64,000 nucleotides of DNA, taken from positions 1 to 64,000 of the forward strand of contig PNKH01000009.1 in NCBI GenBank assembly GCA_013822345.1, given 5' to 3'. Position numbers and translations under genes: made by a program. Under the pieces are notes generated by a model. That model did no database searches, was not told where the DNA came from, and saw only the letters and a list, made by a program, of their open reading frames with translations. Positions 1-64,000 of the stretch are shown here, one piece after another (the first letter of the stretch is position 1; each line of letters opens with the position of its first letter). Source of the DNA: Isosphaera sp. GTDB lineage: Bacteria; Planctomycetota; Planctomycetia; Gemmatales; Gemmataceae.

Positions 1-1
1 C

Positions 2-304
2 AGTCCGGCCCTGAAGGCCAAGCTGCAGGACGCGCTGCGGGTCAAGGGCGAGTGGGACGTGGCCCTGCGGGAGCTGAACCAGGTGCAGGCGGACCTGAAC
101 CGGCTGACGGCCGACCAGGACCGGATCCGGAAGAACCTCCGGGAGACCCCGAAGGAGGCGGAGGTGTACGCCACCTACCTGAAGAAGCTCAGCGACCAGG
201 AGAAGGAGATCGACGCCCTCACCGCCAAGCAGAAGGCGCTGATGGGCACCGAGTTCAAGGCCCGGAAGAGCTACGAGGACTACCTCGCCAACATCTCCGA
301 CTGA
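2..304 (+). CDS. C-terminal end of a coiled-coil protein (partial)
   Basis: The reading frame is open from the left edge and ends in TGA at 302-304, so only the last 100 residues are present. They are highly charged, rich in Lys, Glu, Gln, Leu and Ala with heptad-like spacing, and predict a long helix or coiled coil ending in a YEDYLANISD tail. Planctomycetes have many proteins with such tails, but the functional domain lies upstream of the window, so no function can be given. The gene ends just before a long hairpin. Confidence 0.7.
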   Translation, partial: SPALKAKLQDALRVKGEWDVALRELNQVQADLNRLTADQDRIRKNLRETPKEAEVYATYLKKLSDQEKEIDALTAKQKALMGTEFKARKSYEDYLANISD

Positions 305-321
305 CGTGACACCGCGGCGTT

Positions 322-395
322 TAGCCGCGACGCGGAGTCCTCGGAGCGCGACCGCACACGTCGCGCTCCGCTCCGAGGACTTCGCGTCGCGGCTA
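322..395. repeat. Intergenic hairpin, family A
   Basis: The left arm at 322-352 (TAGCCGCGACGCGGAG...) pairs with 360-395. The same sequence family recurs as a perfect 32-bp stem at 27423-27500. It lies between two convergent genes, and the stop codon of the leftward deacetylase gene (CTA on the plus strand, 393-395) is the last triplet of the right arm. A bidirectional terminator role is likely, but repetition of the actual sequence suggests a mobile or homogenised repeat. Confidence 0.85.
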
Positions 396-1568
396 CACGA
401 TTCGTTCGCCGCCGACATACACCTGCCGGACGTTCAACTCCGCGTCCAGGACCACCAGGTCGGCCCGCTTCCCCGCCTCCAGGCTCCCCACCCCCGCGTC
501 GACGCCGAGGATGCGGGCCGGGGTGAGCGTCGCCATCCGCACCGCCTCCGGCAGCGGCACCCCGGCCGACCGGTGCATCGTCCGCACCCCGTGGTCCAGC
601 CCCGTCACCCCGGACGCCAGGGCCGTCCCGTCGAGCGTCACCCCGACCGACCCGAGCTTCCGCACCCGCTCCCCGGTCCCCTCCGCCCCGAACGTGTACT
701 CCCCGTCCGGCAGGTCGACCGCCCGCATCGCGTCGGTCACCAGGGCCAGCCGGTCCGGCCCCTTCACCTTGTACGCCAGCCGCAGCAGCTCCGGCGACAG
801 GTGCTGGCCGTCGGCGATCACCTCGGTGGTCAGCTCGTCGAAGTACAGCGTCGCCTCCATCACCCCGGCCCGCATCGGGAACGTCTGGGTCTGCCGCAGC
901 CGCGCCCGGTCGGACATCGCGCAGAAGAGGTGGTCGACGTGCCGGACCCCCCACCCGACCGCCGCCTCGACCTGCGGGAAGGCGGCGTGGCTGTGCCCGG
1001 CGTTGAACCGCACCCCGCGGGCCGAGTACGTCCGCACCAGCCACTCGGCGTTCTCGATCTCCGGGGCGACGGTCACCACCAGCGGCAGCGCCGTGGCGAC
1101 TTCCGTGAACGCCTCCGCGTTCTCCGGGGCCGGGGTGAGGAAGTCCTGGTCCGGGTGGCAGCCGCGGGCCGGGCGGGCGAAGTACGGGCCGTAGAAGTGG
1201 CAGCCGACGATCCGCGCCCCGCCCGGCACGTCGCCGCGGAGTTCGGCACACAGCTCCAGGAACCGCAGGTACTGGTCGGTCCGGGCGACGGTGCTGGTCG
1301 GGGTGAGCGAGGTGGTGCCGTGCCGGAGGTGGCAGCGGCAGACGGCCCGGAACGCCTCGGCGGTGCCGTCCATGAAGTCGGCCCCGTCCCCGCCGTGGAC
1401 GTGCAGGTCGACGAACCCCGGGGCCAGGTACATCCCGCCCAGGTCGACCCCGTCGCCTCGGGGCGGGCCGACGGCCGTGATCCGCCCGTCCTCGACGGTC
1501 AGGCTGCCGCGGCTGACGAGCCGGTCCGGCAGGACCAGCGTCGCGTTCGTGAAAACCGTCACCGCCAT
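393..1568 (-). CDS. nagA: N-acetylglucosamine-6-phosphate deacetylase family amidohydrolase (variant)
   Basis: A 391-residue amidohydrolase-fold protein. NagA converts GlcNAc-6-phosphate to glucosamine-6-phosphate and acetate in amino-sugar and cell-wall recycling. Visible family landmarks are HVHGG (56-60), GHSH (191-194), HVDHLFCAM (210-218) and VTDAM (277-281, with the catalytic-type Asp279). The block that is normally HLEGP reads HFYGP (124-128), so the Glu that ligates metal in E. coli NagA is replaced by Tyr126. The protein may therefore use a different metal arrangement or substrate. It stands alone, with no nagB or transporter beside it. The stop codon lies inside hairpin family A. 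Confidence 0.85.
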   Translation of the reverse strand: MAVTVFTNATLVLPDRLVSRGSLTVEDGRITAVGPPRGDGVDLGGMYLAPGFVDLHVHGGDGADFMDGTAEAFRAVCRCHLRHGTTSLTPTSTVARTDQYLRFLELCAELRGDVPGGARIVGCHFYGPYFARPARGCHPDQDFLTPAPENAEAFTEVATALPLVVTVAPEIENAEWLVRTYSARGVRFNAGHSHAAFPQVEAAVGWGVRHVDHLFCAMSDRARLRQTQTFPMRAGVMEATLYFDELTTEVIADGQHLSPELLRLAYKVKGPDRLALVTDAMRAVDLPDGEYTFGAEGTGERVRKLGSVGVTLDGTALASGVTGLDHGVRTMHRSAGVPLPEAVRMATLTPARILGVDAGVGSLEAGKRADLVVLDAELNVRQVYVGGERIV

Positions 1569-1650
1569 CGCGGCCTCCCGGGTTTGCCGCGGTCATCTTA
1601 CCCGCTCCCGTCGCACCCGGCCGGGCGGGGCGGTAGAACACGAGAGTGCC

Positions 1651-1756
1651 TGGACCGCGGCCGTCCCGGCCGCTGCTACCCGCGCGGGATGCGACACGAT
1701 TGTCACGGGGGCGACCGGAGTCGGGTCGGCGGAGCGGCCGGGACGGCCGCGGTCCA
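1651..1756. repeat. 24-bp perfect inverted repeat in the leader of the SDR gene
   Basis: Arms 1651-1674 and 1733-1756 are perfect 24-bp reverse complements (core GGCCGTCCCGGCC) separated by 58 bases. The right arm ends four bases before the Shine-Dalgarno AAGGAGGG of the SDR gene. The repeat occupies most of the divergent promoter region between nagA and the SDR gene. It could be a long operator or an attenuating leader structure; its role is unknown. Confidence 0.75.
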
Positions 1757-1773
1757 GTAAAGGAGGGCGGGTC

Positions 1774-2607
1774 ATGGCGCGGCGGAAGCTGGCCGGGCTG
1801 CGGGTGCTGGTGACCGGGGCGTCGCAGGGGATCGGCCGGGCGCTGGTCGTCGAGGCCGCGAGGCGCGGGTGCCGGGTGCTGGCCGCGGCCCGGTCGCAGG
1901 AGCTGCTCGACCAGCTCGCGGCCGAGGTGCGGGCGGGCGGCGGCACGGTCGAGACGGTGGCCGCGGACGTGACCAGCCCGGACGACCGGCAGAAGATGGC
2001 GGACGCGGCCCGGCGTCACTTCGGCGGGCTGGACGTGCTGGTGAACAACGCCGGGATCGGGGCGACCGGGCACTTCATGGACTCCGACCCGGAGGTCCTC
2101 CGCCGCATCTTCGAGACGAACTTCTTCGGCCTGGCGGAGACGACCCGCGTCTTCCTCCCGGTGCTGAAGCAAGGGACGACGCCGGCGATCGTGAACGTCT
2201 CGTCGGTGGTCGGGAAGCGGGCGCTGCCCGCCCGGTCGCTGTACTCGTCCAGCAAGTTCGCGGTGGCCGGGTTCAGCGAGGCGATCCGCGCGGAACTGGC
2301 GAAAGACGGGATCGACGTGATCGTGGTCAGCCCCGGGCTGACGAAGACGAACTTCTCGCAGAACATGCTGGAGCAGAAGGCGAAGCTGCAGCTCGACCAC
2401 ATGCGCGGGATGACGAGCGAAGAGGTGGCGGCGGCGACGCTGCGGGCGCTCGAGAAGGGGAAGCTCGACGTGACCCTCACCCTCCAGGGCAAGCTGCTGC
2501 TGCTCGTGAACCGGTTCTTCCCGTGGTTCGTCGACTGGAAGGCGAAGAAGACGGTGCGGCGGCTGTTCGCGGACGAGATCGCCGAGCGGAAGAAGGCCGG
2601 GGCGTGA
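1774..2607 (+). CDS. Short-chain dehydrogenase/reductase (SDR)
   Basis: A 277-residue classical SDR expected to use NAD(P)H. The cofactor motif TGASQGIG is at 14-21, NNAG at 91-94, a catalytic Ser at 143/144 (NVSS) and the YxxxK pair at Tyr157/Lys161. The Lys/Arg-rich C-terminal tail (FPWFVDWKAKKTVRR) is typical of the membrane-associated SDR group near DltE/YqjQ. ATG at 1774 was chosen because AAGGAGGG lies seven bases upstream and the SDR fold starts at once. The substrate cannot be read from sequence. The gene converges on the next gene across hairpin family F. Confidence 0.9.
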   Translation: MARRKLAGLRVLVTGASQGIGRALVVEAARRGCRVLAAARSQELLDQLAAEVRAGGGTVETVAADVTSPDDRQKMADAARRHFGGLDVLVNNAGIGATGHFMDSDPEVLRRIFETNFFGLAETTRVFLPVLKQGTTPAIVNVSSVVGKRALPARSLYSSSKFAVAGFSEAIRAELAKDGIDVIVVSPGLTKTNFSQNMLEQKAKLQLDHMRGMTSEEVAAATLRALEKGKLDVTLTLQGKLLLLVNRFFPWFVDWKAKKTVRRLFADEIAERKKAGA

Positions 2608-2615
2608 CCCGCCTC

Positions 2616-2671
2616 GTAGGGCACGCACCGCGTGCTGGGTCTGCACCCCCGGCACGCGGTGCGTGCCCTAC
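2616..2671. terminator. Intergenic hairpin, family F (bidirectional terminator candidate)
   Basis: A perfect 20-bp inverted repeat, arms 2616-2635 and 2652-2671 (core GGGCACGCACCGCG), with a 16-base loop. It lies between the convergent SDR and protease genes, where a terminator for both would be expected. There is no U tract. Confidence 0.7.
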
Positions 2672-2692
2672 ACGGCGTGAACCCTCGGGCCG

Positions 2693-3715
2693 TCAAACCA
2701 GGTCGCAGTTCAGCGCCGTGAGGACGGTCCGGATCGGGGTGGCGTAGGTGTGGGTGCCGTTCCCGGCGAACAGCAGCCCGACCACCTCCCCGGCCGAGTT
2801 CACCACCGCCGCCCCGGAGTCGCCGAGGTCCGAGAACAGGGTGCCGTTGTCCCCGACCACCTCGAACTGGTCGTCGAACCAGCACCCGCCGGGGTCGTAC
2901 CCGAGCGGGCCGAGGACGACCGCGACGGCGGTCACCGTCCCGCGGGTCAGCCCGGTCGTCCGCCCGACCTTGAACACCACGTCCCCGACCTTCGGGGCGG
3001 CGGCCCCGGCCGGCCGCGGTAGCCCGCGGGACGCCAGGTACGCCTGCCCGAACGCGACGCCGTCCCCGAGCCGGGCCACGGCCGCGTCGGCCGGGTTGTA
3101 GACGACGTTCCCGTGGGCCGGGCGGGCGGTCGCAGGGCTCGGCTTCAGCGGCAGGAAGTCGGCCAGGGTGGCGACGTGCTCGGCGGCGGCGGGGGCCAGG
3201 TTCCCCGGCTGGAGGACCCGGTCCGCGCCCCGCCGCCCGCGGTTCTGCCCGGCCAGGACGTGGTTGTTCGACAGCAGCCCCGCCGACCCGTCGGCGAGCC
3301 GGACGAAGCACCCGAGGGTGCCGACGGCGACCGACATCGGCGGGAGGGCGCCGGCCGCCCGCTGCCGGTCGTCGTCGTCCGCGTTCTGGAGCTGGAGGCC
3401 GCAGACCAGCGGCCGGTGTTGGACCTGTTCCGGCACGAAGCTGGGCGGCAGCGGGAGCGGGGCGGTGAGGGCGGGGGTGACCTCGGCGGCCACCGCCTCG
3501 ACCACCACCGGCACCTTCCGGACGGTCCGCGGGACCCGCCCGGCCTCCCGCGCCAGCGCCGCCGGGACGACCCGGCCGACGCTCTTCACCGCCTTGAACC
3601 CGAACCCGGACTCGTGCCGGGCGATGCCGACGGCCTGGACCTGCGGGTCGGCGTCGAACACGTCCTCGACCGCCTTCGCCAGCGCCTCCCTGCAGTCCTC
3701 GAACCTCGCCGGCAT
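2693..3715 (-). CDS. Trypsin-fold serine protease (Nal1-like)
   Basis: A 340-residue protein with a chymotrypsin/trypsin-like fold in its C-terminal two thirds. The likely catalytic triad is His152 (LLSNNHVLAG), Asp210 (NPADAAVARL) and Ser300 (LGDSGAAV). The LSNNHVLA block and the GRTTGLTRG segment (251-259) are typical of the Nal1/DegP-related stand-alone proteases of environmental bacteria. The first 100 residues are a variable, Val/Ala-rich N-terminal region with no clear signal peptide, so location is uncertain. ATG at 3715 gives the compact protein; an upstream in-frame start at 3847 would read through hairpin family G and is unlikely. Substrate unknown. Confidence 0.8.
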   Translation of the reverse strand: MPARFEDCREALAKAVEDVFDADPQVQAVGIARHESGFGFKAVKSVGRVVPAALAREAGRVPRTVRKVPVVVEAVAAEVTPALTAPLPLPPSFVPEQVQHRPLVCGLQLQNADDDDRQRAAGALPPMSVAVGTLGCFVRLADGSAGLLSNNHVLAGQNRGRRGADRVLQPGNLAPAAAEHVATLADFLPLKPSPATARPAHGNVVYNPADAAVARLGDGVAFGQAYLASRGLPRPAGAAAPKVGDVVFKVGRTTGLTRGTVTAVAVVLGPLGYDPGGCWFDDQFEVVGDNGTLFSDLGDSGAAVVNSAGEVVGLLFAGNGTHTYATPIRTVLTALNCDLV

Positions 3716-3806
3716 GGGGGCCTCCGCGGACACGGGCCGCCCGGTCGGCGGGCGGTCCGCGGAAGATACCGCGGGGCGGGGGGCGGGTTCAAGCAGCGCA
3801 GGAGAA

Positions 3807-3853
3807 CGCCGCTTGCGGCGTTGCGGGGCCCTCCCGCAACGCCGCAAGCGGCG
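3807..3853. repeat. Intergenic hairpin, family G
   Basis: A perfect 21-bp stem, arms 3807-3827 and 3833-3853 (CGCCGCTTGCGGCG...), with a 5-base loop. It sits between the leftward 89-residue gene and the protease start. It is a plausible terminator for the upstream gene on the minus strand. Confidence 0.75.
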
Positions 3854-3878
3854 GACCCGACACCACCCCGTCTTTGCT

Positions 3879-4148
3879 CTAGCGCCGCTGCGGCCGGGGC
3901 CGGCGGAACCCGCCCTCGACCACCACCGGGACCTCGGTCCCGTCGACCGTCACCGCGGTCGGGAACCGGGCCACGTCCGCCGGCTCGACCCGGAGCAGGA
4001 ACGCCGGCGGGTCGCCGGTCACCCCGAGCGCGTACCCGCCGGCGTAGTCGCCGACGATCAGGGCGTGGGTCCGGGGCAGGGCGGCCAGGCGGGTGAGTTG
4101 GTCCGCCGTCATGGCGGGGTCCTCGGGTGGGGCGACGGTTCCGGCCAT
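3879..4148 (-). CDS. Conserved-looking small protein of unknown function
   Basis: An 89-residue protein that I do not recognise. The N-terminus reads as a helical segment (MTADQLTRLAALPRTH), followed by an alternating strand pattern and VPVVVEGGFRRP near the end. A second in-frame ATG at 4112 would remove twelve residues. Its VPVVVE strand also occurs in the N-terminal region of the protease downstream (VPVVVEA, 68-74), so the two could share a small beta element, possibly as accessory protein and protease. That link is weak inference. It has no signal peptide. Confidence 0.5.
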   Translation of the reverse strand: MAGTVAPPEDPAMTADQLTRLAALPRTHALIVGDYAGGYALGVTGDPPAFLLRVEPADVARFPTAVTVDGTEVPVVVEGGFRRPRPQRR

Positions 4149-4167
4149 TGTACCGCCCGACCGCCGG

Positions 4168-4842
4168 TCACTCCACCACCACGAACGGGCGGAGCTTGTC
4201 GAGCGTCTTCGGGCCGATCCCGCGGACCCGGTCCAGGTCGGCGGCCGAGCGGAACGGCTTGTCCGCCCGGGCCGCGACGATCGCCTGGGCGGTCACCGGG
4301 CCGACCCCCGGGAGCCGCATCAGTTCGTCGGCCGGGGCGGTGTTCACGTTCACCGGCGGGTCGCCGGGCTGGAGCTTCCGGCCCGCCCCGGCGGTTCGCG
4401 GGTACGGGGCGACGGCCGGCGGGGTCGGCTTCCGCTGGAGGACGAGCAACTCGGGCGGGTCGGCCGGCGGCGGGTCGGCCGCCGCGACCCGGACGAACCC
4501 GCGTACCTTGTCGAGCGTCGCCGGCCCGATTCCCTTCACCCGCCGCAGCTCCTCGACCGACCGGAACGGCCCGTTCCGCCGCCGGTCGTCGGCGATCTCC
4601 TTCGCCAGGGCCGGGCCGACGCCGGGGACCTGTTCCAGCTCGGCCCGGCCGGCGGTGTTGAGGTCGGTCGCGGCCGGGGCGGCGGGGTCGGACGGCCGGG
4701 CCCCGGCGCCGGGGCCGTACCCGCGCAGGGCGAGCAGCCCGAGGGTGACGGCCAGGAACACGCAGAGGGACACCTGCGCCGACCGGGCGGCGTGACTCGG
4801 GCCCGGCCCGGGCGGGGCCGGCGGGGGTGGGGGAGCGTCCAT
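4168..4842 (-). CDS. Membrane-anchored tandem helix-hairpin-helix protein (ComEA-like)
   Basis: A 224-residue protein: short Pro-rich cytoplasmic N-terminus, one membrane segment at about 22-40, then two ComEA-type HhH units at 59-117 and 164-221. Each unit starts with a DLNTA/NVNTA motif and contains PGVGP and KGIGP/RGIGP hairpins that bind DNA backbone non-specifically. ComEA proteins have one such unit and bind incoming DNA during transformation; two units joined by a Pro-rich linker is a common planctomycete arrangement. ATG at 4842 is chosen because the upstream extension reads through hairpin family C. No other competence gene is nearby. Confidence 0.85.
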   Translation of the reverse strand: MDAPPPPPAPPGPGPSHAARSAQVSLCVFLAVTLGLLALRGYGPGAGARPSDPAAPAATDLNTAGRAELEQVPGVGPALAKEIADDRRRNGPFRSVEELRRVKGIGPATLDKVRGFVRVAAADPPPADPPELLVLQRKPTPPAVAPYPRTAGAGRKLQPGDPPVNVNTAPADELMRLPGVGPVTAQAIVAARADKPFRSAADLDRVRGIGPKTLDKLRPFVVVE

Positions 4843-4943
4843 GGCGCGACGGGCCGGGGCCGGGTGGTCCGCACCACCCGGCGATCTTACCCGACCGGCC
4901 GACGCGACTCCAGAGTTTGGATGGGGAAAACCGGCAGCACCGT

Positions 4944-5009
4944 GTGTGGGAGGGCGAGGCTCCCGCCGAGCTTGGCGTCCGGCTCGGCGGGAGCCTCGCC
5001 CTCCCACAC
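4944..5009. repeat. Intergenic hairpin, family C, copy 1
   Basis: A perfect 28-bp stem, arms 4944-4971 and 4982-5009 (GGGAGGGCGAGGCTCCCGCC...), with a 10-base loop. Family C recurs at 13702-13761 and 60206-60265. It lies immediately 3' of the small lipoprotein gene on the minus strand and upstream of the ComEA-like gene. Confidence 0.9.
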
Positions 5010-5019
5010 CGAGGCCGCG

Positions 5020-5205
5020 CTACCGGATCGGCAACTCGGGGTTCTTCGGGGGGGCGCTGCCGGCCCGCGCGCCCTGGGGCGAGATCTCGACCTGCTGGTC
5101 CTGGTCCGGAAGCGGGGCGGCGGTCGACGAACAGCCCGCCGCAGCCGACAGGGCCGCCGCAGCCGCGACCAACCAGGTCGCGAGCCGGGCACGTCGAAGG
5201 TTCAT
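5020..5205 (-). CDS. Small secreted lipoprotein beside DUF1559 gene
   Basis: A 61-residue protein. A basic start (MNLRRAR) and a hydrophobic Ala-rich stretch lead to a lipobox-like AAAGC at 21-25, so Cys25 would be lipidated. The mature part is about 37 residues of low-complexity Pro/Gln/Ser sequence. Such tiny lipoproteins commonly follow DUF1559 genes in planctomycetes, and this one lies 74 bases downstream of one in the same orientation, probably in the same operon. Function unknown; a role with the pilin-like partner is inferred from context only. Confidence 0.75.
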   Translation of the reverse strand: MNLRRARLATWLVAAAAALSAAAGCSSTAAPLPDQDQQVEISPQGARAGSAPPKNPELPIR

Positions 5206-5279
5206 GACGACCTCCGGTCGGTGGGTATGCCGGGTCGGTCGGGCCGGAACGCCCGACCAGCCCGGGTCGGTGGGGTGGG

Positions 5280-6359
5280 TCAGAATTCGGACGGGGCGAC
5301 GAAACCGTCGGACACTCCGTGGAGGGTCGCCCACGGGGTGAGGGTGGTGAACCGGGCCGGGTTGGCCGGGCGGACGGTGCCGTCCCCGAACGCGAGGTTC
5401 AGCACGCCCCCGGGGTGCCGGCTGTTCGGCACCACCCCGCGGTACGTGTCGCACCCGTACGTCCAGTTCGCCCCGATCCCGGTCGTCCCGGCCCCGTGCC
5501 CGCACATCCCGAGGTGCGGCCAGTACAGGCCGTGCGCCCAGGACGGCGACGCCATGGTGCCGAACACCGGCCCGGCCGCCGCCTCGGTGAAGAAGACGGT
5601 GCTCGACAGCCCGTCGGACACCAGCTCGGGGGTGGTGCCGCGGTTCCGGTCGTACCGGAACGGGCCGTCCACCGCGACCGGCCGGCCGCCGGCGGTCAGG
5701 TACCCGCGCGGGTATCCGGCGTTGGCCACGTAGTTCGTTCGCCCGACGATCCCGCTCCCGGGCGCCCCGCTCCCGAGCAGCCACAGGGCGGAGGTGACCG
5801 CCGCCGGGGCCGGGGGGGTGAGCGGGTAGTCGACGTGGACGGTCCCGAACGCGGACGCCAGGATCGGCACGACCGGGGACTCCGGGCCGGGGGCGGCCGG
5901 GCAGCGGAGCACCTTCGGGGTCCCCTCGGTGCCGAACGGGGAGTGCGGGGTGGGGACGACCGACCCGGTCGGCGGGCGGTTCCGCGGGTCGTCGTAGAAC
6001 CCGAGCGGGACCGGGCCGGACGGGAACGTCGGCGGGTAGCTGCGGGACGCGAACTGCCCGGCCAACCCCTCCTGCTCCAGGTACGGGAGGAGGGACACGA
6101 ACGGCCCGGTCATCTGGGTGTCGAGCCCGGTCGGGAACCGGCCGGCGGACGCCTGGTGGTTGAGGCTGGCGAGGACCACCTGCTTCAGGTTGTTCTGGCA
6201 CTGGGTCCGGGCGGCGGCCTCGCGGGACTTCTGGACGGCCGGCAGGATCAGCCCGACGAGGACCCCGATGATGCCGAGGACGACGAGCAGCTCGATCAGG
6301 GTGAAGGCGGGTCGGGCGGGACGCGGGTGCCGCACCGCGGCGGGGTGGGTGGAAGGCAT
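5280..6359 (-). CDS. DUF1559 domain protein with type IV pilin-like N-terminus
   Basis: A 359-residue protein. A basic leader is followed by the prepilin cleavage and methylation motif [18 protein letters not shown] (19-36, with the conserved Glu at 23), then the DUF1559 core. The family signature near the C-terminus, an Asp-Gly pair after a small strand ([11 protein letters not shown]), is present. DUF1559 proteins are hugely expanded in Gemmata-type planctomycetes and are thought to be exported pseudopilins of the cell envelope. The ATG at 6359 places the basic leader directly before the pilin helix. It is divergent from the sigma factor gene and probably co-transcribed with the small lipoprotein. 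Confidence 0.9.
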
Positions 6360-6813
6360 GGGCGACCTCCGAGGTCTAACGCGGTCGAGTCATCGGCGGC
6401 TCCTTCCGCGGGCGAGTGGGGGCCGACGAGGCTCCCCGTAGGACTGTAGAACACGCTCCCCGCCGGCACGAGCGGAGAAGGCGATAAAACCGCTACAGGC
6501 CACCTCACCTGTCGCGCGAACAGTGCGACCCCCGGCGAGTCGGGGGGGCCGATTTCGCGCCCGCCCTGAAGAAACATCCGAATCGTAAAGATTCGGAGTG
6601 ACCCCGGCGGGTGATTCTATTTATTTACCCCAGGCTACGCAAGTTAGCACATTATCCCAGACCAGGGGGAAAAAAATCTCCCGATCTGCGAATTCTGAAC
6701 TACGGTTCCCCAACACCGACTCGCGGGGCGGCAGCCCTGCGCGAAGACCCGTCGACGAGAACCCGCTGCCGGACGGCGGTGGGGGTCGCCGTCCGCGGCC
6801 CGGAGACCCAGGG
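6360..6813. promoter_or_regulatory. Divergent intergenic region between DUF1559 and sigma factor genes
   Basis: A 454-bp region without a convincing gene. Its middle (about 6611-6720) is clearly lower in GC than the surroundings, with runs such as TTCTATTTATTTACC and GGGGGAAAAAAATC, as expected of promoters. A longer rightward frame from 6598 exists but the extra residues lack sigma-factor character. No specific operator was recognised. Confidence 0.5.
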
Positions 6814-7344
6814 ATGCCCGCGGCGCCCCCCGCCGACCCGCCGGCCGCGGCCGGAGAGCTGTACCGCCGGTACGCCGACCGGGTGCGGCGGATCGCCCGG
6901 GCGGCCCTGAGCCGGGAACTCGCCCGCCGGGTCGACGCGGACGACATCGTGCAGGGGGTGTTCCGGCGGTTCCTCCGGGCGGCGCGGGGCGGGCGGTGCG
7001 CGGCGGCCGGGCGGTCCCCGGGCGTGCTGCTGGCGGTCATCACCCGGAACCTGGTCCGGTCCGAGGAGGTGTTCCACCGGGCCGGGCGGCGGGACCTCCG
7101 CCAGACGGTCGGGTGGGGGGCGGCGGAGCCGCCCGGGTCCGGTCCGGACGCCCTGGACCGGCTGGCGGTGGCCGACGCCCTCGGCCGGCTCCCGGACCGG
7201 TGCCGGGAGGTGGTCCGGCTGCGGCTGGACGGGTACGAGGTCGGGGAGATCGCGGCCCGGACCGGGCGGTCCCGGCGGACGGTCGAGCGGGCCCTGGGGG
7301 AGTCCCGGGCCCGGCTGCGGTCCTTGCTCCTCCTGGAGTCGTGA
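6814..7344 (+). CDS. ECF-type RNA polymerase sigma factor
   Basis: A 176-residue sigma-70 family protein of the ECF type. Region 2 contains LYRRYADRVRRIARAAL and RRVDADDIVQGVFRRFLR (DNA melting and -10 recognition); region 4 contains LPDRCREVVRLRLDGYEVGEIAARTGRSRRTVERAL, a clear helix-turn-helix for -35 recognition. ATG at 6814 begins just before region 2; the longer frame from 6598 has a non-sigma N-terminus. Two bases separate its stop from the kinase ATG, so the two are co-translated. In planctomycetes such sigma factors are often paired with STPKs, suggesting that phosphorylation or sequestration controls them. Confidence 0.85.
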   Translation: MPAAPPADPPAAAGELYRRYADRVRRIARAALSRELARRVDADDIVQGVFRRFLRAARGGRCAAAGRSPGVLLAVITRNLVRSEEVFHRAGRRDLRQTVGWGAAEPPGSGPDALDRLAVADALGRLPDRCREVVRLRLDGYEVGEIAARTGRSRRTVERALGESRARLRSLLLLES

Positions 7345-7346
7345 CG

Positions 7347-9791
7347 ATGACGTTCTCCGTCGCCCCCCCGCACGCCCCGCGCACCCTGGCCCGGCCCGAG
7401 GACGGCCCGGCCACCCGGGTGGTCGACCTGACCCCGGCCCCGTCGGACCCGCGGTCGGAAGAGTTCGAGTGCCGGGACTGGGCCGGGTCGGTCGAGAAGG
7501 CCCTCCGGACGGCCGCCGAGACCCCGGCCCCGCGGCCGCCGTCCGGGTCCGCCCCGCCGGCGGCGCCGGCGGCCGCCCCGGCGGCGGTCGCGTTCCCGGA
7601 GGTCGGGGACGAGTTCCTCGGGTTCCGGCTGGAGGGCGAGCTCGGCCGCGGGGCGTTCGGCCGGGTGTACCTGGCCCGGCAGGGGGAGCTGGCCGCCCGC
7701 CCGGTCGCCCTGAAGGTGACGGCGAAGGCGAGCCGGGAGCCGCAGACCCTGGCCCAGCTCCAGCACACCAACATCGTCCCGGTGTACTCGGTCCACCGGG
7801 CCGGGCCGCTGCAGGCGGTGTGCATGCCGTACTTCGGGTCGGTCACCCTGGACGACGTGGTCGGCGGGCTCCGCGGGCGGGACGGGGTCCCGGGGTCGGG
7901 GACGCACTTCGTCAGCACCCTGAACCAGCGGCGGGCGAGCACCACCCCGGGGCCGGCGTCCGCCGGCGGCACCCCGGCCGACCCGCCGCCCGCCCCGCCC
8001 GGGGTGCCGCGGCCGGCGGTCACGAACGAGATCCTGACCCACCTGTCCGGGCTGTCCTACGTCGGGGCGGTGCTGTGGATGGGGGCCCGGCTGGCGGACG
8101 GGCTGGCCCACGCCCACGACCGCGGGGTGATCCACCGGGACCTGAAGCCGGCCAACGTCCTGCTGACGGACGAGGGCCAGCCGATGCTGCTGGACTTCAA
8201 CCTGGCCGACGACGCGAACGCCGCCCCCGGCGGGCCGGCCCGGGTCGGCGGCACCCTCCCGTACATGTCCCCGGAGCAGCTCGAGCTGTTCCGCACCCGG
8301 GCCGGGACGATCGACGCCCGGAGCGACCTGTACTCGCTCGGGCTGATGATGTACGAGCTGCTGGCCGGCCGCCACCCGTTCCCGACCCCGGCCGGGGCGC
8401 TGGCCCGGATCCTCCCGCAGATGGTGGCCGACCGGAGGGCCGGCCCGCCCCCGCTCCGCCCCCAGAACCGGGCCGTCACCCCGGCGGTCGAGGCGATCGT
8501 CCGCCGGTGCCTCCGCCCGGACCCGGCCGACCGGTACCCGTCGGCCCGGGCGCTACGGGAGGACATCGAGCGGCACCTGGCCGACCGCCCGCTGCGGCAC
8601 ACCCCGGAGCCGTCGCTCCGGGAGCGGGCGCGGAAGTTCGCCCGGCGGAACCCGCGGCTGACCTCGTCCGGGATGAACCTCGGGCTGGCGACGGTATTGA
8701 TCCTCGGGCTGGTGGGCGGGCTATTCAGCCAGCGGGACCAGCTCCGCCGCCGCGAGGCGGCCGACGGGTGGGCCCGGTTCCAGAAGGACAAGCAGCGGCT
8801 GGAGGTGGCCTTCGGGGTCGGGGCGCCGGAGCCGGAGACCCGGGCGGCGAGGTTGGCCGAGGCCGAGCGGGTCCTGGGCGGGTTCGGACTGCCCGACGAC
8901 CCGGCGTGGGCCGACCGGCCGGCGGTCGCCCGGCTGTCCGAGGCCGACCGGGCGGCGCTCCGCGTCGAGATGGGGGAACTGCTGTTCTTCACCGCCCGGG
9001 CGACCGCCCTCCAGGCCGACCGGACGTTGCCGCACGACGGGCCCGCGGCCCGCGGCCTGCTCGCCCGGGCGGCGCTGCTGAGCGAACGGGCGGTCGAGTG
9101 CTTCGAGGTGCGCAAGCGGGAGTGGGCGGTCCCGGCGCTGCGGGATGAGCTGCGGGCGCGGGCGGCCGGGGTGCGGTGGGAGGGTGGCGTCTTGCCCCCG
9201 CCCGCGTCCCCGAAGGAGGCCTACCTGGCGGCCGCCGACCTGGTCGCCCTCGGCCGGTACTCGGACGCGCTGCCCGACCTCGAGTACGCCGTCCGGGAGA
9301 AGCCGGACATCTTCGCCGTCCAGTACATCCTGGGGAACTGCCTCATCGGGCTCGGGAGGGACGCGGGGGCGGAGGCGGCCTACGGGGCGTGCGTGGCGCT
9401 GGCCCCGGACGACCCGCGGGCGCGCCGGGCCCGCGGCCGGGCCCGGCTGCGGCAGGGGAACTTCGAAGGGGCGCGGGACGACTTCGATGTCGTGCTCCGC
9501 GCCCGCCCGACCGACCCGGAGGGCTTCCTAGACCGGGCCGCCGCCCGGCACGGCCTCGGCAAGTCCGACGAGGCGACCGCGGACCTGCTCGCGGCCCAGC
9601 GGTACGGGGCGGCCCCGGCCCGGGTCGAGTTCGTGCGGGCAGTGGTGTTCCGGGCCATCGGGGACGCGGCCGGCGGGACGACCGACGGGAACGGCCGGGA
9701 GGCTCGTCGGACCGTGGGGTGGGTGGTGTCGGAAAAAGTGTGGCGGGCCGCGGGCGCCGTTCGGGTCTTGACGGGTGGAGGGCTGAGGTGA
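7347..9791 (+). CDS. Membrane Ser/Thr protein kinase with C-terminal TPR region
   Basis: An 814-residue protein. An N-terminal Pro/Ala-rich segment (1-85) precedes a protein kinase domain (about 90-415) with the Gly loop LGRGAFGRVY (99-108), Lys123, HRDLKPAN (263-270) and MSPEQ (307-311). The activation-loop start is DFN (283-285) instead of DFG, and a Pro-rich insert occupies about 170-230. One membrane helix follows at about 443-460, then a coiled segment and tetratricopeptide-like helices (AAYGACVALAPDDP, ARDDFDVVLRARPTD). Kinase inside, TPR outside or periplasmic is the expected topology. It is tightly linked to the upstream sigma factor, so it probably transmits an envelope signal to it. 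The last 30 residues look non-conserved. Confidence 0.9.
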   Translation: MTFSVAPPHAPRTLARPEDGPATRVVDLTPAPSDPRSEEFECRDWAGSVEKALRTAAETPAPRPPSGSAPPAAPAAAPAAVAFPEVGDEFLGFRLEGELGRGAFGRVYLARQGELAARPVALKVTAKASREPQTLAQLQHTNIVPVYSVHRAGPLQAVCMPYFGSVTLDDVVGGLRGRDGVPGSGTHFVSTLNQRRASTTPGPASAGGTPADPPPAPPGVPRPAVTNEILTHLSGLSYVGAVLWMGARLADGLAHAHDRGVIHRDLKPANVLLTDEGQPMLLDFNLADDANAAPGGPARVGGTLPYMSPEQLELFRTRAGTIDARSDLYSLGLMMYELLAGRHPFPTPAGALARILPQMVADRRAGPPPLRPQNRAVTPAVEAIVRRCLRPDPADRYPSARALREDIERHLADRPLRHTPEPSLRERARKFARRNPRLTSSGMNLGLATVLILGLVGGLFSQRDQLRRREAADGWARFQKDKQRLEVAFGVGAPEPETRAARLAEAERVLGGFGLPDDPAWADRPAVARLSEADRAALRVEMGELLFFTARATALQADRTLPHDGPAARGLLARAALLSERAVECFEVRKREWAVPALRDELRARAAGVRWEGGVLPPPASPKEAYLAAADLVALGRYSDALPDLEYAVREKPDIFAVQYILGNCLIGLGRDAGAEAAYGACVALAPDDPRARRARGRARLRQGNFEGARDDFDVVLRARPTDPEGFLDRAAARHGLGKSDEATADLLAAQRYGAAPARVEFVRAVVFRAIGDAAGGTTDGNGREARRTVGWVVSEKVWRAAGAVRVLTGGGLR

Positions 9792-9851
9792 CAGCCGGGC
9801 GAGGTGCTGCGGCACCGCGCCCGGCAATAGACGGTCAGGTATCGGGACGGC

Positions 9852-10034
9852 TCAGCCGCCGAGGTCGCCGCCCGCGGGCGGCGGCGGGGCGGGCGGGCCG
9901 CCGAACGTCGGGTCGCCGCCCGGGGTCTGACCCGGGTCACCGCCGGAGAACACCGGCGGGGGGTCGAACTCCGGGATGAGCCCGGACGGAGTGTCGCGGG
10001 TCTCGAGGGATTGTAGCTGGGGCCTGAAGCGCAT
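9852..10034 (-). CDS. Tiny protein with planctomycete LExR-type N-terminal motif
   Basis: A 60-residue protein. It opens MRFRPQLQSLETRDTPSG, the motif (RPxLxxLExRxxPS) that marks the N-terminus of very many, mostly large and extracellular, proteins in Gemmata-type planctomycetes. Everything after residue 18 is Gly/Pro/Asp low complexity with no domain. It may be a genuine small envelope protein or the remnant of a larger surface protein that lost its body. ATG at 10034 starts exactly at the motif. It is convergent with the kinase gene. Confidence 0.6.
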   Translation of the reverse strand: MRFRPQLQSLETRDTPSGLIPEFDPPPVFSGGDPGQTPGGDPTFGGPPAPPPPAGGDLGG

Positions 10035-10525
10035 GACGGGACACTCCCTGAGGGGGTAGGGAACGGACACGTCCGGATGACACACAGGCCGGCACCGACG
10101 GGATGTCGATGAGGACACGCGCCGGACCGGTGCGCCGTTCCGCAGTTGGCGCACCGCCCGACCGTGTCAAGCTCAGTTAATGCCGACCTGTGGAGGCGAA
10201 AGTACAGACCCGGACATTGGGTTGCAATCCTCTTCTATCATCTTTTTCACGACTCCCACACTTCCCAGACCATAATCCTCGCCTGGCTTCGCTCTGAGCC
10301 GAATCCTGTTCCTGACCCCGCACGCGCGTATTCATGCCCCGCAGGGAATTCAGCACCGCGTCGAACGCGCGAGTGCGGTTCTGACCGGAGACGAGTCGTC
10401 ACGCTCCGGTCCGGTGTGGGGAGTTCGTGACGACGGCACGGGCCGCCTCCCCTACAACACCACGCACCCACGCCGGAACGTCCGGTCGCCACGATCCCCT
10501 GGTATTCTGACCCGGAGGGCCGAGC
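10035..10525. promoter_or_regulatory. Divergent promoter region upstream of the epimerase operon
   Basis: A 491-bp gap between two divergent genes. Base composition falls locally (about 10215-10290, with ATCCTCTTCTATCATC), consistent with promoters on both sides. A 94-residue frame inside it (10146-10430) has no recognisable features and a composition unlike the neighbours. No riboswitch or palindromic operator was identified. Confidence 0.45.
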
Positions 10526-11422
10526 ATGGCCGCCCACTGGTCCGGGGTGTTCCCGGCCGTCACCACCCAGTTCCGGCAGGACCAGTCGCTGGACCTGCCG
10601 GCCACCGCCCGCCATCTCGAAGCGCTGATCGCCTCCGGGGTGAGCGGGCTTGTCGTCTGCGGGTCGCTCGGGGAGAACCAGGCCCTCGACCCGGAGGAGA
10701 AGCGGCGGGTGGTGGCGAACGCGGTCGAGGTGGCCGCCGGCCGGGTGCCGGTGCTGGCCGGGGTGGCCGAGTCGTCGACCGCCGCCGCCTGCCGGTACGC
10801 CCGGGACTGTGCCGCCCTCGGGGCCGCCGGGCTGATGGTGATGCCGGCGATGGTGTACCGGTCCGACCCGGCCGAGGCGGCGACGTACTTCCGGGCGGTC
10901 GGCGGGGCGACCGGGCTGCCGTGGATGCTGTACAACAACCCGGTCGCGTACCCGGTCGACACCACCCCCGACCGGCTGGCGGAGTTGGTTGACGTGTCCA
11001 ACCTGGTCGCGGTGAAGGAGAGCTCGGCGGACCCGCGGCGGGTGACCGAGATCCGGATCGCGCTGGGCGACCGGTTCGCCGTGTTCGCCGGGGTGGACGA
11101 CCTGATCCTGGAGTCGAGCGTGCTCGGGATCGACGGGTGGGTGGCCGGGTCGGGGATCGCGTTCCCGCGGGAGAACCAGCACTTCTGGGAGCTGACCCGG
11201 GCCGGGAAGTGGGACGACGCCCGCCGGCTGTACCGGTGGTTCAGCCCGCTGCTGAAGCTCGACACCCACCCGAAGTTCGTCCAGTACATCAAGCTGATGG
11301 TGCAGGAGGCCGGGCTCGGGGCGGAGTGGGTGCGCGGCCCGCGGCAGGTGCTCGCCGGGGCGGAACGGGAGCGGGTGCTGGGCGTGATCCACAAGGGGCT
11401 GGAGACGCGGCCGAAGGTGTGA
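10526..11422 (+). CDS. DapA-family aldolase/lyase, probably of hydroxyproline-type catabolism
   Basis: A 298-residue (beta/alpha)8 barrel of the dihydrodipicolinate synthase family. The Schiff-base lysine is Lys164 (VAVKESS), the catalytic-type tyrosine Tyr136 (MLYNNP), and the substrate loop GSLGE is at 46-50. The family joins or cleaves pyruvate-type adducts; members beside a proline-racemase-family gene and an FAD oxidase are usually pyrroline-4-hydroxy-2-carboxylate deaminases of the trans-4-hydroxyproline pathway. That context is exactly present here, so this role is preferred over lysine biosynthesis. It is separated from the epimerase gene by hairpin family D. Confidence 0.85.
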   Translation: MAAHWSGVFPAVTTQFRQDQSLDLPATARHLEALIASGVSGLVVCGSLGENQALDPEEKRRVVANAVEVAAGRVPVLAGVAESSTAAACRYARDCAALGAAGLMVMPAMVYRSDPAEAATYFRAVGGATGLPWMLYNNPVAYPVDTTPDRLAELVDVSNLVAVKESSADPRRVTEIRIALGDRFAVFAGVDDLILESSVLGIDGWVAGSGIAFPRENQHFWELTRAGKWDDARRLYRWFSPLLKLDTHPKFVQYIKLMVQEAGLGAEWVRGPRQVLAGAERERVLGVIHKGLETRPKV

Positions 11423-11427
11423 CGCGG

Positions 11428-11488
11428 TCCGAGCCGGAAGCGTGAGCGACGGTCCGCGTTGCCCCGTCGCTCACGCTTCCGGCTCGGA
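11428..11488. repeat. Intergenic hairpin, family D, copy 1
   Basis: A perfect 25-bp stem, arms 11428-11452 and 11464-11488 (core AGCCGGAAGCGTGAGCGAC), with an 11-base loop. It lies inside a same-strand gene cluster between the DapA-family gene and the epimerase gene, so it may attenuate or protect the 3' end of the upstream message rather than end the operon. Confidence 0.9.
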
Positions 11489-11501
11489 CGGGGGGCCGCC
11501 G

Positions 11502-12446
11502 ATGCGCCGCGTGACCGTCATCGACTCCCACACCGCCGGCGAGCCGACCCGGGTCGTCCTGGCCGGCGGGCCGGACCTCGGCGCCGGCCCGCTCGCCGAC
11601 CGCCGCGAGCGGTTCCGCCGCGACCACGACCCCTTCCGGTCGGCGGTGGTGCACGAGCCGCGCGGGTCGGACGTGCTGGTCGGGGCGCTGCTGGTCGAGC
11701 CGCACGAGCCGGGGTGCGCCGCCGGCGTGATCTTCTTCAACAACGTCGGCGTCCTCCACATGTGCGGGCACGCCACCCTCGGCCTGGCCGTCACCCTCGC
11801 CCACCTCGGCCGGGTCACCCCCGGGGCGTACCGCCTCGACACCCCGGCCGGGGTCGTCGGGTTCGAGTACCACGGCGGGCCGCGGGTGACGGTCGAGAAC
11901 GTCCCGAGCTACCGGCACGCGGCCGGGGTGCGGGTGGTGGTCCCGGGCGTCGGGCCGGTGGTCGGGGACGTGGCCTGGGGCGGGAACTGGTTCTTCCTGA
12001 CCGCGGCCCCGCACCTCACCGCGATCGCCCCGTCGACCGTCGACCGGCTGACGCCCTACGCCCGGAAGGTGCGCGAGGCGCTGCGGGCGAACGGCGTCAC
12101 CGGGGCGGGCGGCGCCGAGATCGACCACGTCGAACTGGTCGGCGGGGCGGTCGACCCGCGGAACAACGCCCGGAACTTCGTCCTCTGCCCCGGCGGGGCG
12201 TACGACCGCAGCCCGTGCGGCACTGGCACCAGCGCCAAGCTCGCCTGCCTGGCCGCCGACGGGAAGCACCCGCCCGGGGCGGTGTGGCGGCAGGAGAGCG
12301 TCATCGGCAGTGTTTTCGAGGCGCGATACCAGCCGGCCGGCGACGGCCGCGTCATCCCGTCGGTCACCGGCGAGGCGTTCGTGACCGCCGAGGCGACGCT
12401 CCTGTTCGACCCGGCCGACCCGTTCCGCGACGGGGTGCGGGCATGA
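11502..12446 (+). CDS. Proline racemase family 4-hydroxyproline epimerase
   Basis: A 314-residue protein of the proline racemase superfamily. Both catalytic cysteines are present: Cys88 in HMCGHATLG and Cys239 in SPCGTGTSAK, which indicates a racemase/epimerase rather than the Thr-containing dehydratase subgroup. The opening VIDSHTAGEPTRVV is family-typical. The likely reaction is 2-epimerisation of trans-4-hydroxy-L-proline to cis-4-hydroxy-D-proline, which the downstream FAD enzyme would oxidise. ATG at 11502 was preferred because the upstream extension is translated from hairpin family D. Its stop overlaps the next start (ATGA). Confidence 0.85.
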   Translation: MRRVTVIDSHTAGEPTRVVLAGGPDLGAGPLADRRERFRRDHDPFRSAVVHEPRGSDVLVGALLVEPHEPGCAAGVIFFNNVGVLHMCGHATLGLAVTLAHLGRVTPGAYRLDTPAGVVGFEYHGGPRVTVENVPSYRHAAGVRVVVPGVGPVVGDVAWGGNWFFLTAAPHLTAIAPSTVDRLTPYARKVREALRANGVTGAGGAEIDHVELVGGAVDPRNNARNFVLCPGGAYDRSPCGTGTSAKLACLAADGKHPPGAVWRQESVIGSVFEARYQPAGDGRVIPSVTGEAFVTAEATLLFDPADPFRDGVRA

Positions 12447-13684
12447 CCCGGGTCGTGGTCGTCGGCGGCGGGGTGGTCGGGGCGTGCTGCGCGTACTACC
12501 TGGCGAGGGCCGGGTGCCGGGTGACGGTGCTCGACCGCGGGGCGTTCGGTGCCGGCTGTTCGCACGCCAACTGCGGGTACGTCTGCCCGAGCCACGTCCT
12601 CCCGTTCGCCGGCCCCGGGGCGATCCGCTCCACCCTCCGCACCCTGTTCCGGCGGAACTCGCCGCTCAAGGTCCGGCCCGGCGTCGTGCTCCGCGACCCC
12701 GGCTGGTTCCTCCGCTTCGCCCGCCGGTGCAACCGCCGCGACCGGGACGCCGCGGGCGACGCCATCCGTGCGCTCCTCGTGTCGTCCCGCCGGCTGTTCG
12801 ACGAGCTTCTGGCGGCGGAGTCGATCGCCTGCGAGTGGGAGGCGAAGGGGCTGCTGTTCGCGTTCCGCACGCCGGCCGCGATGCACCACTACGCCGAGGT
12901 CGACCGCCTCCTGCGCGACCGGTTCGACACCCCGGCCAAGCGGCTCGACCCCGACGAACTCGCCGCGTTCGAGCCGGCGCTCGTGCCCGGCCTGGCCGGC
13001 GGCTACTGGTACGGGGGCGACGCCCACCTCCGTCCCGACCGGCTGATGGCCGAACTCCGGCGGGTGCTCACCAACCTCGGCGTCGAGGTCCGCGAGTACT
13101 GTGCGGCGACCGGGTTCGTGACCGCGAACCGGCGGGCGACTGCGGTGCGGACGGCGGCCGGCGACGTGGCCGCGGACCACGTCGTGCTGGCCGCCGGGGC
13201 GTGGTCGCCCGGGTTCGCGAAGGACCTCGGGTGTCGGGTGCCGATCCAGCCGGGGAAGGGGTACTCGGTGACGTTCGCCCCGGCTGCCGGCGGGCCGCGG
13301 GTGCCGCTGATCTTCGAGGAGCACCGGGTCGCGGTCACCCCGTTCGCGTCCGGCCTGCGGGTCGGGTCGACGATGGAGTTCGCCGGGTACGACGAGACCT
13401 TGAACCGCGACCGGCTGCGGCTGCTGACCGACGGGGCGGCGGTCTACCTGAAGGACCCGCCGTCCGGGCCGCCGGCCGAGGAGTGGTGGGGGTGGCGGCC
13501 GATGACGCCGGACTCGCTGCCGTTGGTCGGCCCGGCCCCGGGGCTGCCGAACGTCTGCCTGGCGGCCGGGCACAACATGCTCGGGTTGTCGATGGCCACG
13601 GGGACGGGGAGGCTCGTCGCAGAGTTGGTGACCGGCGCCCGCCCGCACCTCGACCCGCACCCGTACCGCCCGGCGCGGTTCTGA
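12443..13684 (+). CDS. FAD-dependent D-amino-acid (D-hydroxyproline) dehydrogenase
   Basis: A 413-residue DAO/DadA-family flavoenzyme. The dinucleotide motif GGGVVG (8-13) follows a hydrophobic strand at the N-terminus. A second FAD-contacting block near the C-terminus (WWGWRPMTPDSLPLVGP and AAGHNMLGLSMATGTG) is typical of DadA and of D-hydroxyproline dehydrogenase. It overlaps the epimerase gene by four bases, so the two enzymes are made together. The likely reaction is oxidation of cis-4-hydroxy-D-proline to the pyrroline that the DapA-family enzyme deaminates. The final dehydrogenase of the pathway is not in the window. Confidence 0.85.
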   Translation: MTRVVVVGGGVVGACCAYYLARAGCRVTVLDRGAFGAGCSHANCGYVCPSHVLPFAGPGAIRSTLRTLFRRNSPLKVRPGVVLRDPGWFLRFARRCNRRDRDAAGDAIRALLVSSRRLFDELLAAESIACEWEAKGLLFAFRTPAAMHHYAEVDRLLRDRFDTPAKRLDPDELAAFEPALVPGLAGGYWYGGDAHLRPDRLMAELRRVLTNLGVEVREYCAATGFVTANRRATAVRTAAGDVAADHVVLAAGAWSPGFAKDLGCRVPIQPGKGYSVTFAPAAGGPRVPLIFEEHRVAVTPFASGLRVGSTMEFAGYDETLNRDRLRLLTDGAAVYLKDPPSGPPAEEWWGWRPMTPDSLPLVGPAPGLPNVCLAAGHNMLGLSMATGTGRLVAELVTGARPHLDPHPYRPARF

Positions 13685-13701
13685 GAGACCGTTCCGACGG
13701 T

Positions 13702-13761
13702 GGGAGGGCGAGGCTCCTGCCGAGCCGCCGACCTCCGGCTCGGCAGGAGCCTCGCCCTCCC
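13702..13761. repeat. Intergenic hairpin, family C, copy 2
   Basis: A perfect 24-bp stem, arms 13702-13725 and 13738-13761, with a 12-base loop, same family as 4944-5009 with a covarying change (CTCCTGCC for CTCCCGCC on both arms). The compensatory change shows that the stem itself is preserved. It follows the FAD enzyme gene and probably ends the operon. Confidence 0.9.
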
Positions 13762-13777
13762 GCCCCACGTCGGGAGG

Positions 13778-13806
13778 GTAGCAGGCACACGGAGTGTGCC
13801 TGCTAC
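13778..13806. repeat. Short hairpin, family J, next to family C
   Basis: A perfect 13-bp stem, arms 13778-13790 and 13794-13806 (GTAGCAGGCACAC), with a 3-base loop. It sits 16 bases after the family C hairpin, so two independent hairpins stand in tandem between the operon and the PQQ-propeller gene. Confidence 0.8.
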
Positions 13807-13892
13807 TCTCATCCCCCGTTAACCGCCGCCGGGGTAGGGGTGGGTGCGACCCGTCGCCCGTTCCCCTCTCACCTCGCACCCGGGAGGCACCC

Positions 13893-15116
13893 GTGACCGC
13901 CCGCCTTCTCCTCGCCGCCGCGCTCGGCACCCTGTGCGCCGCCACCGCCGTTGGCGACTGGCCGCAGTGGCGCGGCCCGAACCGCGACGCCAGGGCGACC
14001 GGGTTCAAGGCCCCGGCCGCCTGGCCGAAGGAGCTGACGAAGAAGTGGCGGGTGACGGTCGGGGACGGGGTCGCCACCCCGGCGCTGGTCGGCGACCGGC
14101 TGTACGTGTTCAGCCGCGAGGGCGACGCCAAGACGGGGAGCGAGGTCACCCGCTGCCTGAGCGCCGCCGACGGCAAGGAGGTGTGGGCGGAGAAGTACCC
14201 GGTCGCGTTCAAGGCGTCGGCCGACGGGGGGTTCCCCGGCCCGCGCTGCTCCCCGGCGGTCGCGGACGGGAAGGTCGTCACCCTCGGGGTGAACGGGACG
14301 CTGTCGTGCCTCGACGCCGTCACCGGCAAGAAGCTCTGGCGGGTCGAGACGAAGGAGTTCCCGCGGTTCCACACGTCCAGCTCGCCGGTGGTGACAGGCG
14401 GACGGGTGGTCGCCCAGTTCGGCGGCGAGCAGGGCGGCGGGGTGGCCGCCTACGACCTCGCCGACGGGGCCGAGAAGTGGAAGTGGACCGAGGAGGGGAC
14501 GGCCTACGCCTCGCCCGCCCTGCTGACGGTCGGCGGGACCGAGATGGTGGTCGCCGAGACGTCGGCCAGCGTCGTCGGCCTCGGCCTGGCGGACGGGAAG
14601 CTGCTGTGGAAGGTCGCGTTCCCGACGGGCGGCGGGCGGAGCTACAACGCCTCGACCCCGGTCGTGGACGGGCCGACCGTCGTCTTCTCCGGGTCCGGCC
14701 GCGGCACCCGGGCGGTGCGGGTCGAGAAGACGGGCGCGGGGTTCGCCGCGAAGGAGCTGTGGAACAACAAGGACGCGTCGGTCATCTACAACACCCCGGT
14801 CCTGCGCGGCAAGTCCGTGTTCGGCCTCACCTCCGCCAACGACCTGTTCCGGATCGACGCCGAGACCGGGAAGACGGGCTGGACGGCGGCGACCAAGGGG
14901 AAGGGCGGGTACGGGTCGGTGGTGGACGCCGGCCCGGTGCTGGTGTCGCTGACCCCCGCCGGGCGGCTGGTGGTGTTCGAGCCGAGCGAGACGGACTTCA
15001 AGGAGGTGGCGAACTACAAGGTGGCCGACACCGAGACGTACGCCTACCCGGTGCTGGACGGGAACCGGGTGTTCGTCAAAGACCGGGACTCACTCACCCT
15101 CTGGGTGGTCGAGTAG
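13893..15116 (+). CDS. Secreted PQQ-like beta-propeller protein
   Basis: A 407-residue protein with a signal peptide (VTARLLLAAALGTLCAATAVG) followed by WPQWRGPNRD, the characteristic opening of the many outer-membrane/periplasmic PQQ-like propellers of planctomycetes. Repeated strand blocks such as TGKKLWRVE, GAEKWKWT and DGKLLWKV mark the propeller blades. No catalytic residues for a quinoprotein dehydrogenase could be assigned, so it is probably a scaffold or binding propeller. The GTG at 13893 has a GGGAGG ribosome site about six bases upstream; the longer frame from 13794 would translate hairpin J. Substrate unknown. Confidence 0.85.
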   Translation: MTARLLLAAALGTLCAATAVGDWPQWRGPNRDARATGFKAPAAWPKELTKKWRVTVGDGVATPALVGDRLYVFSREGDAKTGSEVTRCLSAADGKEVWAEKYPVAFKASADGGFPGPRCSPAVADGKVVTLGVNGTLSCLDAVTGKKLWRVETKEFPRFHTSSSPVVTGGRVVAQFGGEQGGGVAAYDLADGAEKWKWTEEGTAYASPALLTVGGTEMVVAETSASVVGLGLADGKLLWKVAFPTGGGRSYNASTPVVDGPTVVFSGSGRGTRAVRVEKTGAGFAAKELWNNKDASVIYNTPVLRGKSVFGLTSANDLFRIDAETGKTGWTAATKGKGGYGSVVDAGPVLVSLTPAGRLVVFEPSETDFKEVANYKVADTETYAYPVLDGNRVFVKDRDSLTLWVVE

Positions 15117-15123
15117 GCGGCCT

Positions 15124-15185
15124 GGTGGGGCAGGCATTCCTGCCTGCCGGGTTCGGCTCGGGCGGGCAGGAATGCCTGCCCCACC
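15124..15185. terminator. Intergenic hairpin, family B, copy 1
   Basis: Arms 15124-15148 and 15161-15185 (GGTGGGGCAGGCATTCCTGC...) form a 25-bp stem with one mismatch. It separates the convergent propeller and PVC haem dehydrogenase genes. Other copies are at 22158-22217 and 28654-28715. Confidence 0.9.
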
Positions 15186-15190
15186 CGACC

Positions 15191-18151
15191 TCACTTCCCG
15201 CCGGGCGGCGGGGCCACCTGGGCCTTCGCCGCCAGGTACGCGAACAGGTCGCGGACCTGCTCCTTTGTCAGGGCGTCGAGCTGCCCCTCCGGCATGATCG
15301 ACGCCGTCGAGTCCTTCACCGCCGCCACCTCCTCCGCCGGCAGGGTGACCCGCTCGGTCGCCGTTTGCACCACCAAGCGGGCCGCCGACCGGTCGACCAC
15401 GATCCCGGTCAGCACCCGCTCGTCGGTCGTGCGGACCACCGACAGCCGGTAGTCCCGGCCGACCTCGGCACTCGGGTCGATCAGGTTCGACAGGAGGTAG
15501 TCGAGGTCGGCCCGGTTCGACCCGGTCAGGTCCGGGCCGACCGCCCCGCCCTCGCCGAACAGCTTGTGGCACTGGCCGCACGCCTTCGCGAACAGCACCC
15601 GGCCGCGGGCCGCGTCCGCGTTGCGGACCGCATTCGGGGTGAGCACCGCCTTGTACTCGGCGATCCGCTTCTGCTTGTCGGCCGCCGTCTCCCGCACCTC
15701 GCCCCACACCTGCCGCAGCCGCTCCGACAGCTTCGCGTCACCGAGGGCGTGGACCTGGCGGGCGTCGAACGCGGTCACGTCGACCCGCGGCACCGCCCCC
15801 CTCTCGACCGCGTCGAGGAGGGCGAGGGCCGAGTCCTTGCGGGCCGCGAGGGTGGCGACCGCGGCGTGCTTCTCGTCCGCGGTCAGCCCGGCGTACACCG
15901 CCAGCACGCGCTCGGCGGTCTTCGGGTGCGGGGCGGCGGCGAGGCCGCGGAGGGCCGCGGCGCGGACTGCCTTGTCGGCGAGCAGGTCGTGGAGGAGGGC
16001 GGCGAGGTCGGGGCCGCCTTTGCCGACCAGCGCCTCGACCGCCGCGACCCGGTCGGCGGCGCGGGCGGCCGCGTCTCGGGCGACCGCGGCCAGGTCGGCG
16101 AGGGCCTTCGGGTCGCCGAAGAGCAGTGCCAGGGCAGTCGCGTGCCGGCGGACGTCCGGGTCGGGACTGCGGCCGAGGTCGGCGTACACCTTCTCCCACC
16201 CGGCCGGCATCGGCAGGCTCTTCCGCCCCTTCACCCCCTCGCAGACGCCGGCCAACAGGTCGAGGCGAACCTTGTCCGGCGCGCCGGCGAGCGCCGCGGC
16301 GAGCGGCGCGAGATCGGCCTTGTCGCCCTTCGTGACCGCCTCGTCCGCGACCCGCCGGGCGACGAACTCGCGCACCTTCGGGATGCCCGCCCGGGTCGCC
16401 AACCCCAGCGCCTTCGACGGGTCGGCGGGAACGAGCGGCTCGATGCCGTACCAGATCATCAGCGGCAGGTTCGCGTCGGTGGCGTCCGCCGCGTGGGCCG
16501 ACAGCGCGGCCGCGATGTCCCACCGCTTCTCCAGCGGCAGGCGTTGCAGGACCGACGCCAGGTGGAGCCGCACGACCGCCGACGGATCGGCCTTCGCCAG
16601 CGCGGCGAACCTCGCGAGGGCCGCGTCGGCCGGGGTGCCGGGCTCGCCCAGGAGCCGCACCGCCCACGCCCGGACGTGCTCGGCCGGGTCGTCGAGCAAC
16701 TTCAGCAGCGCGGCCGCGTCGAGTCCGCCCGTGACGTGCAGCGCCCACATGGCCCGAAGCCGCTTCGGTACGTCGCCCCCGGCGAGCTGCTTCCGCAGTG
16801 CCTCGTGGACCGGGGCCGCGTCCCAGCCCGGCTTCGCGGCCCGCTCCTGCAGCAGCCGGCGGGCGTGGCAGACGTGCCAGTCGTTCTGGTGCCCCTGGAG
16901 TGCCACCAATTCCGCGTCGGTCAGTTTCGCCAGGTCCACCGGCTTCGACTTCGCGTCACCGTGGCTGATGGTGTAGACCCGCCCGGTCTCCTTGTTCGGC
17001 TTGTACGTGTGGCACTCGCCGGTGTCCGACCAGTCGGACACGAACACGCTCCCGTCCGGGCCGGTGCGGAGCGTCACGCCCATGAACCACGGGTCGGCCG
17101 AGATCATGAAGTCCTTACCGTGGCTGGCCGTGTACCCGGAGCCTTTGCGCTTCAAGACGTCGTGGTTGATCCGGCGGCCGTGGACGTTGCACATGAACGC
17201 GGCGTTGCGGAACTCCTTCGGGAACGAGTCGCCGAGGTAGATCAGGGTGCCGCAGTGGGCGTGCCCGCCGCCCATCGCCAGGGTGTCGGCCTTGCCGAGC
17301 GTCGCCCGGATGTCGCCGCCGGGGTAGTGGAGGTGGTCGGCGATCGTCGGCAGCCGCTCGTAGGCGTACCGGCTCGACGGCCGGTTCCGCCACGGCTCGT
17401 AGTGCCCGCCCGGGATCATGTGGAACAGGTGCGGGTTCACGCAGTTCGAGACGAAGCACTCGCCGTAGTCGTCGAAGTCGACGCCCCACGGGTTGGTGGT
17501 CCCGTCGGCGACGTTCTCGAAGACCAGCCGCGTCGGGTGGATCCGGTAGACGCCGCCGTCGCAGTGGACGCGCTTGTCGGCCGGGGCGCCCGGCCGGCCG
17601 ACATCCGACGGGCTGGTCCGGCCGTGCCCGCCGTACAGCCACCCGTCCGGCCCCCAGGTGAACCCGTTGACCAGGTTGTGCCGGCTCTCCTTGTACCCGA
17701 ACCCGTCGAACAGCACCTCGGGCGGGCCGTCCGGCTTGTCGTCCCCGTCGCGGTCCGGGATGAACAGCAGCTGCGGCGGCGACACCACCCACACCCCGCC
17801 GAACCCGACCTCGATCCCGGTGACGTAGTTCAGCCCCTCGTAAAAGAGCGTCCGCTTGTCCGCCTTCCCGTCACCGTCGGCGTCCTCCAGGATGACGACG
17901 CGGTCCTTGCCGGTCGCCTGCCAGGCGCCGTAGTTGAGGGCCTCGGCGACGAACAGCCGGCCGCGGGCGTCGGTGCAGAACGAGATGGGCTGGACGACGG
18001 TCGGCTCGGCCGCGAACACGGTCGCCCGGAACCCGTCCGGCAGGACCATGTTCTTCGCCGCCTTGTCGGCCGGGAGCGGGGCCGGGGCGGGGTCGGCCGC
18101 CAACGCGAGAACGGGTGCCGCGAGGCACCCGAGCCAGAGCCACGTCCGCAT
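15191..18151 (-). CDS. PVC-type haem-binding membrane-bound dehydrogenase with HEAT repeats
   Basis: A 986-residue secreted protein. A signal peptide (1-19) is followed by a glucose/sorbosone dehydrogenase-like six-bladed propeller (about 30-400, with repeated DGDGKADKR, DRDGDDKPDG and GPDGWLYGGHGR blocks), a long Ala/Leu-rich HEAT-repeat region (about 420-830) and a C-terminal cytochrome c domain whose haem motif CGQCH is at 858-862. This order defines the PVC-type dehydrogenases abundant in planctomycetes, thought to oxidise sugar substrates in the periplasm. It is the last gene of a leftward cluster with DUF1501 and DUF1549/1553 proteins. Confidence 0.9.
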   Translation of the reverse strand: MRTWLWLGCLAAPVLALAADPAPAPLPADKAAKNMVLPDGFRATVFAAEPTVVQPISFCTDARGRLFVAEALNYGAWQATGKDRVVILEDADGDGKADKRTLFYEGLNYVTGIEVGFGGVWVVSPPQLLFIPDRDGDDKPDGPPEVLFDGFGYKESRHNLVNGFTWGPDGWLYGGHGRTSPSDVGRPGAPADKRVHCDGGVYRIHPTRLVFENVADGTTNPWGVDFDDYGECFVSNCVNPHLFHMIPGGHYEPWRNRPSSRYAYERLPTIADHLHYPGGDIRATLGKADTLAMGGGHAHCGTLIYLGDSFPKEFRNAAFMCNVHGRRINHDVLKRKGSGYTASHGKDFMISADPWFMGVTLRTGPDGSVFVSDWSDTGECHTYKPNKETGRVYTISHGDAKSKPVDLAKLTDAELVALQGHQNDWHVCHARRLLQERAAKPGWDAAPVHEALRKQLAGGDVPKRLRAMWALHVTGGLDAAALLKLLDDPAEHVRAWAVRLLGEPGTPADAALARFAALAKADPSAVVRLHLASVLQRLPLEKRWDIAAALSAHAADATDANLPLMIWYGIEPLVPADPSKALGLATRAGIPKVREFVARRVADEAVTKGDKADLAPLAAALAGAPDKVRLDLLAGVCEGVKGRKSLPMPAGWEKVYADLGRSPDPDVRRHATALALLFGDPKALADLAAVARDAAARAADRVAAVEALVGKGGPDLAALLHDLLADKAVRAAALRGLAAAPHPKTAERVLAVYAGLTADEKHAAVATLAARKDSALALLDAVERGAVPRVDVTAFDARQVHALGDAKLSERLRQVWGEVRETAADKQKRIAEYKAVLTPNAVRNADAARGRVLFAKACGQCHKLFGEGGAVGPDLTGSNRADLDYLLSNLIDPSAEVGRDYRLSVVRTTDERVLTGIVVDRSAARLVVQTATERVTLPAEEVAAVKDSTASIMPEGQLDALTKEQVRDLFAYLAAKAQVAPPPGGK

Positions 18152-18173
18152 GTCACGTTCCCGTCGTGGTGGG

Positions 18174-19592
18174 TTACGCCAGGGCCGCGTCGATCACCTC
18201 TCCGCCGTTGTCGGTCAGCCGCTCGCTCCGGCCGTTGTGCCGGAACGTCAGCTTCTTGTGGTTGAACCCGAGCAGGTGGAGGATGGTGGCGTGCAGGTCG
18301 TTCGCGTGGGCCTTCCCGTCGGCCGCCCGCAGCCCGATCGGGTCGGTCGCGCCGATCACCTGGCCGCCCTTCACCCCGCCGCCGGCGAGCCACATCGTGA
18401 ACCCGTGCGGGTTGTGGTCCCGGCCGTTCGCCCCCTCGGTCATCGGGGTGCGGCCGAACTCCCCGCCCCACACCACCAGCGTGTCCTTCAAGAGGCCGCG
18501 CCGCTTCAGGTCGGTGAGCAGCCCTGCCACCGGCTTGTCGCTCTGCAGGCAGAGCTTGCCGTGGTTGGCGTCGAGGTCCGAGTGGGCGTCCCACCCGCCG
18601 GTGTCCCCGCAGTACAGCTGGACGAACCGCACCCCGCGCTCGACCATCCGCCGGGCGAGCAGGCAGCGGGTGCCGAACTCCGCCGTCTCCGGCCGGTCGA
18701 GGCCGTAGAGCCCCTTCGTCTCGGCCGTCTCCTTCGCCAGGTCGACCACCTCCGGGGCGTGGGCCTGCATCCGGAACGCCAGCTCGTAGGCGGCGATGCG
18801 GGCGGCCAGTTCGGTGTCGCCGCCGCGGGCCGCGAGGTGCTCGCGGTTCCCCTCGGCGACGAAGTCGAGGGTCCGCCGCTGCTGCTCGGCGGTGACGCCG
18901 GGCGGGGTCGGGAGGTGCTGGATCGGCGCCGCCCCGCCGCGGACGACCGTCCCCTGGTACGTCGCCGGGAGGAAGCCGTTGCCCCACGCCGGGGCGCCGC
19001 CCTTCGGCCACCCGCCGGGGTCCGGCATCACCACGAACGCCGGCATGTTCCGGTTCTCGGTCCCGAGGCCGTAGGTGGCCCACGCCCCGAGGCTCGGCCG
19101 GCCCATCAGGATCGACCCGGTGTTCACCAGGTACACCGACTCCGGGTGCGTCACGCTGTCCCCGTGGCAGCCGCGGAGGACGCAGATGTCGTCGACGCAC
19201 CCGGCGGTGTGCGGGAACCAGTCCGAAACCTCGGTACCGGACTGGCCGTGCTTCTTGAAGGTGCGCTTGGACGCGAGGAGCTTGTTCTTGTCGACGCCGC
19301 GGCGGGTCTTCACCGGGCCGAACGACGCCGGCAGCTTCTCGCCGTGGAGGCGGGTGAGTTCCGGCTTCGGGTCCCAGGTGTCGACGTGGCTCGGCCCGCC
19401 GGACATGAACAGGAAGATGACGCGCTTCGCGGTCGGCTCGTGGTGCGGCTTCTTCGGCGCGAGCGGGTCGGGCGCCGCGGCGTCGGCCGCGACCAGGCCG
19501 TCTTCGGCGAGGAGAGCGGCGAGCGCGAGTGAGCCGAACCCGCAGCCGGCGTCACGGAGGAAGGCGCGGCGGTCGGGGGGGATTACGGCCAT
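18174..19592 (-). CDS. DUF1501 domain protein, Tat-exported (sulfatase-fold relative)
   Basis: A 472-residue protein. The N-terminus has a twin-arginine signal (RRAFLRD) followed by a hydrophobic stretch, so export is folded via Tat. DUF1501 landmarks include FLFMSGGPSHVDTWDPKPE, NTGSILMGRPSLGAW, GGWDAHSDLDANHGK and VVWGGEFGRTP, the last with a conserved acidic/His metal-site pattern of the alkaline phosphatase superfamily. The substrate is unknown, but DUF1501 genes almost always accompany DUF1549/1553 genes, as here. ATG at 19592 is chosen because the signal peptide begins there. The gap to the next gene is 22 bases. Confidence 0.9.
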   Translation of the reverse strand: MAVIPPDRRAFLRDAGCGFGSLALAALLAEDGLVAADAAAPDPLAPKKPHHEPTAKRVIFLFMSGGPSHVDTWDPKPELTRLHGEKLPASFGPVKTRRGVDKNKLLASKRTFKKHGQSGTEVSDWFPHTAGCVDDICVLRGCHGDSVTHPESVYLVNTGSILMGRPSLGAWATYGLGTENRNMPAFVVMPDPGGWPKGGAPAWGNGFLPATYQGTVVRGGAAPIQHLPTPPGVTAEQQRRTLDFVAEGNREHLAARGGDTELAARIAAYELAFRMQAHAPEVVDLAKETAETKGLYGLDRPETAEFGTRCLLARRMVERGVRFVQLYCGDTGGWDAHSDLDANHGKLCLQSDKPVAGLLTDLKRRGLLKDTLVVWGGEFGRTPMTEGANGRDHNPHGFTMWLAGGGVKGGQVIGATDPIGLRAADGKAHANDLHATILHLLGFNHKKLTFRHNGRSERLTDNGGEVIDAALA

Positions 19593-19673
19593 ATGGGATC
19601 TCGATGACCCGCGGGCGGGTGCGAACACCTGGGTTCCAGCCTCGTGTCACCGGCTCGCCCCGTTGTTCAGCAC

Positions 19674-19937
19674 CTATCCCAGCAGTAGGAGACTCGCGAT
19701 CACTGCGGTGATCGACAGGGCGACACGAACTGTCCGGGATCGGTTACACCAGTGCTCGCGAGGTAATTGTCCGAGCACGATCCCGATGACCGCGAAGGCC
19801 GCGGCTGACGCCCCGACGGCCAACTGGATAACACGAAAGCCCGTCTCGAAATCCGGATGCACGGAGATGGCCGTGGAAAGCAATAGGACGAAGGCGAGCG
19901 CCCCGCATGTGTACCACGCCAGAAACCGTGCGGACAT
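19674..19937 (-). CDS. Small three-helix membrane protein
   Basis: An 87-residue protein with three hydrophobic segments (about 6-24, 36-56 and 70-86), the middle one containing VGASAAAFAVIGIVLG. It has no recognised family. It is inserted between the DUF1549/1553 gene (17 bases upstream) and the DUF1501 gene (81 bases downstream), where such pairs are normally adjacent. ATG at 19937 directly precedes the first helix. It could be a passenger, or an anchor for the exported proteins. Confidence 0.6.
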   Translation of the reverse strand: MSARFLAWYTCGALAFVLLLSTAISVHPDFETGFRVIQLAVGASAAAFAVIGIVLGQLPREHWCNRSRTVRVALSITAVIASLLLLG

Positions 19938-19954
19938 TGGAACCGGCTCCGTCT

Positions 19955-22078
19955 TCAGTCCAAGTACACAAACTCGTTCAGGTTGAACAGGGCCCGGCAC
20001 AGCTCGCTCAGCGGCGACAGGCACAGGAACGCCGTCGCCCGCTCCGCCTCCTTCGCCGACGGCGGCCGGCCGAGGATCAGCCGGTACGCCCGGTCGACCC
20101 GACCCGCCTCCGTCGCCGCTTCCTTCGCCACCCGGTCGGCGGTCGCCTTCGCGGCGGCCATCGCCTCGTCGGCGTTCAGCAGGGCGAGGGCCTGCGGGGC
20201 GGTCGTGCTCCGCTCCCGGCGCGAGCAGCTCAGGTTGCTGTCCGGCAGGTCGAACGCCTCCAGGAACGGGTGCCGGAGGTTGCGGCGCGAGAACAGGTAG
20301 ACGCTCCGCCGCAGGTGCTCCTGCGCGTCCGCGGTGGCCGACACCGGCCGTGCCCCGCCGGACGCCCGCGCCGTCTCCGGCAGCACCACCCCCGGCCCGC
20401 CGGCCTTCGGGTTCAGCCGCCCGCTCACCGCGAGCAGCGTGTCGCGGACCGCCTCGCCTTCGAGCCGCAGGCGGTTCATCCGCGAGACCAGGTGGTTGTC
20501 GGGGTCCTTCGCCGCGGCCTCGGGGCTCACCCGCGTCGACTGCCGGTACGTCTCGGAGGTCAGCATCAACCGGTGCATCGTCTTCAGCGACCAGCCACGG
20601 TCGGCGAACTCGCGGGCGAGCCAGTCGAGCAACTCCGGGTGGGTCGGCCGCTCCCCGCGGAGGCCGAAGTCGCTCGCCGTCGCCACGATCCCCCGGCCGA
20701 AGTGGTGCTGCCACAGCCGGTTCACCACCACCCGCGCCGTCAAGGGGTTGTCCGCCGACGCGACCCACCTGGCGAGCGCGAGTCGCCGGCCGGTGCTGGC
20801 CGGTAACGCCTCGACCTTCGCGTCCACCGCCTTGCCGCCGGTCAGCACCTCCGGGAAGCCGGGCCGCACCTCGTCGGACGGGCTCTTCAGGTCGCCGCGG
20901 CCGAGCAGGTGCGTCTTCGCCGGCGGGCCGGGCCGGTCGGTCAGCCCCATCGCGACCGGCGGCGGCGCCGGCTTCTTCGCGTCGAACAACTTGAGCTGCT
21001 TCTGCAACTCGGCTAGCCGAGCCTGGTCCGCGGCGGGGATCGCCTTCGCCACCTCCGCGTCGGTGACGACCACCTTCCGCTCGGTCTCGGCGACCAACTC
21101 GAGTTGCCCGCCGTCGCGCTTCTCCGGCGGGGTGCGGTGGGCCGCCTGGGCGTCCACCGACAGCTTCGCCAGCTTCGCCTCGTACAACCGCTGCCGGACC
21201 GGCGCCTCAATGGCCGCGACCGCGTCGCGCAGGTCCTTCGTGAGCCGGGCGTACTCCGTCGCGGCCGCCTCGTGCTTCGCCTTCTCGGCGGCGGTGGCGA
21301 CCGGCACGTCCTTGCGGAACGCGGCGGGGGTGAAGAACGCCTGCAGCCGGAAGTAGTCGGCCTGGGTGATCGGCTCGAACTTGTGGTCGTGGCAGCGGGC
21401 GCAGGTGACCGTCAGCCCGAGGAACGCGAGGCCGGCGGTGTCGGTCATATCGGTCAGCGTGTTGTACCGCCGCTGGGCCTGGTCGGCCGAGTCGGTCATG
21501 TCCGGGCCGAGCAGGTTGAACCCGGTGGCGACGACGGCGTCCGGGTCGCCGGGGAACGCCTCGTCGCCGGCCAGCTGCTCGGTCACGAACCGGTCGTACG
21601 GCTTGTCCGCGTTGAACGACCGGACGACGTAGTCGCGGAACCGCCACGCGTCCGGCCGCGGCTCGTCGAACTCGTACCCGTTGGTGTCGGCGTACCGGGC
21701 GATGTCGAGCCAGTGCCGCGCCCACCGCTCGCCGTACCGCGGCGACGCGAGCAGCCGGTCGACGACCTTCTCCCACGCGTCCGCCGCGGTGTCCTTGACG
21801 AACGCGTCGACCTCCTCCGGCGTCGGCGGCAGGCCGTGGAGGTCGAAGGTGACGCGGCGGATGAGCTGCTCGCGCGACGCCGGCGGCGCCGGCGTCAGGC
21901 CGGCGTCCTTCAGCTTGGCGCGGACGAACGCGTCGATCGGGTGGGCGGCCCCGGCGGGGACCGGCGGGCGGGCCGGCCGCTTCCACGCCCAGTGGTCGGC
22001 CGGCGGGTCGGCCCGACCCGGCCCGGCGGCCGCGAGCAGGACGGCCAGCGCCAGCCGGCGGGGGAGGGGGGTTGGCAT
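19955..22078 (-). CDS. DUF1549/DUF1553 secreted protein
   Basis: A 707-residue protein with a signal peptide (1-23). DUF1549 occupies roughly 45-270 and includes RRVTFDLHGLPPTPEEV and the haem-like CARCHDHKF (226-234). DUF1553 occupies the C-terminal half, including NRLWQHHFGRGIV and RSVYLFSRRNLRHP. A charged, partly coiled region of about 120 residues separates them. Unlike many relatives it lacks the N-terminal planctomycete cytochrome c domain. These proteins are secreted and encoded with DUF1501 partners; a role in breakdown of complex sulfated or acidic polymers has been proposed for the family but is unproven. It is the first gene of the leftward operon. Confidence 0.9.
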   Translation of the reverse strand: MPTPLPRRLALAVLLAAAGPGRADPPADHWAWKRPARPPVPAGAAHPIDAFVRAKLKDAGLTPAPPASREQLIRRVTFDLHGLPPTPEEVDAFVKDTAADAWEKVVDRLLASPRYGERWARHWLDIARYADTNGYEFDEPRPDAWRFRDYVVRSFNADKPYDRFVTEQLAGDEAFPGDPDAVVATGFNLLGPDMTDSADQAQRRYNTLTDMTDTAGLAFLGLTVTCARCHDHKFEPITQADYFRLQAFFTPAAFRKDVPVATAAEKAKHEAAATEYARLTKDLRDAVAAIEAPVRQRLYEAKLAKLSVDAQAAHRTPPEKRDGGQLELVAETERKVVVTDAEVAKAIPAADQARLAELQKQLKLFDAKKPAPPPVAMGLTDRPGPPAKTHLLGRGDLKSPSDEVRPGFPEVLTGGKAVDAKVEALPASTGRRLALARWVASADNPLTARVVVNRLWQHHFGRGIVATASDFGLRGERPTHPELLDWLAREFADRGWSLKTMHRLMLTSETYRQSTRVSPEAAAKDPDNHLVSRMNRLRLEGEAVRDTLLAVSGRLNPKAGGPGVVLPETARASGGARPVSATADAQEHLRRSVYLFSRRNLRHPFLEAFDLPDSNLSCSRRERSTTAPQALALLNADEAMAAAKATADRVAKEAATEAGRVDRAYRLILGRPPSAKEAERATAFLCLSPLSELCRALFNLNEFVYLD

Positions 22079-22157
22079 CGGGGTGAGGTCCGGGCGGGGT
22101 GCGGTCCCCCTCAGTGTCTCGGGAGCGGTCCGGGGTGTCAATCGCGCCGGCCGGTTT

Positions 22158-22217
22158 GGGGGGCAGGCATTCCTGCCTGCCTCCGAATGTCCGGCAGGCA
22201 GGAATGCCTGCCCCACC
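22158..22217. repeat. Intergenic hairpin, family B, copy 2
   Basis: Right arm 22193-22217 pairs with 22158-22182 (GGGCAGGCATTCCTGCCTGCC...), with a loop of about 10 bases. It lies between the leftward beta-helix gene's stop and the start of the DUF1549/1553 gene and probably separates two leftward transcription units. Confidence 0.85.
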
Positions 22218-22221
22218 GGAC

Positions 22222-24255
22222 CTACCGCGGTTTCACCGGCACCCCGGACGCGGTGAACCGGCCGTCGATCCCGACCGACCAGGCCTTCACCCCCGCCGGG
22301 ATCGCCCCGACGTCCGGCTTCCCCGCGTCCTGCTCCCGCAGCGGGTCGGGCCACTCCCTCGGGACCGGCACCCCGGCGTCGACCGCAGGGCTGCCCGGCT
22401 TCAACGCGACGTCCAGCCCGGTGTCGGTGACCGACACGAACCGCGGGTCGGCGAACAGGTCGTGGGCGGTCCACCCGGGCGGGTACGTCTTCTTGCTCTC
22501 GGCGAACCAGTCCGGCTGCTTCCGGACCGGGGTGCGGCCGCGCTTCAGGAACTCGCCCGGCTCCTTCTCGACCACCTCCGGACTCCAGTGGAGGTTCCCG
22601 TCGGCGAGCTGCTCGCCCTCCGGCTCGATGGCGAACCCGGGCACCCCCTTCGCGTGGTAGAAGACGTTGTTCAGGTAACTCCGGCTCGTCCCGCGGACGC
22701 TTTTCGCCAGCCCGCCGCCGTAGTAGTTCCGCCACGGCGTCTCCGGCAGGAGGACGGTGTTGTGGTACAGCCGCATCGGCTTCCACACCGGCGACCCGTG
22801 GTCCCCGCACGTCCGGGCGGGGACGAACCCGTCCGGGGCGTGGATCCCCTGCCGCAGGTCGAACACGTTCCGGTAAATCAGGGCCTCCTTCCCGGCCTGG
22901 CCTTTGCCGTCCCCGGAGAACGCCAGCATCGACAGGCTCCGCGACAGGTAGTTCTGGTAGATCTGCACGTCGCGCCCGGCCGGCATGTCGGTCGTCAGGT
23001 ACAGCCCGTCGTCGTTGAAGTTGTCGAACAGGTTGTGGTGGAACCGCAGCCCGTCGATGGTCCCGATCACCGGGCCGTCGTGGTTGTCGGTCAGCTCGCA
23101 GTTCGCGATCTCGACGTCCCGGTTGGCCGGGGCGGTGCCGTCGGCGATGAACAGGTACGACGAGATGCCGTGGTACTTCTCGGACGACCGCGACGACCAC
23201 GGGGCGGTCTGGCCGCGGAGGGCCGAGTGCCGGACGCGGAGCCCGCTCACCGACTGGATCTGCAGCGCCGGGGCGCCGCCGTACAGCGTGACGTGGTCCA
23301 GCTCGACGTCCGAACTCCGCTCGATGTTCAGCGTGCGGCTGCGGGTGCCGCGGACGACCAGGTCCTGCAGCCGGAGGTGCTTCGCCCCCTCGACGTGGAC
23401 CGCCACCCGCGGGCCGCCGATCACCAGGGCGAGCTTCCGCGGGTCGGTCTCGCCGCGGTAGTTCCGGTCACCGAGGTGCGCGAAGTTGGTGTGCTCCAGC
23501 CGGGCGTGGATGCGGTGCGTCTTCATGTCGAACCAGACGCCCGGGCCGTGGTACTCCGGGGCCCGCCGCTTCACCTGCGGGTCGTCGGCCGGGAGGTCCG
23601 GGCGGTGGTAGTACCCGTGGAGCGGGACCATCGAGTCGGCGAAGTTGCCGAGCACCTTCACCGCGCACGAGAAGTAGCCGCTGCCGTAGATGCCGCGGGC
23701 GACGCCGAGGGCCGGGTCCGGCTTCGGGGCCGGGCCGAGCCGCAGCCGCGGGTGCTCGGGGTGGTTCTCGTGCGGCGGGGCGACGCCGGTGTCCTCGGCC
23801 AGGTCCGGGTACGTCTTCGTCGACCGGTACTCGCCGGCCGATCCGGGGACCGGCTCCCACGCGTCCTCCGGCTTCCGGGCGAACTCCGGGTAGCCGCCGT
23901 CGATGACCGCCAGTTCGCCCGGGTAAGACCGGATCGTGACCGGCTTATCCTTTTCGCCGACGGTCGCCAGGCTGAGCCGCTCGTGGTAGGTGCCGCCGCG
24001 GAGATAGAGTGTGTCGCCGGGGCGGAGTTGCGGCGCCGCGTGGCGGACGGTCTTCCACGGCGCCGCCTCCGTCCCCTTCCCGGCGTCGTCGCCCTTGGCC
24101 GCGTCGACGAACAGGCCGCGGCCGTTCTTGTCGAGCGGCGTCTTGGACGGCTCCGGGAGCGGGCGGGCCGGCGGGCACGACCGGAACCGCGGCTCGTCGG
24201 CGGCGGGGGCACACGGGGCGGCGACCAGGCAGCCGAGCGTCAGGAGGGTTCGCAT
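22222..24255 (-). CDS. Secreted right-handed parallel beta-helix protein
   Basis: A 677-residue protein with a signal peptide (about 1-19). An N-terminal block with the DUF1565-type opening (GLFVDAAKGDDAGKGTEAAPWKTV) and RPGDTLYLRGGTYHERL is typical of pectate-lyase-like beta-helices. Repeated strand units such as VELDHVTLYGG, LRVRHSALRG and VEIANCELTDNHDG form the helix, with YLTTDMPAGRDVQIYQNYLSR later. Such proteins bind or cleave polysaccharides outside the cell. No catalytic residues could be fixed. The polypeptide ends just before hairpin B copy 2. Confidence 0.85.
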   Translation of the reverse strand: MRTLLTLGCLVAAPCAPAADEPRFRSCPPARPLPEPSKTPLDKNGRGLFVDAAKGDDAGKGTEAAPWKTVRHAAPQLRPGDTLYLRGGTYHERLSLATVGEKDKPVTIRSYPGELAVIDGGYPEFARKPEDAWEPVPGSAGEYRSTKTYPDLAEDTGVAPPHENHPEHPRLRLGPAPKPDPALGVARGIYGSGYFSCAVKVLGNFADSMVPLHGYYHRPDLPADDPQVKRRAPEYHGPGVWFDMKTHRIHARLEHTNFAHLGDRNYRGETDPRKLALVIGGPRVAVHVEGAKHLRLQDLVVRGTRSRTLNIERSSDVELDHVTLYGGAPALQIQSVSGLRVRHSALRGQTAPWSSRSSEKYHGISSYLFIADGTAPANRDVEIANCELTDNHDGPVIGTIDGLRFHHNLFDNFNDDGLYLTTDMPAGRDVQIYQNYLSRSLSMLAFSGDGKGQAGKEALIYRNVFDLRQGIHAPDGFVPARTCGDHGSPVWKPMRLYHNTVLLPETPWRNYYGGGLAKSVRGTSRSYLNNVFYHAKGVPGFAIEPEGEQLADGNLHWSPEVVEKEPGEFLKRGRTPVRKQPDWFAESKKTYPPGWTAHDLFADPRFVSVTDTGLDVALKPGSPAVDAGVPVPREWPDPLREQDAGKPDVGAIPAGVKAWSVGIDGRFTASGVPVKPR

Positions 24256-24293
24256 CGCGCACCGGGGGAGGCGGGGTTCGTCTGTCGGGTGGC

Positions 24294-24364
24294 GGGCGAA
24301 CCGCGACCGTCAGGGAGCGGGTGTTCGTAAGCGACACCCGCTCCCTGACGGTCGCGGTTCGCCC
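24294..24364. repeat. Intergenic hairpin, family I
   Basis: A perfect 31-bp stem, arms 24294-24324 and 24334-24364 (GAACCGCGACCGTCAGGGAG...), with a 9-base loop. It lies in the 277-bp divergent gap between the beta-helix gene and the second DUF1549 gene, so it is not simply a terminator; both neighbours start, rather than end, here. Confidence 0.85.
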
Positions 24365-24532
24365 GGCCGTTGCTTCCCGGGACCGCATGACTGTACCGCG
24401 GCGCCGGACGACATTCAACTTCCTGCTTGACGCGCGGCGGCCGGCGGACGATGATCTCTTCAACTGCCCAACCGCTCCCGCCCGCCGGCTCCGGTCCTGC
24501 CGACGGGTCCCCCCCACCGAGGACCGCGTCTC

Positions 24533-26080
24533 ATGCTCCTGTCCGTCCTCCTGGCCGCCGCGGTCGCGGCCGACGACGCCCGCAACCCGCTCCACCCGCG
24601 GATCGACGCGGCGATCGCCGCCGGCCACCCCGACTTCGCCACGCTGGCCGCCCCGCCGGCCGACGACGCCGAGTTCGTCCGCCGCGCCTACCTCGACCTG
24701 GCCGGCACCATCCCGACCGTGGCCGAGGTCCGGGCGTTCCTCGACGACAAGTCCCCGGGCAAGCGGGCCGGGCTGATCGACCAACTCCTCGCGTCGCCCG
24801 GGTACGTCCGCCGGATGGTGTGGTTCCTGGACGTGACCCTGATGGAGCGGCGGCCGGACGTGAAGGTGACGCGGACCGCGTGGGAGGAGTACCTCCGCGC
24901 CGCCGTCGCCAACAACCGCCCGTACGACGCCCTCGTCCGCGAGATGCTGTCGAACGACGGGGCCGACCCGAAGACCCGGCCGGCGGCGAAGTTCCTCCTC
25001 GACCGGAACCTGGAGCGCGACCCGGTCACCCGCGACCTGTCCCGCGTCTTCCTCGGCCGGGACATCCGCTGCGCCCAGTGCCACGACCACCCGAGCATCA
25101 CCGACTACAAGCAGGCCGAGTACTTCGGCCTCGCCGCGTTCCTGAACCGGTCCGCACTGTTCCCGAGCGCCGCGGTGGCGAACGCGGCGATCGGCGAGAA
25201 GGCCGACGGCGATGTCACCTTCGTGAGCGTCTTCGACAAGGACAAGAAGCAGAACACCACCCCCCCGATGGTGCTCGGCGGCAAGCCGTTCGCCGAGCCG
25301 AAGCCGGAGAAGGGGAAGGAGTACAAGGTGGCCCCGGCGGCGAACGTCCGGCCGGTGCCGACGTTCAGCCGGCGGGAATTGCTGGCCGGGGCGATCACCT
25401 CGCCGGAGAACACCGCGTTCGCCCGGACGGCGGTGAACCGGGTCTGGGCGATGATGCTCGGCCGCGGGCTGGTGGAGGCGGTCGACTGGGACCACCCGGG
25501 GAACCCGCCGTCGCACCCGGAGTTGCTCGACCTGCTGTCGGCCGAGTTCGTCCGGCACAACCACGACGTGAAGTGGCTCGTCCGCCAGATCGCGCTGACC
25601 CGGACGTACCAGCGGTCGAGCGAGGCGCCGGCGGCGCTGGCGAAGTTGGAGTCGGTCCCCGCCGACCGCTACCTCGTCGCGAACCTGAAGCCGCTGACGG
25701 CGGAACACCTGGCGTTCGCGGTGGCGCAGGCCGGTGGGCAGCCGGGCGGGGCCGGGTCGGTCGGGACGTTCCGGGCGATGTTCGGCGGGCGGCCGGGCGA
25801 GTCGCAGGCCGACTTCACCGCCACCCTCGACCAGACGCTGTTCCTGAAGTACGGCCCGGCCCTCCGCGGCGTCCTCGCCCCGCGCGCCGCCGCGCTGGCG
25901 AAGCTGCCGGACGAGGCCGTCGCCGACGAGCTGTTCCTGAGTGTGCTGTCCCGCCGTCCGACCGCCGACGAGGCGAAGGACGTGGCCGACGCCCTCCGCC
26001 GGGCGAAGGACCGCACCGCCGCGCTGTCGGAGCTGGTGTGGGCGTTGGTCGCGTCCGCCGAGTTCCGGTTCAACCACTGA
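24533..26080 (+). CDS. DUF1549/DUF1553 secreted protein, short form
   Basis: A 515-residue protein with a short signal peptide (MLLSVLLAAAVAA). DUF1549 includes VRRAYLDLAGTIPTVAEV (about 49-66) and the haem-like CAQCHDH (180-186). DUF1553 includes RTAVNRVWAMMLGRGLV and IALTRTYQRSSE. It is about 200 residues shorter than the copy at 19955-22078 because the spacer between domains is reduced. It is the first gene of a rightward pair with the DUF1501 gene 44 bases downstream. Confidence 0.9.
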   Translation: MLLSVLLAAAVAADDARNPLHPRIDAAIAAGHPDFATLAAPPADDAEFVRRAYLDLAGTIPTVAEVRAFLDDKSPGKRAGLIDQLLASPGYVRRMVWFLDVTLMERRPDVKVTRTAWEEYLRAAVANNRPYDALVREMLSNDGADPKTRPAAKFLLDRNLERDPVTRDLSRVFLGRDIRCAQCHDHPSITDYKQAEYFGLAAFLNRSALFPSAAVANAAIGEKADGDVTFVSVFDKDKKQNTTPPMVLGGKPFAEPKPEKGKEYKVAPAANVRPVPTFSRRELLAGAITSPENTAFARTAVNRVWAMMLGRGLVEAVDWDHPGNPPSHPELLDLLSAEFVRHNHDVKWLVRQIALTRTYQRSSEAPAALAKLESVPADRYLVANLKPLTAEHLAFAVAQAGGQPGGAGSVGTFRAMFGGRPGESQADFTATLDQTLFLKYGPALRGVLAPRAAALAKLPDEAVADELFLSVLSRRPTADEAKDVADALRRAKDRTAALSELVWALVASAEFRFNH

Positions 26081-26089
26081 GGTCCGGAC

Positions 26090-26114
26090 GCTTCTGCGAA
26101 GCGTCGCTAACCGC
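26090..26114. repeat. Half-copy of hairpin family H
   Basis: A short hairpin (ACGCTTCTGCGAAGCGT) followed by CGCTAACC lies in the gap between the DUF1549 and DUF1501 genes. The trailing CGTCGCTAACC matches the end of the perfect 44-bp palindrome at 59323-59366, so this looks like a shortened member of that family. Confidence 0.6.
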
Positions 26115-26124
26115 GAGACCTGTC

Positions 26125-27414
26125 ATGCCCCGCTGCGACTACGCCTGCCGCACCGCCGACCACTCCGTCACCCGCCGCGGATTCCTCGGGGCCGCCGGGG
26201 CGACCGCCGCCCTCGGCCCGCTCGGGTTCGCCGCCCCCGGCGCCGGGGCCGAACTCGCCAAGGCCCAGAAGCGCGTCCTGGTCCTGTTCCTGTCCGGCGG
26301 GGTCAGCCAGCTCGAGACCTGGGACCCGAAGCCGAACACCGACACCGGCGGGCCGTTCAAGGCCATCCCGACCTCGGTCCCCGGCACCCACATCTGTGAG
26401 CTGCTGCCGCACACCGCGAAGCAGGCCCACCGCCTGGCGATCGTCCGCAGCCTGAACTCGGTGTCCCCCGACCACGGGATCGGGCAGCGGATCATGATGA
26501 CCGGCCGGCCGCCGGAGGCCGGGATAGAGTACCCGGAACTGGGGGCGGTGGCGGCCCGGCTGCTGGCGTCCGGGGCCCCGGGCCTGCCGGGGCACCTCCA
26601 GATCCTGCCGAAGGGCGGGAGCGGGTTCGGGACCAAGGCCGACGCCGCGTTCCTCGGGCCGAAGTACGCCTCCGTCTCGCTCGGCGACGGCAAGCCGCCG
26701 GCCGACCTGCTCCGGCCGAAGGACCTCAGCCCCGAGTCGGACGCCGCCCGGGAGGAGTTCCGGAGGAAGCTGAACGACCGGTTCGCGAAGTCCCGCAAGT
26801 CGGCCGCGACCGACGCGTACACCGAGTCGTTCGACCAGGCCGAGCGGGTCGTCCGACAGGGGGAGGTGTTCGACGTGGAGCGGGAGGACCCGAAGGTCGC
26901 CGACCGGTACGGCCGGCACGACCTCGGCCGGCACCTGTTGCTCGCCCGCCGGCTGCTGGAGGCCGGGGTGACCTACGTCAAGGTGTCGCACTCGAACTAC
27001 GACACCCACCACGAGAACTTCGACTTCCACATCGAGCAGCTCGGCGAGTTCGACCGCCCGTTCGCCGCCCTGCTCGACGACCTCGCCGACCGCGGGATGC
27101 TCGACTCGACGCTCGTGGTGGTGATGAGCGAGATGGGGCGGACGCCGAAGATCAACGACCGGTACGGCCGGGACCACTGGTCGAAGGCGTGGTCGGTGGC
27201 CCTGGCCGGGGCCGGGATCAAGGGCGGGGCGGTGGTCGGGAAGACGACCGCGAACGGGACCGCGGTGGCCGACCGCGAGGTGTACAGCGGCCACCTGTTC
27301 CACACCTACCTGGCGGCCGTCGGCCTGGACCCGACGAAGAACTTCTACCCGAACGAGCGGCCGGTCCCGATCGCCGACCCGAAGGCGGCCGCGATCCGCG
27401 AGATTCTGGCCTGA
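26125..27414 (+). CDS. DUF1501 domain protein, Tat-exported
   Basis: A 429-residue protein. The twin-arginine-type signal is TRRGFLGAAGATAALGPLGFAA, after a short Cys-containing N-terminus (MPRCDYACRTADH). Family blocks are VLFLSGGVSQLETWDPKPN, MMTGRPPEAGIEYPELGA, THHENFDFHIEQLGEFD and VVMSEMGRTPKIN. It is shorter than the other DUF1501 protein here and belongs to a different subgroup (sequence near the metal site MSEMGRTP rather than WGGEFGRTP). It pairs with the short DUF1549/1553 protein. Substrate unknown. Confidence 0.9.
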   Translation: MPRCDYACRTADHSVTRRGFLGAAGATAALGPLGFAAPGAGAELAKAQKRVLVLFLSGGVSQLETWDPKPNTDTGGPFKAIPTSVPGTHICELLPHTAKQAHRLAIVRSLNSVSPDHGIGQRIMMTGRPPEAGIEYPELGAVAARLLASGAPGLPGHLQILPKGGSGFGTKADAAFLGPKYASVSLGDGKPPADLLRPKDLSPESDAAREEFRRKLNDRFAKSRKSAATDAYTESFDQAERVVRQGEVFDVEREDPKVADRYGRHDLGRHLLLARRLLEAGVTYVKVSHSNYDTHHENFDFHIEQLGEFDRPFAALLDDLADRGMLDSTLVVVMSEMGRTPKINDRYGRDHWSKAWSVALAGAGIKGGAVVGKTTANGTAVADREVYSGHLFHTYLAAVGLDPTKNFYPNERPVPIADPKAAAIREILA

Positions 27415-27422
27415 CAGCGGCG

Positions 27423-27500
27423 TAGCCGCGACGCGGAGTCCTCGGAGCGGAGCGTGGCGTGTCCCCCGCGCTCCGCTCCGAGGACTCCGCGTCGCGGCTA
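27423..27500. repeat. Intergenic hairpin, family A, copy 2
   Basis: A perfect 32-bp stem, arms 27423-27454 and 27469-27500 (TAGCCGCGACGCGGAG...), with a 14-base loop. It is almost identical to the copy at 322-395. It lies between the DUF1501 gene and the WD40 gene on the same strand; the latter's ATG is 13 bases after the right arm, so the hairpin must affect its leader. Confidence 0.9.
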
Positions 27501-27513
27501 AACGAGGCAACCC

Positions 27514-28638
27514 ATGAGCACACCCGACCCCGCCGCCGCCCGGCTCGAGCGCGAGCTGAAGCACGCCCGCCCGCTGATCGGCTGCCGGTTCGACCCGTCC
27601 GGCCGGTTCCTGTTCGCCTCGGCCGAGGACGACACGGTCCAGCGGTTCGACCTGGTCACCGGGGCGAAGACCGCCCTGGTCGGGCACGCGAGCTGGGTCC
27701 GCGGGATGGCGTTCGCCGGCGCGCCGGCGGTCGGGTCGGGCGAGGTCGAGGCGTGGGAGCGGCGGCGGGCGAGCCTCCACGCGGTCGCCGGGTTCGCCGG
27801 GGCAACCCTCGCCGCGCCGAAGCCGGCCCCGTTCACCCTCGTCTCCGCCGACTACCACGGCAAGCTGATCTGGTGGCAGGGCGACGCCGACGCCCCGAAG
27901 CCGCTCCGGACGGTCGAGGCGCACAAGGGGTGGGCCCGGGCGGTGGCCGTCAGCCCGGACGGGAAGACGGTCGCCAGCTGCGGGAACGACAACGCGGTCC
28001 GGCTGTGGAAGGCGGACGACGGGTCGGCGGTCCGCACCCTGGAGGGGCACGCCGGCCACGTCTACAACCTCGCCTTCCACCCGGACGGCACCCGGCTGGC
28101 GTCGTGCGACCTGAAGGGCGTCGTCAAGGACTGGGACCTGAAGACCGGGAAGGCGGACCGGGACCTCGACGCCAAGCTCCTGTGGAAGTACGACACCGGG
28201 TTCATGGCCGACATCGGCGGGGCGCGGGCGATGGCGTTCTCGGCCGACGGGTCGAGGCTGGCGTGCGCCGGGATCACCAACGTGTCGAACGCGTTCGCCG
28301 GGGTCGGGAACCCGGCGGCGGTGGTGTTCGACTGGGCGGACGGGAAGGCGAAGGTCCTGAAGCCGAAGGAGGCGTTCCAGGGGACGGCGTGGGGGTTCGC
28401 GTTCCACCCGGCCGGGTTCGCGCTGGCGGCCGGCGGCGGGAACGGCGGGCGGGTCTGGTTCTGGAAAGACGACGTCACGAGCATGCACGTCCTGACGGTG
28501 CCGGCGAACGCCCGCGACCTGGCCCTGTCGGCCGACGGCGGGCGGTTCGCGGTCGCCGGGTCGAACGGCACCGCCTACGTCTACACGTTCACCTCCGCCC
28601 CGCCGGGGTCGCCCCCGCCGGCGCCGCCGAAGAAGTGA
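27514..28638 (+). CDS. WD40-repeat protein
   Basis: A 374-residue beta-propeller of WD40 units. Visible units include LVGHASWVRGMAF, VEAHKGWARAVAVSPDGKTVASCGNDNAVRLW and LEGHAGHVYNLAFHPDGTRLASCD. There is no signal peptide, so it may be cytoplasmic, although WD40 genes that follow DUF1501 and DUF1549 genes are common in planctomycetes and probably act with them. The C-terminus is Pro-rich (PPGSPPPAPPKK). No enzymatic domain is present. It ends just before hairpin B copy 3 and converges on the next gene. Confidence 0.85.
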   Translation: MSTPDPAAARLERELKHARPLIGCRFDPSGRFLFASAEDDTVQRFDLVTGAKTALVGHASWVRGMAFAGAPAVGSGEVEAWERRRASLHAVAGFAGATLAAPKPAPFTLVSADYHGKLIWWQGDADAPKPLRTVEAHKGWARAVAVSPDGKTVASCGNDNAVRLWKADDGSAVRTLEGHAGHVYNLAFHPDGTRLASCDLKGVVKDWDLKTGKADRDLDAKLLWKYDTGFMADIGGARAMAFSADGSRLACAGITNVSNAFAGVGNPAAVVFDWADGKAKVLKPKEAFQGTAWGFAFHPAGFALAAGGGNGGRVWFWKDDVTSMHVLTVPANARDLALSADGGRFAVAGSNGTAYVYTFTSAPPGSPPPAPPKK

Positions 28639-28653
28639 ACCGTGCAGTAGCAG

Positions 28654-28715
28654 GGTGGGGCAGGCATTCCTGCCTGCCGGCGATGGTCACGGCAGGCAGG
28701 AATGCCTGCCCCACC
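28654..28715. terminator. Intergenic hairpin, family B, copy 3
   Basis: A perfect 25-bp stem, arms 28654-28678 and 28691-28715 (GGTGGGGCAGGCATTCCTGC...), with a 12-base loop. It stands between two convergent genes (WD40 rightward, Tat-exported protein leftward) and probably terminates both. Confidence 0.9.
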
Positions 28716-28717
28716 GG

Positions 28718-30571
28718 TCACCGCCCGAGTTCCACCCGGGCGACGGCGTACACCAGGAACTTCGGCACCGCGAACCGCACCCGGCCGTCGCGCGCCTCGA
28801 ACTTCACCGCGACCGGGTCCGGCTCCTCCGGCGTCACCACCCGGACCGCCGCGACCTTCGCCCCGGCCGGTAGCACCAGGTCGGCGGTCACCCCGTCGGC
28901 CGCGACCGGCTTCTCGTCCTTGATCCCCGCCCCCGGGCTCCGCTTCTTCTCCGGCTCGGTCCGGTCGTAGTTCACGAAGTGCAGTGTCAGCTCCCCGCCG
29001 GCTGCCGGCACGCTCGCCGACACCCGCACCGTCTTCGGGGCCGCGAACGTGCTCAGCCCGGCCGGCGGGGCGGCCGGCTTCTCCAGGTCGATCACCGCCC
29101 GGTACGCCCTCGCCGCCGCAGGCGTCAGCCGGTCGTCCGGGAGGACGTCGAACAGGACGTGGGCGTCGAGCAGCTCGCGGCCGACCGCCTTGAACGCCGC
29201 GACCGCGGCCACGTCGGCGGCGTGGACCCGCGTCCGCGGGTACAGCAGCAGCACCTCGGCGTGCGGCCGGTTCGCCCGGAACACCGCGTCGTGCTTCTCC
29301 AGGAACCGGTAGTAGCGGACGAGTTCGGCCCGGGCGTCGGGGTCCTTGAACCGGGTGTAGAACCCCATCGGGGCGCCGCCGTTCGCGGCCAGCTCGGCGA
29401 CCGCCACCCGGACGCGGGTGTTCTCGTACTTCCCGAGGGTGAACGGCTTGTCGTCGAACGCCCCGCGGATGTACCGGGCCTGCAGCGTCCCCTCGCCGAG
29501 GACGCCGGCGGCGAGGTCGGTGAAGTTCGCCGCCCCGCCGGTGCTGTACCACAGGTAGTCCTCGTCCTTCCCCCACACCTCGGCCGGCAGCAGGCACCGC
29601 TCGTCGCCGCTCACCTGGTTGAAGTCGCCGAGGTGGTTCCACTGGGCGAGGATCAGCCCCGTCCTCAGCGACCGGGCGTACTTCACGAACACGTCGTCGA
29701 ACGCCTCCTTGCACGCGGCCTGCGACCACCGCAGCATCTCGCGCCGCAGCGGCGTCGACTCCTTCGGGTCGTGCCACCCGACGATCTCCTTGAACTCGTG
29801 ACCCTTCACGTCGGCGATGCCGAACCGCTCCCGCAGTTGGGCGGCGGTGAAGTGGGCCGCGAGGTGGGCGCGGAACCCCTTCCGGCAGTGGTCGCACAGG
29901 CAGTTGTGGCGGTAGAAGTAGTTGGCGATGTACCCGTCGACGCCGCGGGCGAGGCCGCGCTTCGCCCACGCCTTGAGCACCGCCCGCCACGCCGGGTTGT
30001 TCAGGCACGCGGTGTACTCGCGCATCCCGCCGATGCCGTAGCTCTTCGCCGCCATCGGGCTGCCGTCGGCGTTGCGGGCGAGGAGGTCGAGCGGGTCGGC
30101 GGCCGGCTTCGGGCCGAGCTCCTTCTCGTCCCACAGGTCGCGGTAGAACTTGAAGAACCCGCGCGGCCCGTCCTTGCCGTCCGGCTCGCCGACCAGGAAC
30201 GTCACGTTGAAGTGGCCGGCGACCTTCGCCCCGAGCTTGCGGATGGCGGCGTTGCGGTCCTCGAACCACTTCCCGCACTCGGCCAGGCCCTGCACCGGGA
30301 AGTGCGCCGGGTAGCCCTTGAACTGCGGGGTGTGGGCGAGGCTGTAGAAGTGCCCGCCGTAGAACCCGACCTGACACACCTCCGGCCGGGCGTCCGCGAC
30401 GAACTTCAGGTAGTCGTCGTCCGCGTACTCCGCCCAGTGGGCGATCAGCCGGGTGAACTCGACCCGGGCGGGTTTGTCGGCCCGCGCCGGCGCGGCCGCG
30501 GCCGGCAGGAGGGCGAGACCGGCCCCGGCGGCGGTCGTCCGGAGGAAGGTGCGGCGGGTCGGGTCGGTCAT
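28718..30571 (-). CDS. Tat-exported putative glycoside-hydrolase-like protein
   Basis: A 617-residue protein with a twin-arginine signal (RRTFLRTTAAGAGLALLPAAAAP). The body looks like a (beta/alpha)8 barrel related to beta-galactosidase-type or alpha-L-fucosidase-type glycosidases: blocks such as VDGYIANYFYRHNCLCDHC, LWYSTGGAANFTD and GAPMGFYTRFKDPDAR occur, with a beta-sandwich C-terminus (VELTLHFVNYD-type strands). A Cys cluster HNCLCDHCRKGF might bind metal. The exact family and substrate are not recognised. It is divergent from the SMP-30-like gene, 100 bp away. Confidence 0.6.
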   Translation of the reverse strand: MTDPTRRTFLRTTAAGAGLALLPAAAAPARADKPARVEFTRLIAHWAEYADDDYLKFVADARPEVCQVGFYGGHFYSLAHTPQFKGYPAHFPVQGLAECGKWFEDRNAAIRKLGAKVAGHFNVTFLVGEPDGKDGPRGFFKFYRDLWDEKELGPKPAADPLDLLARNADGSPMAAKSYGIGGMREYTACLNNPAWRAVLKAWAKRGLARGVDGYIANYFYRHNCLCDHCRKGFRAHLAAHFTAAQLRERFGIADVKGHEFKEIVGWHDPKESTPLRREMLRWSQAACKEAFDDVFVKYARSLRTGLILAQWNHLGDFNQVSGDERCLLPAEVWGKDEDYLWYSTGGAANFTDLAAGVLGEGTLQARYIRGAFDDKPFTLGKYENTRVRVAVAELAANGGAPMGFYTRFKDPDARAELVRYYRFLEKHDAVFRANRPHAEVLLLYPRTRVHAADVAAVAAFKAVGRELLDAHVLFDVLPDDRLTPAAARAYRAVIDLEKPAAPPAGLSTFAAPKTVRVSASVPAAGGELTLHFVNYDRTEPEKKRSPGAGIKDEKPVAADGVTADLVLPAGAKVAAVRVVTPEEPDPVAVKFEARDGRVRFAVPKFLVYAVARVELGR

Positions 30572-30671
30572 GGGACGGTCCGGGTGGGGCGGGCGGTCCG
30601 TCCGAGGTTACCCCCGCCGCGCGCGGGCCGCTACAATGTTCCTCCGACTTCCCACCTGCCCGGAGCTTGCG

Positions 30672-31586
30672 ATGAAGCGGGTCGTGTCGGCCGCGGCGTT
30701 CGGTCTGGTCGCGGCCGTCGGCCTGGCCGGGGCCGCGCCGGACAAGGAGGAGCTGTTCGTCGCCACCCCGGTGACGGAGAAGAACTCCTTCACCACCGGG
30801 ATCGAGGGGCCGGGGTGCGACGCGGCGGGGAACCTGTACGTCGTGAACCTCCTGAAGCGCGGCGACATCGCCAGGGTCACCCCGGACGGCAAGGCCGCGG
30901 TGTGGGTCGAGCTGCCCGGCAAGAGCGTCGGCAACGGGATCGTGTTCGACCGGAAGGGGGCGATGTACGTCGCCGACTACGTCGGGCACAACGTCCTGAA
31001 GGTCGACCCGAAGACGAGGGCGGTGTCGGTGTTCGCCCACGACCCGGGGATGAACCAGCCGAACGACCTCGCGATCGCCCCGGACGGGACGATCTTCGCC
31101 AGCGACCCGGACTGGGGGAAGAACACCGGCCAGGTGTGGCGGGTCGGGACCGACGGGAAGGCGACCAAGGTGGCCACCGACCTGGGGACGACCAACGGGA
31201 TCGAGGTCAGCCCGGACGGGAAGACGGTGTACGTGAACGAGTCGGTCCAGCGGAACGTGTGGGCGTTCCCGGTCAAGGCCGACGGCACCCTCGGCGAGAA
31301 GCGGCTCGTCAAGAAGTTCGACGACCACGGGTTCGACGGGATGCGGTGCGACGCCGACGGCAACCTCTACGTCACCCGGTACGGCAAGGGGACGGTGGTG
31401 AAGCTGTCGCCGGCCGGGGAGGTGCTGAAGGAGGTGGACGTGCTCGGCAAGTCGCCGAGCAACGTCTGCTTCGGCGGCCCGGACGGGCGGACCGCGTACG
31501 TCACCGAGGTCGAGCACCGGCGGGTGGTCCGGTTCCGGACCGACAAGCCGGGCCTGGCGTGGCAGCGGTGGCAGGGGAAGGAGTGA
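30672..31586 (+). CDS. Secreted SMP-30/gluconolactonase-like beta-propeller
   Basis: A 304-residue protein with a signal peptide (1-22) and a six-bladed propeller of the SMP-30/gluconolaconase/LRE family. Typical blocks are GPGCDAAGNLYVVN, GNGIVFDRKGAMYVADY, QPNDLAIAPDGTIFASDP and GFDGMRCDADGNLYVTRYG, containing the Asn/Asp residues that bind the divalent metal in this family. It would hydrolyse a sugar lactone in the periplasm. ATG at 30672 starts the signal peptide. It converges on the Gfo/Idh/MocA gene across hairpin D copy 2; lactonase and dehydrogenase could act in one sugar pathway. Confidence 0.85.
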   Translation: MKRVVSAAAFGLVAAVGLAGAAPDKEELFVATPVTEKNSFTTGIEGPGCDAAGNLYVVNLLKRGDIARVTPDGKAAVWVELPGKSVGNGIVFDRKGAMYVADYVGHNVLKVDPKTRAVSVFAHDPGMNQPNDLAIAPDGTIFASDPDWGKNTGQVWRVGTDGKATKVATDLGTTNGIEVSPDGKTVYVNESVQRNVWAFPVKADGTLGEKRLVKKFDDHGFDGMRCDADGNLYVTRYGKGTVVKLSPAGEVLKEVDVLGKSPSNVCFGGPDGRTAYVTEVEHRRVVRFRTDKPGLAWQRWQGKE

Positions 31587-31605
31587 GCCCGGGTCTCGTT
31601 GCGAT

Positions 31606-31672
31606 CCGTCCGAGCCGGAAGCGTGAGCGACGGCCCACGTCAGCCCGTCGCTCACGCTTCCGGCTCGGACGG
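31606..31672. terminator. Intergenic hairpin, family D, copy 2
   Basis: A perfect 28-bp stem, arms 31606-31633 and 31645-31672, with an 11-base loop (core AGCCGGAAGCGTGAGCGAC). The right arm abuts the stop codon of the leftward Gfo/Idh/MocA gene with no gap. It lies between convergent genes. Confidence 0.9.
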
Positions 31673-33007
31673 TCACCCGACCCACGCCGGCTCCCACCCC
31701 TTGCGGTACGGCTTCCGCAGCAGGCCGTCGGCCTTCGCCGAGTTGGTCACCTTCAGCGCCGCCGCGTCCCACTTCAGCGTCTCGCCCGGGACGCGGATCG
31801 CCACCGTCCCGAGCAGGACCGCCTCGGTCAGCGGGCCGGCGTAGTCGAAGTGCGAGGTCGTCTTCCCCTCCCCGCGGCAGGCGTCGGCCCACGACACGTA
31901 GTGGTCGACCGACGGCACCTTCTCCACCTTCACCTCCTTGAACGCCTCGTCCGGCAGGAGCCGCGGCATCCCGACGTGCGGCAGCAGGAGCGACCCCTTC
32001 TCGCCGACGAACAGCGACCCCGCGCCGGGCAGCTTCACCCCCTCCGCCAGCCCGAGCCGGTCCCGCGGCGGGAGCTTGCCGTCCCCGTCGTACCAGGTCA
32101 GCGGGAGCGTCTTCCCGGCGGTGAGCGGGGTGCCGGGGAACTCGTAGCTGACCACCGACCACTTGTACCAGACCTCGCGGTTCAGCGGCGACGACTCCCC
32201 GCGGACGGTGAGCGGCGCGGCCAGCCCGAGGGCGGTGAACACCGGGTCGAGGATGTGGCACCCGAAGTCGCCGAGCTGGCCGTTCGAGAAGTCCTGCCAC
32301 GCCCGCCAGTTCCAGTCGTGGTAGATCTTCTCCTTGAACGGCCGGGCCGGGGCGACGCCGAGCCACTCGTCCCACCCGCGCAGCGTGTCCGGCACCGGGT
32401 CGGCCCCCGCCGGGCGGTCGTCGACGGTCAGCCACCGCATCCCGCCGGCCTGCCAGGAGTGGACCTCCCTCACCTTCCCGATGACGCCGCCGCGGACCAG
32501 CTTCGTCGCCGTCCGGTACGCCTCGTGCGACTGGATCTGGTTGCCCATCTGGGTGACGACGCCGGACGTCTTGGCCGCGAGCCGGAGCTGCCGGGCCTCG
32601 TGGACGGTGTGGGTGAGCGGCTTCTGGCAGAACACGTGCTTGCCGAGGGCCATCGCCGGCAGGGCGACCGGGGCGTGCATGTGGTCCGGGGTGGACACGG
32701 TGACCGCGTCGAACTCCTTCGGCTGGTCGAGGAGCTTGCGCCAGTCGGTGAACCGCTTGGCGGCCGGGAACTTGGTCGCGGCCCGGCCCATGTGCGGGTC
32801 GCGGCCGTCGAGGTCGCACAGGGCGGCGACGGCGACGTGCGGGCTGGCCGCGACCCCGGTCAGGTCGGACCAGCCCTTGCCGCCGACCCCGACGGAGGCG
32901 AGCCGGAGCTTGCCGTTCGCGCCGGAGGCGCGCGACCAGGCGGCGGCGGAGAGGGCCGCGGCGCCGGCCCCGAGGAACCGCCGCCGCGTCAGACCTGTGG
33001 CAGGCAT
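31673..33007 (-). CDS. Tat-exported Gfo/Idh/MocA family oxidoreductase
   Basis: A 444-residue protein. A twin-arginine signal (TRRRFLGAGAAALSAAAWS) leads to the Rossmann fold (KLRLASVGVGGKGW, about 32-45) and the family motifs STPDHMHAPVALPAMALGKHVFCQKPL with a catalytic-type Lys. Exported NAD(P)-dependent oxidoreductases of this kind are expanded in planctomycetes and probably keep a tightly bound cofactor, acting on sugars or inositols outside the cytoplasm. ATG at 33007 is chosen because longer frames run through the left attachment site. Its start lies 36 bases from attL, so its promoter region is shared with the end of the integrative element. Confidence 0.9.
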   Translation of the reverse strand: MPATGLTRRRFLGAGAAALSAAAWSRASGANGKLRLASVGVGGKGWSDLTGVAASPHVAVAALCDLDGRDPHMGRAATKFPAAKRFTDWRKLLDQPKEFDAVTVSTPDHMHAPVALPAMALGKHVFCQKPLTHTVHEARQLRLAAKTSGVVTQMGNQIQSHEAYRTATKLVRGGVIGKVREVHSWQAGGMRWLTVDDRPAGADPVPDTLRGWDEWLGVAPARPFKEKIYHDWNWRAWQDFSNGQLGDFGCHILDPVFTALGLAAPLTVRGESSPLNREVWYKWSVVSYEFPGTPLTAGKTLPLTWYDGDGKLPPRDRLGLAEGVKLPGAGSLFVGEKGSLLLPHVGMPRLLPDEAFKEVKVEKVPSVDHYVSWADACRGEGKTTSHFDYAGPLTEAVLLGTVAIRVPGETLKWDAAALKVTNSAKADGLLRKPYRKGWEPAWVG

Positions 33008-33042
33008 GGGGTCACCGTGGGGAATCGTCCGGGCGGTCGAGG

Positions 33043-33067
33043 TGGCCAAGGTGGGACTCGAACCCAC
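33043..33067 (+). other. attL: displaced 3' end of tRNA-Leu
   Basis: This 25-bp sequence is identical to 52398-52422, the 3' acceptor and T-arm of tRNA-Leu (on the minus strand). The base on either side differs between the two copies. The rest of a tRNA is missing here, so it is a duplicated target segment rather than a gene. Confidence 0.85.
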
Positions 33068-33257
33068 CGACCGTACCGCCACGAACTCCAGCGATTCTAT
33101 CGCTCTCCCCCCGGCAGGTGGTGCAGAATCCGGTGCAGTCCCGCTGTCGCCCGCCGTCGCGGCTCTTCTCACGCTGCTGAGCGGTTTGTCGGCGGCCGAT
33201 CGGGCGGCCCTGGTCCGGGCGCTCGCAGGACCTCATGCAGACCCCGGGACGACGTAG
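33068..33257 (+). other. Left-end open frame: potential integrase C-terminal extension in the circular form
   Basis: An open frame continues from the attL core in the same phase as the integrase frame crosses attR. It reads about 63 residues, ending in a helical, Ala/Leu-rich segment (VAALLTLLSGLSAADRAALV) and stops at 33255-33257. Codon use looks coding. In the excised circle this would be fused to the integrase C-terminus; as integrated it has no own clear start. Whether it is translated is unknown. Confidence 0.45.
33120..33138 (+). repeat. Left-arm GGTGCAG repeats (integrase arm-site candidates)
   Basis: Two GGTGCAG heptamers start at 33120 and 33132, 12 bp apart, within GGTGCAGAATCCGGTGCAG. 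The same arrangement with one change (GGTGCAGATTCC...) is present on the right arm. They begin 53 bp inside the element from the core repeat. Confidence 0.6.
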
Positions 33258-33366
33258 GCAGCGGGCCGCCCCGGCCGGGGTGGGACATCGGAAGCGGGGC
33301 ACGTGATGACCTGTTGCACAACCTGGCGGGGGGTAATTCGTGGGGTGGGAGAGTCGCGGAAACCGC

Positions 33367-33660
33367 ATGTACTACTACACCGCCGAGCGGGTCGCGGGCC
33401 GGGTGGTGAAGCGGTACGTCGGCGGGGCGGTCGCGGGCCTGGCCGCCCGGATGGCCGCCGTCGGGCGGGACAAGCGGGTCGCCGACCGGGAGTCCGCCCG
33501 CGCCGCCCGGGAGGCGGCCGAGGCCCTCGACTCGGCGGTGGCCGAGCTGGACGAGGTGGCCGGCCTGCTCGCCCGGGCGGCCCTGGTCGCCGCCGGGTAT
33601 CACCAGCACCGCCGTGGGGAGTGGAGGAAGCGCCGTGACCGAGCCGAAGAAGCCGACTGA
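33367..33660 (+). CDS. Small coiled protein, planctomycete MYYYT family, unknown function
   Basis: A 97-residue protein starting MYYYTAERVAGRVVKRYVG, followed by a long charged helix (about 30-75) and ending in AGYHQHRRGEWRKRR-type basic sequence. I recognise the pattern from many planctomycete genomes, where it is annotated as hypothetical. ATG at 33367 is used because relatives start at this motif. It overlaps the next gene by 26 bases in another frame, so the two are translationally linked. The Tyr-rich strand and basic tail might bind nucleic acid, but this is a guess. Confidence 0.75.
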   Translation: MYYYTAERVAGRVVKRYVGGAVAGLAARMAAVGRDKRVADRESARAAREAAEALDSAVAELDEVAGLLARAALVAAGYHQHRRGEWRKRRDRAEEAD

Positions 33661-34171
33661 ACTCGCCGTCCCGACCACCGCCGACGGGGTCCGGGACCTG
33701 CTCCGGCGGGCCGGGCAGGGGGACACGGCGACCGTCCCGGCGCTCCGGAAGCTGCTGGAGGACCCGACCAACATCGACCGCCTCGGGGGCGACCTGGCCC
33801 GGTCCGCCGAGGCCGGGTTCGTGGACGCCCTGGCCGGGGGCGACCTGGCCGTCCGGGAGGCGGTCCACGCCAAGCTGGCCGCCCTCCGGGCGGAGCTGCT
33901 CGGGGAGAGCCCGACCCCGGTCGAGCGGCTCTTGGTGGGGCGGGCGGTGGCGTGCTGGCTCCAGGTGCAGGACGCCGACCTGCGGGCCGCCGGGTCGCGG
34001 GACCTGACGTTCCGGCAGTCCGAGTTCAACCAGAGGCGGATGGACGCGGCCCACCGCCGCTACCTGTCGGCCCTGAAGACCCTGGCGCTCGTCCGCAAGC
34101 TCGCGGTGCCCGTCCTGAAGGTGAACATCGCCCGGAAGCAGGTGAACGTCGCCGGCGTGCCGGCGGGCTAA
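33635..34171 (+). CDS. Unknown helical protein paired with the MYYYT protein
   Basis: A 178-residue, nearly all-helical protein. It starts VTEPKKPTELAVPTTADGV at a GTG with GTGGAGGAAG upstream, contains ADGVRDLLRRAGQGDTATVPALRKLL, a segment resembling a degenerate HEAT unit, and ends in a basic region with NIARKQVNVAG. The pair with the preceding small protein is a repeated planctomycete arrangement of unknown function, and here lies next to the attachment site, which suggests a role in mobile-element biology or simply passenger status. Confidence 0.7.
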   Translation: MTEPKKPTELAVPTTADGVRDLLRRAGQGDTATVPALRKLLEDPTNIDRLGGDLARSAEAGFVDALAGGDLAVREAVHAKLAALRAELLGESPTPVERLLVGRAVACWLQVQDADLRAAGSRDLTFRQSEFNQRRMDAAHRRYLSALKTLALVRKLAVPVLKVNIARKQVNVAGVPAG

Positions 34172-34725
34172 AGGCGGCACCCCCAAGCCGTCATCCCCGC
34201 GGGGCAGGGGGGCTCGGAATTACGCGGTCGCGGGCCTTCCGCCCCCGACCGGGCGGCCGGCTTCACTACTCCGCGGCTTGTCTGCCGGTCGCTCCCGCAG
34301 CCTGCCCGAAACCCTGTCCCGACCCCGAGCAGTCGCTCAATCCCCACCGGTCCGAGCCTCGCAGACCGCGGCGAAGGCCACACCCGGGCGAGGGGCGAAA
34401 GAACTGGCAACCCCTGGAGCCACTCGGGTGACGGCGGTGCGATCACCCCTGGAGATCACCGAACGTCCCCAGCCGCGCACGGAAGGTGCCCGACTGCTTC
34501 ACGGTCGATCGTATCCCGAGTCGCCGCCAGAAGCACCTCGCAGCACGCCCTGAAAAGCCGTGGCGACGTTCGCCCAGCAGCGGTGTCGGATGAGCCCGAG
34601 GCCTGGCAGACCACTTCCGCAGATGTCGCCCGCGGCTTCTCGTCCCAGGTGGCCGCCCGGCGGAGCGCTCGAAGGTGAACAGGGTCACGTTGTAGGCGGC
34701 CCGGCCGCGGCCCGCGGGCCGGTGT
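34172..34725. other. Gene-free region at the left of the phosphorelay operon
   Basis: A 554-bp stretch between the small-protein pair and the convergent end of the phosphorelay operon. Only short overlapping frames without domain features are present, and none has a convincing ribosome site. No hairpin of the chromosomal repeat families and no transposase remnant could be identified with confidence. It may hold decayed DNA. Confidence 0.4.
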
Positions 34726-35886
34726 TCACAGGCTGTGGCTCCCCGGCGCGCGGGGCACGGCGGGGGCGAGGATGCGGACCCGCCCCGGCGACTGCCCGGC
34801 GGCGGTCATCGCCTCCAGCCGCCGGCGGGCGGCGGCGGTGACCGGCTGGCCGCGGCCGAGGAGCAGCACTCCGGCGCGGTTGTACAGGTCCTCGGCCAGC
34901 AGCATCCCGTCCGCTAGTTCGGCGACCGACACCTCCCGCACCTCCAACTCACCGTCCCGCCGGAGGAAGGCCTCCAGGGTGCCGAGGACGTCCGGGTCGT
35001 ACCGCCCGCCCCGGGCCTTCAGCAGCCCGAGGGCCTGCGACTTCGGCACCCCCTGCTCCACCAGTGCGTCGAAGTCGAACGCTACCGCGAGTACCCGGGC
35101 CCCGGGCGGAAGGTTCTTCCCGCGCGGGGACAGCGACGGCGGGCCGGGCGGGGCGAACGGGTGGTCCAGGTGGGCGATGATCTCGGTCACCGGCTCCATC
35201 CGCGGGATGTGCCGGAGTAGCGCCCCGGCCGCCCCGGGCAGGCCGACCTCCCGCCCCCGGTCGTCCGGGCCGGGTCGACCCCCCGCCGCCGGGAGCATCG
35301 CGTCGGGGACGATCACCGTCCCCAACTGGGACAGGACGGCCGCGACGTCCATCGCCCAGCCGGCCCCCGCCCCGGGCCAGGCCAACTCCCGGGCCAGCCG
35401 CTGCACCCGAACCGCCCGCCCAAACCCGGCCGGGGCCGCCAGGGCGAGCACCTCGGCCAGGACCTGGACGCTCCCCCGCAAGGTCTGGTCCAGCAGTTCC
35501 CGCTCGGCGGTGACCAACCGGTACTGGTCGACGGCCGCCCCGACCCCGGTTGCCAGGTCGTCGGGCGAACACGGCTTGGTCAGGAACCGGAAGATGCCGC
35601 CCCGGTTCACCGCCCCGATCGCCTGCCCGACGTCCGCGTACCCGGTCAGCAGGACCCGGACCGCGTCCGGGTACTCGTCCCGCACCCGGGCCAGGAACTG
35701 GATCCCGTCCATCCCCGGCATCCGGGCGTCGGACACCACCACCGCGAACGGCCCGCCGGCGGCCAGGGCGGCCAGCCCCTCGGCCCCGCCGGTGGCGGTG
35801 TGCACCGCGAACCGCTTCCGGAGCTGCCGCTCGTACCCGGCCAGGACGTTCGGCTCGTCGTCCACGAACAACACGTTGGCGGTCAT
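34726..35886 (-). CDS. Response regulator with degenerate HD-GYP-like output domain
   Basis: A 386-residue protein. The receiver domain (1-120) has the phospho-acceptor Asp53 (VSDARMPG) and the switch Lys in FLTKP. The rest aligns in layout with HD-GYP regulators such as RpfG: AVLSQLGTVIVPDAML stands where active enzymes have LHDIGKIGIPD, so the His-Asp metal pair is replaced by Ser-Gln (185-187), and HIPRMEPVTEIIAHLD follows the family spacing. It is therefore probably a non-catalytic, protein-interacting output rather than a c-di-GMP phosphodiesterase. It is the last gene of the operon and overlaps the previous one by four bases. Confidence 0.75.
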   Translation of the reverse strand: MTANVLFVDDEPNVLAGYERQLRKRFAVHTATGGAEGLAALAAGGPFAVVVSDARMPGMDGIQFLARVRDEYPDAVRVLLTGYADVGQAIGAVNRGGIFRFLTKPCSPDDLATGVGAAVDQYRLVTAERELLDQTLRGSVQVLAEVLALAAPAGFGRAVRVQRLARELAWPGAGAGWAMDVAAVLSQLGTVIVPDAMLPAAGGRPGPDDRGREVGLPGAAGALLRHIPRMEPVTEIIAHLDHPFAPPGPPSLSPRGKNLPPGARVLAVAFDFDALVEQGVPKSQALGLLKARGGRYDPDVLGTLEAFLRRDGELEVREVSVAELADGMLLAEDLYNRAGVLLLGRGQPVTAAARRRLEAMTAAGQSPGRVRILAPAVPRAPGSHSL

Positions 35887-37070
35887 CGGCCCCCCTCGCC
35901 CCGGCCCTGGTCCTGAAGCTCCGCCCACTTCGAGAGCCGGTCCCCGAGCCCGAGCCGGTCGAAGTAGGGGGCGGCCGGCGGCCCGCCCTCGTCGGGGGCG
36001 AGCAGCCCCTCGGCCGCGTGGACCGCGGCGAGCGGGCCGAACCCGTCCGCCGGGCACCCGGCCGGGTCGTGGTGCCAGGCGACCGCCTCGACGACCGCGG
36101 GCGGCAGCCCCCAGAGCCCGAGCAGGTACGCCCCGACCTCGGCGTGCGTCACCCCGAACACGGCCCGCTCGGCGTCCGCCACCGCCCGCCCGTCGTCCCG
36201 GGCCGCCCGGAGGACCTCCTTGTACGCCTCGGGGACCTGGCTCCCGAGGGCCAGCCGGCCGACATCGTGGAGCAGCCCGACCAGCCGGGCGTCGGCCGCC
36301 GCGGCCGCCCCGGCCTCCGCCTGGGCGATCCGCCCGGCCAGGTCGGCGACCGCCCGGCTGTGATCCCACAGCCCGTCGATCGAGAACGGGCGGAGGGCGG
36401 CCGGGTCGTACCGGGTCAGCACCTCGGACACCAGCACCAGGGCCTTCGTCGCCTCAGCCCCGAGCATCTGGACGGCCCGTCCCGGGCAGGTGGTCGGCTT
36501 CCGCGCCCCGAACAGGCAGGAGTTCGCCACCTGCAGGATCTTGGCCGCCAGCCCGGGGTCCTCGGCCACGATCGACTCGACCCCGGCGATCGACCCGTCC
36601 GGCCGCTCCAACTCGGCCAGGACCCGGGTGTACACGGCCGGCGGGGTCGGGAGGCCGCCGAGCCGGCCGACGACGGCCGCCAGCGGCGGGGCCCGGAGCA
36701 GGTCCTGGAGGGAGCACGCCCGGCGGACCGCGGCCGTCAACTGGTCCGGGTCGCACGGCTTGGTGAACACCCGGTGGGCGAGCGGGACGAGCCGCCGCAT
36801 GGCGTCCGGGGCGCACTGCCCGGTCAGCACCATCCGGACGGTCAGCGGGTGCCGGCGGCGGACCTCGGCCAGCAGCTCGTCCCCGTCCATCCCGGGCATC
36901 CGCATGTCGGTGACCAGGACGTCGGCCGGGTCGGCGGCCATCAGGGTCAGGGCCTCGGCCCCGCCCCCGGCGAACCGCATGTCCCACTCGGCCCGGAGCG
37001 GGCGGAGGAGCCGGCGGAGCCCGTCCCGGACGTTCGGCTCGTCGTCCACGAACAGCACCCGCCGGGTCAT
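35883..37070 (-). CDS. Response regulator with HDOD output domain
   Basis: A 395-residue protein. The receiver domain (1-125) has acceptor Asp55 (VTDMRMPG) and FTKPC. An HDOD domain follows, with the family opening LGGLPTPPAVYTRVLAEL, SIVAEDPGLAAKILQVANS and the His-Asp step LVGLLHDVGRLALG. HDOD proteins act in signalling and do not usually hydrolyse nucleotides. Its start shares one base with the stop of the upstream kinase (TGATG) and its stop overlaps the next start (ATGA), so production of all three is coupled. It probably receives phosphate from one of the kinases encoded upstream. Confidence 0.85.
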   Translation of the reverse strand: MTRRVLFVDDEPNVRDGLRRLLRPLRAEWDMRFAGGGAEALTLMAADPADVLVTDMRMPGMDGDELLAEVRRRHPLTVRMVLTGQCAPDAMRRLVPLAHRVFTKPCDPDQLTAAVRRACSLQDLLRAPPLAAVVGRLGGLPTPPAVYTRVLAELERPDGSIAGVESIVAEDPGLAAKILQVANSCLFGARKPTTCPGRAVQMLGAEATKALVLVSEVLTRYDPAALRPFSIDGLWDHSRAVADLAGRIAQAEAGAAAAADARLVGLLHDVGRLALGSQVPEAYKEVLRAARDDGRAVADAERAVFGVTHAEVGAYLLGLWGLPPAVVEAVAWHHDPAGCPADGFGPLAAVHAAEGLLAPDEGGPPAAPYFDRLGLGDRLSKWAELQDQGRGEGGR

Positions 37071-38617
37071 CACGGCTCCCCCGCGGGTGGGCCGGCCGGG
37101 AGGCGGATGACGAACGTCGTCCCCCTCCCCGACTCGGACTCGAAGGCGATCGTCCCGCCGTGCCGCTTGACCACCACCGCGTGGGCCAGGGCCAGCCCCT
37201 GCCCGGTCCCCTGGCCGACCGGCTTGGTGGTGAAGAACGGGTCGAACACCCGCCCCCGGATCGCCTCCGGGATCCCGCACCCGGTGTCCGCCACCCGGAC
37301 CTCGGCCGCGGCCCCGGCCCGGCGGGTGGACAGGGTGATCGTCCCCTTCACCCCGTCGGGGTTAGCCGCCTTGACCGCATGGGCGGCGTTCACCAACAGG
37401 TTCAGGAACACCTGGTTCAGTTCCCCCGGGAGGCCGGGGACCGGGGCCAGGTCCGGGTCCAGGTCGGTCACCACCTCGGCCACGTACTTCCACTCGTTCC
37501 GGGCGACGGCGACGACCGTCTCGACCGCCCGGTTCAGGTCGACCGGGACCTTCTCGTCCGTCCCCGGGTGGGCGAACTCCTTCATCGCCTGGACGATCCG
37601 GGCGACGTGCTTGACCCCGTCCAGGGTCTGCCCGATCGCCCGCGGGGCCTCGTCCAGCAGGTAGTCCAGGTCCGCCTCCTCGGCCGCCCGGGCGGCCCCG
37701 GCCTGGGCGGCCGGGTCGTCCCCGGCCGCCCGGTACAGGCGGGCCACCCGGCCGAGGTCCGCGAGCGCCCCGGCGAGGAACGTGGTGTTGTCCCCGATGT
37801 ACTGGATCGGGGTGTTGATCTCGTGGGCGATCCCGGCCGCCAGCTGCCCGATCGACTCCAGCTTCTGGGCCTGCTTGAGCTGGTCCTCGAGCACCTTCCG
37901 GTCGGTCACGTCGATCGCCAGGACGAGGCGGGCCGGGCGCCCCAGGAACTCGATCGGGCGGGACGACACCTCGACCTGCCGGACCTCCCCGGACGCCAGC
38001 CGGTGCCGGGCCGGGCCGGAACCGGCGGCCGGCGGGTCGTGGTCCTCGACCTCCCCGACGGTCAGCCCGAGGAACGCGGCCCGGGGGTACCCGTAGTGGG
38101 CCACCGCCGCGTCGTTCACCGCCAGGAACCGGCCGGTCGCCGTGTCGTACACCCACATCGGGTGGGGGTTCGCCTCGAACAGCTGGCGGTACCGCTCCTC
38201 GCTCTCCCGCAGGGCCGACGCCGCCCGCTCCCGCTCGGCCGCGGTCCGCCGGTGCTCGGCCGCGGCGGCGGCCACGGCCGAGACCAACTCGTCCGGCCGG
38301 AACGGCTTGGTCAGGAACCGGAACACGTGCCCGGCGTTGACCGCCTCGGTCGCCTGCCGGACGTCGACCTGCCCGGTCACCAGGACCCGGACCGCGTCCG
38401 GGAACCGCTCCCGGGCGGCGGCCAGGAACCGGATCCCGTCCATCCCCGGCATGTGGAGGTCCGACACCACCACCGCGAACGGCCCCCGGGCGGACAGCAC
38501 GGCCAGGCCCGCCTCGCCGCCCGTCGCGGTCTCGACCGGGTACGCCGGGTGGAGGAACCGCCGGTACGCGCCGAGCATCGACTCGTCGTCGTCCACGCAG
38601 AGGACTGTCCCGCTCAT
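37070..38617 (-). CDS. Receiver-PAS-histidine kinase hybrid
   Basis: A 515-residue soluble kinase. An N-terminal receiver (1-120, Asp53, FLTKPF) is followed by a PAS domain (about 140-240, SEERYRQLFEANPHPMWVYD), then the dimerisation/phosphoacceptor helix with His265 (AGIAHEINTPIQYIGDNT) and an ATPase domain with NLLVNAAHA, DTGCGIP and GTGQGLALAH. The receiver-first order fits an intermediate in a phosphorelay, receiving phosphate and controlling its own kinase. The HEINTP acceptor box is of the NtrB/ZraS type. No membrane segment is present, so it is cytoplasmic. Confidence 0.9.
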   Translation of the reverse strand: MSGTVLCVDDDESMLGAYRRFLHPAYPVETATGGEAGLAVLSARGPFAVVVSDLHMPGMDGIRFLAAARERFPDAVRVLVTGQVDVRQATEAVNAGHVFRFLTKPFRPDELVSAVAAAAAEHRRTAAERERAASALRESEERYRQLFEANPHPMWVYDTATGRFLAVNDAAVAHYGYPRAAFLGLTVGEVEDHDPPAAGSGPARHRLASGEVRQVEVSSRPIEFLGRPARLVLAIDVTDRKVLEDQLKQAQKLESIGQLAAGIAHEINTPIQYIGDNTTFLAGALADLGRVARLYRAAGDDPAAQAGAARAAEEADLDYLLDEAPRAIGQTLDGVKHVARIVQAMKEFAHPGTDEKVPVDLNRAVETVVAVARNEWKYVAEVVTDLDPDLAPVPGLPGELNQVFLNLLVNAAHAVKAANPDGVKGTITLSTRRAGAAAEVRVADTGCGIPEAIRGRVFDPFFTTKPVGQGTGQGLALAHAVVVKRHGGTIAFESESGRGTTFVIRLPAGPPAGEP

Positions 38618-38698
38618 GCCGCCCCCCGGGTGACCGGACCGCCTCGGGCAATGATCGGTCGGGGTGGATGGATAATTGCGTCCGCCCCCGTCCCGCCG

Positions 38699-41600
38699 TC
38701 AGCCGCTCCCGTCCAGGACGTCGCGGACCTTCTGGGCGAGGGCGGCCGGGGAGAACGGCTTCTGCAGGAAGTGGGTGCCGTTCTCGAGGACCCCGTGCCG
38801 CACCACCGTGTCGTCCGTGTACCCGCTGGTGAACAGCACCTTGGCCCCGGGGTGGCGGGCGAGCACCGCCTCGGCCACCTGTCGGCCGCCCACCCCGCCC
38901 GGCATCACCACGTCCGTCAGCAGCAGGTGGAGCGGCCCGGGGTGCCCCGCCGCGACCCCCGCCGCCTCCCGCCCGTTCCCGGCGTCCAGGACGGTGTACC
39001 CGCACTGGCGGAGGACGTGCCGGCCCAGGGCCCGGACCGCCTCCTCGTCCTCGACCAACAGTACCGTCTCGGTCCCCCGGGGCATCGAGGCGAGGCGCAG
39101 CCCCGACTTCCCGGCGGCCGGGGCGCCCCCGACCCGGGGCAGGTAGAGGCGGAACGTCGACCCCCGCCCCGGCTCGCTCTGCACCTCGACATGCCCGCCG
39201 GACTGCTTGACGAACCCGAACACCATCGCCAGCCCCAGCCCGGTTCCTTTCCCGACCCCCTTGGTGGTGAAGAACGGCTCGAAGATCCGGGCCCGCACCT
39301 CGTCCGTCATCCCGCACCCGGTGTCCGCGACCGACAGCACCACGTACCGGCCGGGCCGCACGTCCGCGTGGGCCGCGGCGTCGGCCGCGTCCAGGTCCGC
39401 GTTCCGCGTCTCGACCGTCAGCAGCCCGCCCCGGGGCATGGCGTCCCGGGCGTTGACGCACAGGTTGACGATCGCCTGCTCCAGCTGGCCCGGGTCGGCC
39501 CGGACACGCCCCAGGCTCGGGGCCAGCCGGGTGGTGAGGTCGATGTCCTCCCCGATCAGCCGCCGGAGCATCCGCTCGAGGTCCCGGACCAGGGCGTTCG
39601 GCTCGAGCACCTTCGGCTCGAGCAGCGTCTGCCGGCTGAACGCGAGCAGCTGCCGGGTCAGGCCGGCGGCCCGGTCCCCGGCCCGGGTGATCTCCGCCAG
39701 CAGTTCCTGGGCCGGGTGGTCGGCCGGCAGTTCCCGCCCGACCACCTCGCTGTACCCGTTGATGATGGTCAGGAGGTTGTTGAAGTCGTGGGCCACCCCG
39801 CCCGCCAGCCGCCCGACCGCCTCCATCTTCTGCGCCTGCCGGAACTGGTCCTCCAGCCGCCGCCGCCCGGTCACGTCCGTCTGCACCCCGACGAAGTGGG
39901 TCAGCCGGCCGGCGGCGTCCCGGATCGGGGACAGGAGGAGTTGGTTCCAGAACGGGGTGCCGTCCTTGCGGTAGTTGAGGAGTTCCACGTCGCACGGGCG
40001 GCCGACCCGGAGGGCCTCCCGGACCGCGGCCAGCGCCTGTGGGTCGGTCCCCGGCCCCTGGAGGAACCGGCAGTTCCGCCCGAGCACCTCGGCCCCGGCG
40101 TACCCGGTCAGCCGCTCGAACCCGGGGCTGGCGTAGATGATCGGGTGGTCCGGGCGGGTGTGGTCGGTGATGACGAGGCCCCCGTTCACCGCCTGGATCG
40201 CCCGGTCGCGGAGGAGGAGGGCGTGCTCCGCCTGCCGGCGGGCGGTCACGTCGTGGGTCAGGAAGAGGGCCCCCTGGAAGGTGCCGTCGGGGTCGAACAG
40301 GGGGGTGGTGTACCACTCGCAGACGATGGCCCGCCCGTCCCGGGTGACGCACTCGTACGTCCCGTGGGCGTCCATGTCGCCGGCCCGGAGCCGGTCCAGG
40401 AGTTCGTCCACCGCCGGCCGGGACTGCGGGGGCACGATCACCCCGGACGGGTGCCGGCCGAGCACCTCCGCCTCTGCGAACCCGAACGTCCGCTCGGCCG
40501 CCGGGTTCCACCGGGTGTACCGGAAGTCCGCGTCGGTCAGCAGGTAGCCGAGGGGCATCCGCTCGATCTGGAGGTTGGTCCGGGCGAGCAGGTTCCCCCG
40601 GTCGATCTCGGCCTGCCGGTGCCGGTGGACGTCGGTGTGGACCCCGACCCACTCCCGGATCGCCCCGTCGCGGCCGAGGATCGGGACCGCCCGGACGGAC
40701 ATCCAGCGGTACTCCCCGTCCGCCCGGCGGAGCCGGTGCTCGACCTCGTACGCGGTCCGGCCGCCCAGCGCCGCCGACCACCCCCGGGCGGTGTCCGCCC
40801 GGTCGTCCGGGTGGATGGCGTCGAGCCACCCCCACCCCCGGGACTGGTCGAACCCCTGCCCGGTGAACGCCGCCCACCCCGGCTGGTCCGTCCCGAACTC
40901 GCCCGACGCCGGGGTGGTCCACACGATCGCGGCGGTCGCCGCGATCAGGGTCCGGTACCGCTCCTCGCTCTCCCGGAGGGCGGTCTCGGCCGTCTTCCTC
41001 TCGGTGACGTCCCGGCCGACCGCCTGGACCTCGGCCAGGCGGCCGTCCGGGTCGTAGAACCCGCGGTTGACGAACTCCATCCACCGCACCCGCCCGGCCC
41101 CGTCGGTCACCCGGTTCTCGACCACCACGACGGGGTCGGCGGCCGACATCCCGGCCAGCCGGGCCTCGATCCTGTCCCGGTCGTCCGGGTGAGCCAACGG
41201 CTGCCAGCGGCCGCCGAGGAGTTCCCCAGGGGCCTTGCCGAACACCCGGCAGTACACCTCGTTGACGAAGGTGATGGTCCCGTCCGCCCGGAACCGGCAC
41301 ACCACCTCCGTCTGGTCCTGGACCACCCGCCGGTGCCGCTCCTCGCTCAGCCGCAGGGCCTCCTCGGCGTGCCGGCGGTCGGTGATGTCCCGGACGACCT
41401 TGCACGCCCCGGCCACCCCCCCGCCGGGGCCGAGGACCGGGGAGATCGTCACCGCCACGTCGATCCGGGCCCCGCCCTTGCGGACCCGGACGGTCTCGAA
41501 CGTCTCCCCGGCCCCGCCCCGCCGGACCCGGTCCATCACCCGGCCCAGCTCCCCCGCCTTCTCCGGCGGGACGAGGAGCGAGACGGGGCGGCCGACCGCC

Positions 41601-42172
41601 TCGGCGGCGGGGTACCCGAACAGCCGCTCGGCCGCCGGGTTCCAGGTCTTGATCACCCCGTCGGGGGTCAGCGAGACGATCCCGTCGGCGGACGACTCGA
41701 CCAGCGCGGCCAGGTGGGCGACCGCCTCCTCCGCCCGCCGCCCGGCCCGGCGGCGGGCGGCCTCCCGGACCTCCCGCCCGACGGCCGGGGCGAGGCGGGA
41801 CAGGGCGTGCTTGAGCACGAAGTCGTTCGCCCCGGCCCGCATCACCTCGACCGCGACCTCCTCGCCGACGGTCCCCGAGACCACCAGGAACGGCAAGTCG
41901 GGGTCGGCTTCCCGGACCACCCCCAGCGCGGCCCGTGCGCCGAACCCGGGCAGGGTGTAGTCGCTCAGGACCGCGTCCCACGTCCCGGCCGCCAGGGCGG
42001 CCCGCAGCCCGTCGGCCGAGTCGGCCCGCTCCCAGGACGGGTCGAACCCGCCCCGCCGGAGGGCCAGGACGATCAGCTCGGCGTCCTCCGCCCGGTCCTC
42101 GACCACGAGGACGCGGAGGGGCGCCGCCGTCGGGGCCCGACCCTCGCGGGAAGCCACGGTGTAACCGGTCAC
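38699..42172 (-). CDS. LOV-domain hybrid sensor histidine kinase
   Basis: A 1157-residue soluble hybrid kinase. Domains in order: receiver-like (18-138, Asp71), PAS1 (about 150-268), PAS2 (275-393), PAS3 (402-517), PAS4 (533-645), LOV (about 655-768), phosphoacceptor helix with His795 (GGVAHDFNN), ATPase (about 905-1010, NLCVNARDAM, DTGCGM) and a C-terminal receiver (LLTDVVMPGG, FLQKPFS). The LOV domain has GRNCRFLQG with the flavin-adduct cysteine Cys701 and NYRKDGTPFWNQL, FVGVQTDVT, the full canonical set for blue-light photochemistry. It probably feeds phosphate to the neighbouring receivers. It lies 30 bases after the single-domain regulator gene. Confidence 0.9.
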   Translation of the reverse strand: MTGYTVASREGRAPTAAPLRVLVVEDRAEDAELIVLALRRGGFDPSWERADSADGLRAALAAGTWDAVLSDYTLPGFGARAALGVVREADPDLPFLVVSGTVGEEVAVEVMRAGANDFVLKHALSRLAPAVGREVREAARRRAGRRAEEAVAHLAALVESSADGIVSLTPDGVIKTWNPAAERLFGYPAAEAVGRPVSLLVPPEKAGELGRVMDRVRRGGAGETFETVRVRKGGARIDVAVTISPVLGPGGGVAGACKVVRDITDRRHAEEALRLSEERHRRVVQDQTEVVCRFRADGTITFVNEVYCRVFGKAPGELLGGRWQPLAHPDDRDRIEARLAGMSAADPVVVVENRVTDGAGRVRWMEFVNRGFYDPDGRLAEVQAVGRDVTERKTAETALRESEERYRTLIAATAAIVWTTPASGEFGTDQPGWAAFTGQGFDQSRGWGWLDAIHPDDRADTARGWSAALGGRTAYEVEHRLRRADGEYRWMSVRAVPILGRDGAIREWVGVHTDVHRHRQAEIDRGNLLARTNLQIERMPLGYLLTDADFRYTRWNPAAERTFGFAEAEVLGRHPSGVIVPPQSRPAVDELLDRLRAGDMDAHGTYECVTRDGRAIVCEWYTTPLFDPDGTFQGALFLTHDVTARRQAEHALLLRDRAIQAVNGGLVITDHTRPDHPIIYASPGFERLTGYAGAEVLGRNCRFLQGPGTDPQALAAVREALRVGRPCDVELLNYRKDGTPFWNQLLLSPIRDAAGRLTHFVGVQTDVTGRRRLEDQFRQAQKMEAVGRLAGGVAHDFNNLLTIINGYSEVVGRELPADHPAQELLAEITRAGDRAAGLTRQLLAFSRQTLLEPKVLEPNALVRDLERMLRRLIGEDIDLTTRLAPSLGRVRADPGQLEQAIVNLCVNARDAMPRGGLLTVETRNADLDAADAAAHADVRPGRYVVLSVADTGCGMTDEVRARIFEPFFTTKGVGKGTGLGLAMVFGFVKQSGGHVEVQSEPGRGSTFRLYLPRVGGAPAAGKSGLRLASMPRGTETVLLVEDEEAVRALGRHVLRQCGYTVLDAGNGREAAGVAAGHPGPLHLLLTDVVMPGGVGGRQVAEAVLARHPGAKVLFTSGYTDDTVVRHGVLENGTHFLQKPFSPAALAQKVRDVLDGSG

Positions 42173-42202
42173 GGGGGTCCTCCGCCGGGGTGGGTGGACC
42201 GG

Positions 42203-42646
42203 TCACGGGCGGCCCGCGGGCGGCTCGTTGAGCACCAGCCAGTACATCTGGAGCTGCTGGACGGCGGTCACGAACTGCCCGAAGTCGACCGGCTTGCGGA
42301 CGTAGCTGTTCGCCCCCAGGTCGTACCCCCGCATCACGTCCTCCTCCTCCCGGGACGACGTGAGGATGACGACCGGGAGGCGGCGGGTGGCCGCGGCCCC
42401 CCGGACCCGGTGGAGCACGTCCAGCCCGCCGACCCGCGGGAGCTTGAGGTCGAGCAGGACGAGTTGGGGCAGGTCGGCCGGGTCCCGGGCGGCGTGCGCC
42501 CCCTCGGCGAACAGGTAGTCGAGCGCCTCCCGCCCGTCCCGGGCCACCACCACCTCGTTGGCCAGGTTGCTCTTGCGGAACGCGAGCAGGGCCAACTCCT
42601 CGTCGTCCGGGTTGTCCTCGACGAGGAGGATCACCTTCGGCGTCAT
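42203..42646 (-). CDS. Single-domain response regulator (Rcp1-like)
   Basis: A 147-residue stand-alone receiver domain. It starts [19 protein letters not shown], has acceptor Asp66 (LLDLKLP), Thr/Ser in LTSS and Lys118 (YVRKPVDF). The sequence is of the Rcp1/CheY-like class that pairs with bacteriophytochrome-type kinases and lacks an output domain, so it acts as a phosphate shuttle. It overlaps the upstream kinase gene by four bases (ATGA), making that kinase its probable partner. The C-terminal helix ends in an aromatic segment ([11 protein letters not shown]), also typical of this class. Confidence 0.9.
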
Positions 42647-43809
42647 GACGGGTCTCCGGGCCCGGGCAGGGTGAAGTAGAAGGCGGCCCCGCGGCCCGGC
42701 TCGCCCTCGGCCCAGACCTCCCCGCCGTGCCGGCGGACGACCCGCTGGACGGTGGCCAATCCGACCCCGGTGCCCGGGAACTCGCGGTCCGGGTGGAGCC
42801 GCTGGAACGCCCCGAACAGCTTGTCGGCGTAGGCCATGTCGAACCCGGCCCCGTCGTCCCGGACGCAGAACGCCGCCCGGCCGCGGTGCTCCTCCCGCCC
42901 GAACTCGATCGCCGCCTCCGGCCGCCGGGACGTGAACTTCCAGGCGTTCCCGAGCAGGTTCTCGAGGACCACCCGGACGAGCCGGGGGTCGGCGTCGACG
43001 GCCAGGCCGGGCCGGGCGGTGAACGCGACCCGGCGGCCGGGGTCCCGCTGCCGCAACTCGCCGACGACGGCTTCCGCCATCGCGGTCAGGTCGACCCGCT
43101 CGCGGCACATCTCGGCCCGGCTCACCCGGGACAGGTTCAGCAGGTCGTCGATCAACTGACCCATCCGTTGGGTCCCGGCCCGGACCCGCGTCAGGTAGTG
43201 GCGCCCCTGGTCGTCGAGCCGGTCGGCGTAGGCGTCCAGAAGTTCTCGGCTGAACCCGTCGATCGCCCGGAGCGGGGCCCGCAGGTCGTGGGAGACCGAG
43301 TAGCAGAACGCCTCCAGTTCCCGGTTGGCGGCGGCCAGCTCGCGGTTCGCCTCGCGCAACTCCCGGTTGGCGGCGGCGAGGTCGGCCGTGCGGGCGGCCA
43401 CTCGCTCCTCGAGCGCGGCGTTCGCCCACCGCAACTCGTCCCGGGAGCGCAACCGGTTTGTGTGGTCCTCGATCGCCAGCAGGACCATCGGGGCCGGGTC
43501 GTCGTCCCCGCGGACCACCCGGGCGCTCAGTACGAGTTGCCGGCGGCCGAGCCCGGGGAACTCGTGGTCGACCTCCAACCCCTCGAAGTGCACACCGGTC
43601 GGGATCACCCGTTCGAGTAGCCCCCGGAGGGCCGGGATGTCCCATCGCCCCCCGCCCAGGTCGTGCAACCGGCGGCCCTCGGTCCCGGCCGGTTCGCCGG
43701 GGAAGCTGTGGTAGAACGGGGCGTTGGCCGCGATCACCCGCAGCCCCGCGTCGAGGACGAGCAGGGGGTGGCGGACCGTCTCGACGATGCTCCGGGCGAA
43801 GGCCCGCAT
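42643..43809 (-). CDS. Soluble PAS-coiled-coil histidine kinase
   Basis: A 388-residue kinase and first gene of the operon. A PAS-like domain occupies about 1-118 ([24 protein letters not shown]), then a strong coiled coil with a repeated [19 protein letters not shown] pattern (about 120-168), the phosphoacceptor helix with His174 ([18 protein letters not shown]) and an ATPase domain ([27 protein letters not shown]). The acceptor box matches bacteriophytochrome-type kinases. ATG at 43809 follows the PAS start; a longer frame reaches 43956 without domain content. Confidence 0.85.
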
Positions 43810-44795
43810 GGCGCTCCCGGCCGGGGGGTTGAGAGGTTGCCGGGCGACCCACGCCGGCGCGACCTGCGGCAAGCACGAGGTCGCATCGGTCGTCCCCGAT
43901 GATGATATAGGACAGGAAGTGATTCGAGGATGTCTTTCGCCCCCCCGCGAGATCATCGCACGTGGCTCCTGCCCCGCCTCAGGTATCCAGACGACACCGC
44001 GTCACGCGCCGGCCCGCGGGCCGGGCGGGTCCGAAGCCCCGCTCACTCGTCGCGCAACACGGCAGGAGGTCGCATCCGCCTCGGCCTCCGTCGCGTGCCG
44101 GGCGGAGTCGAAGTACGTCCCGCCGGGTCGACGAGCCCGAGACCCTCGCCCGGGGGCACCCGAAACCGTGCCTTTGCCCGGGCTGGTACGACTCCCCCGG
44201 GACGCTCCGCGATCCGACTCATCGGACCGCCCAAGCCCGCTTTCGTCCCACGTCTCCGAGATCCTGTCACCGGAGGCCTCGTTACTCTTCACTCGTTCCG
44301 CAGGGTGAGCAGCTCTTCGCCGCCCGGCAAGATCGGATCAGTTCCGACCGGTAGGCGACGGAACGAGGGTTCGCGACACGGCGAGAGGCCGGCTGGACCG
44401 GCCGGCCGCCGTGACGAAGCGCTCGGCATTCATCTTCACCACGGCGCTGCGGAGAAACTAACTCTGTCAGGTGCTCCGCGGGTTCCCCCGACGAACGACA
44501 CCCAACCACCGCTCGGAAGGACCCGAGACGCCGACCGGGCGGCCCGGGCCAAGCCGGCGACCGTCCCCGCCGTCCCCGGGCGAGTCGGAAAGCAAGACTG
44601 TCCCGGACTACGACCATTTCGGGTGAGGGCGGGTGGGCGGCGGTCGCGAGACCGGCCCGGGCCGACCCGGGTCGGGGTCGGGGGACACCCGACAGGTCGT
44701 GACGGTCACCGGCACCGCGTGGCAGGATTTGACAGCACGCGAATCGGTGTTATTTTGTACACGTCGCCACGGGTGGCGACGCGAGGCCGACAGGT
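43810..44795. other. Large gene-poor divergent region in the element
   Basis: Nearly 1 kb between the leftward phosphorelay operon and the rightward QueC-like module. Several overlapping frames of 75-300 codons exist, but their codon use and content look random and they contradict each other. A weak leftward -10 candidate (TATATCAT on the minus strand near 43901-43910) precedes the kinase gene, and a good rightward promoter lies at 44729-44756. No structured RNA was identified. Confidence 0.45.
44729..44756 (+). promoter_or_regulatory. Sigma-70-type promoter of the QueC-like module
   Basis: TTGACA at 44729-44734 is separated by 16 bases from TATTTT at 44751-44756, in an otherwise GC-rich region. 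It points at the short ORF starting at 44796, giving a leader of about 33 bases. This is the only near-consensus promoter I found in the element. Confidence 0.65.
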
Positions 44796-45023
44796 ATGGG
44801 TCACGTCCGGCTGGGCACCCTCTCGCACACCGTGAAGTGGGTGCGGGTAGTGGGGCTGATCGGGACCCGGGCCGACGCCCGGCGGGTCGCCGCCGACCGC
44901 ACGAGCGAATGGTTCACCTCGTCACCTCCGCCCGACCGACAATCCCGGGAATCGAGCCGAACTCCGCGCCCGGCCGGGGGCGGCTCGGTGTGGCGGCGAA
45001 TCGCCTCCGTCGGGTCGAGGTGA
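44796..45023 (+). CDS. Short Met-Gly ORF duplicating the N-terminus of the next protein
   Basis: A 75-residue ORF. It opens MGHVRLGTLSHTVKWVRVVGLIG, matching the next gene's MGHVRLGPLPATRKWDQVVALIG at 16 of 23 positions, and then diverges into low-complexity sequence rich in Ser, Arg and Pro. It stops three bases before the next ATG. It may be a truncated duplicate, or a short peptide that shares the N-terminal recognition sequence of the partner protein. The promoter at 44729 lies directly upstream, so it is probably transcribed. I cannot tell whether the tail is functional. Confidence 0.55.
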   Translation: MGHVRLGTLSHTVKWVRVVGLIGTRADARRVAADRTSEWFTSSPPPDRQSRESSRTPRPAGGGSVWRRIASVGSR

Positions 45024-45026
45024 GCG

Positions 45027-45818
45027 ATGGGACACGTCCGTCTCGGGCCGCTCCCCGCGACCCGCAAGTGGGACCAGGTCGTCGCCCTGATCGGCGGCGG
45101 GGCGGCCGCCGCCCAGCTCGCCACCGCCACCATGACCGCCGCCGAGCGCGGGCTGAAGGCGGCGGCCGACGACCCCGGTGTCCTGGAGGCCGTGTGGCTC
45201 CTGGTCCGCATCCCGCTCGCCGCCCGCTCTCCCGACTTCACCGCCGCCCTGCGGAAGATCGGGTTGGACGTGCCCGACGGCCCGGGGCTGGTGGACGTCG
45301 CCGTCGCCCTGACCGCCGCCGTGGACACCGCCCTGCCGGACGGCCGCGGTCGGACGGACCTCGGGGAGATGGCCCAGACCGCCGCCGTCGAGACGGTGAA
45401 CGCGACGGTCGGGCCGCGGGCCGCGTCCCTGTGGGGGGCGGGACCCGACGAAGTGCGGGCGGCGTTCGCCGCGCTCGCGACCCCGGCCCAGTTCGGGGCG
45501 CTCGCCCGCCGGTTCTTCGCCCGGTTCGCCTTCAAGTACCTGAACTACTTCGTCAGCAAGGCCCTCCCCCGGCACGTCGGCGAAGGCGAGCGGTTCCGCA
45601 CCGTGGCCGAGCAGTCCCGGTTCACCGACGCCCTCCGCACCCACTGCCACGAGGCCACGAAGGTCGTCGAGGTGTTCGCCGGGGAGTGGTTCTCGAAACA
45701 CCGGTACGAGTCCGGCGGGGACATCACCCGCGAGGAGGCCCGCGGGTTCCTGGGGTACGCCGTCGCCGTCAAGCTGACCGGTGAGTTCCTCCGGCGGGAG
45801 GGCCGCCGTGGCGCGTGA
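45027..45818 (+). CDS. Met-Gly-starting helical partner of a QueC-like enzyme (QatB-like role proposed)
   Basis: A 263-residue, largely helical protein without signal or membrane segments. It starts MGHVRLGPL, so methionine removal would leave an N-terminal glycine. Visible segments are GGGAAAAQLATATMTAAERGL, RTDLGEMAQTAAVETVNA and FARFAFKYLNYFVSKALPRHVG. I recognise no named domain. The layout (Gly-start helical protein directly followed by a QueC-like enzyme) parallels QatB/QatC of the Qat defence system, where the QueC-like enzyme is thought to act on its neighbour's N-terminus. A GAGGTG ribosome site precedes the ATG. It overlaps the next gene. Confidence 0.75.
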   Translation: MGHVRLGPLPATRKWDQVVALIGGGAAAAQLATATMTAAERGLKAAADDPGVLEAVWLLVRIPLAARSPDFTAALRKIGLDVPDGPGLVDVAVALTAAVDTALPDGRGRTDLGEMAQTAAVETVNATVGPRAASLWGAGPDEVRAAFAALATPAQFGALARRFFARFAFKYLNYFVSKALPRHVGEGERFRTVAEQSRFTDALRTHCHEATKVVEVFAGEWFSKHRYESGGDITREEARGFLGYAVAVKLTGEFLRREGRRGA

Positions 45819-47943
45819 GCGAGCCGTCCTCTGCGGCGGGGCGTACGGCCGCGGCCTGCCGGAGCGACCGCGTCAGGTCGAGCTGAACATCTACGGCCGC
45901 GGGGCGAACGTCCACATCGGGCTGGAGGCGGTCCGCCGGGCGCTGTGGACGGACCTCCCGCCGGTCCTCCGCGACCTGCTCGACGTGGCCGTGTACGTGT
46001 ACGCCGCCGACCAGGCGGTCCCGCGGGCGGACGGCGGGCGGGTGGACGGGCCGGAGGTCGGGGCCGGGTGGCGGCGGTCGTTGCGGTTCCGAGTCCCCGT
46101 CCGGGAGCCCGACCGGTGGAACTCCCATCCGGTCCGGGCGGCGCTGGTGTCGGCCCTCAGCTTCCTTTCCGAGGACGAGTACCGGTTCGAGTTCTGCCAC
46201 CTTCGTAAGGACACCGCGCTGGACGGGTTCATCGACTTCGACACAACCCCGTTCGCGGGGGTGGTCGAGGAGGTGGTGATGTTCTCCGGCGGGCTGGACT
46301 CGCTGGCCGGGGCCGTCACCGAGGCGGTCGTCGGGGGCCGGCAGGTGCTGCTGGTCCACCACCGGTCGAGTGACAAGCTGGCCCCGCACCACAACCGATT
46401 GGTGCGAGCGCTCAAAGCGGCTTCGGGCGCTCGCGCGCCGCTCCACTTCGCCCTCCTGGCGAACAAGGCGAAGCGGCTGGGGCGGGAGTTCACCCAGCGG
46501 ACCCGGTCGTTCCTGTTCGCCGCCCTCGGGGCGGTGTTCGCCCGGATGACCGGGCTTGACCGCCTGCGGTTCTACGAGAACGGGGTCACCAGCCTGAACC
46601 TCCCGCCGTCGGCGCAGGTGGTCGGGGCGCGGGCGTCGCGGACTACCCACCCGCGGGTGTTGGCCGGGTTCGGGCGGCTGCTCACCGCGCTGTTCGACCG
46701 GCCGTTCGCGGTCGAGAACCCGTTCCAGTGGGACACCAAGACCGACGTGGTCAAGCGGATCGCGGACGCCGGGGCCGCGGGCCTGATCGGGCGGTCGATC
46801 AGTTGCGGACACACATGGGAGATGAAGTCGAAGATCCACACCCATTGCGGGGTGTGCTCGCAGTGCATCGACCGGCGGTTCGCGGTCCTGGCCGCGGGAC
46901 AGGCGGACCACGACCCCGTAAAAGGCTACGCGGTGGAGCTGCTGACCGGGGACCGCCGGGACGAGGAGCAGAAGACGATGGTGGCCGGGTATCTGGACCT
47001 GGCGGCCCGGGTGGAGCGGATGGGGCCTGCCGAGTTCTTCGCCCACTTCGGGGAGGTGGCCCGGGCGCTGCCGCACCTGGGCCTGCCGGCAGCGGCGGGG
47101 GCGGCGCGGGTATTCGAGTTGTACCGCAAACACGCCCGGCAGGTGAACGGGGTGATCGATGACGCGATCGCGGCGCACTGCCGGTCGATCCGGACACGGA
47201 CCCTTTCGCCAAATTGCTTGCTCCGGCTCGTGTACGACGACGGGGCCGGGGACGTGCCCGCCCGCGCTGAGCCGGTACGCCCGGCCGGGAACTACTTCCT
47301 CCGACGGTGCCGGGTTTGGGTCGGTCGGTATCTCGGCGGAGAGGAAGCGGTCTACCTGCCGGAGCGCGGCCTGGAATACCTGCACATCCTGTTTGCGTCG
47401 CCGGGTCGGACGTTCACGGCGTCGGAACTCGCTGCTAGAGTCGCGTGTCGCCCGACCCCAACCGCGGCACGTGGGGTGAGTGCGGCCGAGGCACAAGACG
47501 CGGGGGTGGGGGTCGTCCGGTCCCCACTGGCCGACGACACTTTGGACGACGAAGCGGTCGAGGCCCTGCGGTCCCGTCTCGCGGAGATCGAGGAGCGCCG
47601 GCCGGAGGTCGAGGCGAGCAACGAGCCGGGACGGCTGGAACTCCTGGACGAACTCGATGCCGAACTGCGAAACATCCGGAACCGGCTCGGCCGTGACCTC
47701 GGTCGGGGCGGCCGTCCCCGGGCGCTCGCCGGCGAGTGGGACCGCGTCCGGAACCGGGTCTGCAACGCGATCAAGCGGGCGATGAAGCAACTCCGCGAGT
47801 ACGACCCACCGCTCGCCGACCACCTTACCCGACCCGTCCTCAACCTGGGGCACACGATCAGCTACGTCCCGAGGACCGACATCCGGTGGGACACCGGTCG
47901 GTGGCCTCCGACCGGAGGAAATCCGGGGCTACACGAAAAGTAG
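45808..47943 (+). CDS. QueC-like PP-loop enzyme with C-terminal helical extension
   Basis: A 711-residue protein. The ATP-pyrophosphatase signature SGGLDSLAG is at 160-168, followed by RTRSFLFAAL (232-241), ENPFQWDTKTDVVKRIADAG (303-322) and a zinc site of four cysteines, Cys333, 347, 350 and 353 (CGVCSQC), all in QueC order. QueC makes 7-cyano-7-deazaguanine; QueC-like enzymes of Qat and type IV CBASS instead serve defence. An N-terminal region of about 150 residues and a C-terminal 350-residue region are extra; the latter ends with GRPR...RNRVCNAIKRAMKQL...DPPLADHL, a helical module seen fused to various regulatory proteins. GTG at 45808 follows GGGAGGG by five bases; an upstream GTG at 45781 is possible. 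Confidence 0.8.
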   Translation: MARERAVLCGGAYGRGLPERPRQVELNIYGRGANVHIGLEAVRRALWTDLPPVLRDLLDVAVYVYAADQAVPRADGGRVDGPEVGAGWRRSLRFRVPVREPDRWNSHPVRAALVSALSFLSEDEYRFEFCHLRKDTALDGFIDFDTTPFAGVVEEVVMFSGGLDSLAGAVTEAVVGGRQVLLVHHRSSDKLAPHHNRLVRALKAASGARAPLHFALLANKAKRLGREFTQRTRSFLFAALGAVFARMTGLDRLRFYENGVTSLNLPPSAQVVGARASRTTHPRVLAGFGRLLTALFDRPFAVENPFQWDTKTDVVKRIADAGAAGLIGRSISCGHTWEMKSKIHTHCGVCSQCIDRRFAVLAAGQADHDPVKGYAVELLTGDRRDEEQKTMVAGYLDLAARVERMGPAEFFAHFGEVARALPHLGLPAAAGAARVFELYRKHARQVNGVIDDAIAAHCRSIRTRTLSPNCLLRLVYDDGAGDVPARAEPVRPAGNYFLRRCRVWVGRYLGGEEAVYLPERGLEYLHILFASPGRTFTASELAARVACRPTPTAARGVSAAEAQDAGVGVVRSPLADDTLDDEAVEALRSRLAEIEERRPEVEASNEPGRLELLDELDAELRNIRNRLGRDLGRGGRPRALAGEWDRVRNRVCNAIKRAMKQLREYDPPLADHLTRPVLNLGHTISYVPRTDIRWDTGRWPPTGGNPGLHEK

Positions 47944-48087
47944 CCCCCGCTACGCCGGACGTATCGCCTCTGCTCCCGAGGCGTGGCCCGGCGCGACATG
48001 ACCCGCCTCCCGCCGTCAGGCGGCCGACCACCCCGTGAAGTCCCCCGCCGGGCCGACTTCGCGGGGTGACTCGTTCCCGGAGGCGTC

Positions 48088-48294
48088 ATGCCCGGTCCGA
48101 CGGATCACCTCTCAGCCCCCGCGCGGCCGCCCGGCTCACCCTGGCCTATCCCCGATGCGGCGAAGTTCCTGACCGTCAGCGAGCGGCACCTGCAACGGCT
48201 CCTCAACGCCGGCAAGGTGCGCTCCGTTCGGCTCGGCCGGCGGCGGCTCCTCCCGGACACCGAGGTGCGGCGGCTCGCCGACGAAGGCTGCTGA
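48088..48294 (+). CDS. Excisionase/MerR-type helix-turn-helix protein
   Basis: A 68-residue protein consisting of one winged-helix-type DNA-binding domain: IPDAAKFLTVSERHLQRLL followed by GKVRSVRLGRRRLLP. This is the excisionase (Xis)-like fold that binds arm DNA and directs an integrase toward excision, or represses element genes. GGAGG lies about five bases before the ATG at 48088. It stands just upstream of the primase and integrase, the usual position in planctomycete integrative elements. Confidence 0.85.
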   Translation: MPGPTDHLSAPARPPGSPWPIPDAAKFLTVSERHLQRLLNAGKVRSVRLGRRRLLPDTEVRRLADEGC

Positions 48295-48367
48295 CCACCC
48301 CGACTCGACCGCACGCGGCCGGGACCGGCCCGGCCGCCTCACCGAACCCGACAGGCAGAGAAAAGTC

Positions 48368-50977
48368 ATGGTTCAGAACCACAGGTCAGATCACGGACCG
48401 GACAAGGAAAACCTGACGCCGGTGTCGAAGGCCGCCCCGTGCGCGGTGTGCGGCGGCGACCACAAGTGCTCCCGCGGGGACAGCGGACTGATCATCTGCG
48501 GCCGCCGCGACGGCCCGGTCCCCGGGTTTCGACACCTCGGGGCGGCGAAGGGCGACCCTCAGTTCCACCTGTTCCGCCGCGACGAGGGGGCCGATGCGGC
48601 GCCCGCCCCGGCGCGGAAGCCGAAGCCCACACCGCCCCGCGACTGGGGGGTGGACGCCGCCCGGTACGCCAAGGGCTTCACCGCGGAGGCCCGACAGGAA
48701 CTCGCCTCCCGGCTCGGCCTGCCGCCCGCGGCCTTCGACGCGCTGCCGCTGCTCGGCGTGTCCGGGGGGAGGGCCGCCGGACGGGTGTTCGCCTTCCCCG
48801 AGTGCGACGCGACCGGGCGGGTGGTCGGGATCACCGAGCGGATCCCGGAGCCGGACGGGACGGAGGCGAAGAAGATGCGGTCCGGTGGGGGTCGCGGGCT
48901 GACGGTCCCAAACGGTTGGCGCGACCGGCCCGGGCCGGTGTTGCTGGTCGAGGGGGCGTCCGACACCCTGGCCCTGACCGTGGCCGGACTGGGGGCGGTC
49001 GGCCGGCCGTCGAACACCGGCGGGGTCGAGCACCTCGCCGCGCTGCTCGCCGACCTGCCGGTCGACCGGAAGGTGGTGGTCGTGGGTGAGAACGACCGCA
49101 AGGAGGACGGCTCCTGGCCCGGCCGCGAGGGGTCGGAGCGGGTGGCGTCGACCCTCCGGTCCCGGCTCGGCCGGGGGGTGATGGTGGCCATGCCCCCGGA
49201 CGGGGCGAAGGACGTGCGGGCATGGCTCGTCGACCGGGCCGGAGAAAATCCGAACTGGGCCGCCCTCGGCCGAGAGTTGCTCGGGCTCCTGACCGCGTCG
49301 GCCCAGGTGCCCGCCGGGGGCCGACGGCCGGAGGTCGTCGTCACCACGGCGGAGCACGCGGTGAACGACGCGGCCGCGGCCGCCCTGCCGGCCGCGGAGC
49401 GGGTGTACCAGCGGGGCGGGCTCCTGGTCCACGTCCTGGCCCTCGACGCCCCGACCGCCGGCCCGGCGGCCGTCCGCCAACCCGCCGGGGCGGTCGTGGT
49501 CCGGGAACTCTCCCAGCCGCTGCTGCGGGAGGAGTTCACCCGGGTCGCGGATTGGGTGCGGGTGGTGGAGACGAAGGAGGGGCCCGTGACGGTCCCTACC
49601 CACCCGCCGGGGTGGTGCGTCCAGGCCGTCCACGCCCGCGGCCACTGGCCCGGGGTGCGGAACCTGGAGGCGGTCGTGACCCACCCGATCCTGCTCGCCG
49701 ACGGGTCGCTCCTGGTTGCCGACGGGTATCACCGCCCGACCGGGGTGCTGGTCCGGCTCCCGCCGGGGCTCCGGCTCGCGGTCGCGGACGCCCCGACCCG
49801 GGCGGACGTGGCCGCCGCCGTGAAGCTGCTGTTCGACGCGGTGTGCGACTTCCCGTTCGAGCGGCCGGAGCACCGGGGGGCGTGGCTGGCCGGGCTCCTC
49901 ACCCCGCTCGCCTGGTTCGCGTTCGACGGGCCGTCCCCGTTCTACCTGATCGACGGGAACGTCCGCGGGGTGGGGAAGGGGCTGCTCGCCGACGCGATCG
50001 CCATTCCGGTCCTCGGCCGCCGGTTCTCGGCCATGTCCTACACCGCCGACCGGGACGAGCTGCGGAAGCGGATCACGAGCGTCGCGGCCGAGGGGGAGCG
50101 GATGGTGTTGCTCGACAACCTGGCCGGGCCGGTCGGGAACGACCAGCTCGACGCGGCCCTGACCGCCGACCGCTGGAAGGACCGATTGTTGGGCGGGAAC
50201 AGGGTGTTCGACGGCCCGCTGAACGTGGTCTGGTACGGGACCGGGAACAACTGCGAGCTGCGGGCCGACACCAGCCGGCGGACCTGCCACGTCCGGCTGG
50301 AGTCCCCGGCCGAGCGGCCGGAGGAGCGGGCCGGGTTCCGGCACCCGCACCTCCGACAGCACCTCCGCCGGCACCGCGACGCGCTGCTCTCGGCGGCCCT
50401 CACCATCCTCCGGGGGTGGGTGACGGCCGGGCGCCCGCGGCACGGGCTGCCGCCGTGGGGGAGCTACGAGTCCTGGTCCGAGGTGGTGCGGGAGGCGGTG
50501 GTCTGGGCGGGGGAGCCAGACCCGGGGCTGACCCGGGTGGCGCTCCAGACGGCGGCCGACCGGAACGCCCTGGCGATGACGGTGCTGCTCAACGGCCTCC
50601 GGCGGATCGACCCCGACCGGCAGGGGCTGACGGCGTCTGGGATCGTCGAGGCGGCGAAGACGCACCCGGACCTGCGGGCGGCGGTCGAGGACCTGGCCGG
50701 GCGGTTGGACACCCGCCCGCTCGGGTACGCTCTGCGGTCGTTCGCCCGCCGGAACTTCGACGGGCTGTTCCTGGACAACGCGGCCACCACGGGGCAGGGG
50801 GTGCGGTGGGCCGCGTACCCGATCACCGAGTTCCGGTCCCGACCGACATCACCCCCATCACCCCCATCGCCACCGACACCGCCCGGGGGCGATGGTGGCG
50901 ACGGTGACGATGCCCCGGGCCGCGCCCCGCAGTCCGGGCGGCTGTTCGAGACGGACGGCGGCAGGCTGCCGGACTGA
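48368..50977 (+). CDS. TOPRIM primase/helicase-like replication protein
   Basis: An 869-residue protein. An N-terminal zinc finger (Cys25, Cys28, Cys34, Cys44; CAVCGGDHKC) precedes a TOPRIM domain with LLVEGASDTLAL (Glu195) and VGENDRKEDG (239-248). The C-terminal half holds an ATPase-like core with GNVRGVGKG (P-loop variant) and LLDNLAG, as in phage and plasmid primase-helicases. It probably replicates the excised element. The tail is low complexity with repeated SPP and GGD units, encoded by CACCCCCAT repeats near 50850-50900. Codon use and GC match the rest of the element. The integrase begins 120 bases downstream. Confidence 0.85.
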   Translation: MVQNHRSDHGPDKENLTPVSKAAPCAVCGGDHKCSRGDSGLIICGRRDGPVPGFRHLGAAKGDPQFHLFRRDEGADAAPAPARKPKPTPPRDWGVDAARYAKGFTAEARQELASRLGLPPAAFDALPLLGVSGGRAAGRVFAFPECDATGRVVGITERIPEPDGTEAKKMRSGGGRGLTVPNGWRDRPGPVLLVEGASDTLALTVAGLGAVGRPSNTGGVEHLAALLADLPVDRKVVVVGENDRKEDGSWPGREGSERVASTLRSRLGRGVMVAMPPDGAKDVRAWLVDRAGENPNWAALGRELLGLLTASAQVPAGGRRPEVVVTTAEHAVNDAAAAALPAAERVYQRGGLLVHVLALDAPTAGPAAVRQPAGAVVVRELSQPLLREEFTRVADWVRVVETKEGPVTVPTHPPGWCVQAVHARGHWPGVRNLEAVVTHPILLADGSLLVADGYHRPTGVLVRLPPGLRLAVADAPTRADVAAAVKLLFDAVCDFPFERPEHRGAWLAGLLTPLAWFAFDGPSPFYLIDGNVRGVGKGLLADAIAIPVLGRRFSAMSYTADRDELRKRITSVAAEGERMVLLDNLAGPVGNDQLDAALTADRWKDRLLGGNRVFDGPLNVVWYGTGNNCELRADTSRRTCHVRLESPAERPEERAGFRHPHLRQHLRRHRDALLSAALTILRGWVTAGRPRHGLPPWGSYESWSEVVREAVVWAGEPDPGLTRVALQTAADRNALAMTVLLNGLRRIDPDRQGLTASGIVEAAKTHPDLRAAVEDLAGRLDTRPLGYALRSFARRNFDGLFLDNAATTGQGVRWAAYPITEFRSRPTSPPSPPSPPTPPGGDGGDGDDAPGRAPQSGRLFETDGGRLPD

Positions 50978-51097
50978 CGCTTCCGCTGCCCGCCGGCTCC
51001 CGAGGTGGAGCGGTCCGGGCGAATGAGGTACGATACCCCACCCCTGACCGGCCGGGACCACAACACGCCCGGCCGATCTCCCCCAGGACCCTTCCCG

Positions 51098-52447
51098 ATG
51101 GCCTCGCTCAGCCGCGACGCGAACGGCAACTACACGGTCCAGGTGGTGTGCGGGGACGGCCGGCGCCGGTCCGTCCGTCTCGGGAAGGTGAACAAGAAGA
51201 CCGCGACCGAGGTCAAGCTGAAGGTCGAGCACCTGAACTCGATCACGGTGGCCAAGCTCCCGATGGACACGGAGACGAGCCAGTGGGTCGCCGGGATCGG
51301 GGACGACCTCGCCGCCAAGCTCGCGGCGGTCGGGCTGGTGCCGGCCCGCGAGTCCCGCACCCTTCGGAGGTTCCTGGACGACTACATCGCCGGGCGGGCC
51401 GGGGACGGGCACACCAAGCCCGCGACCCTGGTCACCATCCGGCGGGTGGCCGACGACCTGACGGCGGTACTCGGGGCGACGGCGGACCTGCGGGACGTGT
51501 CCGTCGGGCACGCCGAGCGGTTCAAGCGGTTCTACCAGGACAAGGACCTCGCCCCGGCCACCACCTACCGCCGGCTGAAGATGGCGAAGATGCTGTTCAA
51601 CCACGCGGTGAAGCTGAAGCTCGTCGCCGAGAACCCGTTCGCGGACGTGAAGGGCAAGAACACCAACCCCGCCGAGCGTCGCCACTACGTCACCGAGGCG
51701 GATACTCGGCGGCTGATCGAAGCCGCGAACCCGACGTGGCGGACCATCATCGCACTGGCCCGGTTCGCGGGGCTTCGGTGCCCGTCCGAAGTCCTCTCCC
51801 TCCGGTGGGAGAACGTGGACTTCGCCACCAACCGGATGACCGTCTCGTCCCCGAAGACGGAGCACCTCGAAGGCCGGGCGTACCGGGTGGTCCCGATCTT
51901 CGCCCGCCTCCGGCCGTTCCTGGAGGAGGCGTTCGAGCTGGCCGAGCCGGGCGAGGTGTACGTCGTCGGCGGGCGGCAGGGGGGCGCCTACCGGGCGACC
52001 GCACAGAAGCCGGGCGGGTGGGTGAACACGAACCTGCGGACCACGTTCGAGAAGCTCATCCGGCGGGCCGGGCTCCAGGCGTGGCCGCGTCTGTTCCACA
52101 ACCTGCGGGCGAGCTGCGAGACGGACCTGATGCGGGACCACCCGATCCACGTCGTCACCGCCTGGATCGGCAACACCCCGAAGATCGCCCTCGGCCACTA
52201 CCTCCAGACGCTGGAGGCGGACTTCGAGAAGGCGGTCCGGGGCGGTGCAGATTCCGGTGCAGTTGCGGTGCAAAAGGCGGTGCAGTCACGAGCCGCCGGG
52301 GACGGACCGCAGACGACACGGACGCCGGAAGCCCTAGAAATCCGAGGCTCCCGACGTCCCGGGTCGTCTGCTGGCGATAACTGTCCGTCTGTTCAGATGG
52401 CCAAGGTGGGACTCGAACCCACACGCCTTTGGGGCGCTCGATTTTGA
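51098..52447 (+). CDS. Tyrosine recombinase integrase
   Basis: A 449-residue integrase. An N-terminal arm-binding region (1-80) and a SAM-like core-binding domain (about 88-185) precede the catalytic domain with Arg227 (AGLRCPSEVLSL), Lys253 (SPKTEHL), His334 and Arg337 (HNLRASCETDL), Trp356 at the second His/Trp position (TAWIGNTPK) and the nucleophile Tyr368 (LGHYLQ). ATG at 51098 begins MASLSRD. The frame has no stop after the catalytic domain until inside the tRNA-Leu gene, so the last 17 or so residues (QMAKVGLEPTRLWGARF) are encoded antisense to the tRNA. That region also carries GGTGCAG repeats. Confidence 0.9.
   Translation: MASLSRDANGNYTVQVVCGDGRRRSVRLGKVNKKTATEVKLKVEHLNSITVAKLPMDTETSQWVAGIGDDLAAKLAAVGLVPARESRTLRRFLDDYIAGRAGDGHTKPATLVTIRRVADDLTAVLGATADLRDVSVGHAERFKRFYQDKDLAPATTYRRLKMAKMLFNHAVKLKLVAENPFADVKGKNTNPAERRHYVTEADTRRLIEAANPTWRTIIALARFAGLRCPSEVLSLRWENVDFATNRMTVSSPKTEHLEGRAYRVVPIFARLRPFLEEAFELAEPGEVYVVGGRQGGAYRATAQKPGGWVNTNLRTTFEKLIRRAGLQAWPRLFHNLRASCETDLMRDHPIHVVTAWIGNTPKIALGHYLQTLEADFEKAVRGGADSGAVAVQKAVQSRAAGDGPQTTRTPEALEIRGSRRPGSSAGDNCPSVQMAKVGLEPTRLWGARF
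52244..52285 (+). repeat. Right-arm GGTGCAG repeat array (integrase arm-site candidates)
   Basis: Four copies, three GGTGCAG and one GGTGCAA, start at 52244, 52256, 52267 and 52279, i.e. 12, 11 and 12 bp apart, about one helical turn. They end 112 bp before the attR core and lie within the 3' part of the integrase gene. Two copies with the same 12-bp spacing lie on the left arm. Confidence 0.65.
52398..52422 (+). other. attR core: 3' end of tRNA-Leu
   Basis: This 25-bp segment is shared perfectly with 33043-33067. It comprises the acceptor 3' strand plus most of the T arm of the intact tRNA-Leu on the minus strand, the usual target of tyrosine integrases. Confidence 0.85.
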
Positions 52448-52479
52448 GTCGAGTGCGTCTGCCATTCCGCCACTTGGCC
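52398..52479 (-). tRNA. tRNA-Leu (anticodon CAA)
   Basis: An 82-nt class II tRNA. Acceptor stem GGCCAAG pairs with CTTGGCC; the D region reads TGGCGGAATGGCAGACGCA as in leucine tRNAs; anticodon stem CTCGA/TCGAG encloses the loop CTCAAAA with anticodon CAA; a long variable arm (CGCCCCAAAGGCG) and a T loop with TTCGAGT follow. CCA is not encoded. The 3' end is the integration site of the adjacent element, which has regenerated a complete gene. Confidence 0.95.
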
Positions 52480-52587
52480 GCTCCGCCCAGGATACGCCCG
52501 GCCCGCCGCCCCCACAAGGGGACACCCCCTTGCCGATCCGGCCGCCGGGGCGACACTGACCGCTCACCATCATCCAAGGGGGCGGAC

Positions 52588-54093
52588 GTGGCCGGACTCT
52601 GGGTCAAGAAGCCGCTGGCGGCCGCCGCCGCCGAGGCCAAGGGCGACAGCCTCCGCCGCGTCCTCGGGCCGTGGGCCCTGATCGCCCTCGGGATCGGGGC
52701 GATCATCGGCACCGGCATCTTCGTCGCCACCGGGGAGGTGGCGCGGAACGTCACCGGCCCGGCCCTGATGGTCTCCTACGTCCTGGCCGGGGTGACGTGC
52801 CTGTTCGCCGCCATGTGCTACGCCGAGTTCGCGGCCATGACCCCGGTCGCCGGCAGCGCCTACACCTACGCCTACACCACCCTCGGCGAGCTGTTCGCCT
52901 GGGTCATCGGGTGGGACCTGATCCTCGAGTACGCGGTCGGGGCGGCGACCGTCGCCAACGGCTGGTCGAGCTACTTCCAGCGGATCCTCGCCCGGTTCGA
53001 CGTCACCCTGCCCGCGTCGATCGCCACCTCACCGCTCGCCTACGAGGGCGGCGAGTTCGTCGTCACCAGCGCCGTCATCAACCTGCCGGCCGTGCTGATC
53101 GTCGGCCTCCTCACCGTCATCCTCATCAAGGGGATCCGGGAGAGCGCGAACCTGAACGCGGTGATGGTGGCGGTCAAGGTCGGGGCGGTGGTGTTCGTGA
53201 TCGCGGCCGGGGCGTTCTACGTGAACCCGGACAACTGGACCCCGTTCGCCCCGTACGGGTGGACCGGGATCAACTTCTTCGGGGCCGAGGTGGCGGGGCA
53301 GCACACCCCGGCCGGCAAGCCGCTCGGGATGGTCGCCGGGGCGGCCCTGATCTTCTTCGCGTACATCGGGTTCGACGCCGTCAGCACCCAGGCGGAGGAG
53401 GCCAAGAACCCGCAGCGGGACATGCCGGTCGGCATCCTCGGGTCGCTCCTCATCTGCACCGTCCTGTACGTCGCCGTCGTCGCCGTCCTGACCGGCATGG
53501 TCCCGTACACGCGGATCGACGAGAAGGCCGGGGTGGCGACCGCGTTCGCCCAGGTCGGGCTGCGGTGGGTGGACCCGCTGGTCGCGGCCGCCGCCCTGGC
53601 CGGGATCACCTCGGTCCTGCTGGTGATGCTCCTCGGGTCGGCCCGGGTGCTCATGGCCATGTCCCGGGACGGGCTGCTCCCGCGGTTCCTCGCGGACGTC
53701 CACCCGACGTACCGGACCCCGTGGAAGAGCACCGTCGGGGTCGGCCTGTTCGTCGGCCTGTTCGCCGGCCTGCTGCCGCTCGGGGCGCTGCTCGAGCTGA
53801 CGAACATCGGCACCCTGTTCGCCTTCGCGACGGTGTGCGGGGCGGTGGTCGTCCTCCGCCGGACGCACCCGGACGCCCCGCGGCCGTTCCGGGTGCCCCT
53901 GTCGCCGCTCGTCCCGCTCCTGGGGCTGGGCCTGTGCGTGCTGCTGATGCTCTCCCTGCCGGCCCAGAACTGGTACCGGCTGTTCGCGTGGATGGCCCTC
54001 GGGCTGGTCATCTACTTCGCCTACGGCCGGTCGCACAGCGTGCTCGGGCGGTCGGGTGTAAGCCCGGGCGGGCCGGCGGGTAGCGCCCCCTGA
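52588..54093 (+). CDS. APC-family amino acid permease
   Basis: A 501-residue integral membrane protein with about 12-13 predicted helices. The first contains the unwound substrate motif GIGAIIGTGIFVATG. The layout matches the cationic amino acid transporter (CAT/YfnA) branch of the APC superfamily: a cytoplasmic loop FAYIGFDAVSTQAEEAKNPQRDMP after the sixth helix region is diagnostic. It imports or exchanges amino acids, substrate unspecified. GTG at 52588 is preceded by AAGGGGG at a spacing of five; the longer frame overlaps the tRNA. The PIG-L gene follows after 28 bases. Confidence 0.9.
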   Translation: MAGLWVKKPLAAAAAEAKGDSLRRVLGPWALIALGIGAIIGTGIFVATGEVARNVTGPALMVSYVLAGVTCLFAAMCYAEFAAMTPVAGSAYTYAYTTLGELFAWVIGWDLILEYAVGAATVANGWSSYFQRILARFDVTLPASIATSPLAYEGGEFVVTSAVINLPAVLIVGLLTVILIKGIRESANLNAVMVAVKVGAVVFVIAAGAFYVNPDNWTPFAPYGWTGINFFGAEVAGQHTPAGKPLGMVAGAALIFFAYIGFDAVSTQAEEAKNPQRDMPVGILGSLLICTVLYVAVVAVLTGMVPYTRIDEKAGVATAFAQVGLRWVDPLVAAAALAGITSVLLVMLLGSARVLMAMSRDGLLPRFLADVHPTYRTPWKSTVGVGLFVGLFAGLLPLGALLELTNIGTLFAFATVCGAVVVLRRTHPDAPRPFRVPLSPLVPLLGLGLCVLLMLSLPAQNWYRLFAWMALGLVIYFAYGRSHSVLGRSGVSPGGPAGSAP

Positions 54094-54121
54094 AGGCCCG
54101 ACACCCGACCCGGAGGCGCAG

Positions 54122-54910
54122 GTGAGTGAGACGCAGTTACCCGACCGGCTCGACGTGGTGGCCGTCGCCCCGCACCCGGACGACCTCGAGATCCTGTGCG
54201 GCGGCACCCTCGCGAAGCTCGTCAAGCAGGGGTACAAGGTCGGCATCCTCGACCTCACCAGCGGCGAGCCGACCCCCCGCGGGTCTCTCGAAACCCGCAA
54301 GCAGGAGGCGGAAGAAGCCCGCCGCATCCTCGGCGTGCCGGTCCGCATCAACGTCGAGCTGCCGAACCGCGTGCTGATGGACGGGCCGGAGAACCGGTAC
54401 AAGCTCGCGACCGTGTTCCGCACCTACCGCCCCGGGATCGTCATCGCCGCCGCCGGCCGCACCCCGGCCGCGTCCCCGGACCACCACCAGGGGCACCTGA
54501 TCGCCGAGGCGGCGAGGTTCTACTCGCAGCTGACGAAGTGGGACGACCGGTTCGCCGGCACCGCCCCGTACCGGGTCCCGCACCTGGTCTACGCCCCGTA
54601 CCCGTTCGACGCCGAGCACCGGACGTGGCACAGCACGTTCGTCGTCGACATCTCGGAGACGATCGAGCAGAAGATGGAGGCGATCCGGGCGTACCGGTCG
54701 CAGTTCGACGACGAGCGGTTCGCCCGGGTGAGGCACATGGTCGGGTCGGCGAACGGGTACCACGGGGCGCGGTGCGGGTTCCGGTACGGCGAGCTGTTCG
54801 CGCTGCCGCACCCGGTCGGGGCGCCGGACCTGGTGGCGCTGGTGCACGGGAGCAAGCCGACCGCCCCGCCGGACGTGCCGGTCGGCCAGGGCCACCTGCC
54901 GATGGGGTGA
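54122..54910 (+). CDS. PIG-L family deacetylase (BshB-like)
   Basis: A 262-residue zinc deacetylase of the PIG-L/LmbE family. The metal and catalytic motif APHPDDLEI (His18, Asp20, Asp21) and the second His motif SPDHHQGH are present, together with TSGEPTPRGS near the active site. Such enzymes deacetylate GlcNAc conjugates, for example GlcNAc-malate in bacillithiol synthesis (BshB1), and the sequence spacing is nearest to that branch, but no other bacillithiol gene is near. Start is GTG at 54122 following GGAGGCGCAG. It ends before hairpin family E. Confidence 0.85.
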   Translation: MSETQLPDRLDVVAVAPHPDDLEILCGGTLAKLVKQGYKVGILDLTSGEPTPRGSLETRKQEAEEARRILGVPVRINVELPNRVLMDGPENRYKLATVFRTYRPGIVIAAAGRTPAASPDHHQGHLIAEAARFYSQLTKWDDRFAGTAPYRVPHLVYAPYPFDAEHRTWHSTFVVDISETIEQKMEAIRAYRSQFDDERFARVRHMVGSANGYHGARCGFRYGELFALPHPVGAPDLVALVHGSKPTAPPDVPVGQGHLPMG

Positions 54911-54922
54911 GCGGGGGCGGTA

Positions 54923-55015
54923 GTAGGGTGGGCCGAGCCGGCGCCTCGCCGGCGAGTCCCACCGGGGCAGAGGGGGGGTGGGACTCGGCCGCAAAGCCGG
55001 CCTTGGCCCACCCTA
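54923..55015. repeat. Intergenic hairpin, family E (branched)
   Basis: Outer arms (GTAGGGTGGGCCGAGCCGGC at about 54923-54942 and its near complement ending at 55015) enclose a second, inner pair GAGTCCCACC / GGTGGGACTC. The whole can fold as a long branched stem with few mismatches. It lies between convergent genes, and its right end overlaps the stop region of the leftward helicase gene. Confidence 0.75.
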
Positions 55016-56776
55016 CCCGGCTCGCCGCGGCCGGGCCTTGATGTCGAACAGCCCGAAGATCTCGTCCTCGCTCAGCAGCGCCTCCGGCTTGTCGGCCGCC
55101 GCCAAGAGGTCGTTGAACACCTTCCGCTTCGCCTCCAAGACATCCGCCACCCGCTTCTCGATCGTCTCCGCCGCCAGGAACCGGGTCACCGTCACCGGGC
55201 TCTTCTGCCCGATCCGGTGCGCCCGGTTGATCGCCTGGTCCTCCACCGCCGGGTTCCACCACCGGTCGAACAGGAACACGTAGTTCGCGAACTGCAGGTT
55301 CAGCCCGACGCTCCCGGTCCCGTAGCTCATCAACAGGACGTGACAGTCCGGGTCGTCACGGAACCGGTCCAGGGTCGGGGTGCGGTCCGCCTGCGGCACC
55401 TTCCCGTGGTACTCGAGCGGGCCGAACGCCGCCAACTCCCGGGCGAGCCGGCGGAGCGGCTCCACCCACTGCGAGAACACCAGCGCCTTCCGCCCGCTCG
55501 CCGCCACCTCCTCCAGGTCGGTCCGCAGCCGCTCCAGCTTCGCGCTCTCCCCGGTCAGCGGGTCGAAGTTGCAGATCTGCTTCAGCCGCATCACCAGCTG
55601 GAACACGTGCTGCACCGTGACCGTGTCCCCGAGGTCGTTCAGTTGCACCACCCCGTCCGTCTCCGCCCGGGCGTACGCCAGGCGCTGGGCCGGGGTCAGC
55701 TCCACCTCCAGGTCGTGCACCAGCCGCGGCGGCATGTCCGACTGGACCACGTCCTTCGTCCGCCGGAGGATGCAGTCCGACGTGTACCGCGACAGGCTCT
55801 TCGGCGGGGTGTCGGGCGGGACGCGGCCGGCGTCCAGGAAGGCGAACAGGTTCACCAGGTCGTCGGCGTGGTTCTCGACCGGGGTGCCGGTCAGCGCCCA
55901 GCTCCGGGCCCGCCGGACCGACCGCACCGTCTGCGCCGCCTTCGAGTCCCGGTTCTTGACCCGCTGCGCCTCGTCCAGCACCACCACGTCGAACCCGACC
56001 CGCGGGTCGTCGACGAGGTCGGCGTCCCGGGTCAGCGTCTCGTAGTTCACGAGTTGGAGCGGGCAGTTCGACGCCAGCCACGCCGTCCGCCGGCGGTCCG
56101 GGTCGCCGTCGATCGTCTCGAACGGCACCTCCGGCGCCCACATCCGCAGCTCGCGCGCCCAGTTGTGGACGAGCGGCTTCGGGCACACCACCAGCCCGCG
56201 GCGGACCTCGCCCTGGTGGAACAGCAGCCGCAGGGCGAGGATCGCCTGGCACGTCTTGCCGAGGCCCATCTCGTCGGCGAGGAGGGCGGCGTGCCGCGGC
56301 ATCAGGAACGCGATCCCCTCCAGCTGGTACGGGAACGGCGGGAACGGCACCTCCAACTGCCGCCCGCCGAACAGCCCGTCGAGCGGCGGCTGCAGCAGGC
56401 AGAACAGCCGGTCCTTGACGAGCACCGTGTCGGCCGCCGGCCGCGGGCGGACGCGCCGCTTCGGCGGAGCGTCTCCGTCGGGGAGCGGCGGCAGTTCGAC
56501 CGTGGGCGGTGAAGGCGGGGCGGCGGGCGGGCGCGGCGTGGGGGCGAATTCGACCGGCGGGGCGGGGAACTTCCACCCCTCCGTGGCGACATTCAGTTCG
56601 AGGCGGCCGAGCGACCGGACCCACGGGGCGTCGGTCAGGAGCCGGGCCTCGCGCACCCCCGCCGCGAGCGGCCGGTCGAACGCCGGGACGGCCCCGACGG
56701 CCGCGGTCAGCCGGAGGTCGGTTTCCGAACTGCCCACGGCCCACGGCCCACTGCCCACTGACTCGTCAGGCGACAC
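55013..56776 (-). CDS. SNF2-family DNA helicase
   Basis: A 587-residue SNF2/RapA-type ATPase. Walker A is DEMGLGKT (168-175), Walker B is DEAQ (268-271), then LTGTPVENH, LVFSQW, and the C-terminal lobe with GTGSVGLNLQFANYVFLFDRWWNPAVEDQAINRAHRIGQ. It translocates on double-stranded DNA to remodel protein complexes. The 130-residue N-terminus is Pro-rich and unrelated to known domains. GTG at 56776 overlaps the upstream gene by 11 bases; the first residues (SVGSGPWAVG) come from a short repetitive sequence, so the true start may lie further in. Confidence 0.85.
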   Translation of the reverse strand: MSPDESVGSGPWAVGSSETDLRLTAAVGAVPAFDRPLAAGVREARLLTDAPWVRSLGRLELNVATEGWKFPAPPVEFAPTPRPPAAPPSPPTVELPPLPDGDAPPKRRVRPRPAADTVLVKDRLFCLLQPPLDGLFGGRQLEVPFPPFPYQLEGIAFLMPRHAALLADEMGLGKTCQAILALRLLFHQGEVRRGLVVCPKPLVHNWARELRMWAPEVPFETIDGDPDRRRTAWLASNCPLQLVNYETLTRDADLVDDPRVGFDVVVLDEAQRVKNRDSKAAQTVRSVRRARSWALTGTPVENHADDLVNLFAFLDAGRVPPDTPPKSLSRYTSDCILRRTKDVVQSDMPPRLVHDLEVELTPAQRLAYARAETDGVVQLNDLGDTVTVQHVFQLVMRLKQICNFDPLTGESAKLERLRTDLEEVAASGRKALVFSQWVEPLRRLARELAAFGPLEYHGKVPQADRTPTLDRFRDDPDCHVLLMSYGTGSVGLNLQFANYVFLFDRWWNPAVEDQAINRAHRIGQKSPVTVTRFLAAETIEKRVADVLEAKRKVFNDLLAAADKPEALLSEDEIFGLFDIKARPRRAG

Positions 56777-57296
56777 GGTTCACCGCCCCCGACTTGCGGG
56801 CCTCGGCCACCGCCTCCCGGATCCGGGCGAACGGCTCCGCCAGGTCGACCGCCGGGTCGATCCGTTCGAGCAGCGCCGCGACCGCCGCCGGGTCGGCCGG
56901 GTGCCGGCCGGAGACGAGCAGCCCGAGCGGGGCGCGCGGGTGCGGCACCACCACCCCGTCGGCCGGCAGCGGCACGCCGGCGGTGCGGACCGCGACCACC
57001 GGCACCTCGACCCGCGCCCGTAGCGGCAGGGCGTCGGCGGTGTCGGTGACGATCAGGTCGGGCTTCGCGGCCGTCTTCTCGACCAGCGTCTTCCCGATCA
57101 CGTCGGCCAGCAGGTACTCGGTCAGGGTCGGGCCGTACAGGGCGGTCTGGACGCGGTTCGGCTGGACCGCGGTGGTCAGCCGGAACTCGAGCGGGCGGCC
57201 CCAGCCGTTGGTCACCAGGTAGCCCCCGACCCACCCGGACGGTTCCGGGAGGAAGGCCAGGAACCCGAGGGACAGCGGGGCGGTCGGCAGGCTCAC
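56766..57296 (-). CDS. Conserved protein of unknown function coupled to the SNF2 helicase
   Basis: A 176-residue protein opening with FLAFLPEPSGWVGGYLVTNGWGRPLEFRLTTAVQPNRVQ, a pattern I recognise from planctomycete genomes beside SNF2 helicases, where it is uncharacterised. It appears mixed alpha/beta with a later IVTDTADAL segment. It starts at GTG 57296 and its stop lies inside the start of the helicase gene, so expression is coupled. No nuclease or DNA-binding motif was found. Confidence 0.7.
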   Translation of the reverse strand: MSLPTAPLSLGFLAFLPEPSGWVGGYLVTNGWGRPLEFRLTTAVQPNRVQTALYGPTLTEYLLADVIGKTLVEKTAAKPDLIVTDTADALPLRARVEVPVVAVRTAGVPLPADGVVVPHPRAPLGLLVSGRHPADPAAVAALLERIDPAVDLAEPFARIREAVAEARKSGAVNRVA

Positions 57297-57594
57297 GGGG
57301 CGGCGTCTCCGGGGGGCGGAAACACCCCGCGCCGGCCGTCCGCCGCGGGCACCCCAAACGATCGGTCGGCGGCGGTGGGGGCTTCAGTAGCAACTCCGCC
57401 GGGGGCGGGGCGGGACCGCCCGGGCGGCTCGGCAGTCGGCGCCGCTTGCCCACCTTCTCGGACCGTTCCAAACTGCCACGCGCGGCAACTGGTCTTTCGA
57501 TTTCCCACTATCCGGATAAAACTGCTTGTGGGGCCGGTGATGTCGGCCCTGTTCCACCCGCCGGCGCGGCCGGCCTTCCCGTTTGGACGGTGTG

Positions 57595-59328
57595 ATGTCT
57601 TCCGACCCGTCGGGCGAGAGCAAGCTGTCCCCGGTCGAGGGGCACAAGGCCGAGAGCCGGTATCTCCGCGGCACGCTGGCCGAGGAACTCGCGGACCCGA
57701 CCGTCGACCACCTCGGCGACGCGAACAAGAGCCTGATCAAGTTCCACGGCAGCTACCAGCAGGAGGACCGCGACGCCCGCAAGACCCGCGGCAAGGCGGG
57801 GGTCGGCAAGGCGTACATGTTCATGATCCGGCTCAAGCTCCCGGGCGGGAAGCTGACCGCGGACCAGTGGCTCGCGCTGGACGACCTGGCCGGCAAGTAC
57901 GCGAACGGCACCCTTCGGGTCACCACGCGGCAGAGCATCCAGTTCCACGGCGTCTTGAAGGCGAACCTCAAGGCCACGATGGCCGGGATCAACGACGCCC
58001 TGGTGACGACCCTCGGCGGGTGCGGGGACGTGAACCGGAACGTCTTGGCGTGCCCGGCCCCGACCGGCGACCCGGCCCGGGTGCAGATGCAGCAGTTGGC
58101 CGACGCGGTCGCCGCCCACCTCGCCCCGCGGGCGGGCGCCCGTTCGTACCACGAGGTCTGGCTGAACGGCGAGAAGGTCGACCACCCGACCCCGGCGGCC
58201 GAGGTGCCGAACCCGGAGCGGGACGAGCCGATCTACGGGGCGACGTACCTGCCGCGGAAGTTCAAGGTCGGGTTCGCGCTGCCGGACGACAACTGCACCG
58301 ACCTGCTCGCCCAGTGCCTCGGGTTCCTGGTGATCCGCGAGGGCGGCAAGCCGGTGGGGTACAACCTGTACGCCGGCGGCGGCCAGGGCCAGACGAACAG
58401 CAAGCCGGACACGTACCCGCTGCTCGCCCAGCCGGTCGGGTTCGTGGAACCCGACGAGGTGGTGGCGGCGTCGGAGGGGATCGTCAAGCTGTTCCGCGAC
58501 CACGGCAACCGGGTCGACCGGAAGCGGGCCAGGTTGAAGTACGTGATGAAGGACTGGGGGCTGGAGAAGTTCCGGGAGGTGTTCTACCGCGACTACTTCC
58601 GCCACCCGGCGCGGCCGCCGAAGGACGCCCCGATCACCGGCCTCGACCTGCACCACGGGTGGCAGCCGATGGGCGGCGGGAAGTGGTTCCTCGGGCTGAG
58701 CGTCGAGAACGGGCGGGTGAAGGACGACGGGAGTTTGCGGTTGCGGGCCGGGCTGCGGGCGATCGTGGCGCGGTTCAAGCCGGACGTGCGGCTCACCGCC
58801 CAGCAGGACGTCATGCTGTGCGGCATTTCGACCGACGACCGGGCGGCCGTCGATTCGATGTTGAGCGAGTACGGCATCCCGCGGCCGGAGTCGCTGTCGA
58901 TGGTGGAGCGGTGGGCGATGTCGTGCCCGGCGATCCCGACGTGCCCGCTGGCGATCACCGAGAGCGAGCGGGCGCTGCCGGGGGTGGTGGACCAGTTGGA
59001 GAAGGTGTTGGCGGAGTTGGGGCTGGGCGGGGAGCCGATCAGCGTGCGGATGACCGGCTGCCCGAACGGGTGCGCCCGGCCATACCAGAGCGAGGTCGGG
59101 ATCGTCGGCCGGGGTGGGACGAAGTACACGCTGTACGTCGGCGGGGACAGCTACGGCCGGCGGCTGAACGCGGAGGTGCAGGACGGGGTGCCGGTCGAGC
59201 AGCTCGTGCCGAAGCTGGCGAAGGTGTTCGCGGCGTTCAAGGCCGAGCGGGTGAACGGCGAGCTGTTCGGCGACTACTGCGCGCGGGTGGGGTTGGACCG
59301 GGTAAAGCACCTCGTCGGCGCCGGTTAG
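57595..59328 (+). CDS. cysI: Assimilatory sulfite reductase haemoprotein subunit
   Basis: A 577-residue protein of the sirohaem/[4Fe-4S] sulfite-nitrite reductase family. The four iron-sulfur cysteines are Cys444 and Cys450 (SCPAIPTC) and Cys489 and Cys493 (TGCPNGC), the CX5C...CX3C arrangement of CysI/Sir; the TGCPNGCARPYQSEVG block is nearly invariant. It reduces sulfite to sulfide for cysteine synthesis, with electrons from NADPH-flavoprotein or ferredoxin; no CysJ partner is here. Sulfite rather than nitrite reduction is preferred from the PAIPTC form. ATG at 57595 is in a GTGATG context. Its stop codon lies inside a perfect palindrome. Confidence 0.9.
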   Translation: MSSDPSGESKLSPVEGHKAESRYLRGTLAEELADPTVDHLGDANKSLIKFHGSYQQEDRDARKTRGKAGVGKAYMFMIRLKLPGGKLTADQWLALDDLAGKYANGTLRVTTRQSIQFHGVLKANLKATMAGINDALVTTLGGCGDVNRNVLACPAPTGDPARVQMQQLADAVAAHLAPRAGARSYHEVWLNGEKVDHPTPAAEVPNPERDEPIYGATYLPRKFKVGFALPDDNCTDLLAQCLGFLVIREGGKPVGYNLYAGGGQGQTNSKPDTYPLLAQPVGFVEPDEVVAASEGIVKLFRDHGNRVDRKRARLKYVMKDWGLEKFREVFYRDYFRHPARPPKDAPITGLDLHHGWQPMGGGKWFLGLSVENGRVKDDGSLRLRAGLRAIVARFKPDVRLTAQQDVMLCGISTDDRAAVDSMLSEYGIPRPESLSMVERWAMSCPAIPTCPLAITESERALPGVVDQLEKVLAELGLGGEPISVRMTGCPNGCARPYQSEVGIVGRGGTKYTLYVGGDSYGRRLNAEVQDGVPVEQLVPKLAKVFAAFKAERVNGELFGDYCARVGLDRVKHLVGAG

Positions 59329-59366
59329 CGACGCGTCGCAGACGCGTCTGCGACGCGTCGCTAACC
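59323..59366. repeat. Perfect 44-bp palindrome, family H
   Basis: The sequence GGTTAGCGACGCGTCGCAG... is its own reverse complement over 44 bases with no central spacer. It contains the cysI stop codon (TAG at 59326-59328) and ends 13 bases before the uracil-DNA glycosylase GTG. A shorter relative lies at 26090-26114. The absence of a loop base makes it an unusual terminator and a good candidate for a dyad binding site or repeat-element end. Confidence 0.9.
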
Positions 59367-59379
59367 AGGGGATTCGGAC

Positions 59380-60153
59380 GTGCCCGACGCCATCGACCTC
59401 GCCCGCCAGCTCCGCGTCCACCTCGACTCGCTCCGCGCCGCCGGGGTGCTGTTCGTCCCGCGCGGCGAGCCGCTCGTGATCGCGAGCACTCAGGGGGCTC
59501 ACGCCCCCCGCTCGGAACCCGAACCGCCGCCCGACCCGCTCGCGGCCCGCCGCCACGAACTCGCCGTCCTCGCGGCCGAGGTCGAGGCGTGCGACCGATG
59601 CCCCGAACTCTTCTCCACCCGCACCCGGACCGTGTTCGGCGTCGGCCCGATCGACCCGGACGTGGCGTTCCTCGGCGAGGCGCCCGGCGGGGACGAGGAC
59701 CGGGCCGGCGAGCCGTTCGTCGGCAAGGCCGGCCAACTCCTCACCCGCATCATCAACGCCTGCGGGTTCACGCGCGACGAGGTGTACATCTTCAACATGG
59801 CGAAGTGCCGCCCGCCCGGGGCCGCCGGGTCCGGGTCCGCCAACCGCCAGCCGACCCCGGAGGAGTGCGCCAACTGCCGGCCGTTCTTCGAACGCCAGCT
59901 CGACCTGGTCCGGCCGAAGTTCCTCGTCGCCCTCGGCAACATCCCGGCGAAGGCACTTCTGAACACCACCACCGGGATCACCCGCCTCCGCGGCAAGATG
60001 TACGAGTATCGCGGCGTCCCGCTGCTCTGCACCTTCCACCCGTCGTACCTGCTGCGCGACGAGACCGGGGAGCGGAAGCGCGACGTGTGGGAGGACATGA
60101 AGCTGTTGCTGCGGACGATGGGCCGGGAGGTGCCGCCGGTGAAGAAGGGGTGA
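59380..60153 (+). CDS. Type-4 (iron-sulfur) uracil-DNA glycosylase
   Basis: A 257-residue protein. The [4Fe-4S] cysteines are Cys71 and Cys74 (ACDRC), then Cys143/Cys163/Cys166 candidates (AKCRPP, ECANC). Catalytic motifs are [20 protein letters not shown] (99-118) and HPSYLLR (220-226). It removes uracil from DNA formed by cytosine deamination, useful in a GC-rich genome. The N-terminal 55 residues are an unconserved extension, which includes a short translated inverted repeat (GGGGGCTCACGCCCCC near 59491-59508). Start GTG at 59380. It is in tandem with cysI. Confidence 0.9.
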
Positions 60154-60205
60154 CGGCTGCTCTGTACACCGGACCACGGTTTCGACGGCGCCTGCGAGGT
60201 GGTGT

Positions 60206-60265
60206 GGGAGGGCGAGGCTCCCGCCGAGCCGTGGGGCTCCGGCTCGGCGGGAGCCTCGCCCTCCC
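60206..60265. terminator. Intergenic hairpin, family C, copy 3
   Basis: A perfect 24-bp stem, arms 60206-60229 and 60242-60265 (GGGAGGGCGAGGCTCCCGCC...), with a 12-base loop, located between the convergent glycosylase and kinase-PilZ genes. Confidence 0.9.
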
Positions 60266-60301
60266 GCAACGGAACCGTCCCCGAAGACGAGTCGCGCCGG
60301 G

Positions 60302-61498
60302 TCACGCCAGCCGGAGCAGGGCGGCGAGGTCGTCGGCGGCCAGCGGGGTCGGGAACGCGCAGCCGTGGACCCAGTGGCCGCCGCCCGCCGCCTCGACCCG
60401 CGCCACCCGGACCGGCACCCGCCGGGCCTCCGCCGTCTCGGCCGCGAACTCGACCGTCAGCTCCGTCCCCGCCTCGAACCGCCTGGCCAGCAGCACCCCG
60501 ATCCCGCCGGCCGACACGTTCCGCACCACCAGCGGCCAGAACTCCTCGGCCTCTCCCCCGCCGGCCGCGACGGCGGTGTCGACGCTCACCCGGGTGCCGA
60601 CCACCAGCGGGTGCCGGACCCCCGCCCGGCGGTCGTCGGCGGCCGGCGGGGCGGGGCCGGCGTCGGCCCGGCGCGGGGCGATCAGGAGCCGGAAGAAGTC
60701 CAGGCACGACGCCGGCCGGGCGGCCACGTCCGGGTGGAGGGCGGCCCGGATCGCGGCGTCCACCCGCGGGCTCACGTCCGGGGCCGCCGCCCGGGCCGAC
60801 GGCAGCTCCCGCGCCTTCTCCTTCAGGGCGAGGACGGCGAGCGGCGTCTTCCCGGGGAACGGGGTCAGCCCGGTGACGGCGGCGTACAGGGTGGCCCCGA
60901 GCGAGTACACGTCGCACGCCGCCCCGGCCGACTTGGCGTCGGCGAACTGCTCGGGGGCCATGTAGTTCGGGGTGCCCAGCCCGCTCGCGTGGCGGGTCAG
61001 GTCGAGGTCGTTGTTGTAGTCCTTGGCCAGCCCGAAGTCGGTCAGCTTCGCCCGCCCGTCCGGCCGGACCAGGATGTTGTCCGGCTTCACGTCCCGGTGC
61101 ACCACCTGCCGGGAGTGGGCGTAGTGCAGCGCCTGCGCCACCTGGGTGACGACCCGGACCGCCTCCTCCTCCGGCAGCCGGCCGGCCCGCTCGACCAGCG
61201 TGGTCAGGTCGACGCCGTCGATCAGCTCGTAGACCAGGAAGCTGGTCCGCCCGTCCGTCTCCATCTCGATCGCGCGGACGATGTTCGGGTGCTCGAGCTG
61301 GGTCGCCGCCCGGAACTCCTGGGCCAGCCGCCGGTGCTGGGTCTCGTTCTCGGCGAACGACTGCTTCAGCACCTTGACCGCGACCGGGCGGCCGGTCTCC
61401 CGGCAGCGGGCCCGGTACACGGTGCCGGCCCCGCCGTCCCCGATCGGGTCGCCGAGCACGTACCGCTTCATGGCCGGGAGTTTGCGGACCTGGGCCAC
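60302..61498 (-). CDS. Ser/Thr protein kinase fused to a C-terminal PilZ domain
   Basis: A 398-residue soluble protein. The kinase domain (about 12-275) has [11 protein letters not shown], Lys42, HRDVKPDN (134-141), DFG (154-156) and APEQ (181-184), so it should be active. From about 290 a PilZ domain follows with the cyclic-di-GMP-binding pair of motifs, RxxxR (Arg291-Arg295 in RRAGVR) and NxSxxG (NVSAGG, 327-332). The fusion implies that c-di-GMP controls kinase activity. No membrane segment. ATG at 61498 begins MAQVRKLP; another ATG at residue 10 is possible. Confidence 0.85.
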
Positions 61499-61652
61499 GG
61501 GACCTCCCCCGCCCCCGGCCCGTCGCGGTGGGTCTCGGTTCCGACGCGATCGGTCGGCCCCGGGCGAAGCGAATCCGTGGGGGTGCGCCGAAGTATGGTG
61601 CGCCGGCGCCGGGTGTCAACGCAATGTTCTGCCGGCGGTCGAACCCGCCCGG

Positions 61653-62708
61653 TCACTCCCCGGCCGGGTCGCGCCGCGGGGCGCCGCCGGCCCGCCAGTC
61701 GAGCGGCGCCGGCCGCAGGCCGAGCCGGGCGTGGTCGACCTTCCCCATCAGCTCGTTGTACACGTGGCCGACGTTGTCCTTGTTCATCTTCGTCTCCGCC
61801 ACCCCCGCCCCGGTCCACTCCTTGTACCACGGGAAGTCCAGCCCGGCGGTGATCTGCTCCAGCGTCTTCCCGTCGTCGATCCCCTTCTTGACCGCCGCCC
61901 GCAGCTCCACGAAGTACCGCTTCTGGGTGGCGAGCAGGTCCTTCCGCGTCACCTTCCCGTGCCCCGGGCAGACCAGGTCGATGTCGAGCTTCTCCATCTG
62001 CTCCAGGCACTTGACCCAGCTCGCCGAGTCGGAGTGGCCCATGAAGTTGAACGCCCCGTTCACGCACGCGTCCCCGGTGCACAGGATCTTGTGCCTCGGC
62101 AGGTACGCGACCGCGTCCCCGGCGGTGTGGCTGTGGCCGAACGCCCGGAACACGACGTGCTGCGTCTCGTCCTTCAGCTCGTACTCGTCGTCGAACGGGA
62201 CGTCGACCTGCTTCAGCTCGGTGTCGCGGAGGTCCTTGCGGTCCTTCGACGCGTCCTCCCACTGCTTCGGGCCGTTCGCCTTCAGCAGCCGGGCGGTCGG
62301 CTTGCTGGCGACGATGCGGGCGCCCTCCTTCGCCCACACGCTGTTCCCGTAGGCGTGGTCCCCGTGGTGGTGGGTGTCGAGGACGTACTTGATCGGCTTC
62401 TTGGTGGTCTTCTTGATGTCGGCGACCACGTCCGCCGCCTCCTTCGGGAAGTTCGCGTCGACCACCACCACGTAGTCCTTGAAGACGATCCAGGTGTGGT
62501 TGCTCCCGCCGAACGGGATCTTCGGGTCGGTGGCGGAGATGGACGAGTAGCGGAAGAAGACGCCGGGGGCGATCTCCTTCACGTCGTTGAACGCCATCTC
62601 CGGGACCGGGAGCTGCTTCGGCCCGTCGGCCGGCTTGTCGGCGGACGCGAGGACGGCGAGGGCGAACGCCCCGCCGGCGGCGAGGAGGAGTGCGGCGCGC
62701 TTCAGCAT
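61653..62708 (-). CDS. Secreted MBL-fold metallo-hydrolase
   Basis: A 351-residue protein with a signal peptide (1-23). The metal-binding motif THHHGDHAYG (112-121; His113, His115, Asp117, His118) and later GHSHTAGD and CPGHGKV make an active beta-lactamase-fold hydrolase of the subclass B/SoxH-like secreted group. Substrate unknown; planctomycete members are often annotated as beta-lactamase-like. ATG at 62708 begins the signal peptide; a longer frame from 62774 passes through the terminator stem. It is the last gene before the kinase, in the same orientation. Confidence 0.85.
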   Translation of the reverse strand: MLKRAALLLAAGGAFALAVLASADKPADGPKQLPVPEMAFNDVKEIAPGVFFRYSSISATDPKIPFGGSNHTWIVFKDYVVVVDANFPKEAADVVADIKKTTKKPIKYVLDTHHHGDHAYGNSVWAKEGARIVASKPTARLLKANGPKQWEDASKDRKDLRDTELKQVDVPFDDEYELKDETQHVVFRAFGHSHTAGDAVAYLPRHKILCTGDACVNGAFNFMGHSDSASWVKCLEQMEKLDIDLVCPGHGKVTRKDLLATQKRYFVELRAAVKKGIDDGKTLEQITAGLDFPWYKEWTGAGVAETKMNKDNVGHVYNELMGKVDHARLGLRPAPLDWRAGGAPRRDPAGE

Positions 62709-62758
62709 GACGGGTTTTCGCTCCCGGAGGATGGGAAGAGGGTAACCCGCCGGGCCGG

Positions 62759-62795
62759 AAAAAGCAAAGCCCACGGACCGGGTCCGCGGGCTTTG
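62759..62795 (-). terminator. Rho-independent terminator of the RRM gene
   Basis: On the minus strand a 15-bp stem with one mismatch (CAAAGCCCGCGGACC pairing with its complement, 62765-62795) is followed directly by a CTTTTT tract (62759-62764). It is the only classic stem-plus-U-tract terminator found in the window and stands behind hairpin D copy 3. Confidence 0.75.
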
Positions 62796-62800
62796 TGATG

Positions 62801-62873
62801 CCCGGCGAGCCGGGAGCGTGAGCGACCGGAGGTGTTCACGCCCTCCGGTCGCTCACGCTCCCGGCTCGCCGGG
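62801..62873. repeat. Intergenic hairpin, family D, copy 3
   Basis: A perfect 32-bp stem, arms 62801-62832 and 62842-62873 (core AGCCGGGAGCGTGAGCGACC), with a 9-base loop. It is a relative of 11428-11488 and 31606-31672 with matched changes in both arms. It lies ten bases after the RRM stop codon, before the true terminator. Confidence 0.9.
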
Positions 62874-62882
62874 GGTTATCGA

Positions 62883-63236
62883 TCAGTACCGGCGGCCGCC
62901 GCCACCGCCGTACCCGCCGCCGCCGCCGCCCCCGCCGTAGCCGCCGCGGCTGCCGCCGCCGTACCCGCCGCCGCCGCCGCCGCGCGGCCGGTCCTCACGG
63001 GGCTTGGCCTCGTTCACGGTCAGGGTGCGGCCCTGGAGCTGGGCCCCGTGCAGGGCCGCGATGGCCTCGTCGGCCCCGTCGTGCATCTCGACGAACGCGA
63101 ACCCGCGGCTCCGGCCGGTGTCGCGGTCGCTGACGATCTGCGCCCCCAGCACGGTCCCGTACTGGGAGAACGCCTGCACCAGGTCGTCGCTGGTGGTGTC
63201 GAACGAGATGTTCCCGACGTACAACTTCTTCGCCAT
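62883..63236 (-). CDS. Glycine-rich single-RRM RNA-binding protein
   Basis: A 117-residue protein. An RRM domain (1-80) shows RNP2 LYVGNI (5-10) and RNP1 RGFAFVEM (44-51), followed by a Gly/Tyr/Arg-rich tail (GGGYGGGSRGGYGGG, 85-117). It is the bacterial counterpart of cold-shock RRM proteins such as cyanobacterial Rbp, which bind single-stranded RNA. ATG at 63236 follows the best spacing; a GTG three codons upstream is possible. A long leader and a -10-like TATTAT on the minus strand (63527-63532) lie upstream, as for cold-regulated RNA-binding genes. Confidence 0.9.
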   Translation of the reverse strand: MAKKLYVGNISFDTTSDDLVQAFSQYGTVLGAQIVSDRDTGRSRGFAFVEMHDGADEAIAALHGAQLQGRTLTVNEAKPREDRPRGGGGGGYGGGSRGGYGGGGGGGGYGGGGGRRY

Positions 63237-63607
63237 GGTCTTCACTCTTGGGCCTCTGGCCCGGAAGCGGAAACGGTGCGCGGACCCCCGCGCGGGTGTG
63301 CAGGAACGGACGAGACCGGGCCGGCTCGCTCAGCACGCGGCCGTCTGCGGGGCAGACGCGGCGCGGGAGGAACGACGAGGGCGGTTCCTCTGCGGCAGCA
63401 CCAGCTTGACTGTCTTGGAGGCTGTGAGTGGTGGCTCAGAGTCGGAAGACCAAGAAGGGTCGAAGCGAGAGAGCGGCAAAGCGATTCGTAGCTCCTGGCC
63501 GGACGGCACCCGCCGCCCGTCACGGCATAATACACCCGCCGCGCCCGGAAAAAAGCCCGACCCGGCGGATTCGCCGAAATACCCGGCCGGGACGGCCGCG
63601 CTCCAGC
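63237..63607. promoter_or_regulatory. Leader/promoter region of the RRM gene
   Basis: A 371-bp gap between two leftward genes. A minus-strand -10 candidate TATTAT (63527-63532) would give an untranslated leader of roughly 280 bases for the RRM gene. No good -35 element is visible. Short inverted segments exist (for example GCCTCTGGCCC near 63250) but no fixed structure was assigned. Confidence 0.45.
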
Positions 63608-64000
63608 TCAGCCCCGCACCGGGCTGGGGTACTCGGCCGGGACGGCCGTCCGCTCCACCCGCCGCCCCTCCCGCAGCACCGCGACCGGGGCCGGGAGGCC
63701 GACCGGGTGCCGGGTCAGGAGCCGCTGGAGGTCGTCCACGCTGGTCACCGGCTCCCCGCCGAACCCGACGATCACGTCCTCGATCCACAGCCCGGCGGTC
63801 TGGGCCGGACCGTCCTCTTCCAGCATCAGGATCTCGACCCCGGTCGGCTGGGCCAGCCCGAACCGGGCCCGCAGGTCCGGGGCGACCGGCACCTGCCGGG
63901 CGTGCAGCCCGAGGTAGCCGCGGATCACCCGCCCGTGCTTGAGCAGCTGCGGCAGGATCGTCTTCGCGGTGTTCACCGGGACGGCGAAGCAGATCCCCTG
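63608..64000 (-). CDS. HtrA/DegP-like protease, C-terminal part with PDZ domain (partial)
   Basis: The last 130 residues of a leftward gene whose start is beyond the window. It opens in the conserved FAVPVNTAKTILPQLLKHGRVIRGYLGLHARQVP, the end of the trypsin-like domain of HtrA-type proteases, followed by a PDZ domain with GVEILMLEEDGPAQTAGLWIEDVIVGFGGEPV. These are periplasmic quality-control proteases. The catalytic Ser lies upstream and cannot be checked here. The final residues (EYPSPVRG) look like a normal protein end. Confidence 0.85.
   Translation of the reverse strand, partial: QGICFAVPVNTAKTILPQLLKHGRVIRGYLGLHARQVPVAPDLRARFGLAQPTGVEILMLEEDGPAQTAGLWIEDVIVGFGGEPVTSVDDLQRLLTRHPVGLPAPVAVLREGRRVERTAVPAEYPSPVRG

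Follow-up and report, generated by a model that had tools for sequence, protein, structure and literature searches.

The two overlapping genes described here probably constitute a naturally minimal QatBC defence module, in which a QatC-type enzyme would conjugate a group to Gly2 of a QatB-fold partner and which would travel between genomes as a cassette. This reading draws on sequence, on structure prediction and on analogy with characterized systems; within it, there are good grounds for proposing N-terminal conjugation and defence, neither of which is proven. The pair was analysed in a window of 64,000 nucleotides, the whole stretch of DNA presented above, and in 160 related loci fetched through the enzyme.

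Locus organization and mobile setting

A preliminary description of this DNA had proposed that a helical protein beginning Met-Gly is overlapped by a QueC-type enzyme, and both frames were confirmed (45027-45818 and 45781/45808-47943; Table 1). GTG 45808 is the more probable start of the enzyme than GTG 45781, judging from the letters alone; GGGAGGG lies just 5' of the former, from which the overlap with the end of the partner gene is 11 nt. Enzyme residues are nevertheless counted here from GTG 45781. The score of the promoter-like site at 44729, the position from which the preliminary description counted the module, is the number of matches to a sigma-70-like pattern, a sequence-only measure compared with shuffles. 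A short ORF 5' of the partner gene, absent from the preliminary description, matches the partner profile over its first 34 residues (E 4.6e-7) and looks like a truncated duplicate of the partner N-terminus.

Table 1. Features of the two-gene unit and of the surrounding element
Feature	Position	Strand	Remarks
Promoter-like site TTGACA-16-TATTTT, sigma-70-like	44729..44756	+	10/12 matches; shuffles mean 0.0, sd 0.2; ahead of the two-gene unit
Short ORF, 75 aa	44796..45023	+	Begins MGHVRLGTLSHTVKW; profile match to partner N-terminus
QatB-fold partner, 263 aa, presumed substrate via Gly2	45027..45818	+	Predicted fold; begins MGHVRLGPLPATRKW
Partner residues 1-24, MGHxRLGxLPxTRxW motif	45027..45098	+	Most conserved 24-residue window
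QatC-like enzyme, probable start GTG 45808	45808..47943	+	Frame open from GTG 45781
SGGLDS PP-loop, enzyme residues 169-174	46285..46302	+	S169, G170, G171, D173, S174 in 60/60
SRTTHP, enzyme residues 286-291	46636..46653	+	Counterpart of QatC T278/T280, end of QatB-docking loop
Zinc-site cysteines C342...C356xxC359xxC362	46804..46866	+	60/60 members
C-terminal extension past QatC, about residues 500-720	47278..47940	+	Winged-helix-type in some relatives
Large ORF of element, weak DnaG-like similarity	48368..50977	+	PADLOC 15.6 bits
Tyrosine integrase of element	51005..52447	+	PF00589, 38.2 bits
tRNA-Leu (CAA), integration site	52398..52479	-	Adjoins integrase; 3' end repeated at 33043
25-bp direct repeat of tRNA-Leu 3' end	33043..33067		Exact repeat of 52398-52422

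A mobile setting, suggested from the outset, is supported: the integrase lies beside tRNA-Leu and a 25-bp repeat is found at 33043, where no complete tRNA was detected; from its sequence, this repeat probably marks the distal attachment site of the element. Pfam gave no match to the large ORF that precedes the integrase.

Family assignment of enzyme and partner

Judged by profile searches and by the modelled structure of a relative, the enzyme is of the QatC type, with both N- and C-terminal extensions around a QueC core, and is neither a biosynthetic QueC nor a Cap9. It is matched by the PADLOC QatC profile (9.4e-50) and by the sequence of the solved QatC (1.3e-23), and scores 184.3 bits on the NCBIfam QatC equivalog, below the cut-off of 280. 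With biosynthetic QueC it shares the PP-loop core and the zinc site, and it reaches 26.3 bits on Pfam QueC (cut-off 22), but on TIGR00364, the model of biosynthetic QueC, its score is 16.5 bits (cut-off 150.3), whereas a separate QueC of the same genome (at C85) scores 190.5. Grouping with the biosynthetic enzymes, which would have spoken against the original proposal, was therefore not seen. The structural fit rests on L096, the one natural partner-enzyme fusion among the relatives, and not on a model of the window enzyme: the fusion model aligns with the solved QatC at Z 34.3 (398 of 428 residues, QatC residues 22-457), with QueC at Z 14.0, and with Cap9, in the common core alone, at Z 13.7.

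PMC13329287 and PMC13279940 give as QatC motifs D(x)4R, WxR, DxW/YxxxF, SGGxDS, RxRxxxF/Y, ExG, HP, P(x)4TK, a zinc site and a Thr pair. Across 60 aligned members of the family, D77, R82, W97, R240, R242, E266, G268, H290 and P291 are invariant, as are the PP-loop and the four cysteines, both of which had been described as complete. The other motif residues are retained as follows: R99 and D132 in 58, F138 and F/Y246 in all 60, P314 in 54, T319 in 59 and K320 in 55, with Y134, where the motif calls for W or Y, being Y in 52 and F in 8. Position 286 is T in 50 and S in 10, and position 288 is T in 59 and S in 1; these two were equated with T278/T280 of QatC by alignment to the solved protein together with PMC13279940. 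About 200 residues continue past the end of QatC. The Pfam family Trans_reg_C (OmpR-type winged helix) is present in 7/60 members, C-terminal in the five that were placed, and gave no match in the window enzyme itself; the winged-helix label derives from Pfam in relatives and from the secondary structure of the fusion model, and the tail is, on this footing, apparently of a DNA-binding type in some relatives. Among plasmid records the enzyme found 138 matches, 22 of the 30 listed being annotated QatC, and among phage records it matched 2 Listeria phages at 27% identity; a PHROG that matches it bears the label queuosine biosynthesis. The partner, at E 1e-5, had no match in either set (0 of 50,697 phage and 0 of 72,556 plasmid records).

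On its predicted structure, the partner has the helical fold of QatB. The AF2 prediction (mean pLDDT 89.3) aligns with QatB 9y01_A at Z 12.7 (rmsd 3.8, 205 of 215 residues), the next unrelated chain reaching Z 4.5, and a Foldseek search of 350,542 PDB chains, which the preliminary description had recommended, returned QatB as top match by E-value (probability 1.00, E 0.18). The proposed likeness of the two proteins to QatC and QatB is thus upheld at the level of predicted structure. The NCBIfam and PADLOC QatB models gave no match to the partner, and hhalign of its profile with just four QatBs gave a probability of 0.8%, no sign of a relationship. A restriction-enzyme identity, raised by its only sequence matches, SgrAIR (E 0.021, PDB set) and a type II enzyme (E 0.0046, PADLOC) over the same 51 residues, was dropped because nearly the whole fold matches QatB.

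Residues 1-24 of the partner rank first of 231 windows in conservation. Gly2, whose loss in homologues had been set beforehand as refutation, is present in 150/150 intact partner N-termini and His3 in 145/150, counts that are not all independent, the 160 loci representing 106 enzymes distinct at 85% identity. Because the partner always begins Met-Gly, sequence and analogy suggest that the enzyme attaches something to this end. The first helix of the predicted structure begins at residue 13, and residues 1-11 of the fusion model have pLDDT below 50; the disordered tail of 30-90 residues and the MGTS motif of QatB are absent, the QatB-like fold being aligned from residue 7. So short a tail, ahead of a fold aligned that early, bears on the route by which Gly2 would reach the active site and counts against the explanation preferred here.

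In common with qatABCD, the pair has both QatC extensions, a QatB-docking loop of equal length, a QatB fold encoded 5' of the enzyme and an invariant Gly2. It differs in that the enzymes branch apart from the QatC of qatABCD operons (tree, 100/99) and carry the added C-terminal residues, that the tail is of about 12 residues and reads MGHxRLGxLPxTRxW, whereas QatB has MGTS...PLVPxW and a long linker, and that the pair often lies in integrative elements and viral-contig slots. Neither a QatA nor a QatD gene accompanies it: profiles built from four Qat operons matched nothing in the window or in any of the 160 related loci, 100 of which offer enough space for both genes (3 kb or more before the enzyme frame and 1.5 kb or more after it), while in nine other QatC-like loci with short flanks, used as a control, they found QatD in six and QatA in one. 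The absence of both genes, noted at first sight, is supported in these loci. Of the earlier suggestion that this is a reduced or distinct system, the first part stands; a system unrelated to Qat it is not, since the partner has the predicted QatB fold and the enzyme is a QatC with an extra C-terminal part. Type IV CBASS likewise pairs a QueC-superfamily enzyme with a Met-Gly partner N-terminus (PMC13279940), but there the partner of Cap9 is a CD-NTase, and the enzyme here is much larger than Cap9 and devoid of its Tyr/Asp nucleobase readers. By name, none of 15 neighbour proteins compared with Pfam or PHROGs is a CD-NTase or a transglycosylase.

Distribution and viral slots

Members of several bacterial phyla carry the pair, as do viral sequences, and this recurrence shows that the adjacency of partner and enzyme is not due to chance. 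The partner profile was matched in 156/160 loci fetched with the enzyme alone, a neighbourhood analysis of the kind envisaged for the MGHVRLG family. In some relatives the reading frames are interrupted.

One group of viral contigs with a serine recombinase has a fixed slot that separates the recombinase side from the replication genes, a position typical of immunity regions, and here the pair is present as an optional cassette. It is missing from 43/53 distinct comparable regions (51/62 before removal of duplicates), which rules it out as a core phage gene. Other gene sets fill the same slot, several of which, on visual inspection, seem to finish with an HTH domain. Their identification as known defence systems was rejected: of 20 proteins PADLOC recognized just two, one pVip-like and the other an HNH nuclease, in two slots, and Pfam left most of 18 without a name. 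A terminase is present in just 5/22 long viral records with the pair, clearly in three, so many of these records are either incomplete pieces, portions of prophages or not phage sequences at all. No report of a two-gene QatBC, or of QatC in phages, was found in the literature searched, which lay mostly outside subscription papers and bioRxiv.

Proposed mechanism and competing explanations

As a minimal QatBC module, the pair would act through binding of the QatC-type ATP pyrophosphatase to its QatB-fold partner, to which the predicted folds and the co-occurrence of the genes point. Removal of the partner's initiator Met would allow Gly2 to enter the QatC active site, a step suggested by the invariance of Gly2, by the conserved motif at this end and by precedent in QatBC and Cap9. 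The enzyme would activate a small carboxylate with ATP and join it to the Gly2 amine. The modified protein, perhaps with the DNA-binding-type tail of the enzyme, would block other phages, by analogy with QatBC alone in truncated operons, which is reported to be enough for defence against lambda, a defence lost in QatB G2D (both PMC13279940). As a cassette, the pair itself would be carried by viral and integrative elements.

The carboxylate need not be CDG. A Tyr/Asp pair reads CDG in QueC and Cap9 (PMC13279940), and the corresponding positions are Thr/Ser in the window enzyme family, as in QatC. In Tepidicella xavieri, which has an intact pair, no QueC exceeded the cut-off, PTPS/QueD was not found and the one QueE family used had no match. 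Because the readers are replaced and these three families of the CDG pathway were not detected in a host of the pair, 7-deazaguanine does not appear, on sequence evidence, to be required as the conjugate. The missing genes of this host also weigh against the preferred module, as do the sub-threshold NCBIfam QatC score of the window enzyme, the lack of profile similarity between partner and QatB, the Foldseek E-value of 0.18 and the few proteins that PADLOC recognized in the alternative cassettes.

Of the alternatives, the one that survives best, though unlikely, is a mobile-element switch, in which lysis-lysogeny or transfer of the carrying element would be controlled by the partner together with the enzyme and its tail of DNA-binding type, N-terminal modification of the partner serving as the signal. 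The Trans_reg_C tails of relatives, the position of the slot and its HTH-ended alternatives are consistent with such a role, but QatC is itself a defence protein, a pVip-like or HNH gene occupies two slots, and a core switch would hardly be expected to be missing from most comparable regions, unless its job is also done by the alternatives. A more specific version, and a rather doubtful one, holds that a QatC-type ligase with an OmpR-type tail would modify Gly2 of the QatB-fold protein with a non-7-deazaguanine group and thereby set the element's gene expression, for immunity or exclusion, unrelated cassettes doing the same job in the slot. Equally doubtful is a QatBC-type defence with no stable Gly2 conjugate, in which the N-terminus would only activate the enzyme or be sensed once a phage disturbs it. 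The replaced CDG-reading residues are compatible with this, as is the statement in PMC13279940 that QatC activity was not reconstituted and its reaction is unresolved; against it, the invariant Gly2 here and the essential G2 of QatB reported in that paper fit acylation of the N-terminal amine. It is highly improbable that the pair is a functionless remnant in this genome: the 5' partner copy is truncated and some relatives have broken frames, but both main frames are intact, the checked catalytic residues are kept and a strong promoter-like site lies 5'. It is scarcely credible that the enzyme is a diverged 7-cyano-7-deazaguanine synthase (QueC) or belongs to some other step of a queuosine or DNA-base pathway. 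The Pfam QueC score and the PHROG label would favour this, but against it stand the true QueC elsewhere in the genome, the far better structural fit of the fusion to QatC and the lack of any protein named queD or queE among the 15 neighbours.

The minimal QatBC module thus remains the preferred reading. Previously, QatBC was known to suffice against lambda in truncated operons (PMC13279940); what the present analysis adds is a probable natural two-gene QatBC, distributed over several phyla and viral contigs. The compact pair, one natural fusion included, provides a system for finding the QatC reaction. Its short partner tail, together with a host without detectable CDG genes, allows a direct test of whether deazaguanine or some other group is attached. 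A further suggestion from the assignment is that, among phage genes with a queuosine biosynthesis label, some are of the QatC type.

Identity of the enzyme and fold of its partner

The QueC-superfamily enzyme encoded in the window is QatC-type. Searches against PADLOC returned QatC at 9.4e-50 and QueC at 0.0051, and the solved QatC chains were matched at 1.3e-23 and 1e-22. Against NCBIfam it scores 184.3 bits for QatC (below the cut-off of 280) and 16.5 bits for QueC (below the cut-off of 150.3), and it passes the Pfam QueC model with 26.3 bits (cut-off 22). Across 60 aligned members, namely the window enzyme and 59 relatives, there is no variation in the PP-loop, in the four cysteines or in most of the QatC motif residues checked. 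QatC is described as having a Thr pair at the positions where QueC and Cap9 read the nucleobase with Tyr/Asp, and a QatB-docking loop that QueC and Cap9 lack (PMC13279940). The Thr-pair positions are occupied by T in 50 and S in 10 members, and by T in 59 and S in one, and the window protein aligns with the docking loop without gaps. A 50-row tree was built from the window enzyme, 36 members drawn from the 60 selected for the family, and 13 other QatC-like proteins. In this tree, which is unrooted, lacks QueC and has long branches, a branch with support of 100/99 sets the family apart from the QatC proteins of qatABCD operons.

Coordinates of the features of the pair and of related loci
Feature	Location	Strand	Remarks
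Promoter-like site	44729-44756		upstream of the unit
Short ORF	44796-45023		begins MGHVRLGTLSHTVKW
Partner	45027-45818		263 aa; begins MGHVRLGPLPATRKW
QueC-superfamily enzyme	45781-47943		open frame; GTG at 45808 is the probable start
Partner-enzyme fusion	L096:4964-7753		single uninterrupted 930-aa frame
Small upstream gene, third QatC-like group	L051:2580-3158	-	

Related loci were retrieved with enzyme patterns only. GTDB species genomes yielded 392 relatives and IMG/VR 155, and the 80 best from each source were used; these 160 include near-copies, with 106 enzymes distinct at 85% identity. A sole natural fusion of partner and enzyme occurs among these best loci (L096), and its predicted model (mean pLDDT 85.2, pTM 0.78) aligns with 398 of the 428 QatC residues at Z 34.3, compared with Z 14.0 for QueC and 13.7 for Cap9. 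The fusion itself may be an artefact, in which a stop codon was lost through sequencing error.

Four plasmid QatCs are 434-455 aa long. In 83 of 101 complete non-redundant family enzymes, a C-terminal excess of at least 150 residues (median 221) extends past the end of the match to a profile whose last position corresponds to window residue 470. Pfam assigns Trans_reg_C, an OmpR-type winged helix, to the enzyme end in seven of 60 members, and in the five whose match position was checked it is C-terminal and above cut-off; the window enzyme, unlike these seven, has no such Pfam match. In the window genome, another protein (L002:419-1792) ends in a module like the enzyme's C-terminus and adjoins an opposite-strand frame named by eye as recombinase-like.

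The partner has no convincing match in any family library searched, and profile-profile comparison with four QatBs detected no relation (probability 0.8%). Its model, predicted from 60 sequences, has a mean pLDDT of 89.3 and a pTM of 0.89. When this model was compared with 350,542 chains using Foldseek, QatB (9y01) ranked first by E-value, with a probability of 1.00 and an E-value of only 0.18; structural alignment with QatB covers 205 of 215 residues, with Z 12.7 and 11% identity, the next unrelated chain reaching Z 4.5. On this predicted structure, the partner has a QatB fold. Partner and enzyme frames mostly abut or overlap: the distance from partner end to the start of the enzyme profile match has a median of -14 nt and is negative in 134 of 150 cases, although the match may start ahead of the true start codon. 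That the pair is QatBC-type in identity is, in our judgement, very nearly certain. No description of a two-gene QatBC pair was found in the literature searched, most subscription papers and bioRxiv lying outside its scope.

The partner N-terminus and the deazaguanine pathway

The partner profile matched in 156 of the 160 best loci; in three of the other four the enzyme lies at an extreme contig end, and the fourth (L079) has room for a partner. Among 157 partner rows, the N-terminus is intact in 150 and cut or broken in seven. With the start taken as the start codon closest to profile position 1, irrespective of the following residue, Gly2 is present in all 150 intact N-termini, His3 in 145, Pro10 in 137 and Trp15 in 141. 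In genomes related to that of the window, residue 1 is reached at 27 of 32 match places, and Gly is second in all 27. Of 231 equal-sized segments of the 60-row alignment, conservation is highest in residues 1-24. QatB is described as having MGTS, a Pro/Trp anchor and then a variable linker (PMC13279940), a pattern illustrated by the four examples compared here. The family partner has an analogous Met-Gly...Pro...Trp arrangement, however without the linker after Pro/Trp. N-terminal conjugation on the partner's Gly2 is judged more likely than not.

The first 34 residues of the short ORF match the 60-row partner profile (E 4.6e-7), and its sequence suggests that it is a truncated version of the partner N-terminus. 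In another genome (G050), two tandem partner frames precede one enzyme.

The enzymes of three loci (L051, L052 and L054) share a long tree branch of their own and make up a third QatC-like group. In each of the three genomes the upstream gene, of ~190-210 aa, begins with MAENESLDL or contains it close to the start, and the remainder diverges (the other two copies are 34% and 30% identical to that of L051); Met removal would expose Ala2, not Gly2. In at least two of these genomes a downstream gene is of HTH type.

In the window host, a QueC (190.5 bits) is encoded on contig C85, and two PTPS-family genes are present. A further QueC-like gene, divergent and separate from that QueC (74.5 bits; G000:C8:17778-18886, minus strand), adjoins a PTPS-family gene. 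QueC is above cut-off in 33 of 38 genomes surveyed, which comprise the window's genome and the genomes of 37 loci among the 80 from GTDB. Tepidicella xavieri (L129, G230) has an intact pair with intact enzyme motifs; in its genome no QueC hit passed cut-off, and neither PTPS nor the one QueE family searched for was matched. This family scores at least 335 bits in the L073 and L082 genomes and falls below cut-off in the window host too, and thus misses some QueEs. The gene content of T. xavieri argues, weakly, against CDG, the compound read by Tyr/Asp in QueC and Cap9, as sole substrate.

Genomic setting and probable role

The window is the start of contig C9 in a 7.47-Mb genome of 226 contigs. 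A tyrosine integrase, a tRNA-Leu gene and a 25-bp repeat of its 3' end (copies at 33043 and 52398) mark a ~19.4-kb integrative element with the pair inside, though the far repeat site (33043) may be part of an older neighbouring element. The repeat-bounded stretch also holds a row of ORFs (34726-43956, minus strand) named by eye as response-regulator/histidine-kinase-like.

Neighbour clusters were each named via a single member, and counts are raw. A serine-recombinase cluster lies near the pair in 57 of 106 non-redundant loci, or 68 when two clusters called tyrosine integrase by eye are added; a replication or recombination cluster is found in 71, and either this or a recombinase/integrase in 87. 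For genome-contig loci alone (n=60), the counts are 31 for integrase and 33 for replication. A frequent order runs DUF2924, serine recombinase, small gene, partner, enzyme, 125-aa gene, weakly sigma-like gene, AAA_24, DUF669, RusA, helicase and primase-polymerase. As a test of the pair as core, the AAA_24 and primase genes served as queries against viral contigs, with the best 80 matches taken for each: among 62 comparable regions, with a sigma-like gene and upstream room, the pair or part of it is absent from 51 and present in 11 (present in 10 of 53 after duplicate removal). The same slot in 29 pair-less regions (26 distinct) is filled by 0.85-4.8 kb of different genes. Twenty slot proteins run against PADLOC yielded one pVip-like radical SAM protein, one HNH nuclease and no other name. 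Across the viral-contig regions L230-L387, this variable cargo slot lies between the small gene that follows the serine recombinase and the sigma-like gene. Several two-gene cassettes without a name (proteins of about 400 and 350 aa) occur in it, and several seem by eye to end in HTH domains. Terminase occurs in five of 22 long pair-bearing viral records, clearly in three, and the partner was absent from the 50,697 phage and 72,556 plasmid records searched.

Profiles of QatA and QatD, derived from four plasmid Qat operons, matched in none of the 160 best loci, nor in the window; in 100 of these loci the enzyme frame is flanked by at least 3 kb upstream and at least 1.5 kb downstream. In nine control QatC-like loci outside the family, with short flanks, QatD was recovered in six and QatA in just one, so the QatA test is weaker than that for QatD. 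By analogy with the qatABCD anti-phage system, the main role of the pair is likely to be defence.
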